From Chloroflexota bacterium (lineage in GTDB: Bacteria > Chloroflexota > Dehalococcoidia > DSTF01 > RBG-16-68-14): a DNA stretch of 35,189 bases. A program made the position numbers and the translations under genes. The notes under the pieces are model-generated. The model saw nothing but the letters and a program-made list of their open reading frames with translations, had not been told where the DNA came from and ran no database searches. Numbering within the stretch: position 1 is the stretch's first letter; every line of letters starts with the position of its first letter. The DNA is taken from the NCBI GenBank assembly GCA_022565155.1, contig JADFKB010000018.1:1-35189 (forward strand), read 5' to 3'. This document shows positions 1 to 35,189 of the stretch, piece by piece.

Positions 1-522
1 GATGGCGATGGATTCGACACCTTCGGCGAGCAGCTCGCGAACACCGTTCTCCACCTCGTGCTCGTACATCGGGATGACGGGCTGACCGAACATGTCGATG
101 CGCTCGGTCACGCCGCGCGTCAAACTACGCGGCACGAGCGGCTCGCGGTGCTTGCGGTACTGCATGTGGCTGATCTCGGACCATTCGTACCCGATGAAGG
201 TCTGCGAGCCTCGACCCTGGACGATAATGTCCTCGAATCCGCGGGTCACGATGAGACCGGTCTTCAGACCGCTTAGGTTGATCAGCGTGTTGATCATGCC
301 TGTGCCGGTATAGATGGCGGTCTCAGCGTTTTCGCAGACCTCCTTGCCATTTCCGGCCATGTCCCAGTAGGTGAGGGCTTCGTCAAACGACTCCATGAAG
401 CCCACGCTTTCGTCATGTGGCGTCGTCGGCGCTTTGCCGATGACGAACTTTCCTTCCTCATCGACGATGATGACGTCCGTCATCGTGCCGCCGGCGTCGC
501 ATGCCAGCAGATAGCGGCTCAT
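1..522 (-). CDS. Hydantoinase/acetone carboxylase-type subunit, N-terminal part (cut by window edge)
   Basis: The first 174 residues of a HyuA-like protein are present; the rest lies beyond base 1. The N-terminus carries the phosphate-binding motif DAGGTMTD (residues 9-16) of the ASKHA-fold hydantoinase/oxoprolinase family, followed by KAPTTPHD and YTGTGMINTLINL. The DAGGTMTD variant is closer to beta subunits of acetone or acetophenone carboxylases than to the DxGGTFTD of classical N-methylhydantoinases; this is recalled from the families, not searched. Such proteins activate a carbonyl or cyclic amide by ATP-dependent phosphorylation in the cytosol. The ATG at 520-522 is preceded by GGAGAAGG at good spacing. 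It follows coxG on the same strand after a 234-bp gap with its own possible promoter, so it may form a separate transcript. The exact substrate cannot be told from this fragment. Confidence 0.8.
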   Translation of the reverse strand, partial: MSRYLLACDAGGTMTDVIIVDEEGKFVIGKAPTTPHDESVGFMESFDEALTYWDMAGNGKEVCENAETAIYTGTGMINTLINLSGLKTGLIVTRGFEDIIVQGRGSQTFIGYEWSEISHMQYRKHREPLVPRSLTRGVTERIDMFGQPVIPMYEHEVENGVRELLAEGVESIAI

Positions 523-562
523 GACAACCTTCTCCTACTCTCCGTATGGATGGCCATGCCTG

Positions 563-590
563 CCAGGTTACGGTTACTGGTCGGTTTATA
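563..590 (-). promoter_or_regulatory. Possible promoter and operator ahead of the hydantoinase-like gene
   Basis: On the minus strand a TATAAA -10-like box (585-590) is followed directly by CCAGTAACCGTAACCTGG (580-563), which holds two direct GTAACC copies between CCAG and CTGG. The same hexamer forms the inverted repeat at the tetR-like promoter (3148-3174). No good -35 is visible. A regulator binding here is inference. Confidence 0.3.
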
Positions 591-756
591 GAGTTGGATG
601 GGCCTCCCGATCCACCCCTGGTCAGCGAGGCTTGCGGCTCCCTGTGTATCACACGCACGGAGCGGCGTCAAGCATGGTGTGTTGCGCGCATCGATCACCT
701 CTCGGCCTGCAAGATCGACGCTCCTCTTTAAATGTCCTCGGCGCGCCTGGCCGTCC

Positions 757-1338
757 TCACGTTGACGGCCTGCGTAGCAAACGACGGACCGCGTTCACGA
801 TCGCTGTCCACGTCACGTTCGCGACGAGCGGAATGGCGCGAATCGGCTCTGGCTTAGCGTCGACAGCGGTCTCAGCTTCCGCGTCAGCCGTCTCCAACCG
901 CGTCTTAGCGCAGGCGACGAACTGCCGAAAGAGCTGGTGTGAGACGCCCTGGATCATCCCGCGGCCGACCTGCATGATCCGTCCCGTGATATCGATCGAT
1001 GCTTCCGTCGTCACCTCCGTGCGGCCGTCTGCCAGTGATTGCAGGCTGCTGGACATTGTCGCCCTGGCCGTGCCACCGCCGGTCTCTTTGCCTTCCGCCA
1101 CCATCTCCACCGCGTGCCTGCGCTCATCCACGCTCGTGAACTGCACCCGCCCCGCGTAGCGGGCGGTGACGGCGCCCACCTTGATGCTGACAGTACCGAG
1201 GAACGTTTTGTCGTCCACCACCTCGTCCAGCTCCGCTCCGGGCATGCAACCGACGACGCGCTGCGGGTCGATGACGAATCGCCACACCTTATCGATAGGC
1301 GCTTCGACGACAAACGTCTCCCGTATCTCGATCGCCAT
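757..1338 (-). CDS. coxG: CoxG-type SRPBCC protein (carbon monoxide dehydrogenase subunit G family)
   Basis: A 193-residue protein of the SRPBCC/CoxG family. It opens with the typical ETFVVEAPIDKVWRFVIDPQ segment, then VVGCMPGAEL (about 29-38), and has the family's IDITGRIMQVGRGMI stretch (about 115-129). A C-terminal extension with VANVTWTAIVNAVRRLLRR may be an amphipathic or membrane-contact helix; CoxG in Oligotropha is linked to membrane recruitment of CO dehydrogenase, so an anchor role is plausible. The start codon overlaps the stop of the mocA-like gene upstream (TGATG), so translation is probably coupled. With xdhC and mocA it forms an accessory set for a molybdenum hydroxylase of the CO/xanthine dehydrogenase family, whose catalytic subunits are not in the window. 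Confidence 0.85.
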   Translation of the reverse strand: MAIEIRETFVVEAPIDKVWRFVIDPQRVVGCMPGAELDEVVDDKTFLGTVSIKVGAVTARYAGRVQFTSVDERRHAVEMVAEGKETGGGTARATMSSSLQSLADGRTEVTTEASIDITGRIMQVGRGMIQGVSHQLFRQFVACAKTRLETADAEAETAVDAKPEPIRAIPLVANVTWTAIVNAVRRLLRRPST

Positions 1339-1979
1339 CAGCGCCCTGCCTTGCTTGCGCTGCTCGCGGACGCAGCCGACGTATTCACCGCTCGCTGGTA
1401 ATCAGCCTGGGTATCGATGTCAGCCGCCGGCGCGCCGTCCATCCGCACCTCCTGCAGCCAATCCGGGTGCGCGGCCAGCAGCGCGCGTGCTCCTTCGTCG
1501 CCTTCGAGCCGCTCTACGTCAGGCCAGACCCGCCGGGCGATAAACACCGGATGGCCCGGTACAACATCGCCGTTCGCTGCGACGTACACCGGCCGTGTGA
1601 TAGGCGAATCGCCGGCTTCGAACGCGGCCGCGATCTCGTCGATGAGCTCTGCCGTGACGAAAGGCTGGTCACCCAACAGCACGGCGGCAGCGGCGCTGTC
1701 CGCGGCGGTGGAACGGAGGCCCAGGCGGAGCGATGTGCTCTGGCCCTTCGAGTACTGTTCGTTGACAACGATCCGAGCCTTGCCGCCGGGCGACAATCGG
1801 AGGGCCGATTCGATCTCCTCCGCGCGGTCGCCCAATACGACGATCACCTCGTCCAAACATGACGCGGCCGCCGCATCGATAGCGTGTTGAAGCAGCGGCT
1901 TGTCCGCCAACGCCAGGAACTGCTTCGGCTTTCCCATGCGGGTCGAACTGCCGGCGGCGAGGATGATGCCTGAGAGCAT
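1338..1979 (-). CDS. mocA: Molybdenum cofactor cytidylyltransferase-like NTP transferase (MocA/MobA fold)
   Basis: A 213-residue nucleotidyltransferase. The signature LAAGSSTRMGKPKQFL at residues 7-22 is the nucleotide-binding loop of MobA-like transferases, and VLLGDQPFV (about 100-108) is the metal-binding GDxP region. The family member expected beside xdhC and coxG is MocA, which adds CMP to molybdopterin for xanthine/CO-dehydrogenase type enzymes; MobA (GMP) is the alternative, and context favours MocA. It overlaps xdhC upstream by one base (TAATG) and coxG downstream by one base (TGATG), indicating a tightly coupled three-gene operon. Length is normal for the family. Confidence 0.85.
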   Translation of the reverse strand: MLSGIILAAGSSTRMGKPKQFLALADKPLLQHAIDAAAASCLDEVIVVLGDRAEEIESALRLSPGGKARIVVNEQYSKGQSTSLRLGLRSTAADSAAAAVLLGDQPFVTAELIDEIAAAFEAGDSPITRPVYVAANGDVVPGHPVFIARRVWPDVERLEGDEGARALLAAHPDWLQEVRMDGAPAADIDTQADYQRAVNTSAASASSASKAGR

Positions 1980-3070
1980 TACTGACGCTCGCTCTCGGCA
2001 TGGATCGCCGCCTGCTTGGCGCTGAGGGCGGTGCCGTCTCTGCCGTAGCGAACGGCCAACATCTCGGCCAGGATCGCAAGCGCCGTCTCCTCTGGCTTCT
2101 GTCCGCCGATGTCCAGCCCGATAGGCGCCCGGATGCGCGCGAAGTCGTCGTCAGTGAACCCCTGCTTGCGCAGCTCCGCCAGCCGCCGCGCGTGCGTTGC
2201 GCGACTGCCCATCGCGCCGATGTAGCGTGCGTCCGAACGCAGGGCAGCCGCCAGCGCGGGCAGGTCGAACTTGGGGTCGTGGGAGAGGACGGCGAGGTAG
2301 GAGTAGCCGTCCAGAACGTTGTCAGCCAACGCCTCGTCCGGCCAGGCGCGCAGGACGGCCTCTGCTTCGGGAAAGCGCTCTGCTGTCGCGAACATGCTGC
2401 GCGCATCGATCACCGTGACCCGAAAGCCCAGCTTCGCCGCCATCTGGCACAGCGCTATGGCGGCGTGCGTCGCTCCGACAATGTACAGGCGCGGCGGCGG
2501 CGGGAACGATTCGACGAAGAGCGTCATCTCTTTGCCTCGCAGCGGCATCGTCGTTGTGCCCGTACGCTCCTCGCGCAACCAGCGCCGCGCTTCGGCGCCT
2601 ATCTCTTCGTCGGCAGCCGGATCGATGCTTCCGACGGCCGATCCGTCCGGCAGGATCGTCAGCTTCCGGCCGACGAGCGCGGCCGGCGTCAGCGCCGCGA
2701 CAAACGCGGCAGGCTCTTGCGCTTCTACCCGGCGGCGCAACGCCTGCCAGGCATCACAAGTAGCGAACGGCTCGATCAGCACACGGATCGTGCCGCCGCA
2801 GCTCAGGCCAACACGGAAGCCCTCTTCGTCATCGATGCCGTAGCTAGCGACCGCCGGCTGCCCGCTATCGAGCACCGCCAGCGCGCGTTCGTACACGTCG
2901 CCTTCGACGCAACCGCCGCTGACGGAGCCTGCCATCCTGCCGCTGCGGGTGAGCAAGAGACGAGCGCCGGGCAGCCGCGGAGCAGAGCCCTCCACACCCA
3001 CGAGCGTTGCGAGCGCGATCTCCTCGCCCTCCTGTTGCCAGCGGTCGAGATCGGCAAGAATCTCCAACAT
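1979..3070 (-). CDS. xdhC: XdhC/CoxI family molybdenum-enzyme maturation factor
   Basis: A 363-residue two-domain XdhC protein. The N-terminal XdhC_CoxI domain (about 10-75) includes VEGSAPRLPGARLLLT and GSVSGGCVEGDV, followed by GLSCGGTIRVLIEP (about 88-101). The C-terminal Rossmann domain (about 190-335) starts at RLYIVGATHAAIALCQMA and includes YIGAMGSRATHARRLAEL and IGLDIGGQKPEETALAILAE. These proteins bind molybdenum cofactor and help insert its sulfurated form into xanthine/CO dehydrogenases in the cytosol. It is the first gene of the xdhC-mocA-coxG operon. ATG at 3068-3070 has a GAGG-type site upstream. It is divergent from the truncated tetR-like gene, with 106 bp between them. Confidence 0.9.
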   Translation of the reverse strand: MLEILADLDRWQQEGEEIALATLVGVEGSAPRLPGARLLLTRSGRMAGSVSGGCVEGDVYERALAVLDSGQPAVASYGIDDEEGFRVGLSCGGTIRVLIEPFATCDAWQALRRRVEAQEPAAFVAALTPAALVGRKLTILPDGSAVGSIDPAADEEIGAEARRWLREERTGTTTMPLRGKEMTLFVESFPPPPRLYIVGATHAAIALCQMAAKLGFRVTVIDARSMFATAERFPEAEAVLRAWPDEALADNVLDGYSYLAVLSHDPKFDLPALAAALRSDARYIGAMGSRATHARRLAELRKQGFTDDDFARIRAPIGLDIGGQKPEETALAILAEMLAVRYGRDGTALSAKQAAIHAESERQ

Positions 3071-3141
3071 TAGACTGCAACCTCACAAAGGCCGTAGCGC
3101 AGGCTGAGTACAGCAACCGCGTCTCGCGATTCCTGCGTACC

Positions 3142-3175
3142 TTGACAGGTTACAGCATGGAGCATAAAGTAACCG
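3142..3175 (+). promoter_or_regulatory. Sigma70 promoter with overlapping inverted repeat ahead of tetR-like gene
   Basis: Perfect TTGACA -35 (3142-3147), 17-bp spacer and TAAAGT -10 (3165-3170). The predicted start of transcription is at about 3177, exactly the GTG of the tetR-like ORF, so the mRNA would be leaderless. The inverted repeat GGTTAC (3148-3153) / GTAACC (3169-3174) spans the spacer and -10 box, where a TetR-type repressor would normally bind. Confidence 0.55.
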
Positions 3176-3176
3176 C

Positions 3177-3470
3177 GTGGTAGAAGGAAAGCTCGTCACT
3201 GGTGATTCTTCGCCTACCGCCAAAGTGGATCACTGGCGGGCGGTTCTGGACGGGGCTACTGCCCTATTCGCGCAGCGGGGGTTCGCGCGCGTATCGGTCC
3301 AGGAGATCGCCGGCCAGGCCCAGACCCACAAGACGACGGTTCTCTACCACTTCGAGACGCACGGCGGCCTCGGTTTCACCGAAGAAGAGGGGCTGATCGG
3401 CCAGTGGAGCGGAGCGAACCATGGCGCGGAGAGCGCCGCAGGAAACGGAGGGCAGCAATGGTACAGCTGA
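3177..3470 (+). CDS. Truncated TetR-family regulator (DNA-binding domain only)
   Basis: A 97-residue ORF. Residues about 21-62 match the TetR helix-turn-helix: ATALFAQRGFARVSVQEIAG, then a recognition helix region ending in TTVLYHFETHGGL. A full TetR protein continues for some 130 more residues as a ligand and dimerisation domain; here the reading frame becomes Gly/Glu-rich and stops, and P450 begins 13 bases before that stop. So it is either a decayed gene or a DNA-binding-only protein. The GTG start coincides with the predicted transcription start and no Shine-Dalgarno is possible. Overlap with the P450 start suggests coupled translation. Ligand sensing is lost with the missing domain; any remaining autoregulation through the inverted repeat at 3148-3174 is inference. 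Confidence 0.55.
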   Translation: MVEGKLVTGDSSPTAKVDHWRAVLDGATALFAQRGFARVSVQEIAGQAQTHKTTVLYHFETHGGLGFTEEEGLIGQWSGANHGAESAAGNGGQQWYS

Positions 3471-4660
3471 GCGAGATCGACTTCTACAACCCGGACACGT
3501 TCCTGGAAAGTGTGCCCTACGAGACGTTCAAGCAGCTAAGGAAGGAAGATCCCGTCCACTGGAACCCCCAGACTGAGGGTACGGGCTTCTGGGTGGTGAC
3601 CAGGTACGACGACGTCGTCGCGACATCCACCGACCACAAGTCGTTCGCGTCCGGCCACGGCGTCTTCATCGACGAATCGGTGGGTGGGTCGGAGTTGATG
3701 ATGGTCAACATGGACGCCCCCAAACACACCGGCCTGCGCAACCTCATCAGCCAGGGCTTCACGCCGAAGATGATCCGGCGCATGGAGCCGCACGTCCGCG
3801 ACATCGCGACGAAGATCATCGACGAGATCGCGGATAAGGGTGAGTGCGACTTCGTCACCGAGGTAGCAGCAGAGCTGCCGCTGCAGGTGATTGCCGAACT
3901 GGTCGGCATTCCACAGGAGGATCGCCATCAGATCTTCCAGTGGAGCAACCAGATGATCGCCGTCGGCGACCCGGAGTACTCGCCGACCATGGAGGTCGCG
4001 ACGAAGGCCGCCGCGGAAATCTTCGCGTACGCAAATGAACTCACTGCTGAGCGTCGAGAGAACCCAAAGGATGATCTAATCAGCGTGCTGGTGCAGGCGG
4101 ATGTCGACGGAGAGAAGCTGGAGGACTTGGAGTTCAACTTCTTCTTCCTGCTGCTGGTCGTCGCCGGCAACGAGACGACGCGCAACCTGATCTCCGGCGG
4201 CATGCAGGCGCTGATCGAACACCCCGACCAGCGCCAGCGGCTGATCGACGATCCGTCGCTGATGCCGGCGGCGGTGGAAGAGATGCTGCGCTACATCTCG
4301 CCGATCATGTACTTCCGTCGCACTGCGACCGCCGATACGGAGATCCACGGCCAGGCAATCAAGGAAGGCGATAAGGTGACGCTCTGGTACGGCTCCGCGA
4401 ATCGCGACGAAGACGCGTTCCCGAATCCCGACGTCTTCGACGCCGGCCGCACGCCGAACGCGCACGTGGCGCTGGGTGCAGGCGGGCCGCACTTCTGCCT
4501 GGGCGCCAGCCTGGCGCGACTGGAAACCCAGCTCATGTTCGAAGAGCTGCTGCGCCGCCTGCCGGACATCGAGCTGAACGGGCCGGTATCGCGCCTGCGC
4601 TCCTACTTCATCAACGGAATCAAGCACATGCCGGTGACGTTCACGCCGGAGAAGGGGTAG
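3458..4660 (+). CDS. Cytochrome P450
   Basis: A 400-residue soluble bacterial P450. Visible elements: I-helix AGNETT at 236-241 (oxygen activation), K-helix ExxR as E275-M-L-R278, and the heme loop LGAGGPHFCLG with the axial cysteine at C347. The usual Phe of FGxGxHxC is Leu here. The substrate-facing B-C region includes MDAPKHTGLRNL. The closest families by look are actinobacterial CYP107/124/125/142-type hydroxylases of hydrophobic substrates; no substrate can be assigned. It needs ferredoxin and reductase partners, and none is encoded next to it. The start at 3458 is chosen because GGAGG lies just upstream; an in-frame upstream ATG at 3404 would run through the tetR-like gene. It overlaps that gene and is probably cotranscribed with it. 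Confidence 0.92.
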   Translation: MVQLSEIDFYNPDTFLESVPYETFKQLRKEDPVHWNPQTEGTGFWVVTRYDDVVATSTDHKSFASGHGVFIDESVGGSELMMVNMDAPKHTGLRNLISQGFTPKMIRRMEPHVRDIATKIIDEIADKGECDFVTEVAAELPLQVIAELVGIPQEDRHQIFQWSNQMIAVGDPEYSPTMEVATKAAAEIFAYANELTAERRENPKDDLISVLVQADVDGEKLEDLEFNFFFLLLVVAGNETTRNLISGGMQALIEHPDQRQRLIDDPSLMPAAVEEMLRYISPIMYFRRTATADTEIHGQAIKEGDKVTLWYGSANRDEDAFPNPDVFDAGRTPNAHVALGAGGPHFCLGASLARLETQLMFEELLRRLPDIELNGPVSRLRSYFINGIKHMPVTFTPEKG

Positions 4661-4664
4661 CGCC

Positions 4665-4805
4665 ATGGCCAGCCGCATCTGCGATACGTTCGGCATCAAG
4701 TTCCCGTTTTCCCTTCCAGCCACTGCCGCGACGTCGCCACCGGCGCTCATGCGGGCAGATGAGCGCATCGGACTCGTGCGCGTTCAGGAGCAGGCCGGCG
4801 CGTAG
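4665..4805 (+). pseudogene. Stub of a nitronate monooxygenase-type flavoprotein, frameshifted
   Basis: The ATG at 4665 starts a 46-residue frame beginning MASRICDTFGIKFP, the usual N-terminus of nitronate monooxygenase/2-nitropropane dioxygenase relatives. After that, the family continuation (a segment like FAFSHCRDVVAAVTRAGG, recalled from homologues) appears in another frame, where the DNA reads SHCRDVATGAHAGR before a stop. So the gene has a frameshift after about 14 codons and is then cut off; the remaining 300 or so residues are missing. It starts 4 bases after the P450 stop, so it was probably once part of the P450 operon. Confidence 0.55.
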
Positions 4806-4813
4806 GCACGCCG

Positions 4814-4822
4814 TGGTATTAT
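4814..4822 (+). promoter_or_regulatory. Extended -10 promoter of the acetoacetate decarboxylase family gene
   Basis: TGG (4814-4816) followed by TATTAT (4817-4822). Transcription would start near 4829, giving a leader of about 45 nt before the ATG at 4874 with its GGAGG site. No strong -35 is seen. Confidence 0.45.
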
Positions 4823-4873
4823 CGTTGGCAGCGCGAGGTTGGCAGCGCCAGAGCGAGTGGAGGTACGACTACA

Positions 4874-5647
4874 ATGACTTCCCCAACCACGACAAGAGAG
4901 GCGACGGCCGAAGCGCCGCAGCCTTCCTACAACATCCAGGGCCGGGAGGTGCGCTTGCCAGTCGACGTGCGCGACTCCTCGGCGGCCGTCGCCTACTACT
5001 TCGTCTCGGCCTCGGCGGCGCAGAAGCTGATCGACGCGACCGGCCTGCGCATCGCCCAGATCGTGCCGGGCCGCACCATCTGCACCATCGGAACGATGAA
5101 CTACAAAGACGGCGACCTCGGCCGCTACCACGAGATCGCGCTGACGTTCTTCGTGCATGAGAAGAACTCACGATCGCTGCCTCTCGTCGGGGCGCTGTGG
5201 AGCATGCTGCGCGGTAAATTGAGCGCCTACGTCCATCAGCTTCCCGTCGACGACGAGTTCGCCTGCGAGGCGGGCCAGACGATCTGGGGCCTGCCGAAGC
5301 GCATGTCGCAGATCGATATCTCTGACGACGGCGAGCGGGAGACGGCCGTTCTGAGTATCGACGGCGAACACGTGCTAACGCAGTCGATGCGCATGGGCGG
5401 CGGCCGGCAGTTCGGCGAACGGGAGCAGATCTCGTACGGCCTGCGAGGCGGCGCGCTCTACCGGGCGGCATCCGAGATGCGCGGCGAAGGCGTGGGGGCG
5501 CGTATGGGCGGGGCCACACTGGAGCTGGGCACGCATCCCCTCGCAGAGGAGTTCCGATCTCTGGGGCTGCCCAAGCGCGCCCTCTTCACGACCTATATGA
5601 GCAAGATGACCCTGTGCTTCCACGGCGCGGAGAAGACGCGGCTGTAG
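4874..5647 (+). CDS. Acetoacetate decarboxylase family protein
   Basis: A 257-residue protein of the ADC fold. The segment QTIWGLPKRMSQ places Lys142 at the position of the Schiff-base lysine of acetoacetate decarboxylase (EIxGxPKK-type motif). NYKDGDLGRYHEIALTFFV (about 76-94) is the family's central beta region. Many members of this superfamily are not true acetoacetate decarboxylases but act on larger beta-keto acids or as aldolase-dehydratases, so the substrate is open. GGAGG stands 10 nt before ATG. It has its own promoter and lies between P450 and a glutamine-synthetase-like gene, all on the same strand; an enzyme of ketone or fatty-acid breakdown would fit the acetone-carboxylase-like gene at 1-522. 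Confidence 0.8.
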   Translation: MTSPTTTREATAEAPQPSYNIQGREVRLPVDVRDSSAAVAYYFVSASAAQKLIDATGLRIAQIVPGRTICTIGTMNYKDGDLGRYHEIALTFFVHEKNSRSLPLVGALWSMLRGKLSAYVHQLPVDDEFACEAGQTIWGLPKRMSQIDISDDGERETAVLSIDGEHVLTQSMRMGGGRQFGEREQISYGLRGGALYRAASEMRGEGVGARMGGATLELGTHPLAEEFRSLGLPKRALFTTYMSKMTLCFHGAEKTRL

Positions 5648-5786
5648 GGACACTAGCCGCGGTCCTCCGCCGGGGCGCCCAGCGAGCCGCCGGCATGGTA
5701 CAAGAGCTCCTTCCCGCCACGTGAGGCTGGCCAACGCTCTCGCCAACGACGCTCCCGGCGCTTGCCTGACCGACTCCCGCGCCGTC

Positions 5787-5795
5787 TGCTATGCT
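5787..5795 (+). promoter_or_regulatory. Extended -10 promoter of the glutamine-synthetase-like gene
   Basis: TGC (5787-5789) plus TATGCT (5790-5795), with transcription expected near 5802. The Shine-Dalgarno CAGGAGG sits just before the ATG at 5822. Confidence 0.45.
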
Positions 5796-5821
5796 TGGGC
5801 ATTCCTTCAGGAGGCCAGCGT

Positions 5822-7180
5822 ATGAACCTAGCGGACGTAGAACAACTCATCGCCGAACAAAAGATCGAGGTCGTACGAGTCGGCGGCGCGGATATGGACG
5901 GCGTCTTCCGAGGCAAGCGCATCCTCAGCGAATACTTCCTGGACGGCTGCCGCGGCGACGGCTTCCCCCAGTGCAACGTCATATTCGGCTGGGACATCGC
6001 TCAGAAGCTGATCTCGGGACTGGCGCTGGGCAGCGCCGAGACGGGCTACGGCGATATCATCATGCAGCCCGACCTCTCGACGTTTCGCGCCGTGCCGTGG
6101 GAGGCGGGTTGTGCCTCGATTATCTGCGACTACGCGCACGAGGACGGCCGGCCGGTCGCGCAGTCGCCGCGCCAGGTGCTGCGCCGCGTGCTCGACCGCG
6201 CAGACGGCGCCGGCTATCGGGCGCGGATGGCAGTCGAGCTGGAAGGCCGTCTATTCAGAGAAGACCAAAACTCGCTGCGGGAGAAGGGCTACCACGGCCT
6301 GCAGCCGCTCAGCCCGGGGCTGAACTGCTACAGCATCCAGCACGCCAGCCAGGACGAGGACGTGCTGGGGACGATCCGCCGGCTGCTGATCGAGTACGGG
6401 CTGCCAATCGAGGGCTACAACCGCGAGCACGGCGAGGGGATGTACGAATTCAACCTTCGCTACGGCGACGCGCTCGCCGCCGCCGACCAGGCGCTGCTCT
6501 ACAAGAGCGCATCGAAGGAGATCGCCGCCGAGGCCGGCGTCGTGCCGACGTTCATGGCGAAATACGACGACCTCGTCGACGGCGGCAGCGGCCATACGCA
6601 CCAGAGCCTCTGGTCGCCGGACGGTGAGACGAACCTCTTCTGGCAGGCCGACGTTCCGCACCACGCCTCGGATGTCATGCAGGCCTACGCCGCCGGCGTG
6701 CTGGCGACGCTGCCGGAGTTCATGCTGATGTACGCGCCCAACGTCAACTCCTACAAGCGCTTCGTCGCCGGTAGCTGGGCGCCGACCAGCGTCACCTGGG
6801 GCGTGGACAATCGCACGGCCGCCCTACGCTTCATCACCGCGTCTGCCAATGGCTGCCGCATCGAGAATCGGGTGCCCGGCGCGGACGTCAACTCCTACCT
6901 CGGCTTCGCGGCCACGCTTGCGGGTGGCCTCTACGGGCTTGAGCAGGGGCTGGCCTGCCCGCCGCCGGTGGAAGGCGACGCCTACCAGGCGGACGAAGCG
7001 CCGCCGCTGCCCCGCTCGTTAGGAGCAGCAGTCGAGCGCTTCAGCGCCAGCGCCGTCGCCCGCGACTACTTCGGCGACGAGTTCGTCGACCATTACGCGC
7101 GCATGCGCCAGTGGGAGGTGGAGCAGTTCGGCCAGGCCGTGACGGATTGGGAGCGCCGCCGCTACTTCGAGCAGGTGTAG
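5822..7180 (+). CDS. Glutamine synthetase family ligase (GlnA-like/PuuA-like)
   Basis: A 452-residue glutamine-synthetase fold. The N-terminal beta-grasp part contains ADMDGVFRGKRI (23-34). Catalytic-domain motifs: AVELEGRLF (137-145), HGEGMYEFNL (203-212) for metal and glutamate binding, GSGHTHQSLW (255-264) for ATP, NSYKRFVAGSWAP (309-321) and RIENRVPGADVNSYL (346-360). The C-terminus YFEQV is typical of gamma-glutamyl-amine ligases. The standard GlnA adenylylation loop is not evident. It therefore more likely joins glutamate to an amine (polyamine, ethanolamine or alkylamine) than makes glutamine; this is inference from family look. Start at 5822 is supported by AGGAGG; the longer upstream frame crosses the promoter. 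Confidence 0.88.
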   Translation: MNLADVEQLIAEQKIEVVRVGGADMDGVFRGKRILSEYFLDGCRGDGFPQCNVIFGWDIAQKLISGLALGSAETGYGDIIMQPDLSTFRAVPWEAGCASIICDYAHEDGRPVAQSPRQVLRRVLDRADGAGYRARMAVELEGRLFREDQNSLREKGYHGLQPLSPGLNCYSIQHASQDEDVLGTIRRLLIEYGLPIEGYNREHGEGMYEFNLRYGDALAAADQALLYKSASKEIAAEAGVVPTFMAKYDDLVDGGSGHTHQSLWSPDGETNLFWQADVPHHASDVMQAYAAGVLATLPEFMLMYAPNVNSYKRFVAGSWAPTSVTWGVDNRTAALRFITASANGCRIENRVPGADVNSYLGFAATLAGGLYGLEQGLACPPPVEGDAYQADEAPPLPRSLGAAVERFSASAVARDYFGDEFVDHYARMRQWEVEQFGQAVTDWERRRYFEQV

Positions 7181-7184
7181 GCTG

Positions 7185-7430
7185 GTGCTTCCGAGGAAGC
7201 GCCAGAAGCGCCAGCTTCGAAGCGAAACCACGCCCCGCCGATCTCCAGCCTATCGCCGTCTTCCAGCACAGCCAGGTCGCGCCCTCGCCGCTGACGAGAA
7301 CTTCCGCCTCCGCGCCCTCCAGACCGTGCAGCAGGCAGCGGCCTCGCTGCGACCAGACACACGCTTCCGCCGGCCGCTCCGTCCGCCCAAAGTCGACGAG
7401 GGTGGCTGAGGAGATCGTCTGGCGTTCGCG
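7185..7430 (-). pseudogene. FHA-domain-like remnant with frameshift
   Basis: On the minus strand one frame reads TLVDFGRTERPAEACVWSQR followed by GRCLLHGLEGAEAEVLVSGE, and the adjoining frame continues RDLAVLEDGDRLEIGGAWFR. Spliced at about 7277 the two give the layout of an FHA domain: G-R near the start, a strand, then LEDGDRLEIGG-x-x-F-R-F. No start codon or full domain is intact. It lies just downstream of the glutamine-synthetase-like gene on the opposite strand. It could be the C-terminal end of a lost signalling protein; a sequencing error is the other explanation for the frame change. Confidence 0.35.
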
Positions 7431-7527
7431 CCTACCCGTCCTTCTCGTCGCGCAAGGCTAACCCCTTACTACCGCTGGGCTGCAACTGGTTCAGCATTGG
7501 TGGGGCCAGGTGGTTGGGGGCACGTCG

Positions 7528-7543
7528 GCGGACTAAAGTCCGC
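7528..7543. repeat. Palindrome of the GACTAAAGTC intergenic type
   Basis: GCGGACT-AA-AGTCCGC, a 7-bp perfect stem with a 2-nt centre. With the similar element at 7569 it makes a pair 41 bp apart in a gene-free stretch. Confidence 0.6.
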
Positions 7544-7568
7544 GGCTTCCAGATTCATCTACCATGCC

Positions 7569-7584
7569 GCCGACTGAAGTCGGC
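7569..7584. repeat. Palindrome of the GACTGAAGTC intergenic type
   Basis: GCCGACT-GA-AGTCGGC, a 7-bp perfect stem related to the palindrome at 7528-7543. Short palindromes built around GACTnAAGTC occur between genes in various environmental bacterial genomes (from memory). Confidence 0.6.
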
Positions 7585-7659
7585 GTACCATACAACTCAC
7601 CCACCAACGGGGTTCATGTTACGCTGCGTTTCGTCCTCCCACCGTCGCAACGCGGCGTC

Positions 7660-7668
7660 TGCTACACT
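7660..7668 (+). promoter_or_regulatory. Extended -10 promoter of the small membrane protein gene
   Basis: TGC (7660-7662) plus TACACT (7663-7668), predicted start near 7675, 72 nt before the GTG at 7747. Confidence 0.4.
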
Positions 7669-7746
7669 AAATCTCGTTCCACGCCTATCAGCTACGACGA
7701 CCGGGGCCAGTTCGGCTGCGCCGGTCGCGTGAAAGGAGTCATCATC

Positions 7747-8097
7747 GTGTCCTCATCCGGCAACGGCGCCAAGCCCAGCAAGAGCAGCGCGCAGGTGGCG
7801 ACCGAACTGCGCGAGCGGTTGGAGAGCCGCCTCGGCCGCGACCGCACAGACGCGATTTGGCGCGACCCGGCGAACATCGAGCAGGTAGTCGAAGGAGAGG
7901 GTGAAGCGGCCGCCGTGGCCGAGATCATCCTCAAGGCGTGGCGCGACCTGCCGGAAGAAGCGGCCGCCCCGTCGCGACGCGGCTCCGGATTCCGCCGCGG
8001 CCTGCGGCTAGCTCTCGTTGCCGCTCTGGGCGTCTGGGCGCTGAGCCTGCTACGAAAGGCGCGCGGCCCGCAGGACGACATGGAGACGCTCTCGTAG
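7747..8097 (+). CDS. Small protein of unknown function with C-terminal membrane helix
   Basis: A 116-residue protein, not recognised. Residues about 12-75 are charged and helical (ATELRERLESRLGRDR, then EGEAAAVAEIILKAWRDL). Near the C-terminus one hydrophobic segment LRLALVAALGVWALSLL sits between arginine clusters (RRGSGFRRG before, RKARG after), so it is probably a single-pass inner membrane protein with a cytosolic N-terminus. GTG at 7747 is chosen because AAAGGAG ends 8-9 nt before it; a longer in-frame ORF reaches back to 7564 but would include the repeats and the predicted promoter. It is followed on the same strand by the gene for a small secreted protein. Confidence 0.65.
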   Translation: MSSSGNGAKPSKSSAQVATELRERLESRLGRDRTDAIWRDPANIEQVVEGEGEAAAVAEIILKAWRDLPEEAAAPSRRGSGFRRGLRLALVAALGVWALSLLRKARGPQDDMETLS

Positions 8098-8228
8098 GTG
8101 ACCTCCCAACGGCGGCGGTGTGTGTATCGCTCGTATGAGCCGATGGTAACAGCACGATGGGTCCATCGATTATGTATTATAGACGACGGCATGAACCCGC
8201 TGAAAACGCTCAACCTGGGAGGGTCGCA

Positions 8229-8705
8229 ATGAGTCGGAAGGTCCTCGGAATAGCAGCAGGCGCCCTGGTGGCGAGCTTCGCCGCCGTCGCCGTATTCGCC
8301 GGACCCGCTGGTACGAAACCCGAAGTGCCGACCGTAGCCGACCAACATATCGGCGACAGCGTCCCCGAAGCGGTATCGCTGCTGCCTGAGGAGGGCAACC
8401 CCTTTGGCGCGCCGGGAGGCGTGGTCGAAGGCAATGGCCCGCGCGAGGTGCTAGGCGTGCCCACCGATAACACCCATCCCTGCGACAAATTTACCGGCGG
8501 CTGCGGAATCGTAGCGAACCCCGGCGACCCGCAAACGCCCGAAGGCGGCGGCACGCCGAGCCATACGATCAACCTGCCGCAGCCAGCGGTCGATGGCATC
8601 GCGAACGCGGTTGCCAAGCGCGAGGCCGCCGGCACGCAGAGCAGCCCGCCGGAAGCCCACGGCAAGCCGGCCGATGTGCCTCGCGGCCGCCCTGGCGCTT
8701 CCTAG
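8229..8705 (+). CDS. Small secreted protein of unknown function
   Basis: A 158-residue protein with a clear signal peptide: MSRKVLG, hydrophobic core IAAGALVASFAAVAVFA, then AGPAG, with cleavage likely near residue 25. The mature part is rich in Gly, Pro and Asn and has two cysteines in CDKFTGGC, which could form a disulfide. No known domain is recognised. ATG at 8229 follows GGGAGGG at good spacing; upstream in-frame sequence lacks a ribosome site and precedes a TATTAT -10-like box at 8175-8180, which would give a leader of about 40 nt. Likely exported to the cell surface or periplasm-like space. Confidence 0.7.
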   Translation: MSRKVLGIAAGALVASFAAVAVFAGPAGTKPEVPTVADQHIGDSVPEAVSLLPEEGNPFGAPGGVVEGNGPREVLGVPTDNTHPCDKFTGGCGIVANPGDPQTPEGGGTPSHTINLPQPAVDGIANAVAKREAAGTQSSPPEAHGKPADVPRGRPGAS

Positions 8706-8759
8706 CCCATCTGTTCATCCAGCTACTCAGGCCTCCCAGAGATATTTGGGGGCTAGCTC

Positions 8760-8788
8760 TTTCCATTTCCTTCCGCCTCGTGCATAAT
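8760..8788 (+). promoter_or_regulatory. Promoter of the pentapeptide repeat gene
   Basis: TTTCCA -35-like box (8760-8765), 17-bp spacer and CATAAT -10 (8783-8788). The transcript should begin at about 8795, only 2-4 nt before the ATG at 8798, so this start would be almost leaderless. Confidence 0.5.
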
Positions 8789-8797
8789 CGAAAGGAG

Positions 8798-9259
8798 ATG
8801 GCTAACGCAGAGCATCTGGCGCTGGTGCGGAGCGGCGTCGAGGCGCTGAACGCCTTCGCGCGCGAGCACGAGGAGATCGCCCTCGACCTGACGGATGCAG
8901 ACTTGCGCGGCCTGAACCTGCGCAACGCCCGCCTTCAAGGCGCAAAGCTGGCCGGCGCCGACCTCAGCGACGGCGACCTGCGCAACGCCCGCTTCAACTC
9001 CGCCGATATGCGCCGCTGCGACCTGCGTGGCGCCGACCTGCGCGGCGCGAACATGCACCGGGCGCTCCTCACCGGCGCCGACCTGCGCGGCGCCCGATTC
9101 GCGCGGCTGGGTGTCGGCAGCCAGCGCATGTGCATCGGCCCGGCATCGTTCGAGGACGTGCGTTGGGATCGTGACGAGCTGGAGCGGATACTGGAGATGA
9201 TCAACCTCAACCCGGACTGGCAAGTCCGTTACGAGATCGTCCCGCGCGAACAGGGCTAA
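8798..9259 (+). CDS. Pentapeptide repeat protein
   Basis: A 153-residue protein with about 13 pentapeptide repeats of the A(D/N)Lxx type between residues 25 and 100 (LTDADLRGLNLRNARLQGAK, SDGDLRNARFNSADMRRCDL, and similar). These fold into a right-handed quadrilateral beta helix. The flanks are a helical N-terminus and a C-terminal helix region ending PREQG. Some members mimic DNA and protect gyrase; most have no known role, and nothing here decides between them. The start is a choice between GTG 8780 and ATG 8798. The -10 box at 8783-8788 lies downstream of the GTG, so 8798 is preferred, even though AAAGGAG touches the ATG and cannot act as a normal ribosome site. Confidence 0.85.
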   Translation: MANAEHLALVRSGVEALNAFAREHEEIALDLTDADLRGLNLRNARLQGAKLAGADLSDGDLRNARFNSADMRRCDLRGADLRGANMHRALLTGADLRGARFARLGVGSQRMCIGPASFEDVRWDRDELERILEMINLNPDWQVRYEIVPREQG

Positions 9260-9318
9260 CGCCTGCGCGCGCTCCTCTCCTCCGCACGTTCGCCTCTAAC
9301 TCATTCTTCGTCTACACT

Positions 9319-9344
9319 CGTGGCAACCGGGCGTGGCAACCGGG
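9319..9344. repeat. 13-bp perfect tandem repeat
   Basis: CGTGGCAACCGGG occurs twice head to tail (9319-9331 and 9332-9344), directly after a TACACT -10-like box (9313-9318) and within the likely leader of the methyltransferase gene. Confidence 0.6.
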
Positions 9345-9400
9345 CTTCCGCTCGATGTCTGGCCGTCCAGCCGCGACGGTCCGCAGGGAGGTGACCGAAG

Positions 9401-10381
9401 TTGACCACGGTGCTCCGGCCCGAATCGCAGCCACACGATGACATCGCTGTCGCCGGAGGTTGCGCCCTCTGCCACGGTTCGCGCCACAAAACGTTCCTCA
9501 TCGCCAAGCAGCGCACCGTGATCGAGTGCGCGGAGTGCGGCCTGCGCGCGCTCAGCCCGATGCCGTCGCTCGATGAGATGGTCTCCGTGAACGAGGAGAC
9601 CGTGCTTCCGTTCTTCAACGCCTGCCTGGAGGACGAAGACTCGTACCGCAGGTACTTCGCACCCAAGCTGGACGACCTCCAGCGCTACGAGCCTTCCGGC
9701 CGTCTGCTCGATGTCGGGTGCGGCGCGGGCTTCTTCCTGGACGCCGCCCGCGCCCGCGGATTCAACGTCCGGGGCGTCGACCTCTCGCCCGTGCCCGCGT
9801 CATATGCAACAGAACAGCTGGGCCTGGACGTTACCGTCGGCAGCCTCTACGGCTACGAGAGCATCGGTGACGCGTTCGACGCGGTGACGATCTTCCAAAC
9901 CATCGAGCACGACCCGGACCCCGCCGCCCTCTGCGCCCAGCTCTTCCGGCTCCTGAAGCCGGGCGGCGCACTGATGGTAACGACGCCAGCGGCGGACGGC
10001 TTCGTCGCGCGGGTGATGGGGAAACGCTGGTTCGGCTATCGCAACGTGGAGCACGTCTCGTTCTTCTCCCGCGCCAGCCTCCGCCACGCGCTGGAGGCCG
10101 CCGGCTTCGAGATCGAGTTCCTCGAGATCGAACACGGCAAGTCGCTATCGATGAAGTACGTCCTGAACAGGCTGATCAACTACTACTACGATCACCGGAC
10201 GTTCCTGCGCAACGGCCTGCGCATCCTTCGCCCGGCGATGTTCGTGCTCGGCAAGGTGCCGCTCTTCGAGCCGTGGGCCCACCTCTACGCCGTCGCGCGC
10301 AGGCCGGGCCAGGCGACCGGCGGCGTCCCGCCCGAGCTCCAGCGCGACGGCGCGGCCGCCTCCACGCCGCTCTCCTCCTGA
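9401..10381 (+). CDS. Zinc-ribbon class I SAM-dependent methyltransferase
   Basis: A 326-residue protein. The N-terminal zinc-binding site is CALCHGS (21-27) with CAECGLRAL (43-51). The SAM domain follows: RLLDVGCGAGFFLDAARARG (motif I, about 101-120), VRGVDLS (motif II), FDAVTIFQTIEHDPDP (motif IV) and LLKPGGALMVTTP (motif V). Proteins of this shape usually methylate sugars or lipids in envelope glycan synthesis. The TTG start at 9401 is chosen because GGGAGGTG lies 8 nt before it and no other start fits. The next gene, a membrane glycosyltransferase, begins 9 nt after the stop with its ribosome site overlapping the stop codon, so the two are one operon and probably work on the same surface glycan. 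Confidence 0.85.
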   Translation: MTTVLRPESQPHDDIAVAGGCALCHGSRHKTFLIAKQRTVIECAECGLRALSPMPSLDEMVSVNEETVLPFFNACLEDEDSYRRYFAPKLDDLQRYEPSGRLLDVGCGAGFFLDAARARGFNVRGVDLSPVPASYATEQLGLDVTVGSLYGYESIGDAFDAVTIFQTIEHDPDPAALCAQLFRLLKPGGALMVTTPAADGFVARVMGKRWFGYRNVEHVSFFSRASLRHALEAAGFEIEFLEIEHGKSLSMKYVLNRLINYYYDHRTFLRNGLRILRPAMFVLGKVPLFEPWAHLYAVARRPGQATGGVPPELQRDGAAASTPLSS

Positions 10382-10389
10382 GGTCGCCT

Positions 10390-11766
10390 GTGCGCACGCT
10401 GCCGACACCGACGCTGACGATGCCGCGCTGGCGCATCGAAGGGCTGCGCGTCTCGTCGTTGACGCTCTGGCTGGGTGGCATGACGCTGCTGGGGTTGGCG
10501 CTGCGGCTGATCTGGGTCTTCTACACCGACACGATCCCGCTGGGCGGCGACCCGCACTGGTACTACGTCGTCGGCATCAACATCGCTGAAGGCTTCGGCT
10601 TCGTCGCCAACCGCAACGAGCTGTGGGAGATCCCCGGCCCCGGCGAGCCGACGGCGTTCTGGCCGCCGGGCTACCCGTTCGCGCTGGGCGCGCTCTTCAA
10701 GCTCTTCGGGCAGAGCATCACCTCCGGCCAGGTGCTGAACGCCGTCCTCGGCGCGGCCACCGTGCCGATCGTCTACGCACTTGGCAAGCGCATCTTTGAC
10801 CACAGGGTAGGGCTGGTATCGGCGCTGCTCTTCGCACTCTTTCCGAACGTCATCGCCGGCACGCCGCTGCTGTTCCCAGAGCCGCTGTTCGGCCTCATTT
10901 TCGCCGCCGCGCTCTTGCTGCTGATCAGCTTCTCGCCCGTCGATGAGCGGAGCTGGCTGCCGCTGGCCGGCTTCGGCTTCCTGATCGGCCTGGCGATGCT
11001 GACACGAGGCCAGGGCGCGGTGCTGCTTCCCGCCGCGGGCCTCTACTGGCTAATGCAGTCCGGCTGGCGGCCGGCGCTGCGCGGGACGCTGATCGCGGCG
11101 CTCGTCGCGGCGACCGTGATCGCGCCGTGGACGGTACGCAACGCTGTCGAGCTGCACGCCTTCATCCCGATCTCGACGAACTCCGGAGCGGCGCTGCGCG
11201 TCGGCCACAACGCGGAGTCGACCGGTACGACGAAGTGGACGGACGACGTCATCGGCGGCTTCCGGATGTGGGAGTCGCTCTATCGGCCGGAGTGGGAGGT
11301 GCGCGGCTACCGCGAGTACACCAGCCTCGCTATCTCATACGCCATCAGCCACCCGCTGCACGAGGTGGAGCTGGCCGGCCGCAAGGTCTACCATCTGTAC
11401 CGTTCCGACTCCACCGTCATCCCCTGGCTGACGACGCTGGGCGCGACGCCGTTAGAACCGGGTGGCCTGGAGCGCGCGCTGCGCTGGCTGCTCGATAGCT
11501 CGTACTACGCGCTGATCTTCGTCGCCGTCGCATCGATCCCATTTTGGCTTCGCCGCGATCCGATTCGCCTGCTGCTGGTAAACGTCGTGCTGCTCTGGAC
11601 GCTCTTCCACATCGCCTTCCTCGGTGAGCCGCGATACCACATACCGCTCTACCCGCTGTTCATCATCGCCGCTGTCGGCGGCGTCTGGGCTGCCGCGCCC
11701 GGAATCGGGGATATGCTTCTGGGGTGGCTGCGCTCGCTCTGGCGCGCGGACGCTCCTGCGCGGTAG
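10390..11766 (+). CDS. Glycosyltransferase family 39-like integral membrane protein
   Basis: A 458-residue polytopic membrane protein of the ArnT/PMT type (GT-C fold). The first helix (LTLWLGGMTLLGLALRLIWV) is followed by the external loop GGDPHWYYVVGINIAEGFGF, which carries the acidic residue and aromatics expected of the active site, then PTAFWPPGYPFALGALFKLF, a hallmark of this family. Ten or more further helices follow, for example VGLVSALLFALFPNVIAG and GTLIAALVAATVIAPW. Members transfer a sugar from a polyprenyl-phosphate donor to lipid or protein outside the membrane. GTG 10390 is favoured by TGAGGT overlapping the previous stop; ATG 10420 is the alternative. Acceptor unknown. Confidence 0.85.
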   Translation: MRTLPTPTLTMPRWRIEGLRVSSLTLWLGGMTLLGLALRLIWVFYTDTIPLGGDPHWYYVVGINIAEGFGFVANRNELWEIPGPGEPTAFWPPGYPFALGALFKLFGQSITSGQVLNAVLGAATVPIVYALGKRIFDHRVGLVSALLFALFPNVIAGTPLLFPEPLFGLIFAAALLLLISFSPVDERSWLPLAGFGFLIGLAMLTRGQGAVLLPAAGLYWLMQSGWRPALRGTLIAALVAATVIAPWTVRNAVELHAFIPISTNSGAALRVGHNAESTGTTKWTDDVIGGFRMWESLYRPEWEVRGYREYTSLAISYAISHPLHEVELAGRKVYHLYRSDSTVIPWLTTLGATPLEPGGLERALRWLLDSSYYALIFVAVASIPFWLRRDPIRLLLVNVVLLWTLFHIAFLGEPRYHIPLYPLFIIAAVGGVWAAAPGIGDMLLGWLRSLWRADAPAR

Positions 11767-11796
11767 TCGAGCCCAAGGGTTCGAAGCGAGGGCAGT

Positions 11797-11805
11797 TGGT
11801 ATACT
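11797..11805 (+). promoter_or_regulatory. Extended -10 promoter of tRNA-Glu
   Basis: TGG (11797-11799) plus TATACT (11800-11805). The start near 11812 gives a short 5' leader to the tRNA at 11850. Confidence 0.5.
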
Positions 11806-11831
11806 TTCGTGTGCGCGCGTGCATGCGCTCG

Positions 11832-11870
11832 CATCGCCTAGGGGACTTCGCCCCCATCGTCTAGGGGACT
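11832..11870 (+). repeat. Imperfect tandem duplication of the tRNA-Glu 5' region
   Basis: CATCGCCTAGGGGACT (11832-11847) matches CATCGTCTAGGGGACT inside the tRNA (11855-11870) at 15 of 16 positions, with a 23-nt period. The upstream half therefore copies the D-arm segment of the tRNA. Confidence 0.55.
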
Positions 11871-11925
11871 AGGACGCCACCCTTTCAAGGTGGAAACCGG
11901 AGTTCGAATCTCCGTGGGGGCACCA
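11850..11925 (+). tRNA. tRNA-Glu (anticodon TTC)
   Basis: Cloverleaf with acceptor GCCCCCA/TGGGGGC, anticodon stem CCACC/GGTGG enclosing loop CTTTCAA (anticodon TTC), T-arm GGAG-TTCGAAT-CTCC, discriminator A at 11922 and encoded CCA at 11923-11925. Confidence 0.97.
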
Positions 11926-11964
11926 GCGCATCTATATCGACGGGCCTGCAGACCCGAACTGCGT

Positions 11965-11978
11965 TGGCTAAACGGACT
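11965..11978 (+). repeat. 14-bp direct repeat, left copy
   Basis: TGGCTAAACGGACT, identical to 13131-13144. The right copy is the 3' end of the luciferase-like gene; this left copy lies 40 bp past tRNA-Glu. The two bound a 1152-bp segment and look like a target-site duplication or att pair. Confidence 0.65.
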
Positions 11979-12076
11979 GGCAACTATCCCTTGCCTGTAA
12001 AGGCTCCCTCATGATCAGAAAGAGGGGCGATGCGAAGGCGTCTGACCGAGATCCCATTCTAGGCAGGTTAGGACCG

Positions 12077-12868
12077 CTAGCCAAACTCAGGCCGGAAACT
12101 CTCGATAATCTCCGAAACCTGCTCCGCAATCAGCGAGAAGACGCCACAGACGCCTTGGTGTCTGATGCCGGGGCCTCCCACGCCGAACGCTATCAGCGGG
12201 CGAATCTTCGGGTACACATTCACGTCACTGGGGGCTTCGAGGACTTTTGCGCCGTCCTTGAATCCTCCGAACCAGACGGCATCGACATCATCGAGTCTGC
12301 TTTTGCCGCTTCTGACACCAGGCCATTCTCCCCAGATGATTGCGGAAGGCTTGGTGGCAACTACCTGGAACAGCCGATGCTTGTCGGTGTTGTTTATCTC
12401 GTGCAGCCGGAACAGCGGATGCCGCCTAAACCCGCGCCCACCTATATATCGCTCGATAGCTGCCTGATGTTCAGGGCGAAGGCTCTGCAAGTATCGCCGT
12501 CCGTCACGCTCGAACTGGGGAAGGCGATTGCCGTGCCGATCCCTCCTGGCGGTGAAGCGCCGCGAGAAGATCGGAAACTGCGTTCTGTCGTAGGGTGTGC
12601 GTGTTTCGAGGCGGGCGAGCTGCCACGTAAGGTTGTCGAGGGCGGAGCGCAAGTTGTGAGCGATCTCTCCGATGGTAACGCCTATGTCCACTGGCGGCAG
12701 CACGTCCATGAGTATGCGGTAGACATACTTTCCGGTACGCGGGTTGAACTCTGCCCTGACGATCTCATAATGGGACTGACTCTGGAAGGAGTCCTGCACC
12801 GTCCTGAGGGCTTGGATTTCTCGCTTTGCACACCGGAGCTTGAGGAATGGGCCATCAAGGGGATGCAT
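12077..12868 (-). CDS. Conserved hypothetical protein (HNLRSALDxxxW / NNTDKHR family)
   Basis: A 263-residue protein of unknown function. It resembles a family of hypothetical proteins common in Streptomyces and other GC-rich bacteria, recognised by IGEIAHNLRSALDNLTWQLA (about 71-90), TQFPIF, SLRPEHQAAIERY and LHEINNTDKHR (about 156-166). No enzyme motif is sure. No signal peptide or membrane helix is seen. Codon use is visibly less GC-rich than in its neighbours, and the gene lies inside the segment bounded by 14-bp direct repeats next to tRNA-Glu, so recent arrival is likely. A longer opposite-strand frame (12011-13114) is a shadow: it matches nothing and has biased composition. Confidence 0.75.
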   Translation of the reverse strand: MHPLDGPFLKLRCAKREIQALRTVQDSFQSQSHYEIVRAEFNPRTGKYVYRILMDVLPPVDIGVTIGEIAHNLRSALDNLTWQLARLETRTPYDRTQFPIFSRRFTARRDRHGNRLPQFERDGRRYLQSLRPEHQAAIERYIGGRGFRRHPLFRLHEINNTDKHRLFQVVATKPSAIIWGEWPGVRSGKSRLDDVDAVWFGGFKDGAKVLEAPSDVNVYPKIRPLIAFGVGGPGIRHQGVCGVFSLIAEQVSEIIESFRPEFG

Positions 12869-12884
12869 GATGTAAATTCAGACT

Positions 12885-13061
12885 ATGGCCGTGACGCAGA
12901 AAACCCCGAAGGGCGAGGAGATGCCAGTCCCCAAGTGCAGGGACTTTCTGAAGAACCTGAAGACTGTCGCCACGCCGAAGCCCTCAGTTCCGCGCAGCCC
13001 GAAGAAGCAGCGTCTCGAACAACGGCCGCGCATCTACGCCTCCTGTCTCTCGCCTCCCTAG
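12885..13061 (+). CDS. Possible small Lys/Pro-rich protein, divergent from the hypothetical gene
   Basis: A 58-residue ORF beginning MAVTQKTPKGEEMPVPKCRD and ending in ASCLSPP. It is basic and proline-rich and matches nothing known. It starts 16 bp from the divergent hypothetical gene and has no Shine-Dalgarno; a TAAATT -10-like box 7 nt before its ATG would make it leaderless. Its last codons run into the 82-bp repeat. It may be a partner of the neighbouring unknown gene or merely chance. Confidence 0.3.
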   Translation: MAVTQKTPKGEEMPVPKCRDFLKNLKTVATPKPSVPRSPKKQRLEQRPRIYASCLSPP

Positions 13062-13129
13062 TGCACAGGCCAACGTACGCCAGACGGCGTCGGTTAGCAA
13101 GCGGCGGGCGTTGAGGTACTGGCGCCGCT
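13047..13129. repeat. 82-83-bp dispersed intergenic repeat, copy 1
   Basis: Nearly identical to 14176-14257, with about six substitutions and one indel. Both copies lie immediately downstream of the stop codon of a minus-strand gene. The core contains the small hairpin ACGCC-AGAC-GGCGT and the end is TACTGGCGCCGCT. Here it abuts the 14-bp direct repeat. Confidence 0.75.
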
Positions 13130-13130
13130 C

Positions 13131-13144
13131 TGGCTAAACGGACT
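13131..13144 (+). repeat. 14-bp direct repeat, right copy
   Basis: TGGCTAAACGGACT, covering the last codons and stop of the luciferase-like gene; identical to 11965-11978. Confidence 0.65.
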
Positions 13145-14165
13145 TGACCAGCTCTAGCACCTGGCCCAACGTCTCCAACCGTGCCGCCATGTCCTCGCCT
13201 TGCGGGTCGACGCGCAGGGTGGTGACGCCCGCGTCCCGATAGGCTACGATCCGTTCCTTCACCATGTTCGGCGTACCGAGCAGGTTAGTCTTCACCACCA
13301 TCTCGTCGGGGACGCGAGCGGCCGCCTCCTGGCGGTTGCCATCCAGCCACAGGTTCTGAACATCGACCGCCACGTCCTCATAGCCAGCGCGGCGAAACGC
13401 GGCGTTGTAGAAGTTGTGCTGCCGCGACCCCATCGCGCCAAGCGTGAAGGCCAAGCCGGGCTTACGCGGCGAGATCAGTTGGTCCACATCATCGGAAAAC
13501 GCCACGACGCCGCCCGCTTGCAGATCGAGGTCGGCCAGCGAACGGCCGGCGCGCGCCGCGCCCGCCGCGATGTGGTCGAAGAACACGTCTGCATGCTCCG
13601 GCATGAACGACGTCCCGAGCCAGCCGTCCGCCAGCTCGCCCGTCAGCTCCAGACTCTTCGGGCTGAGCGTCGCCAGGTAGACGGGAATGTCCGGCCGTGG
13701 CGCAGCGCTCGACTTCAACGCCTTCCCCTCGCCGCCGGGCAGCGGCAGCTCGTAGACCTTGCCGTGATGAACGAGCCGCTCCCCGCGGGAGACCGTGCGG
13801 ACGATCTCGATAATCTCGCGCATCCGCTGGATCGGCCGCTCGAATCGGATCCCGTGCCAGCCCTCCATCACCTGCGGGCCGCTCGCACCCATGCCCAACA
13901 GGAAGCGGTCGCCGGACATCGACGCCAGAGTCATCGCCGTCATCGCGACGAGCGCCGGCGAGCGCGTGCCCGCCTGAATGATGCCCGCTCCCAGCTTGAT
14001 CGTGGATGTCTTCGCTGCGAAATAGGCGAGCGGCGTCACCGCGTCCTGACCCCAGGCCTCGGCCGACCAGACGCAATCGACGCCCAGGCGCTCCGCCTCT
14101 ACGACGTACGTGCTCGCTTGCTCCCAGTCGTCACGTGCTACGCCAACGTTAATCGCTACGCGCAT
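13134..14165 (-). CDS. LLM-class (luciferase-like, probably F420-dependent) oxidoreductase
   Basis: A 343-residue TIM-barrel flavin or F420 oxidoreductase. Motifs: N-terminal MRVAINVGVARDDWEQA, AEAWGQDAVTPLAYFAAKT (about 35-53), IKLGAGIIQAGTRSPA (56-71), MSGDRFLLGMGASGPQVMEG (83-102), and the C-terminal half with DIPVYLATLSPKSLELTGEL. The single-chain layout with IKLGAGIIQ and RFLLGMGASGP is that of F420-dependent members, but FMN cannot be excluded by eye. The substrate is unknown; related enzymes reduce or oxidise alcohols and ketones. ATG 14163-14165 has only a weak upstream site. A copy of the 82-bp repeat lies on each side. The 3' end was apparently the target of the 11979-13130 insertion but remains intact. 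Confidence 0.88.
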   Translation of the reverse strand: MRVAINVGVARDDWEQASTYVVEAERLGVDCVWSAEAWGQDAVTPLAYFAAKTSTIKLGAGIIQAGTRSPALVAMTAMTLASMSGDRFLLGMGASGPQVMEGWHGIRFERPIQRMREIIEIVRTVSRGERLVHHGKVYELPLPGGEGKALKSSAAPRPDIPVYLATLSPKSLELTGELADGWLGTSFMPEHADVFFDHIAAGAARAGRSLADLDLQAGGVVAFSDDVDQLISPRKPGLAFTLGAMGSRQHNFYNAAFRRAGYEDVAVDVQNLWLDGNRQEAAARVPDEMVVKTNLLGTPNMVKERIVAYRDAGVTTLRVDPQGEDMAARLETLGQVLELVKSV

Positions 14166-14175
14166 GTTCGTCCCC

Positions 14176-14257
14176 CTCTCGTCTCCCTAATCCACAGGCC
14201 AATGTACGCCAGACGGCGTCGGTTAGCAAGCGGGGGCGTTGAGATACTGGCGCCGCT
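14176..14257. repeat. 82-83-bp dispersed intergenic repeat, copy 2
   Basis: Second copy of the element at 13047-13129, lying between the luciferase-like gene and the stop codon of the sugar dehydrogenase gene, which it touches. Confidence 0.75.
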
Positions 14258-15518
14258 ACGGTTGCCTCCGGACGAACCGAAATAACGCGCGGTCGAAGGT
14301 GACGGCGATCAGCTCGCCGTCCGGAAGCTCCGCGAACGACGAGATCGTTCGGCCGCTGTCTGCGAGCAGAACCGGCGGGTCTTCGGAGCCAGTATCGAGG
14401 CCCCAAATCGTGCCAGTACAGAAGTCGCCGTAGATGTACCAGCCGGTAAGCTCCGGCATCGCCGCGCCCCGGTAGACGTAGCCTCCCGTTATGGAGCAGC
14501 CCACCTCATGGCTGTAGACGGCACGAGGCGCTATCAGCCCTTCGCCGGTACACGGCGGCTGGCGGAAGCACTCGAGCCCTTCGAAGATGCCCCAACCGTA
14601 GTTGCCACCGGCGGTAACGCGATCGACCTCCTCCCAACGAGCCTCGCCGACATCGCCCAGCCAGATCTCGCCGGTCGCCCGATCAAAGCTGAAGCGCCAC
14701 GGGTTGCGGAATCCGTAGGCGTATATCTCCGACCGGGCGCCGGGCAGATCGACGAACGGGTTGTCGGGCGGCGCATCGTAACCATCGTCTGTCGGCTCGA
14801 TGCGCAGCAGCGATCCGAGCAGCGTCCCCAAGTTCTGTGCATTGCCGGCTGCGGCGTCCGCCAGACCGCCGTCGCCGAGCGCGACGTAGAGGTAGCCGTC
14901 CGGCCCAAAGGCGATCTGGCCGCCGTTATGTTTAGAGGCAGGCTGCGGGACTTCGAGTATGACGGTCTCGTCGGCCACGTTTAGCGCGTCATCGACTTCC
15001 GTATATCTGGCCAGCACGCTGTGATCCGGTGACCCCGACGAGTAGAACAGATAGACGTGGCGGTCCGATTCGAACGTCGGCGAGAAGGCGAGGCCGAGCA
15101 GCCCCTGCTCGCGGCCCAGCTTCGCCGAGAGCCGCTCGGAGATATCTCCGAAGAGGGTGGGCGCAACCTCCGGCCGCAGCGAGACGCGCCAGAGCTGGCC
15201 CGTCTTCGTCAGCACGATCATCTCGTCGGCGGCCCCAGGAACTGGGTACGCGCCGGTCATCGCTTCGATCTTGACGTCCGGCAGTATGCGTGCGAGTTCG
15301 TAGGCGCCGGCGGCCGGCTGCGCGCTGGTCGCGGCCGCGGGATCGGAGGTCGAGCTGCCCGGCGGCGGCGCATCGCCGCCGTCGCTGGCCGGTTCATCCG
15401 CGCACGCGGCGACGGCGAGCGCGAAGACGACGAGGAGAGCAGAAAGGCTAAGCTCCCGCCGGTTAGCGATGGCGTCTAAACGGTGGAACCAGCGAAACGG
15501 TGGCGTGGCGTCGTTCAC
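14256..15518 (-). CDS. PQQ-type sugar (glucose/sorbosone) dehydrogenase-like lipoprotein
   Basis: A 420-residue protein with a lipoprotein signal: hydrophobic LSALLVVFALAVAAC, lipobox AVAAC at about residue 39, then an Asp/Ser/Pro/Ala-rich linker. The rest is a six-bladed beta propeller of the soluble glucose dehydrogenase/sorbosone dehydrogenase family: REQGLLGLAFSPTF, SKHNGGQIAFGPDGYLYVAL, GDGGLADAAAGNAQNLGTLL, YAYGFRNPWRFSFDRATGEI, LGDVGEARWEEVDRVTAGGN and CSITGGYVYRG. It would oxidise sugars or related alcohols at the cell surface with PQQ or act as a hydrolase-like binding protein. The GTG start at 15516-15518 is 6-7 nt from a TATGCT -10 box, suggesting a leaderless mRNA. Confidence 0.88.
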   Translation of the reverse strand: MNDATPPFRWFHRLDAIANRRELSLSALLVVFALAVAACADEPASDGGDAPPPGSSTSDPAAATSAQPAAGAYELARILPDVKIEAMTGAYPVPGAADEMIVLTKTGQLWRVSLRPEVAPTLFGDISERLSAKLGREQGLLGLAFSPTFESDRHVYLFYSSGSPDHSVLARYTEVDDALNVADETVILEVPQPASKHNGGQIAFGPDGYLYVALGDGGLADAAAGNAQNLGTLLGSLLRIEPTDDGYDAPPDNPFVDLPGARSEIYAYGFRNPWRFSFDRATGEIWLGDVGEARWEEVDRVTAGGNYGWGIFEGLECFRQPPCTGEGLIAPRAVYSHEVGCSITGGYVYRGAAMPELTGWYIYGDFCTGTIWGLDTGSEDPPVLLADSGRTISSFAELPDGELIAVTFDRALFRFVRRQP

Positions 15519-15524
15519 CCGGCA

Positions 15525-15530
15525 AGCATA
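15525..15530 (-). promoter_or_regulatory. -10 box at the sugar dehydrogenase start
   Basis: TATGCT on the minus strand, with the predicted transcription start at about 15518-15519, coinciding with the GTG start codon. No -35 match is seen. Confidence 0.35.
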
Positions 15531-15563
15531 TCGTACCTGCAGGCGATGATCGCCCGTGCGATC

Positions 15564-15572
15564 TGCTAGAAT
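15564..15572 (+). promoter_or_regulatory. Extended -10 promoter of the DinB-like gene
   Basis: TGC (15564-15566) plus TAGAAT (15567-15572); transcription would start near 15579, giving an 85-nt leader. Confidence 0.45.
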
Positions 15573-15663
15573 GCGTGACGCTGACCGGCCAGGCGGGCGA
15601 TCATCGTCCGCCTGGTGTGGTGCAATGAGCGACAGGGGGAGCTGTACGAAGAAAGGAATCGAG

Positions 15664-16173
15664 ATGAAGGCAGAAGAGCTACTACGAGCCCAGTTCCAGA
15701 CGATGCATCAGTTCTTGGACATGACGATTGCGGATTGTTCACCCGAGGTACTCGAGAAGAAAGATGACGTCTGGACGATCAACAAGATTGGTTCGCTCTA
15801 CGCCCACATCGTTCTCGCTGAGGACGCGATGGTGAACGAGATGGGTAGAGGGGGAGAGCTGGTACTCAAAAGCGACGGTTGGGCGGAGAAGCTCGCCATC
15901 GACGACGCGAGCCCGCGTCAGTTCGAGCGTCTGGCGGACCTGCCGATCGATCTCGAGGCGTTCCGCCAATACGGAAAGGCCGTTGCTGCCGCGACGGATG
16001 ACTTCCTTGCCAACGCAACGGACGAACAGCTCAACAAGGAAGTGGACTCGCCCGTCGGCAAACGACCGTTCATCGTCTACCTCGCGAACTTCGGCCTGAC
16101 GCACATCGCAGGCCACTGGGGCGAGATCGCGGCTCTGAAGGGCGTCCAAGGGCTGAAGGGCCTACCCTTCTAG
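15664..16173 (+). CDS. DinB-like superfamily protein
   Basis: A 169-residue four-helix-bundle protein of the DinB/DUF664-like superfamily. Metal-ligand histidines typical of the fold are seen at AHIVLAEDAM (about residue 44) and in the C-terminal THIAGHWGEIAALKG, an HxxxH pair on the last helix. Members include thiol-dependent transferases (bacillithiol or mycothiol S-transferases) and many of unknown role. ATG 15664 is chosen because AAAGGA lies 7 nt upstream; a longer in-frame ORF from 15556 would start before the promoter. Followed by a hairpin and then a convergent gene. Confidence 0.8.
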   Translation: MKAEELLRAQFQTMHQFLDMTIADCSPEVLEKKDDVWTINKIGSLYAHIVLAEDAMVNEMGRGGELVLKSDGWAEKLAIDDASPRQFERLADLPIDLEAFRQYGKAVAAATDDFLANATDEQLNKEVDSPVGKRPFIVYLANFGLTHIAGHWGEIAALKGVQGLKGLPF

Positions 16174-16222
16174 CAGGAAGGGGCCTGCCCTCCCGACGGA
16201 ACGGAAGGCCATGCTAAGAGCA

Positions 16223-16244
16223 AGGCAGGCGAACGCTTCTGCCT
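16223..16244. terminator. Hairpin between convergent genes
   Basis: AGGCAG (16223-16228) pairs with CTGCCT (16239-16244), and the loop itself has GCG/CGC pairing. It sits between the DinB-like gene and the convergent EEP gene and could serve both. No T-tract follows on either strand. Confidence 0.4.
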
Positions 16245-16245
16245 G

Positions 16246-17004
16246 CTAGCTCACGCCGATCAACGCCGTGACGCCGATGTGGTCGGACGGGAAGAGGTCC
16301 GCGTCGAGCGCATGTGGCCTGTCGAACGCAAGCGATGCGTCCTGCACCTCGCCGCCCGCGACGAAGATGTAGTCCAAGCAGCCGTGCGGAGAGGGGTCGA
16401 AGGTGTTGACAGGCGTCGGCCACGTCTTCTCCGGCTCGTGGCCGTGCACACTCTCAAACGCTGAGGCGAAGCGCTCCTTCATCAGAGCCAGCGCCGGCTC
16501 CCCGGCATAGGCGTTGAAGTCGCCGGCGACGCAGACGGCGTTCGCCCCAGACCACGTCTCCGTCCAGGCGAGCAGCTTCTTCGCCTGCGCCACCCGCTCC
16601 TCTGTCGCTTCCGGCGGAAAGTGGAGGTGCGTGTTGTAGAAGTCGACCGCCTCCCCGCCCGCCAGCCGCAGCCGCAGCCGCTGGGCGATGCCCTCATACG
16701 AGAGGTAGTCCAGCCCCTCGTGCGCCTCGACCGGCAGCCGCGACATGACGGCGAGCCCCCACGGACCGGCCGCCGCGCGGCCGGGGCGGGCCATGTGGTA
16801 GACGCGATAGTGCGGTGATTCGCCCGCCTGGGCGTTGACCAGGCGGCAGAGCGCCATCCCCTGGTCGATCGTCAGGTCGACCTCCTGCAGGCCGATGACG
16901 TCAGGCTGCAGCTCCGTCATCTGTTCCACGACGAGCGGCTGCCGCTCATCCCAGCGGCCCTCCTTGTTGAAAAGGTTCAGCGTCGCGACTCTGATCGTGG
17001 TCAT
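16246..17004 (-). CDS. Endonuclease/exonuclease/phosphatase (EEP) family hydrolase
   Basis: A 252-residue protein with the EEP motifs in order: RVATLNLFN near the start, DVIGLQEVD (about 35-43, metal-binding Glu), DFYNTHLHFPP (about 120-130), AGDFNAYAGEP (about 160-170), LDYIFV (about 212-217) and the C-terminal SDHIGV (catalytic Asp-His). This Mg-dependent fold hydrolyses phosphodiesters in nucleic acids, lipids or small metabolites; the small size and lack of DNA-binding extras leave the substrate open. No signal peptide. ATG at 17002-17004 is preferred over GTG 17010 because GAGGTG overlaps the latter. It begins 2 nt after the PHP gene stop, so the two are one transcription unit. Confidence 0.85.
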   Translation of the reverse strand: MTTIRVATLNLFNKEGRWDERQPLVVEQMTELQPDVIGLQEVDLTIDQGMALCRLVNAQAGESPHYRVYHMARPGRAAAGPWGLAVMSRLPVEAHEGLDYLSYEGIAQRLRLRLAGGEAVDFYNTHLHFPPEATEERVAQAKKLLAWTETWSGANAVCVAGDFNAYAGEPALALMKERFASAFESVHGHEPEKTWPTPVNTFDPSPHGCLDYIFVAGGEVQDASLAFDRPHALDADLFPSDHIGVTALIGVS

Positions 17005-17006
17005 CG

Positions 17007-17894
17007 TCACCTCGTGGGCGCGGCTGCCAGCGCATGCGGCGCGGGCGTGCGCTGCTCGTACGACACGAACTCTCGATAGCCGGCCTCCGCCGCGAGCGCG
17101 GCCAGGTCATCGAAACGCTCGCCCACACGCTCCGGCCGGTGCGCATCCGAGGCGAACGTGATCGAGAGGCCGGCGGCGTTCGCCCGCTCCAGCACCGGCA
17201 GGGCGGGATACGCCTCGCCCAGTGGCGTCCTGTAGCCGTTGCTGTTCATCTCGACCGCACAGGAGCCGGCAGTCGCCGCTTCGACGATCGCCTCGTGCAG
17301 CGGTGTGAAGCTCGACGGCCGGTGGCCGAAGAGCTTGGGCAGGTCGGGGTGGGCCAGCACGTCACAGAGGCCGCTCGCGCCCAGCTCCCTGAGCAGCGCG
17401 CCGTAGTCCGCGTGTACGCTGTCGACGTCGCGGGCGTCCCACTGGGCGTACTGTACGGCGTCACTCTTCAAATCGATTTCCCACGAGCCGATCCAGTGGA
17501 CGCTGCCGAGGACGATGTCCCAATCATACGGATCAAGAAACCGCCGCAGATCGTCCTCATGGCCGTGCAGCCAGTCCAACTCCAGGCCGAGCAACACCGG
17601 TAGCCCAGCCGACTTCGCCTCTTCGATGACGTGGACGTAGTCCGCAACCCGAAGCGAGACGTGGTCTTGCCAGTACTGCTGCGTGGCCGCAGATAGCGCA
17701 GGATCCGTCGCGTCTTCGTCCCACCAGCCGTAGAGCGCATCGAACGCCTCTTGGAATCGGAACAGGTGCTCCGTGAACGCCAGCCGCTCGACGCCGCGCT
17801 CCTGCGCCGCCTGCACGTACAGCTCGATCCGCTCTCGCGTGACGGGCGGCTGCTGGCCGTGCGGCTGGAGGTGGACGTGGGAGTCGACGTACAT
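17007..17894 (-). CDS. PHP-domain phosphatase (histidinol-phosphatase-like)
   Basis: A 295-residue PHP protein. Metal-binding motifs: DSHVHLQPHG at the start, TEHLFRFQEAF (about 41-51), GLELDW (about 101-106), GSVHWIGSW (about 130-138), LAHPDLPKLFG (about 180-190) and FASDAHRPERVG (about 248-259). This is the layout of HisJ/HisK-type histidinol phosphatases, which finish histidine synthesis, but the neighbours are not his genes, so a general phosphoesterase is possible. ATG at 17892-17894 is preferred over the upstream GTG at 17918 because a TGC-TAGATT promoter lies between them and predicts a start of transcription 1-2 nt before the ATG. Operon with the EEP gene. Confidence 0.82.
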   Translation of the reverse strand: MYVDSHVHLQPHGQQPPVTRERIELYVQAAQERGVERLAFTEHLFRFQEAFDALYGWWDEDATDPALSAATQQYWQDHVSLRVADYVHVIEEAKSAGLPVLLGLELDWLHGHEDDLRRFLDPYDWDIVLGSVHWIGSWEIDLKSDAVQYAQWDARDVDSVHADYGALLRELGASGLCDVLAHPDLPKLFGHRPSSFTPLHEAIVEAATAGSCAVEMNSNGYRTPLGEAYPALPVLERANAAGLSITFASDAHRPERVGERFDDLAALAAEAGYREFVSYEQRTPAPHALAAAPTR

Positions 17895-17901
17895 CGTGAC
17901 C

Positions 17902-17910
17902 AATCTAGCA
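17902..17910 (-). promoter_or_regulatory. Extended -10 promoter of the PHP gene, leaderless
   Basis: On the minus strand TGC (17910-17908) plus TAGATT (17907-17902). The transcript would start at about 17895, next to the ATG at 17894. Confidence 0.45.
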
Positions 17911-17928
17911 GATGGCACGCACAGCCCG

Positions 17929-18801
17929 CTAAGGCGCCAGGCCGAGCGTGAGCACGCCCGCGACCACCAGCAGCGACCCGCTGATCCTCGACGCGCCGAA
18001 CCCTTCTCTCAGGAACGCCACGCCGAGGACGGCGCCGAGAACGATGCCGACCTCGCGCGCCGGGCCGATGTAGCTGACCTGGCTCGTCGTCAGCGCGATC
18101 AGCACCAGCACGTACGCCAGCGGCGCGAGGACGCCCGCCGCGACGATGCCCTTCCCATGCACCTGCCACTCGGCGCGCAGCCGCTGGAACTGGCCGTGCA
18201 TCGCCAGCGGCAGCAGGATGATCAGGTAGCCGATCATGTTGAACTGGTTGAGTATCACCGGCGAGATATGATCCAACGCCGCCTTGTCCCAGAGCGAATA
18301 AGTGGCGATGATGCCGCCGGTAAGCAGCGCCACGCGGCTGGACGGCAAGGCGAGCGCGCGGGCGGGCTGCAGCAGGTCGGCCAGAGAACGCGGCTGCACC
18401 TGCACCGCGTAGATGCCGGCGATGACGAGGCCGATGCCAGCGCCGGCCGCGACCGAAACGTCCTCGCCTAGAATCGCCACGCCGGCGATTGGGATCAGCG
18501 TCACGCCCATGCCGCGCGCGACAGGATAGGCAGACGATAGGTCGCCCAGCTCGTACGTGCGCGAGAGCGCGAGGCCATAGCAGCCGTGGATAGCGGCGCT
18601 GCCCAACCCGAACAGGGCTCCGGTCCACGTCAGCCCATCGATTGCAACGAATACGATGGCAGGAACGAGAAAGACGATGAAGGAGACGGCGGTGAACGAC
18701 CAGAAGAAGACCGCCTTGTGCCCGCTCCGCTTCAGCAGCAGGTTCCAGGTAGCGTGAAAGAGAGCGGAAGAGAGGACGAGGAAGAGGGCAGCGGTTGTCA
18801 C
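17929..18801 (-). CDS. EamA/DMT-superfamily transporter
   Basis: A 290-residue membrane protein with ten predicted helices in two EamA repeats. Helix 1 is AALFLVLSSALFHATWNLLL, with the family's NxxxK-type end (WNLLLKRSGHK); the first repeat ends near YPVARGMGVTLIPIAGVAIL with the typical P-x-x-x-x-P-loop. The second repeat contains VLNQFNMIGYLIILLPLAMH and ends REVGIVLGAVLGVAFLREGF. Members export amino acids, nucleobases or other small metabolites across the inner membrane; the substrate is not predictable. GTG 18799-18801 has GAGGAG 5 nt upstream. It stands upstream of the PHP gene on the same strand with a 34-bp gap holding the PHP promoter. Confidence 0.88.
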   Translation of the reverse strand: MTTAALFLVLSSALFHATWNLLLKRSGHKAVFFWSFTAVSFIVFLVPAIVFVAIDGLTWTGALFGLGSAAIHGCYGLALSRTYELGDLSSAYPVARGMGVTLIPIAGVAILGEDVSVAAGAGIGLVIAGIYAVQVQPRSLADLLQPARALALPSSRVALLTGGIIATYSLWDKAALDHISPVILNQFNMIGYLIILLPLAMHGQFQRLRAEWQVHGKGIVAAGVLAPLAYVLVLIALTTSQVSYIGPAREVGIVLGAVLGVAFLREGFGASRISGSLLVVAGVLTLGLAP

Positions 18802-18965
18802 GGACGCTCCTCAGTCAAGGCGGCCGCCCAGAAAGATCGTCTCCGCGCTCGCGTCCGGCGGCTCTGACGTACTGTCCAACCAGTGCCTCTCCTCGTGGTC
18901 GCGATTCGACAACCCTGAGTGTAGCACCACACAACTCGCCGTCCAGATTCGCCTGCCGGTTCGTG

Positions 18966-18971
18966 TATACT
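18966..18971 (+). promoter_or_regulatory. -10 box of the haloalkane dehalogenase cluster
   Basis: TATACT preceded directly by TG. Transcription would start near 18978, with a leader of about 57 nt to the ATG at 19035. No convincing -35. Confidence 0.4.
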
Positions 18972-19034
18972 GCTTCTGGCCAAACGCAACGACACTTGCC
19001 ATCCCAACAGCGCACCAGCGAGGAGGAGACACGT

Positions 19035-19925
19035 ATGGAAGCCCTACGCACGCCCGACGAGCGCTTCGCGAATCTGCCCGGCTACGGCTTCGAGCCGCAC
19101 TACATCGAGGTCGACGGCCTGCGCATGCACTACATAGACGAAGGCCCGCGAGACGCTGCGCCGGTGCTGCTGCTCCACGGCGAGCCATCCTGGTCGTACC
19201 TCTACCGCAAAATGATCCCGATCATCAGCGCGGCGGGGCATCGAGCGATCGCGCCGGACATCATCGGCTTCGGCCGCTCCGACAAGCCGGTGAATCGAGA
19301 CGACTACACCTACCAGCGCCACGTCGACTGGATGACGGCGTTCGTCGAGCAGCTCGATCTGCAGGACATCACCCTCTTCTGCCAGGACTGGGGCGGGCTG
19401 ATCGGGCTGCGCATCGCTGCCGAACATCCGGACCGCTTCGCGCGCATCGTCGCCGCGAATACGATGCTGCCGACGGGCGACAACCCGCCAGGCGAGGCGT
19501 TCCTGCGCTGGCAGAAGTTCTCTCAGACAGTGCCCGTCCTTGAGATCGGGCGGCTGATCCAGGGCGCGACGGTGAGCACGCTGCCGGACGATGTCGTAGC
19601 CGCCTACGACGCGCCCTTCCCCGACGACACGTACAAGGAGGGCGCCCGCAAATTCCCGGCGCTGGTGCCGACATCGCCGGACGACCCGGCTGCCCCGCCG
19701 AACCGCAAGGCGTGGGAGGTGTTGGAAGCCTGGGAGAAGCCGTTCCTCACCGCCTTCAGCGACTCCGACCCCGTCACCGGTGGCGGCGACCGCGTCCTTC
19801 AGGCGCGCATACCAGGCACCAAAGGCCAGCCCCACACGACGATCGTCGGCGGCGGGCACTTCCTCCAGGAAGACAAGGGGGAGGAGTTGGGCCGGATCGT
19901 CGTCGATTTCATCGCGGCGACGTAG
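19035..19925 (+). CDS. Haloalkane dehalogenase (HLD-I type)
   Basis: A 296-residue alpha/beta hydrolase. HGEPSWSYLYRKM (48-60) is the oxyanion and halide-site motif of haloalkane dehalogenases, and FCQDWGG holds the nucleophile Asp118 with the halide-binding Trp119. The C-terminal half has FSDSDPVTGG, where the catalytic acid is expected, and the catalytic His in VGGGHFLQEDKGEE. The enzyme replaces a carbon-bound halogen with OH, giving an alcohol and halide, in the cytosol (no signal peptide). ATG at 19035 follows GGAGGAG. It heads a same-strand cluster with a GMC oxidoreductase 33 bp downstream, which could oxidise the alcohol product. A paralogue with a lipoprotein signal closes the cluster. 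Confidence 0.9.
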   Translation: MEALRTPDERFANLPGYGFEPHYIEVDGLRMHYIDEGPRDAAPVLLLHGEPSWSYLYRKMIPIISAAGHRAIAPDIIGFGRSDKPVNRDDYTYQRHVDWMTAFVEQLDLQDITLFCQDWGGLIGLRIAAEHPDRFARIVAANTMLPTGDNPPGEAFLRWQKFSQTVPVLEIGRLIQGATVSTLPDDVVAAYDAPFPDDTYKEGARKFPALVPTSPDDPAAPPNRKAWEVLEAWEKPFLTAFSDSDPVTGGGDRVLQARIPGTKGQPHTTIVGGGHFLQEDKGEELGRIVVDFIAAT

Positions 19926-19958
19926 GCTGGGCGGCGAGCGCGCGAAAGGTACACGCAG

Positions 19959-21482
19959 ATGGACAGGTGGGACCTGATCGTCGTCGGAGCCGGCTCCGCG
20001 GGCGCCGTCATCGCCGCGCGGGCGAGCGAGCACGCGCGGCAGCGCGTGCTGCTGATCGAAGCGGGGCCGGACTACCCGGACAGAGACGCATTACCGAAAG
20101 ACCTCGCCGACGGGCGTAAGAACTCCGTCGTCAAGCACGACTGGGGCTTCCTCTACCAGCCCGCGTCCGCGACGAGAGACGACGTGCCGCTGCCCCGCGG
20201 CAAGGTGACCGGCGGCTCGTCCGCCGTGAACACAGCGATCGCGCTGCGCGGGCAGCCGGGCGACTACGACGAGTGGGCGGAGATGGGCTGTCCGGAATGG
20301 GCCTGGTCGAAGTGCCTGCCAGCGTTCATCCGGCTGGAGACCGACCTCGACATCCAGAACGAGCTGCACGGCATCGACGGCCCGATCAGCATCCGCCGCC
20401 ACACGCACGACGAGCTGGTGCCGTTCCAGCGCGCGTTCCTGGACGCCTGCCGCACCCTGAACTACCCGGACTGCCCGGACCACAACGACCCCGAGACGAC
20501 AGGCGCCGGGCCTCACCCGATGAACAAGATCGGCACGCTCCGCATCAGCACCGCGATCAGCTACCTGGCCGAAGCGCGCGGCCGTGAGAACCTGACGATC
20601 CGGCCGGATACGCTGGTGCGCCGAGTCGTCATCAGCGGCGGGCGCGCGACCGGCGTCGAGGTGGAGACGAACGGCGCGCGAGAAGTGATCGAAGGCCGCA
20701 GGATCGTCCTGGCCGGCGGCTCGATCCAGTCGCCGGCGATGCTCTTCCGCTCCGGCGTCGGCCCGAAGGAGGACCTGGAGCGTCTGGACGTGAGCCTTGT
20801 CCACGACGCTCCCGGCCTGGGCGCCCGGCTCCACGACCATCCCGCCACCCTCGTCGTGCTGGCGCCGAAACAGGGCGTGAACAGCCTGGAAGACCCGCTG
20901 ATCCAGACGACCCTCCGTTACACGGCGGCAAACAGCGATTCCTTCAACGACATGCAGTTGGAACCGATCTCCTTCCTGCAGGGATTCGAGGCGGAATCGC
21001 TGCTCGTCGGCCTCGCGCCCGTCGTCGAGAAGCCGCGCGGCCATGGCCGGCTACGGTTCGAGAGCGCGGACGTCGACGCTCAGCCCATCATCGAATCGGA
21101 CTTCCTGAACGACGACTGGGATTTAGAACGGCTGGTGGAAGGCATCGAGATCGCGCTCCGCTTCGCCCAGACGCCGGAGATCCGCGCGGTGACAGAGCGG
21201 ATCGTGCGGCCACGGCCGGAGGTGATGGCGGATCGCGATAAGCTGGCCGCCTGGGCCAAACGCTCCACCGGCTCCGGCTACCATCCCTGCGGCACAGCGC
21301 CGATGGGCACAGAGGACGACCCCAGCGCTGTCGTCGATCAGCACGGCCGCGTCTTCGGCGTCGAAGGGCTGCACGTCGCGGACGCCAGCATCATGCCGAC
21401 GATACCCCGCGCTAACATCAACATCCCATCGATCATGATCGGGGAACGCTTCGGCGAGTGGTTCCGCGAGGAAGCGCTCTAG
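19959..21482 (+). CDS. GMC-family FAD-dependent alcohol oxidoreductase
   Basis: A 507-residue GMC oxidoreductase. It has the N-terminal FAD motif DLIVVGAGSAGAVIAARASE (5-24), LLIEAGPDYP, the GMC signature PRGKVTGGSSAVNTAIALRG (about 79-98), IVLAGGSIQSPAMLFRSGVG (the second GMC signature), and the C-terminal active site with GYHPCGTAPMG (His) and ADASIMPTIPRANINIPSIM (Asn region). It oxidises alcohols to aldehydes or ketones using FAD; choline and long-chain or polyethylene glycol type alcohols are typical in the family. ATG 19959 has GAAAGG upstream. Its place directly after a haloalkane dehalogenase suggests that it handles the alcohol formed there; that link is inference. Confidence 0.9.
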   Translation: MDRWDLIVVGAGSAGAVIAARASEHARQRVLLIEAGPDYPDRDALPKDLADGRKNSVVKHDWGFLYQPASATRDDVPLPRGKVTGGSSAVNTAIALRGQPGDYDEWAEMGCPEWAWSKCLPAFIRLETDLDIQNELHGIDGPISIRRHTHDELVPFQRAFLDACRTLNYPDCPDHNDPETTGAGPHPMNKIGTLRISTAISYLAEARGRENLTIRPDTLVRRVVISGGRATGVEVETNGAREVIEGRRIVLAGGSIQSPAMLFRSGVGPKEDLERLDVSLVHDAPGLGARLHDHPATLVVLAPKQGVNSLEDPLIQTTLRYTAANSDSFNDMQLEPISFLQGFEAESLLVGLAPVVEKPRGHGRLRFESADVDAQPIIESDFLNDDWDLERLVEGIEIALRFAQTPEIRAVTERIVRPRPEVMADRDKLAAWAKRSTGSGYHPCGTAPMGTEDDPSAVVDQHGRVFGVEGLHVADASIMPTIPRANINIPSIMIGERFGEWFREEAL

Positions 21483-21513
21483 CGCTGGCGTTACGAATCT
21501 GAGGCAGGCGAGC

Positions 21514-22620
21514 ATGAAGCTTTCAGAGATACCGACACCGGCCCTGCTCATCGACGTGCCGGCGATGCAGCGGAATATAGAACGCATGGCGGAGTTCTTT
21601 GCCGAAGGGCAGTGCAGGCTGCGGCCGCACTTCAAAGCGCACAAGACGCCGGAGATCGCCCGCCGCCAGCTCGCGGCCGGCTCATGCAGCGGCCTCACCT
21701 GCGCGACGGTGGACGAGGCGGAGGTGATCGCCGCCGAAGGGCTGACGGACGACGTGTTGATCGCGAACCAGGTCGTGGGGCCGGGCAAGGCCATCCGCGT
21801 CGCCAAGCTCGCCGCGAGCGCCGATTTCGATATCAAAGTCGCCGTCGATTCCGAGGCCGGCCTCGCTGACCTGGCGCAGGCGGCGCAGGACGCCGGCGTC
21901 GAGATCGGCGTCGTCGTCGATGTCAACGTCGGCCTGCCGCGCTGCGGCATCGCCCACGGCGAACCGGCGCTCGCGCTCGCCCGGAAAGTCGAGGCGACCG
22001 AAGGCGTGACCTTGCGCGGCCTGATGGGGTACGAAGGCCACGTCGTCGCGATCGAAGATCGCGCCGAACGGGAGGCGCGCACGGCGAAGGCGATGTCGCG
22101 GCTGCTGGAGACAGCGCAGCTACTGCGCGAGGACGGCCTCCCCTGCGACATCGTCAGCGCCGGCGGCACCGGCACCTACGACATCACGGGGCGCATGGAG
22201 GGCATCACGGAGATTCAGGCGGGCTCCTACGTCCTCATGGACAGCGCGTACGCGAAGCTGGACATCCCGTTCGAGCAGGCGTTCAGCGTCCTGGGCACGG
22301 TGCTCAGCCGGCCGCGGCCGGAGCTATGCGCCGCCGATAACGGCCACAAGGCATGCAGCCAGGACCACGGCAACCCCGATGTGAAGGGCGTCGACGGCGC
22401 GAGCGTGCTATTCCTGAGCGACGAGCACGCGACGATCGCGCTGCCGCCAGAGAGCGCGATCGCCGTCGGCGACCGCATCGAACTCTGGCCTTCCCACATC
22501 GACCCGACGATCAACCTCCACGATGTCCTGTACGCGATCGAAGGCGTCGAAGTCGCCGGCGTCTGGCCGATCAGCGCGCGGGGCTACGCAGAACAGCGGA
22601 AGAGCGGCCGTGATTCGTAG
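21514..22620 (+). CDS. D-threonine aldolase/DSD1-like PLP enzyme (alanine racemase N-terminal fold)
   Basis: A 368-residue fold-type III PLP enzyme. It starts EIPTPALLIDVPAMQRNIER, typical of D-threonine aldolases and D-serine dehydratases; the PLP lysine lies in RPHFKAHK (37-44, probably K41). IVSAGGTGTYD (about 212-222) binds the PLP phosphate. The C-terminal metal site reads SHID with His328 and Asp330. His-x-Asp is the Mn site of D-threonine aldolase, while D-serine dehydratase (DSD1) has His-x-Cys with zinc; this comparison is from memory of the structures. The likely reaction is cleavage of a beta-hydroxy-D-amino acid to glycine and an aldehyde. It begins 31 bp after the GMC gene and overlaps the next gene by 11 nt. 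Confidence 0.82.
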   Translation: MKLSEIPTPALLIDVPAMQRNIERMAEFFAEGQCRLRPHFKAHKTPEIARRQLAAGSCSGLTCATVDEAEVIAAEGLTDDVLIANQVVGPGKAIRVAKLAASADFDIKVAVDSEAGLADLAQAAQDAGVEIGVVVDVNVGLPRCGIAHGEPALALARKVEATEGVTLRGLMGYEGHVVAIEDRAEREARTAKAMSRLLETAQLLREDGLPCDIVSAGGTGTYDITGRMEGITEIQAGSYVLMDSAYAKLDIPFEQAFSVLGTVLSRPRPELCAADNGHKACSQDHGNPDVKGVDGASVLFLSDEHATIALPPESAIAVGDRIELWPSHIDPTINLHDVLYAIEGVEVAGVWPISARGYAEQRKSGRDS

Positions 22621-23758
22621 AACTGGTCATCGTGGCATCTGGATGGTGGCGTCAGTAATCCTGGCTGGAATCGTTATAGCCGCATGTAGCAATGATGGAG
22701 GTGTCGACGTGGCGCAGCCAAGCGATATTGCCAGCGACAGCGAGGTGACGATCCTGCGGACGGACGCCGGCCTCGAGTTCGTGCGCACCCCGGACGAGCG
22801 CTTCGAGGGGCTGTTCGAATATCCCTTCGAGCCGAACTACGTCACGATCGACGGGTTGCGCATGCACTACGTGGACGAAGGGCCGGCGGACGGTGAGGTC
22901 GTTCTCTTGCTACACGGCGAGCCGAGTTGGTCGTACCTCTACCGGAAGATGATCCCGATCCTCGCGGACGCCGGCCATCGCGTGATCGCACTCGATATGA
23001 TGGGCATGGGCCGGTCGGACAAGCCGATCGACCTGAGCGTCCACACCTACGCCCAAGAGATCGACTGGGTTACGCGCTTCATCGAAGCGTTAGACCTGCA
23101 GGAGATCACGCTCTTCTGTCAGGATTGGGGCAGCCTGATCGGCCTGCGCATCGTCGGCGACCATCCGGAGCTGTTTGCCCGCGTGGTAGCGGCGAACGCG
23201 CGCCTGCCGGTGATACCGCCCGGCTTCAATCCGTTCACTGTCCCTGAGGTGATAGAGATCGATCCTGCTAAAGGCGGCTTCGCTGAGCTGCGGGCTTCAA
23301 TGTTGGGGTTAGCGCAACCTGAGGCGTTCCAGCTCTGGATCGAATACTCGCTCACTGCGCCCAACCTGACGCCAAGTGAGGTGATCGAAGAGTTAACCGC
23401 CAACACGCTGTCAGCCGAAGAGCGAGCGGGCTACGACGCGCCATACCCCAGTCTGATCTACAAAGCGGCCATCCGCGCCTTCCCTTCGATGATCGTCGCT
23501 GTTGAGGACGAGAACGCGCCGGCCTGGGCAGCCCTTCAAGCGTACGAGAAGCCTTTTCTCACGCTGTTCGGACGGCTGGATCAAAACCTCGGCTCGGAGG
23601 AGACGCAGAAACTGCTCACTGAAAACATCCCGGGCGCCAGGGGCCAGCCGCACGACCAGTTCCAGGCGCACCACTTCATTCAAGAAGACATCGGCGAGAT
23701 TCTGGCCGAACGGGTAAACGCATTCATCGCGGACAACCCTACTTCACCTTCGCAGTAA
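22610..23758 (+). CDS. Haloalkane dehalogenase with lipoprotein signal peptide
   Basis: A 382-residue paralogue of the 19035 gene. Residues 1-26 form a lipoprotein signal: basic MIRRTGHRGIW, hydrophobic VASVILAGIVIAAC, with lipid-attachment Cys26, then a polar linker to about residue 55. The catalytic domain keeps HGEPSWSYLYRKM (102-114), FCQDWGS with nucleophile Asp172 and Trp173, FGRLDQNLGSEET where the acid is expected, and His in QAHHFIQED. So it looks active and sits outside the cytoplasmic membrane, unlike known haloalkane dehalogenases, which are mostly soluble cytosolic. GTG 22610 is chosen to keep the basic n-region; ATG 22643 would remove it. It overlaps the PLP-enzyme gene, so the four genes are probably one operon. 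Confidence 0.85.
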   Translation: MIRRTGHRGIWMVASVILAGIVIAACSNDGGVDVAQPSDIASDSEVTILRTDAGLEFVRTPDERFEGLFEYPFEPNYVTIDGLRMHYVDEGPADGEVVLLLHGEPSWSYLYRKMIPILADAGHRVIALDMMGMGRSDKPIDLSVHTYAQEIDWVTRFIEALDLQEITLFCQDWGSLIGLRIVGDHPELFARVVAANARLPVIPPGFNPFTVPEVIEIDPAKGGFAELRASMLGLAQPEAFQLWIEYSLTAPNLTPSEVIEELTANTLSAEERAGYDAPYPSLIYKAAIRAFPSMIVAVEDENAPAWAALQAYEKPFLTLFGRLDQNLGSEETQKLLTENIPGARGQPHDQFQAHHFIQEDIGEILAERVNAFIADNPTSPSQ

Positions 23759-23807
23759 CCACACGGCGGCGTTAGCTTCCGGAAAACGCTCCGCGCGGCT
23801 CCTACGC

Positions 23808-23837
23808 TTGCCGGTTTTGGCCATAACGTGGTACGAT
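23808..23837 (+). promoter_or_regulatory. Promoter of the zinc-ribbon/RRM pair
   Basis: TTGCCG -35-like (23808-23813), 18-bp spacer, and TGG-TACGAT extended -10 (23829-23837). The transcript would carry a leader of about 90 nt, which is long for this window and might fold. Confidence 0.5.
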
Positions 23838-23932
23838 AGCTTCAGTAAGGTTTCCTCGTCCTCGAATCCCCGCGAAACGCCAATCTCGTATCGCGCTCGA
23901 CGACCAGGAGTAACGGCTTAGGAGGTCGTCAA

Positions 23933-24238
23933 GTGTCATATACAGATCGTACAATCACCTGCGGAGACTGCGGGCAGGGCTTTACCCACTCCGCGGATGA
24001 CCAGGAGTTCTTCGCGCAGAAGGGCTACACGGACCCGAAACGTTGTCCCAACTGCCGCCAGGCGCGAAAGTCTGAGCGCGGCGAGGGGGGCGGCTACGGC
24101 GGGCCCAAGCAGCTCTTCCCGGCAGTCTGCGCAGAGTGCGGCCAGGACACGGAAGTGCCGTTTGAGCCGCGCGGAGACCGGCCGGTCTACTGCCGTGACT
24201 GCTTCACGAAGCGGCAGCCTGCTCGCGGTAATTACTAA
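23933..24238 (+). CDS. Small double zinc-ribbon protein
   Basis: A 101-residue protein with two CxxC-x(n)-CxxC zinc ribbons. The first uses CGDCGQGF (10-17) with CPNCRQAR (38-45); the second uses CAECGQDTEVPF (66-77) with CRDCF (87-91). Between them is a glycine-rich linker. This matches the probable zinc-ribbon domain proteins and the CxxC-x17-CxxC type found beside cold-shock and RNA-binding genes, mostly in Chloroflexota and relatives (from memory). The likely role is nucleic acid or ribosome binding in the cytosol. GTG 23933 is supported by TAGGAGG. The next gene, an RRM protein, begins 46 bp downstream on the same strand, and the two are likely cotranscribed. Confidence 0.8.
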   Translation: MSYTDRTITCGDCGQGFTHSADDQEFFAQKGYTDPKRCPNCRQARKSERGEGGGYGGPKQLFPAVCAECGQDTEVPFEPRGDRPVYCRDCFTKRQPARGNY

Positions 24239-24284
24239 GCGCCAGCGGAACACAACACCATAGCTCGGAGGGCGAGGCTCTACG

Positions 24285-24557
24285 TTGGCTACGCTATTTG
24301 TCGGTAACCTAGCCGCAGATGTGAACGAGAACGACCTGCGGGCCGTCTTTGAGCCGTACGGCACGCTTACGTCCGTCCGGCACATCACGCGGCGCGGCCT
24401 CGCCTACGTAGAGCTAGACGACGAAGCGGCCAACGCCGCCATCGAAGGGCTGCGCGGCGAGCAACTCAAGGGCCGCACGCTGGATGTCGCGATGGACAGG
24501 CCGGCCGGCGGCAGGCCCGGCGGCGGCGGCAGGCGGCGCGGTCGCGGCCGACGCTAG
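24285..24557 (+). CDS. RRM-domain RNA-binding protein with Arg/Gly-rich tail
   Basis: A 90-residue single RRM protein. RNP2 is LFVGNL (4-9). RNP1 is RGLAYVEL (37-44), shorter and less aromatic than the usual KGFGFVEM. The C-terminal 20 residues are a Gly/Arg tail (GGRPGGGGRRRGRGRR), as in cyanobacterial cold-inducible Rbp proteins. It would bind single-stranded RNA and may act as an RNA chaperone in the cold. The TTG start at 24285 follows CGGAGGGCGAGG. It pairs with the zinc-ribbon gene upstream and is followed by a tandem hairpin repeat that may end the transcript. Confidence 0.88.
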   Translation: MATLFVGNLAADVNENDLRAVFEPYGTLTSVRHITRRGLAYVELDDEAANAAIEGLRGEQLKGRTLDVAMDRPAGGRPGGGGRRRGRGRR

Positions 24558-24595
24558 CAGCGGTACATCGTAACGTCGTCGAATCTGCGCGGCCG

Positions 24596-24679
24596 GTTTT
24601 TCGTTGTTGTGTGCGCGCTTTCGCGCGTGTGGCGGACGTTTTTCGTTGTCGCGTACGCGCTTTCGCGCGTGTGGCGGAC
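24596..24679. repeat. Two tandem 42-bp hairpin repeats
   Basis: Units 24596-24637 and 24638-24679 are head-to-tail and differ at about four positions. Each has a T-run (GTTTTTCGTTG) followed by the hairpin GCGCG-CTTT-CGCGC and ends GTGTGGCGGAC. A decayed third start follows. They lie 39 bp after the RRM gene and may serve as terminators. Confidence 0.75.
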
Positions 24680-24793
24680 GCGTTTTAGCGCCTACGCGTT
24701 ATCTTGTTGCCGGCGCGCTTCCACGGGTTAGCCCCTAATCTCAATCAGCGCCCTAACCTCGTCATCGTCGCCGAGCCTGATCCGCGCGCCGCG

Positions 24794-24802
24794 TGCTACA
24801 CT
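24794..24802 (+). promoter_or_regulatory. Extended -10 promoter of the SsuD-like gene
   Basis: TGC (24794-24796) plus TACACT (24797-24802). The start near 24809 gives a 29-nt leader to the TTG start at 24838 with ATAGGAGG. Confidence 0.5.
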
Positions 24803-24837
24803 GCCGGAGCTAAACCGAACGCATAGGAGGTAGCGCC

Positions 24838-25953
24838 TTGACCGCCCCGAACGAAGAGATGAAGCCGCTGCGATTCGGCTGGTTCGTCCCTACATCCGGC
24901 GACACCAGCGCCTTTAGCGACCCGGACGCCACCATCCCGCCCAGCCTGGAGCATTTCACCAACGTCGCGCTGGCGGCGGAGTCGGCAGGTTTCGAGTATG
25001 TGCTCGTGCCCGTCCAGACGCTGTGCTACGAGGCCTGGGTCTCCTGCGCGATGATCGCCGCCCGCACGGAACGCCTCCAGCCGCTGATCGCGGTCCGCGC
25101 CGGCTACATGCTGCCGTCGCAGATGGCGAAGATGTTCACCACGTTCGATCAGCTCACCCAAGGCCGTGTCTGCATCAACCTGATCGCCGGGCCGGGGGGC
25201 GAGGAGCAGGCCGCCGAGGGCCTCTTCTACGGACACGATGAGCGATACGAGGTGATGGAGGAGACGGTCAGCCTCATGAAGCGGCTCTGGACGGAAGAGT
25301 CGCCGGTGACGCACCACGGCAAGCACTTCCAGATCGAGAAGGGGATCGTCCGGCCGCGGCCGTACCAGAAGCCGCACCCGCCCTTCTACATCGGCGGCAG
25401 CTCACCGGCCGCCAAGGAGGTCGGCGCGAAACACGCGAACGTCTACCTCTTCTGGGGCGATACGCCGGAGCGCATCGCGGAGCAGGTGGCCGAGGTGAGG
25501 CGGATCGCGGCGATATTCGGCCGCGAGGACGAGATCGGCTTCGGGATGCGGCTCCAGGTCGTCGTCCGCGAGACGGAAGACGAGGCGTGGGACGCCGCGC
25601 ACGCGATCATCGCCGGCGCGCCGGAGGTGCTGAAGGACGCAATTAAGAATATGTGGGCGGAATCGCAGGCGAACAGCCGGATGAAAGAGCTATCGCAGGC
25701 CGAAGACTATCGTATCGCGGAGCATCTCTGGAGCGGCTTCACCACGGTGCGGCCGGGCGCGGGCGTTGCCATCGTCGGCAACCCCCAGCAGGTGGCCGCG
25801 ACGCTGCAGGAGTTCATCGACCTCGGCTGCACCGACTTCTGCCTCTCCGGCTACCCCCACCACACGGAGGCCGAGCGTTTCGGCAAACTGGTGATGCCTC
25901 TCTTCGCAGACCGCGTAGCGAATCCGCCGGTCGCCGCCGGCACGGCGGGTTAG
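24838..25953 (+). CDS. SsuD-like FMNH2-dependent monooxygenase (LLM class)
   Basis: A 371-residue luciferase-like TIM-barrel protein of the alkanesulfonate monooxygenase type. Motifs: FGWFVPTSGDTSAF near the start, LAAESAGFEYVLVPVQT (about 42-58), LIAVRAGYMLPSQMAKMFTT (82-101), GRVCINLIAGPGGEEQA (108-124), GHDERYEVMEE (about 131-141) and YIGGSSPAAKEVGAKHANVY (about 184-203). SsuD relatives cleave C-S bonds with FMNH2 and oxygen; others in the group oxidise dimethylsulfone, EDTA-like chelators or cyclic ketones. A partner flavin reductase is not encoded nearby. The TTG start is fixed by a strong AGGAGG. It belongs to a different branch from the LLM protein at 13134. Confidence 0.88.
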   Translation: MTAPNEEMKPLRFGWFVPTSGDTSAFSDPDATIPPSLEHFTNVALAAESAGFEYVLVPVQTLCYEAWVSCAMIAARTERLQPLIAVRAGYMLPSQMAKMFTTFDQLTQGRVCINLIAGPGGEEQAAEGLFYGHDERYEVMEETVSLMKRLWTEESPVTHHGKHFQIEKGIVRPRPYQKPHPPFYIGGSSPAAKEVGAKHANVYLFWGDTPERIAEQVAEVRRIAAIFGREDEIGFGMRLQVVVRETEDEAWDAAHAIIAGAPEVLKDAIKNMWAESQANSRMKELSQAEDYRIAEHLWSGFTTVRPGAGVAIVGNPQQVAATLQEFIDLGCTDFCLSGYPHHTEAERFGKLVMPLFADRVANPPVAAGTAG

Positions 25954-25973
25954 TCCAGACTCCAGTGTGACGG

Positions 25974-26738
25974 CTAGACGTCGGCGTTGCCGCGGCGACG
26001 CCGACGCTGCTGCATGAGACGGCTGTAGAGCAGCAGGTCCGGGTCGCTGTAGGTGGCTTCCCCAGCCTCCGTACCGCGCCGCAGCGCCTTCATCGATGCC
26101 TTTGTCATCGCCACCGGCAGCGCCGGCATCGCGACGACCTTCGCCGCCAGCTCGCGCGCGACGTTCAGCTCGTCCCCCTCGTCGGCCAGGTGTGTCAACA
26201 GCCCGTAATCGAGTGCCTGCTCCGCGCTGAACCGTTCGCAGAGCACCGTCAGCTCCAGCGCCTTCGCATGGCCGACGGCCCTGGCCAACCGGGGCAGCGC
26301 GTTCCAACTGAGCGGGATGCCCAGCTCCACCTCTGGAATCGAGAACCAAGCGTTGCGGCCGCCGACGCGGAAGTCGCAGGCGGAGGCGAGGACGACGGCG
26401 CCGCCGACGGCGAAGCCGTGCACGGCCGCGATCGAGATCTGGTCAAGGTTCTCCAGCGCCGCCGATGTCCTGCTGCCGATGCCGGACTGGTTGCGCAACT
26501 CCAGCTCGTTGTCCGGGCCGGGCTTGCCCCACTCGCTCGTGTCCGCCCCGGCGGAGAACGCCGCACCCGCACCGGCCAGGATCACGACACGCGTATCGAA
26601 GTCGTCCGCTAGCTCCAGACAGATCTGTTGGATGTCCCGATGCATCTGGCGGTTGATGGCGTTGCGCTTCTCCGGCCGGTTCATCCGCACCGTCATCACC
26701 GCACCATCGCGCTCAACGGTTAGCGTCTCATATTCCAT
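25974..26738 (-). CDS. Enoyl-CoA hydratase/isomerase family protein
   Basis: A 254-residue crotonase-fold enzyme. It has NRPEKRNAINRQM near the start, GAGAAFSAGADTSEWG (oxyanion loop and first acidic region, about 55-70), AAVHGFAVGGAVVLASACDF (the second oxyanion strand, about 105-124), and PEVELGIPLSWNALPRLARA (about 136-155). The canonical second catalytic Glu region reads VELGIPLSW, so a hydratase is plausible, but crotonase relatives differ widely in reaction. ATG 26736-26738 is preferred over GTG 26747 because GAGGGG lies 9 nt before it. The last 19 residues are Arg-rich (MQQRRRRRGNADV). A truncated in-frame relic of this gene occurs at 29480-29608. Confidence 0.88.
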   Translation of the reverse strand: MEYETLTVERDGAVMTVRMNRPEKRNAINRQMHRDIQQICLELADDFDTRVVILAGAGAAFSAGADTSEWGKPGPDNELELRNQSGIGSRTSAALENLDQISIAAVHGFAVGGAVVLASACDFRVGGRNAWFSIPEVELGIPLSWNALPRLARAVGHAKALELTVLCERFSAEQALDYGLLTHLADEGDELNVARELAAKVVAMPALPVAMTKASMKALRRGTEAGEATYSDPDLLLYSRLMQQRRRRRGNADV

Positions 26739-26781
26739 CCTGGTCACCCCTCAGAATCGTCCGCGCCCTTTGCGAGAATGA

Positions 26782-26811
26782 CGAAGGCCCTCGAGCGTTC
26801 GAGGGCCTTCG
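26782..26811. terminator. Long hairpin, 13-bp perfect stem
   Basis: CGAAGGCCCTCGA (26782-26794) pairs with TCGAGGGCCTTCG (26799-26811) around a GCGT loop. It lies 23 bp after the cohesin protein stop and before the hydratase start, all on the minus strand. There is no T-tract, so termination would be factor-dependent, or it could be an RNA processing element. Copy B has it as a fully palindromic 30-mer. Confidence 0.6.
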
Positions 26812-26834
26812 CGTCCTATCGAGATGATCTTCGC

Positions 26835-27992
26835 CTAACGCCGCCTGGGCAGATCCGTGCCCGGCGCGGCGTCGAACTTGCTGTTCGCCAGCTCCTCTCG
26901 CGCGGCGATCAGCCAGCTCAGCGCGCGGCGGCGAGGCCGGCCCGTGCCGGTTGCCGGCGCGTCTACCGGGGCCGACGCCAGCACGTCAGATGTCGCGAGC
27001 GAATCGAACGGGCCACTGGCCCGAGGCGCAGGCGGCTGCTGACGCGCCGGCCCGCCCTGCGAGGAGCGGTTGGAGCCGGTGACGAACGCCAGGCCGGCGC
27101 CGGCGATGCCGGTGCTCAGCCAGGCGATGCCCGCGCCGATCAGACCGGCGATCAGCCAGATCTGCACGGTGGCGGTGTCCAGGCTGCCCGGGCCGGTTCC
27201 CGCGTCCGGCAGTCCATTGCCGTTGCCGGTCAGCGACGGCAGGCTCTCGCACGCGATGCCGTCACCATCAGAATCGAGGTTGAACGGATCAGACGGGTCG
27301 GCGTCGTAGACCGCCTGGGCTTCTTCTTGGAACTCAAAGTCGTTGCAGTCCACGCCCGGCGAGCGTTTCGGCAGGTTCTCGCAGGCAAAGCCGTCGCCGT
27401 CTTCATCCAGCCCGGCCGGATCAGTCGGATCGGAGTCGAGCGCCGCCTGGGCGTCTTCCTGGAACGTGAACGCGCTGCACGGGTCGCCGGGCGTCGGCGA
27501 TGGGCCGCCCGCTATACAAGCGAACAGGCCGTTTTGGATCTTCTGCGTGAGAGGCTGCGGATCGCCGATCGTCGCGTCCGCCAGCACGTCGACGATGATG
27601 GAGAGGCCGCTCACGCCCTCGCTCAAACAAGCGAAGGTGATGCTCGCAAGCTTCGTGTCGCCCAACAGACCCGTGGCATTGGCACCCGTGAAGCGGACCA
27701 CCCCAGGAGCGAAATTTGCGTTGCAGACGCCGCCCTGCTCCGCAGTGCAGCTCTCGGCGGAGATGACCGCTGAGTCGTACTCCACATCGATCGACCAGGC
27801 GCCCAAGCCTTCCCCAGCGACGTTAAGGGACGACACGTCTACCGATGCCTGGCCATCCAGCGCAACGCTGGCTGAATCGACGGCGATGAGCGCGCCAACA
27901 GCCGATGTCTGCGCAACCGTCATGACGAACAGCAGCGCGGCTCCCACGATCGCTCCTGCCAAGCCGATGCCGAACCTCTTCCGTCGATTCAT
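26835..27992 (-). CDS. Membrane-anchored surface protein with cohesin-like and two excalibur-like domains
   Basis: A 385-residue exported protein. Signal peptide: basic MNRRKRF, then IGLAGAIVGAALLFVMTVAQ. A cohesin-like beta-sandwich (about 35-150) begins IAVDSASVALDGQASVDVSS and includes GLGAWSIDVEYDSAVI and LLGDTKLASITFACL. Two excalibur-type calcium-binding modules follow, with DEDGDGFACENLP and DSDGDGIACESLP, each preceded by a CxxFxFQE-type segment. Then a membrane helix, VQIWLIAGLIGAGIAWLSTG with continuation, and a basic C-terminal tail rich in Arg. So it is a surface protein held by one helix; the cohesin domain would bind a dockerin partner, none of which is in the window. ATG 27992 is preferred (GGAGGG 7 nt upstream; GTG 27995 is too close). 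Confidence 0.8.
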   Translation of the reverse strand: MNRRKRFGIGLAGAIVGAALLFVMTVAQTSAVGALIAVDSASVALDGQASVDVSSLNVAGEGLGAWSIDVEYDSAVISAESCTAEQGGVCNANFAPGVVRFTGANATGLLGDTKLASITFACLSEGVSGLSIIVDVLADATIGDPQPLTQKIQNGLFACIAGGPSPTPGDPCSAFTFQEDAQAALDSDPTDPAGLDEDGDGFACENLPKRSPGVDCNDFEFQEEAQAVYDADPSDPFNLDSDGDGIACESLPSLTGNGNGLPDAGTGPGSLDTATVQIWLIAGLIGAGIAWLSTGIAGAGLAFVTGSNRSSQGGPARQQPPAPRASGPFDSLATSDVLASAPVDAPATGTGRPRRRALSWLIAAREELANSKFDAAPGTDLPRRR

Positions 27993-28189
27993 CACTACTC
28001 CCTCCGCTAACGGATCTTCCCCAAGACCTCGGGAACGGTCTGCCCACCTGGGGGCGCTGGCACGGTAACGAGCAGGGGAGGGGCAAATCGAGACGTTATG
28101 TATGAATGTGGAGAGATAACGGTGGGCTGTGGATTATTTAGCCCGGAGCCAGGCTGAAGGATGAGTTTGCGGCAGCTACACGCGCTGCC

Positions 28190-28216
28190 AGCCATCACTC
28201 CTGATCGGAGTTGGCC
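28190..28216 (-). promoter_or_regulatory. Conserved leader hairpin, copy A
   Basis: The minus-strand RNA near its 5' end folds as GGCCA-ACTCC-GATCA-GGAGT-GA-TGGCT: ten pairs with a GA bulge. The same shape occurs in copy B at 30690-30717. It lies about 10 nt after the predicted transcription start, in a leader of about 234 nt that no coding region explains. Confidence 0.5.
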
Positions 28217-28232
28217 TGCTACCATCGCAGTT

Positions 28233-28260
28233 ATTATACACCAGCCTTGTAACGGGTCAA
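28233..28260 (-). promoter_or_regulatory. Sigma70 promoter of cohesin protein gene, copy A
   Basis: On the minus strand TTGACC (28260-28255), 16-bp spacer and TATAAT (28238-28233). Same hexamers and spacing as copy B. Confidence 0.7.
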
Positions 28261-28417
28261 TAGAATACCGGGGCGGCCGCGCTAAATACGAATCGCCGGG
28301 TTTACCGTTCAGATCGACGCCATGCGCAGCAAACTCAGCTGCGCAGGCCCACAAGCGGGTGAGTCCTAGCGACAGACTATGGCTGCGGTAAGCCCGACAG
28401 CGAACGTTGCCCCGTTC

Positions 28418-28426
28418 TGGTAGAAT
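28418..28426 (+). promoter_or_regulatory. Extended -10 promoter of the zinc-ribbon/coiled-coil gene
   Basis: TGG (28418-28420) plus TAGAAT (28421-28426); predicted start near 28433, 38 nt before the ATG at 28471. Confidence 0.45.
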
Positions 28427-28470
28427 CGCAGCACAACAACGGACTGACTGGGGGATGAAGGGTACCGCCC

Positions 28471-29019
28471 ATGGGTGGTCAGTGTGTCGAGTGTGGCCGT
28501 TCTCTGAACGACTCTGAGGTTCGCTACGGCTGGACACGCTGTTATGTATGTGCCCGTGGCCCGGAACCGCCCGGTGGCCCTAGGAACTCCACAAGTCTTG
28601 AGAGAGAGAGTGAAGGAGGGAAGGACCTCGTGACGAGGAGAATACAGATTTCGGTACCGCTGCCACTTCCGCCCGGCTGGCTTCTCGGTGCGTTGGTTGC
28701 CCTGACGGTTGTGGGCGCATTCATGGCAATCGACCGAACAGAGGGTCACTGGTATGCGCCGGACGAGCAGCGAATAGATGCCGTAGAGGCTGCGATAATA
28801 GATGCCGCAAGAGAAAGAGCCGACGCAAACGGAGAGATTGCACGGCTGCGAGAACGCGTCAGCGCAGTGGAAACAGGACTGGGCGCGCCCTCCAGCACGA
28901 ACGCCAGCTCAATACAGTCAATGTCGTGCTCTCAAGTCAGCGAGGAAATCGCCGACGTCTTGGACGACCTAAGGCTTCAGAGTCTTCAACGCGAGCACGT
29001 CTTGAGGTGCGAAGCCTAG
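28471..29019 (+). CDS. Unknown protein with N-terminal zinc ribbon, membrane helix and coiled coil
   Basis: A 182-residue protein, not recognised as a known family. Residues 5-27 form a small zinc ribbon (CVECGRSL and CYVCARG). A single membrane helix spans about 69-86 (GWLLGALVALTVVGAFMAI). After that comes a heptad-like charged helix with IDAVEAAIIDAARERADA and EIARLRERVSAVETGL, then a Ser-rich stretch and a C-terminal helix with two further cysteines. Topology: zinc ribbon inside, coiled coil outside, or the reverse. Composition is less GC-rich than the surrounding genes. It lies between the two halves of the segmental duplication, on the opposite strand. GAAGGG lies upstream of the ATG. 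Confidence 0.65.
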   Translation: MGGQCVECGRSLNDSEVRYGWTRCYVCARGPEPPGGPRNSTSLERESEGGKDLVTRRIQISVPLPLPPGWLLGALVALTVVGAFMAIDRTEGHWYAPDEQRIDAVEAAIIDAARERADANGEIARLRERVSAVETGLGAPSSTNASSIQSMSCSQVSEEIADVLDDLRLQSLQREHVLRCEA

Positions 29020-29479
29020 GCGCTCAGTCAGGACGTAGCCTCGCTTGCCCACGTTGCCCAACGCCACAAAGGAGTGTTGGGATGTCGGCTCGCTTGCCGC
29101 GCCACAAAGGGAACTTGGCTCCTTTGGCCGCCTTGTCATCCTCTAATAAGAATGCGGAACTGAGTTCCTGAGCGCGTTTTGCACAACCCCCTAAAAGGGG
29201 CGAGGTGTTCGGGAGCTTGCTTCCCTTGCGGTGTTTGAGGCCCACCACAAAAGAGACGCAGGGCCTCTCGTAGCTAGGCACCATCCTCGGTAACCTGGTC
29301 GTCGTTTCCCAGAGCCTACTTGACCCAGCCTCCACAGCTGCACGGCGCCGCGAATACAGTTTGGTGGCCCTCCTGTGCTCCTGTAGTCGTGCTTGTAGGT
29401 GCCTCAGGTATGATCGGTGCGTAGATAAAGGGCGACTTGCGTCGCGACAGGACGCTACCGAGGCGTGTGGGCGTGAAGT
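29020..29479. other. Gene-free, lower-GC stretch with several small hairpins
   Basis: No convincing gene. Visible inverted repeats: CCCAAC/GTTGGG near 29056, GGAAC-TGA-GTTCC near 29157, CCCCT-AAA-AGGGG near 29187, and GCGAC-TTGC-GTCGC near 29431. Open frames here have no start signal and odd composition. It could be decayed coding DNA or hold an untranslated RNA. Confidence 0.4.
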
Positions 29480-29608
29480 CTATAGGTGGAAGCAACGTAC
29501 GGCCTCCGTATCGCGCCGTAGCGCCTTCATCGAGGCCTCTGTCATCCGCACCGTCATCACCGCACCATCGCGTTCAACGGTTAGCGTCTCATAGTCTATT
29601 CTGGTCAC
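29480..29608 (-). pseudogene. In-frame deleted relic of the enoyl-CoA hydratase gene
   Basis: Homologous to the gene at 25974. Its first 65 or so bases match the hydratase N-terminus (YETLTVERDGAVMTVRM) and then jump to the C-terminal region (TEASMKALRRDTEA). The missing 576 bp (equivalent to 26110-26685) is exactly 192 codons, and TCATC occurs at both edges in the intact copy. The start ATG has become ATA, and only the upstream GTG could open this 42-codon frame. All catalytic parts are gone. It is the end of duplication copy B. Confidence 0.75.
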
Positions 29609-29642
29609 TTCTCAGAATCGTTCGCGCCCTGTGCGAGAATGA

Positions 29643-29672
29643 CGAAGGCCCTCGAACGTTCGAGGGCCTTCG
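29643..29672. terminator. 30-bp perfect palindrome after the copy-B cohesin gene
   Basis: Perfectly self-complementary: CGAAGGCCCTCGAAC (29643-29657) followed by its exact reverse complement to 29672. It is the counterpart of 26782-26811, where one centre base differs. It lies 23 bp past the stop codon on the minus strand, without a T-tract. Confidence 0.6.
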
Positions 29673-29695
29673 CGTCTCATCGAGATGATCTTCGC

Positions 29696-30583
29696 CTAGC
29701 GGCGCCTGGGCGGATCGGCTCCTGACGCGGCGTCGAACTTGCCGCTCGCCAGCTCCTCGCGCGCGGCGATCAGCCAGTTCAGCACGCGGCGGCGAGGCCG
29801 ACCTGTTCGAACCGACGGCTCGTGTGCTGGAGCCGATGTCAGCACGAACGGGCCACTGGCCTCAGGCGGCTGCTGCCGTGGCGATCCGCCCCGCGAAGAG
29901 CGGTTGGAGCCGGTGACGAACGCCAGGCCGGCGCCGACGACGCCGGTGCTCAGCCAGGCGATGCCAGCGCCGATCAGACCGGCGATCAGCCAGATCTGGA
30001 CGTTATCCGTACCCAGGCTGCCCGGGCCGGTCCCCGCGTCCGGCAGCGATTCGCTCAGGACATCTGACGTGCCGCTGTCGGTCAGCGGCGGCGAGCCGAC
30101 CGCCACACAAGCGAACCTGCCGTTTTGGGTATTCGGCGTCAGAGGCTGCGGATCGCCGATCGTCGCGTCCGCCAGCTCGACGACGACGACCGTGAGGTCG
30201 CTCATGCCCTCGGTCAAACAAGCGAAGGTGATACCGGCGAGCTTCGTGTCGCCCAGCAGACCGACCGCGCTGGCGCCCGTGAATCGGACGACACCGTCAG
30301 CGAAGTTCGGGTTGCAGACGCCGCCCTGCTCTGCGGTGCAGCTCAGGGCGAAGATGATCGCCGAGTCGTACTGCACATCGACCGTCCACGCGCCCAAGCC
30401 TTCCCCAGCGACGTCAAGGGCCAACGCATCTACCGACGCCTCGCTGCCCAGCGCAACGGTAGCTGATTCGACGGCGATAACCTCGCCTACGGCCGATGTC
30501 TGCCCAGCCGTCATGCCGAACAGCAGCACGACGCCCGCGATTGCGCCGGCCAGGCTGATACTGAATCTCTTTCGTCCGATCAT
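29696..30583 (-). CDS. Membrane-anchored cohesin-like surface protein, short paralogue
   Basis: A 295-residue paralogue of the 26835 gene. Signal peptide MIGRKRFSISLAGAIAGVVL and onward; cohesin-like domain (about 35-150) with VALGSEASVDAL, GLGAWTVDVQYDSAII and LLGDTKLAGITFACL; then a short linker that reads straight into SLPDAGTGPGSLG and the membrane helix VQIWLIAGLIGAGIAWLSTG, with an Arg-rich tail ending PPRRR. The two excalibur modules of the long form are absent. The conserved cohesin core and tail differ by many substitutions, so the duplication is not recent, yet the frame is intact. ATG 30581-30583 has GGAGGG upstream. It has its own copy of the promoter and leader hairpin. Confidence 0.78.
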   Translation of the reverse strand: MIGRKRFSISLAGAIAGVVLLFGMTAGQTSAVGEVIAVESATVALGSEASVDALALDVAGEGLGAWTVDVQYDSAIIFALSCTAEQGGVCNPNFADGVVRFTGASAVGLLGDTKLAGITFACLTEGMSDLTVVVVELADATIGDPQPLTPNTQNGRFACVAVGSPPLTDSGTSDVLSESLPDAGTGPGSLGTDNVQIWLIAGLIGAGIAWLSTGVVGAGLAFVTGSNRSSRGGSPRQQPPEASGPFVLTSAPAHEPSVRTGRPRRRVLNWLIAAREELASGKFDAASGADPPRRR

Positions 30584-30689
30584 CACTGTCCCTCCGCTAA
30601 CGGATCTTCCCCCTCTAACCTTTCCAACACGTTCCGCGAATAGCCGTTACAGACTCGTCCCCCTCACATAGATCGAGAGAAAACGAACC

Positions 30690-30717
30690 GGCCATCGCTC
30701 CTGAGTTTGAGTTGGCC
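30690..30717 (-). promoter_or_regulatory. Conserved leader hairpin, copy B
   Basis: Minus-strand RNA folds as GGCCA...GA-TGGCC with an inner CTC/GAG pairing. The outer closing pair changes from G-U in copy A to G-C here, keeping the stem. It sits about 10 nt from the predicted 5' end. Confidence 0.5.
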
Positions 30718-30733
30718 CACTACCAGCGCAGTT

Positions 30734-30761
30734 ATTATACATCGGCCCTGTAACGGGTCAA
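30734..30761 (-). promoter_or_regulatory. Sigma70 promoter of cohesin protein gene, copy B
   Basis: On the minus strand TTGACC (30761-30756), 16-bp spacer and TATAAT (30739-30734), giving a leader of about 144 nt. Confidence 0.7.
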
Positions 30762-30850
30762 GAGAATGCCGGAGCGGCCACGCTGAGTGCGTAGCGCCGG
30801 GTTTACCATTCAGATCGACGCCATACGCAGCGCAGTCAGCTTCGCAGGCT

Positions 30851-31044
30851 CCGATTCAGACGCTTCGATAACTCTCTATAAATATCGGTTACGTGCGCGT
30901 TCGGCTCCAGGCCTGGCGGTTAGCCGCAATAGGGAATACGCGTACTTCTCCCTTGCGCGCCTGTACATAAGCGTTAGCGGCCACCGGGGCGTTTGCAATC
31001 AGTCAGAACGGCACCGTGTGAAAGAGGAAGCGAGCTGCGTACAG
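30851..31044. other. Gene-free stretch
   Basis: Nothing convincing between the end of duplication copy B and the GGDEF-like gene. An open frame at 30787-31104 overlaps both neighbours' sequence and has no ribosome site. Confidence 0.4.
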
Positions 31045-31437
31045 CTACGCGGCATCCTCCATGAGGCGTTTCAGTTGTGCCTTGTTCTGCGGAAACGCAA
31101 GTAGTTCGTAATCCCAGCCGCTCTCTGTATCGCCGAATGCGGCGCGGAGACGTTCTAGAAGAGCGGCGGCGCCGGAAACATCGGTCTCAGGCAGCAAGAC
31201 GAGCACCATGGATTCACCGTCTAGGATGCATACCACATCGCAGCCGCGTGTGAGGCCGTTCGCCACAACGTCCAGAGATGGGGCGCTGAACTGCCTCACG
31301 TGCTCCGGGGGCCGCAGCGTCAGGATGGTAAAGGGGTGTCCGTACCGATCACTGCGGACTATCTCATCGGCAAGCCGCTCCAAGAGCTCTGCGCCGCTCA
31401 CAATCACCTGTTGTCGATCATCGGCATCGGATCTCAT
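31045..31437 (-). CDS. Degenerate GGDEF-like domain protein
   Basis: A 130-residue cytosolic protein. The pattern is that of a GGDEF fold: IVRSDRYGHPFTILTLRPPE (N-terminal helix and first strand), DVVANGLTRGCDVVCILDGE (helix and hairpin), and MVLVLLPETDVSGAAALLER (strand and helix). The catalytic GGDEF is replaced by DGESM, and the domain lacks about 30 residues of a full diguanylate cyclase, so it should be inactive; it may bind a nucleotide or a partner. No sensor domain is attached. ATG 31437 has GGAGG 6 nt upstream, and that site lies within one arm of a 10-bp inverted repeat. It stands alone, between gene-free DNA and tRNA-Arg. Confidence 0.6.
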   Translation of the reverse strand: MRSDADDRQQVIVSGAELLERLADEIVRSDRYGHPFTILTLRPPEHVRQFSAPSLDVVANGLTRGCDVVCILDGESMVLVLLPETDVSGAAALLERLRAAFGDTESGWDYELLAFPQNKAQLKRLMEDAA

Positions 31438-31443
31438 CTCAAA

Positions 31444-31497
31444 CCTCCGTCGTTACGTTCGACTCCTAGTATTATTCTCGGCACGTCACGACGGAGG
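31444..31497 (-). promoter_or_regulatory. 10-bp inverted repeat covering the ribosome-binding site
   Basis: CCTCCGTCGT (31444-31453) and ACGACGGAGG (31488-31497) are perfect complements 34 bp apart. On the minus strand the proximal arm contains the Shine-Dalgarno of the GGDEF-like gene, so an RNA starting upstream could hide it. A -10-like AATACT lies within the loop, so a DNA operator around the promoter is the alternative. Confidence 0.5.
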
Positions 31498-31578
31498 CGT
31501 AGACCCACCAAGCCCATCGTGAATTAGACGGGGGTTTCTTACATGATCTGCCGTTGGGGGTGCTGTAATCGCTAGATA

Positions 31579-31654
31579 TGGCGCGCCCGGAGGGATTCGA
31601 ACCCCCGACCCTCGGTTCCGAAGACCGATGCTCTGTCCACTGAGCTACGAGCGC
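31579..31654 (-). tRNA. tRNA-Arg (anticodon TCG)
   Basis: Minus strand. Acceptor GCGCTCG/CGGGCGC, D-arm GCTC/GAGC, anticodon stem TCGGT/ACCGA with loop CTTCGGA (anticodon TCG), T-arm GGGGG-TTCGAAT-CCCTC, discriminator G at 31582 and encoded CCA at 31581-31579. Confidence 0.96.
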
Positions 31655-31857
31655 GTGAACCGCGCAGCCTTGCCGGCTGTTGCGCCAACGGCGCAGGCTG
31701 CGTACAGTGGCGTCGCGGAGCGCCGACGCTACGCAGCACCGTGTCAGTCTAACATAGCCGTTTTCGCACTCTCAACGAGATTGCGCAAGGCTGCGCGAAG
31801 GCGAACCAGCAGGCAGCAACGCACCACGAAGGACGGGATTCCAGTCAGAGGCGCACG

Positions 31858-33222
31858 ATGGCCGACGAGACGACCGCGCAAGACCAGGACGACTCGGCGC
31901 TGCGCGACGCGCAACGCCTGCTGGAGTCGGAATCGACCGATGCCGGCCTGACCCGGCTCGCCGCTCTCCACCCGGCAGACCAGGCCCACGTCCTCAGCCA
32001 GCTCGATTCTGAGCTACGCGCGCCGCTCCTCTCGCGCATCTCCCAACCTGCGCTGGCTGAGATTTTTGAATACCTGAAAGACGAGCCGCGCCACGCCGTC
32101 GTCGATGAGCTGGCGACGGCGCTGCTCGGCCCGCTGCTCGACCAGGTTGACCGCGACATCGCCGTCGATATCCTGCACGGCCTGTCGCCGGAGCGGGCGC
32201 AGCAGGCGCTGGCCGCGATGACCAGCGCGCCAGACATCGCGCCGCTGCTCGCGCACCCGGACGAGACGGCCGGCGGCCGCATGACGACAGACTACGTCGC
32301 GTTCCAGCGAGACTGGACGGTCGAGCAGGCGCTCTCGTACCTGCGGCGCACCCGGCCGGCGGCGGAGCAGGTCTTCTACCTCTATGTGGTGGATAGCGAG
32401 GAGCGGCTGGAAGGCGTGGTCAGCCTGCGCCAGATCGTCGTCGCCGAGCCGGAGGAACGGATCAGCACGCTGATGACGCCGGAAGTGGTGAGCGTGCTCG
32501 CCACGGCGGACCAGGAGGAGGCGGCGCGGCGCGTCCAGCGCTACAACTTCATCGCGCTGCCCGTCGTCGACGAGCGGCAGCGGCTCATCGGCGTCGTCAG
32601 CATCGACGACCTGATGGACGTGGCGGAGGAGGAGGCGACGGAGGACATGTACCGCATGGCGGGCCTGGCCGAGCGCGAGAGCCTGCAACGGCCTGTCGCC
32701 CGTTCGCTGCTACCGAGACTTGGCTGGCTGCTGGTCGCGCTCGTCTCCGTCTTCGCGGCGGCGGCGGTCGTCGACGCCTTTGAGGGGACTATAGAGCGGG
32801 CGGCGGCGCTGGCGGTCTTCATGCCCGTGATCGCCGGCCTGGGCGGCAACGCCGGCGTGCAGACGATTACGCTCGTCGTGCGCTCGCTCGCTCTCGGAAA
32901 TGTGGAGCTGCGCGATGTCCGGCGCGTGCTGTTGCGCGAGCTGCTGATCGGCGTCACCAACGGCGTCATTTTCGGCCTGATCGTGGGGCTGTTGATCTTC
33001 GCTTGGAAGGGAAACGTGGGGCTGAGCGTCGTCGCCGGCGTCGCCATGCTGCTCAACATGACGATGGCTGTCACAGCCGGCGTGCTGGTGCCGGTTTCCC
33101 TGCGCGCGCTGCGATTAGATCCCGCCCTCGCCTCCGGCGTGCTGGTGACGACGTTCACCGATGTATTAGGCTTCTTCTTTTTCCTGGGGCTGGCGACGCT
33201 GATGATTGATCGTATCGCCTAG
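31858..33222 (+). CDS. mgtE: MgtE-family magnesium channel
   Basis: A 454-residue MgtE protein of normal length. N-terminal MgtE_N helical domain (about 15-130, with LAALHPADQAHVLSQLD and AVDILHGLSPERAQQALAAM), a TAGGRMTTDYV linker, two CBS domains (about 145-265; VVDSEERLEGVVSLRQIVVA and LPVVDERQRLIGVVSIDDLM) that sense Mg inside the cell, a connecting helix, then five membrane helices from about 290. The channel motifs are PVIAGLGGNAGVQT and TTFTDVLGFFFFLGLA, which carries the conserved Mg-binding Asp. ATG 31858 has only a weak site (CAGAGG). No clear Mg riboswitch is seen in the 200 bp before it. It is convergent with the lipoprotein gene, with a 10-bp gap. Confidence 0.93.
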   Translation: MADETTAQDQDDSALRDAQRLLESESTDAGLTRLAALHPADQAHVLSQLDSELRAPLLSRISQPALAEIFEYLKDEPRHAVVDELATALLGPLLDQVDRDIAVDILHGLSPERAQQALAAMTSAPDIAPLLAHPDETAGGRMTTDYVAFQRDWTVEQALSYLRRTRPAAEQVFYLYVVDSEERLEGVVSLRQIVVAEPEERISTLMTPEVVSVLATADQEEAARRVQRYNFIALPVVDERQRLIGVVSIDDLMDVAEEEATEDMYRMAGLAERESLQRPVARSLLPRLGWLLVALVSVFAAAAVVDAFEGTIERAAALAVFMPVIAGLGGNAGVQTITLVVRSLALGNVELRDVRRVLLRELLIGVTNGVIFGLIVGLLIFAWKGNVGLSVVAGVAMLLNMTMAVTAGVLVPVSLRALRLDPALASGVLVTTFTDVLGFFFFLGLATLMIDRIA

Positions 33223-33232
33223 GACGCCTCGC

Positions 33233-34198
33233 CTAGGGCGTTCGGCCGGCCGGCGTTGCGGTTGCGGCAGGCGTTTCGTCGGGATCGACCGGCTCGCGAG
33301 CGGGGTTCACTTGCACCTGGATGCGCACCTCGGTATAGCGATCCGACCGTGTGAACGGCGCGGCGAAGACATCGCCCTGGATGTCGGTCAGCTCATCGCG
33401 AAAATCGAACCGCCCCTCCAGCCCGAACGCCGCAGTATCCTGCACCGTCCAGCCGCGCTGCTGGAAGGCGTCGCGGTAGAACTCCAGCACCTCGTCCTGG
33501 GCGGCGGTCGTCAGGAAGATGACCAGGAAGCTCTCCAGCCCCGGCTCGCGGAAGAACGCCGTATCCGTGATCGTCGCGCCGGCAAATAGCGGGACGTCGG
33601 GCGGGAACGCAGCCGGCAGGGCGCGGCCGGGCGGCAGCTCGAACTGGGGCTGCTGATCGAGGAAGGCGCCGGCGTCCTGCATCGAGATGAGGATGCTGGT
33701 GCGATCATCGTCGCCGCCGGTCGCGATCGAGACGACGCCGGCGATATCGATGTCCTCCACGTTGAAGAACTGGAGCGTGTCCAACTGGCTCATGGAGAAG
33801 CTGCTCTGTAGCTGCCACGGGTCCTCCTCCAGCGCCTGTTCATAGAACGTTCGTACTGCATCTGCATCGTCCGCCGTGTCCAGCACGATGAAGTAGAGCA
33901 CCGGCTGTGCCACCACGTCCGCCTCTTGCCCTGAATCGCCGGCGCTGACCGGCGTCCGCTCACGACTGGAGACGATGATCTCGGCGCCGGGGTAGAGCGG
34001 CGGCTGCGCGGGCAAGCCGTCCGGCAGGCGGCCGGGAAAGCTATCGAGCGCTTCACTGCCTTGCGTACCCGCCGCAAGCAGCAAGCGGTGGATGATGCCG
34101 GCGGCGCTGTCGTCCTCGGCGCCGCCGCCGCAGCCGCTAGCGGCGAGGAGCGCGGCGGCCAGAATCGCCGCTGGAATCGCACACAGATACAATCGCAC
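33233..34198 (-). CDS. Lipoprotein of unknown function with two internal repeats
   Basis: A 321-residue lipoprotein. Signal: MRLYLCAIPAAILAAALLAASGC with lipobox AASGC, so the lipid Cys is at about residue 23. The mature part holds two copies of one domain. The first has PPLYPGAEIIVSS then LYFIVLDTADDADAVRTFYE and EDPWQL; the second has DVPLFAGATITDTA then LVIFLTTAAQDEVLEFYRDA and QRGWTV. The shared pattern is P-x-P/A-GA-x-I ... FxxTxxxxxxVxxFYxxAxxxxxW. The C-terminus is Pro/Ala/Thr-rich. Function unknown. GTG 34198 has ACGAGG at good spacing; the longer ORF to 34300 would run into tRNA-His. Confidence 0.72.
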   Translation of the reverse strand: MRLYLCAIPAAILAAALLAASGCGGGAEDDSAAGIIHRLLLAAGTQGSEALDSFPGRLPDGLPAQPPLYPGAEIIVSSRERTPVSAGDSGQEADVVAQPVLYFIVLDTADDADAVRTFYEQALEEDPWQLQSSFSMSQLDTLQFFNVEDIDIAGVVSIATGGDDDRTSILISMQDAGAFLDQQPQFELPPGRALPAAFPPDVPLFAGATITDTAFFREPGLESFLVIFLTTAAQDEVLEFYRDAFQQRGWTVQDTAAFGLEGRFDFRDELTDIQGDVFAAPFTRSDRYTEVRIQVQVNPAREPVDPDETPAATATPAGRTP

Positions 34199-34257
34199 GC
34201 GGAACCTCGTTTTCGAATCGAAAGCCTGAGATCGCCGGGAGAGGAGCAGGCGGCGGG

Positions 34258-34334
34258 TGGGGTGGACGGAGGGATTCGAACCCTCGATCTCCTGGGCCAC
34301 AACCAGGTGCCTTAACCGCTAGGCTACGCCCACC
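34258..34334 (-). tRNA. tRNA-His (anticodon GTG)
   Basis: Minus strand. Acceptor GTGGGCG/CGTCCAC with the extra G-1 encoded at 34334, anticodon stem CCTGG/CCAGG with loop TTGTGGC (anticodon GTG), T-arm GAGGG-TTCGAAT-CCCTC, discriminator C at 34261 and encoded CCA at 34260-34258. Confidence 0.96.
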
Positions 34335-34377
34335 GCGAATAACGTCTGAAGTTCCAGAATCGAACCTCGACTGTGGC

Positions 34378-34406
34378 AGTCTACCACGGGCTTGTGGGCT
34401 TGACAA
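34378..34406 (-). promoter_or_regulatory. Promoter of tRNA-His
   Basis: On the minus strand TTGTCA (34406-34401), 17-bp spacer ending in TGG, and TAGACT (34383-34378). The -35 hexamer overlaps that of the divergent promoter. Confidence 0.6.
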
Positions 34407-34428
34407 ACAGCTACAGATGGGGGATACT
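34400..34428 (+). promoter_or_regulatory. Sigma70 promoter facing the secreted protein gene
   Basis: TTGACA (34400-34405), 17-bp spacer and GATACT (34423-34428). It would give a leader of about 250 nt to the ATG at 34686, unless a nearer promoter exists. Confidence 0.6.
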
Positions 34429-34685
34429 CTGCATGCTGTATGCGCTCCCCTTAGGCAGGAGTGCTGGTGGTAACCTCCCCGCTAGTGGTCTCGGAACGGG
34501 CTATCTATGCCTCGTATTCATCGTTCACGCGGTCAGCGCCGGAACAGGCGGGCGGCGCTGCTTGATCCGCGTGATCATGACGTAAAAATTGACGTGCGGA
34601 GGCGAAAGGAGGGGGCGCTAGGCACCAGGTAAGATTAGTAATCACACGTTTCACAGAAGAACATGATCGATTAGGAGGAAAACAA
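34429..34685 (+). other. Long leader or untranslated RNA region
   Basis: About 257 bp between a good promoter and the next gene, without a coding frame of its own. No known riboswitch, SRP RNA or 6S pattern was recognised. A strong AGGAGG lies just before 34686. Confidence 0.4.
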
Positions 34686-35189
34686 ATGCATCGCACGCGA
34701 ACTCGTTTGCGAATAAGTTTCGGCCTGGTTGCCATGATGGTCGTGCTGGCGATGGTCGCCTTCATGACCATGGTGAGCAGCAACGGCACGACGTCCGTGT
34801 CCGCCAGCGACCCGACGCCGACGGCAGGCGGGCCATCGGATGGGTTCAAGATCCTGGCCAAAGTAACCAAAGATAACCTTCCGATTCTCACCATCACCAA
34901 GAAAGGTGCCCAGACCATCTCGGTTGATGACAACGTCCTCTGGGGCGGAGACCGCTATCGGGTCACTGCCCGCGACGGGACGACTGTGACTATCGAAACG
35001 CAACCGTGCAATACTGATGACGGCGGCAGCTACCCACCGGACACGGATTGGGTCTACCAGCCGAACACGTGCCCGCCGCCGCCAACGCCAACGCCGCCGC
35101 CGCCAACGCCAACGCCGAGCGGCAAGCCCGGCACCGACGGCAACCTGAGCGGCGTCTCGGACCTGCAGGTCACCGCCGGCAACGGCGCA
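34686..35189 (+). CDS. Secreted protein with Pro/Thr linker, N-terminal part (cut by window edge)
   Basis: The first 168 codons of an exported protein; the frame stays open to the window end. Signal peptide: basic MHRTRTRLRIS, hydrophobic FGLVAMMVVLAMVAFMTMV, then SSNGTTSVSA with cleavage near residue 40. A small beta-rich domain follows (about 52-105, with FKILAKVTKDNLPILTITKK and RYRVTARDGTTVTIET) containing a single Cys, C107, before a Tyr/Asp-rich stretch and C128. Then a proline linker CPPPPTPTPPPPTPTPSG, encoded by two 21-bp direct repeats near 35079-35120, leads into a Gly/Asp-rich region. No family recognised; surface or extracellular. AGGAGG fixes the start. Confidence 0.75.
   Translation, partial: MHRTRTRLRISFGLVAMMVVLAMVAFMTMVSSNGTTSVSASDPTPTAGGPSDGFKILAKVTKDNLPILTITKKGAQTISVDDNVLWGGDRYRVTARDGTTVTIETQPCNTDDGGSYPPDTDWVYQPNTCPPPPTPTPPPPTPTPSGKPGTDGNLSGVSDLQVTAGNGA

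Follow-up and report, generated by a model that had tools for sequence, protein, structure and literature searches.

A contig of a Chloroflexota bacterium carries two neighbouring genes for cohesin-like surface proteins, here called A and B, which raises the question of how the second copy arose and what the pair does at the cell surface. The window, that is, the whole stretch of DNA that was analysed, comprises 35,189 nucleotides, and all positions refer to it. The reading we consider likely is that A and B are paralogous membrane-anchored cohesin sockets of a non-cellulosomal cohesin-dockerin system, B being the younger copy and having moved between genera.

Self-alignment of the window yielded four collinear direct blocks, at 26065-26133 and 29502-29572 (83.1%), 26681-27212 and 29542-30046 (83.8%), 27491-28022 and 30085-30612 (82.5%), and 28188-28348 and 30688-30849 (84.0%). 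Since their BLAST E-values range from 1e-171 to 2e-15, these blocks are not due to chance. At approximately 83-84% they span the promoter, the ribosome-site block, the palindrome and part of ECH, an enoyl-CoA hydratase gene. The tandem segmental duplication, with direct collinear repeats that include non-coding DNA, is real; the original prediction that a surface-protein gene lies in a diverged segmental duplication was thereby confirmed, and the similarity is not limited to the cohesin domain. A comparison with phage records gave no match. The duplicated units and the two forms of ECH are located as follows.

26065-28348, minus strand: copy A unit, given by its outer homology limits against copy B (direct repeats D1-D6 and D14-D16 plus alignment)
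29502-30849, minus strand: copy B unit (direct repeats plus alignment)
25974-26747, minus strand: intact ECH after A (Pfam ECH_1, 1.6e-40)
29502-29608, minus strand: ECH remnant after B, a 5′ stub joined to a 3′ stub via a 576-bp (192-codon) deletion

The spacing of 3.4 kb originally given for the repeats applies to the ECH 3′ stub alone (3437 bp), the other blocks being 2861, 2834, 2591 and 2501 bp apart. Part of the next gene was also said to be repeated, and pieces of ECH do occur at B, not as a simple truncation but as a 5′ stub fused to a 3′ stub, as is evident from the repeat spacings (3437 versus 2861) and the translation. Compared with A, this dead stub has changes at 8 of its 107 sites, proportionally fewer than at the synonymous sites of the genes (pS 0.28), and is about as unchanged as the palindrome region.

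The control elements of both copies were delimited as listed here.

28233-28260, minus strand: promoter of A, TTGACC-16-TATAAT
30734-30761, minus strand: promoter of B, TTGACC-16-TATAAT
28053-28201, minus strand: leader segment present in A but not in B, approximately 149 nt (alignment)
27999-28022, minus strand: 24-nt block of A with small hairpin and ribosome site, 24 of 24 positions identical in B
30589-30612, minus strand: 24-nt block of B with small hairpin and ribosome site (repeat match to A)
26782-26811, minus strand: palindrome after gene A, a hairpin resembling a terminator but lacking a long T run (z -5.9)
29643-29672, minus strand: palindrome after gene B, with a perfect stem (repeat match)

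As had been claimed, the -35 and -10 hexamers of A and B are identical, with the same 16-nt spacing, and the palindromes are almost unchanged (1 of 30 sites differs). The two promoters are the top two of 7 promoter-like sites in 16000-35189, and their hexamers are retained, one transition apart, in the relatives G004 and G005. A role of this promoter as a signal common to cohesin and dockerin genes was discarded, the pattern occurring in 6 genomes only at A and B of the window and at the A genes of G004 and G005; the reversed control pattern gave no match in these 6 genomes. The 5′ leader, also described as shared, is so in its promoter-proximal part and in the 24-nt block ahead of the start codon, which shows 0 of 24 differences among window A, window B and the B gene of a third relative, G002; the approximately 149 nt in between belong to A only. 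The sole other copy found of this segment lies on another contig of the window genome (G000:C70:2884-3032, 87%). A structured regulatory leader is not supported: neither the leader segment of A nor the sequence preceding either start codon folds clearly better than shuffled sequences (z-values of -1.2, 0.6 and 0.4). A known riboswitch in the A leader was rejected, Rfam giving nothing near a family cut-off there; over the window, Rfam returned three tRNAs only. Apart from the two palindromes, the window has no perfect stem of at least 13 bp (loop 0-10). They are not a dispersed repeat, good matches in 6 genomes being confined to A, B and G002 B.

The layout of the two proteins was derived from the reading frames, Pfam matches, alignment and a predicted structure of A.

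26835-27995, minus strand: gene A, ORF of 386 aa (Pfam Cohesin 2e-5, Excalibur 2.5e-6; predicted fold)
29696-30586, minus strand: gene B, ORF of 296 aa with the layout of A minus Excalibur
27492-27896, minus strand: cohesin domain of A (model with nine strands; Z of up to 15.0 with solved cohesins)
30092-30487, minus strand: cohesin domain of B (alignment)
27237-27493, minus strand: tandem Excalibur modules, in A only (internal repeat D5, 71%; Pfam match)
27078-27209, minus strand: LPDAGTG motif and membrane segment of A (alignment)
29912-30043, minus strand: LPDAGTG motif and membrane segment of B (alignment, offset of repeat D3)

Gene A encodes, in this order, a signal peptide, the cohesin, two Excalibur modules, the LPDAGTG motif, the membrane segment and a basic tail. 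The Excalibur match (PF05901) reaches 28.1 bits over a cut-off of 22 in two stretches, and all A orthologues (G002A, G004A, G005A) carry Excalibur. LPDAGTG, a putative LPxTG-like sorting motif, and the membrane segment are followed by a tail of approximately 80 residues, in contrast to the short basic end of sortase-anchored proteins; the window genome has one sortase, and sortases are present in 6 of 6 genomes. The cohesin domain has four mostly conserved cysteines. The match of A to the cohesin family (PF00963) is 25.3 bits, just over the Pfam cut-off of 24.1; the B protein is 73% identical to A, yet is without any Pfam match at E<=0.1. In the predicted model, A folds as a cohesin, with nine strands at 42-161 plus a short one at 37-39, and Foldseek related it to solved cohesins at E 4e-9. 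The best structural match (Z 15.0, rmsd 2.5, 126 residues aligned) is a cohesin solved with its dockerin, and the top 30 of the best 50 structural matches listed are cohesins or cohesin-like modules. The mean pLDDT of the model is 61 and its pTM 0.40, with low confidence outside the cohesin and Excalibur parts, including the tail. With a cohesin-only profile, solved cohesins were matched weakly (best E 0.0022), and with the full-length family profile no solved structure was found.

Cohesin-dockerin pairs are best known from cellulose-degrading complexes. The window genome contains 38 dockerin matches at E<=1e-4 and, on contig C148, a multi-cohesin ORF of 2022 aa whose C-terminus bears LPDTG and a membrane segment, so that dockerin-bearing proteins and a multi-cohesin scaffoldin, as in a cellulosome, are both present. 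Of 46 dockerin candidates, the 39 that are neither short nor fragmentary were scanned, among them 36 with Dockerin_1 at E<=0.001; 0 of the 39 matched a glycoside hydrolase, so that secreted proteins of other kinds may be what this system keeps at the cell. PF00963 occurs in 19 and PF00404 in 20 of 40 genomes, 17 having both, and cohesin and dockerin counts rise together (Spearman 0.86 over these 40 genomes, which are related and not independent). Dockerin matches number 38, 27, 42, 4, 54 and 37 in the family of the window and 0-19 elsewhere. Among the cohesin places listed, 19 of 53 have a dockerin adjoining or in the same frame; unlike these 19, A and B both lack a dockerin gene among the neighbours listed. 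This last observation, the weak sequence match of A and B to solved cohesins and the existence of solved cohesin-like modules outside cellulosomes (2xdh, 2jh2) would fit a general role in adhesion or envelope stabilisation, in which the cohesin fold serves without any dockerin partner. Such a role appears unlikely, as A and B fall in the same family as cohesins adjoining or fused to dockerins, and the joint rise of the counts speaks against it as well. Instead, the pair probably belongs to a docking system of the cell surface that is unlike a cellulose-degrading one and that would have expanded in this Chloroflexi family. Judged from their sequences, A and B would each consist of an export signal, one outward-facing cohesin domain, LPDAGTG, a C-terminal membrane segment and a basic tail, and would most likely serve as surface sockets to which secreted dockerin proteins attach; both would be anchored in the membrane, dockerin binding would depend on calcium, and the two may have different partners.

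Orthologues of A adjoin ECH in three relatives (G002, G004 and G005), the gene order being LLM-ECH-A in the window and G005 and A-ECH in G002 and G004. Among the relatives, B was found in G002 only, and no B-like gene was found in G004 and G005, both of the genus of G002. In rough estimates, the genome being G+C-rich, dS is 0.35 between A and B and 0.16 between window B and G002 B, compared with 1.21 for ECH and 0.76 for LLM between the window and G002. The synonymous distance of A to G002A (1.26) is similar to that of ECH, as expected for vertical descent of A, which would thus be the inherited gene adjoining ECH; B is, by the same distances, the young copy. A block of 1331 bp, B plus approximately 370 bp upstream, matches G002 at 84.7%, and B has probably moved between genera, because its dS to G002 is 0.16 although that of ECH is 1.21. 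In the 3′ flank A and B differ by 0.07 and B and G002B by 0.22; for the signal peptide the relation is the opposite (0.21 and 0.06), a pattern indicative of patchy recombination, or gene conversion, between A and B. The same 3′ flank values, together with 84:54 sites unique to A versus unique to G002B in coding sequence and 17:32 in the flanks (Fisher p 0.0025), could also mean that A and B are not recent duplicates and that B-type sequence, old in the family, overwrote the A locus by gene conversion and mimics youth. This is also unlikely, given the lack of a B-like gene in G004 and G005 and the ECH-like distance of A to G002A. Under the favoured duplication, a tandem event of approximately 2.3 kb made B from A. 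B retained promoter, ribosome site and terminator-like palindrome, whereas both Excalibur modules and the greater part of ECH were lost from it; its later passage between genera is probable, and recombination with A would keep some flanks alike.

The signal, membrane and tail parts of B are under purifying selection (ML omega 0.30; 2dlnL 12.9 versus omega 1), and the cohesin domain compared between window B and G002 B has an ML omega of 1.02, not different from 1; ML for A-G002A was saturated and left out. Positive selection on the B cohesin was rejected: the counted omega was 1.22 (interval 0.66-2.4), but the ML value is not above 1. Substitutions between the two B copies are spread over eight of the nine strands and form no clear cluster. 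That B is a decaying copy heading for loss, its cohesin evolving without constraint, would suit the cohesin omega of 1.02 but is improbable in view of the constrained anchor parts, a frame open in both genomes and an intact promoter, ribosome site and palindrome. Selection on expression, put forward for the conserved control elements, is only partly supported: it is favoured by the hexamers kept in G004 and G005 and by the identical 24-nt block; it is weakened by the ECH stub, functionless-looking DNA about as unchanged, and by the 3′ flank pattern, which points to gene conversion. Different roles of the two surface proteins remain plausible, B being without Excalibur and its anchor and cohesin parts differing in omega. 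More speculatively, and with little probability, B may be a mobile, fast-changing socket whose anchor and control elements are kept or gene-converted while the cohesin face is free to change, so that strains of this Chloroflexi family display different sets of their many dockerin proteins; the cell surface would then carry a diversifying docking code, and its cargo would resemble sulfotransferases, phosphatases, proteases and dehydrogenases, not cellulases. Uncultured Chloroflexi with tens of dockerin genes, and no glycoside hydrolase among those scanned, and a young anchored-cohesin pair of which one member probably crossed genera offer a natural place to study docking specificity after duplication.

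In known anchoring cohesins, a single surface-anchored cohesin is a layout similar to that of A and B. The fold of A resembles those of cellulosomal and surface-anchoring cohesins, namely Coh-OlpA of Clostridium thermocellum (PDB 3ul4, Z 13.1) and CaCohA2 (6kgc, Z 15.0); A and B differ from them in the C-terminal membrane segment with long tail and the four cysteines, and the system differs from cellulosomal ones in that none of its 39 dockerin candidates scanned matched a glycoside hydrolase. In titles and abstract openings from a literature set that leaves out most subscription papers, no description of such a cohesin-dockerin system in Chloroflexi/Chloroflexota, SAR202 or Dehalococcoidia was found. 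The Planctosome of freshwater Planctomycetes is likewise reported to combine cohesins with dockerins while showing no sign of degrading cellulose, with anchoring and adaptor (cohesin plus dockerin) proteins and peptidases proposed as cargo (PMC6461901). A single 2210-aa anchoring protein carrying a lamin tail domain is proposed there, in contrast to the many small cohesin proteins, the multi-cohesin LPDTG protein and the tens of dockerins seen here. The cellulosome-like complex of Ca. Stygibacter (Cloacimonadota) shares a scaffoldin-like protein with multiple cohesins and an S8-type peptidase that bears a dockerin; two glycoside hydrolases are reported to carry dockerins there (PMC8542988), whereas no glycoside hydrolase was seen among the 39 proteins scanned here. 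The non-cellulosomal cohesin of Archaeoglobus fulgidus (PDB 2xdh) has the same fold (Z 14.4, rmsd 3.1), with a sequence identity of 18% and an archaeal context.

The window corresponds to contig C31 in a draft genome (G000) of 2.8 Mb, which comprises 185 contigs and is estimated to be 92.8% complete. The segmental duplication of a surface-protein gene claimed in the original prediction was recovered as two direct repeats, which align in blocks at approximately 83-84% identity:

26065-28348, minus strand, copy A unit, direct repeat
29502-30849, minus strand, copy B unit, direct repeat

Each unit carries one gene for a cohesin protein with predicted export. The promoter hexamers are identical in the two units, as is a 24-nt block preceding the start codon, and a 30-bp palindrome differs between A and B at 1 of 30 sites. 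The enoyl-CoA hydratase gene (ECH) is intact after A; after B a remnant is found in which a 5′ stub is fused to a 3′ stub via a 576-bp deletion. The product of a 182-aa gene lying between the units (28471-29019, plus strand) is zinc-ribbon-like at its N-terminus and contains a membrane segment and a coiled coil; it matched no Pfam family above cut-off. Elsewhere in the window, the longest-start ORF at 33233-34300 (minus strand) overlaps a tRNA gene (34261-34333), so its true start probably lies further in.

An AlphaFold model of protein A, built from 7 sequences, reached a mean pLDDT of 61 and a pTM of 0.40 overall, with pLDDT rising to about 74-92 across most of the cohesin domain. It matched cohesins in Foldseek with E-values down to 4e-9, and the best cohesin was aligned with VIA-align at Z 15.0 and an rmsd of 2.5 over 126 residues. 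Three of the cysteines are invariant across the 14 family cohesins compared, and a fourth is almost so. When protein A was used as query, matches at E≤1e-5 were obtained in 6 of 40 genomes, exactly the six of the window's family.

Protein A contains two Excalibur modules, tandem repeats of each other, which B does not have; since all A orthologues compared (related genomes G002, G004 and G005) possess them, they were most likely lost by B. In the middle of the A leader, 149 nt (28053-28201) are absent from B. The B leader is similar to the G002 B leader and, to a lesser degree, to the leaders of G004 A and G005 A, and therefore the leader of A was probably replaced. The only other copy of the 149-nt segment found in the six genomes (87% identity; L055:2884-3032) lies on G000 contig C70 before another exported-protein gene; this contig also has a dockerin gene. 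The segment contains a short inverted repeat, CGTTAT/ATAACG.

Counted dS values (NG86) were 0.35 between A and B and 0.16 between window B and G002 B (ML: 0.48 and 0.20), and between the window and G002 dS was 1.21 for ECH and 0.76 for the partial gene of the neighbouring flavoprotein (LLM). The similarity of B to G002 DNA spans 1331 bp at 84.7%, non-coding DNA included. G002 B occupies a different position, inverted between ECH and LLM, and a second ECH 3′ piece (L025:11515-11643) lies beyond the B gene, next to LLM. The simplest reading is a transfer of B between genera, the direction of which we infer from the co-occurrence of A and B in the window. B is a young, reduced duplicate that was probably transferred.

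Omega between window B and G002 B was 1.02 for the cohesin domain, not different from 1, and 0.30 for the signal, membrane and tail parts; for the cohesin of the A-type pair G004A-G005A it was 0.21. Given the value of 1.02, the B cohesin is either relaxed or diversifying, the data being compatible with both. Selection on expression had also been proposed. Promoter conservation is favoured by the hexamers, which are kept, one transition apart, in G004 and G005. The control elements are well kept, but the dead ECH stub of B is likewise little changed, differing from A at 4/64 and 4/43 sites. In a three-way comparison, A-unique versus G002B-unique changes numbered 84:54 in coding sequence and 17:32 in the flanks (Fisher p 0.0025), with 1:12 in the 3′ flank and 18:3 in the signal peptide. 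This mosaic would fit gene conversion in the 3′ flank together with replacement of the A leader, so that low palindrome divergence alone is no proof of selection on expression.

Cohesin (PF00963, E≤0.001) was matched in 19 and dockerin (PF00404, E≤1e-4) in 20 of the 40 genomes; both domains are found in 17 genomes and neither in 18, 2 have cohesin alone and 3 dockerin alone, and the counts correlate (Spearman 0.86, uncorrected for kinship). The genomes of the window's family have 38, 27, 42, 4, 54 and 37 dockerin matches, the others 0-19. G000 encodes one sortase and cohesin-dockerin two-module proteins. It also encodes a 2022-aa multi-cohesin protein with LPDTG and a membrane segment at its end, a predicted scaffoldin-like protein in a Chloroflexi genome. 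This exported protein (contig C148, L118:2241-8309) also shows threonine-proline linkers and a dockerin-like stretch. A dockerin lies beside or in the same frame at no fewer than 19 of the 53 cohesin places listed. The gene order large dockerin protein, cohesin protein, cohesin then dockerin is repeated across genera (L030 on G000 contig C14; G004 contig C44; G005 contig C99).

Among 39 dockerin-candidate proteins scanned, 36 matched Dockerin_1 at E≤0.001 and none a glycoside hydrolase. Co-matches included arylsulfotransferase (2), subtilase (2), purple acid phosphatase, glucose/sorbosone dehydrogenase, solute-binding protein family 5, cupredoxin, proteinase inhibitor BsuPI, and RCC1 and PD40 repeats. 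A and B, as two predicted membrane-anchored cohesins, would probably dock dockerin proteins at the surface. Genome-based proposals of similar non-cellulosomal cohesin-dockerin systems exist for Planctomycetes (PMC6461901) and Cloacimonadota (PMC8542988), so this kind of system is already known; the Chloroflexi version, with many small, putatively anchored cohesins and the candidate cargo listed above, is a variant. Arylsulfotransferase-like proteins with C-terminal dockerins are encoded in G000 at L078:364-2088 (contig C41) and L083:476-2164 (contig C45).
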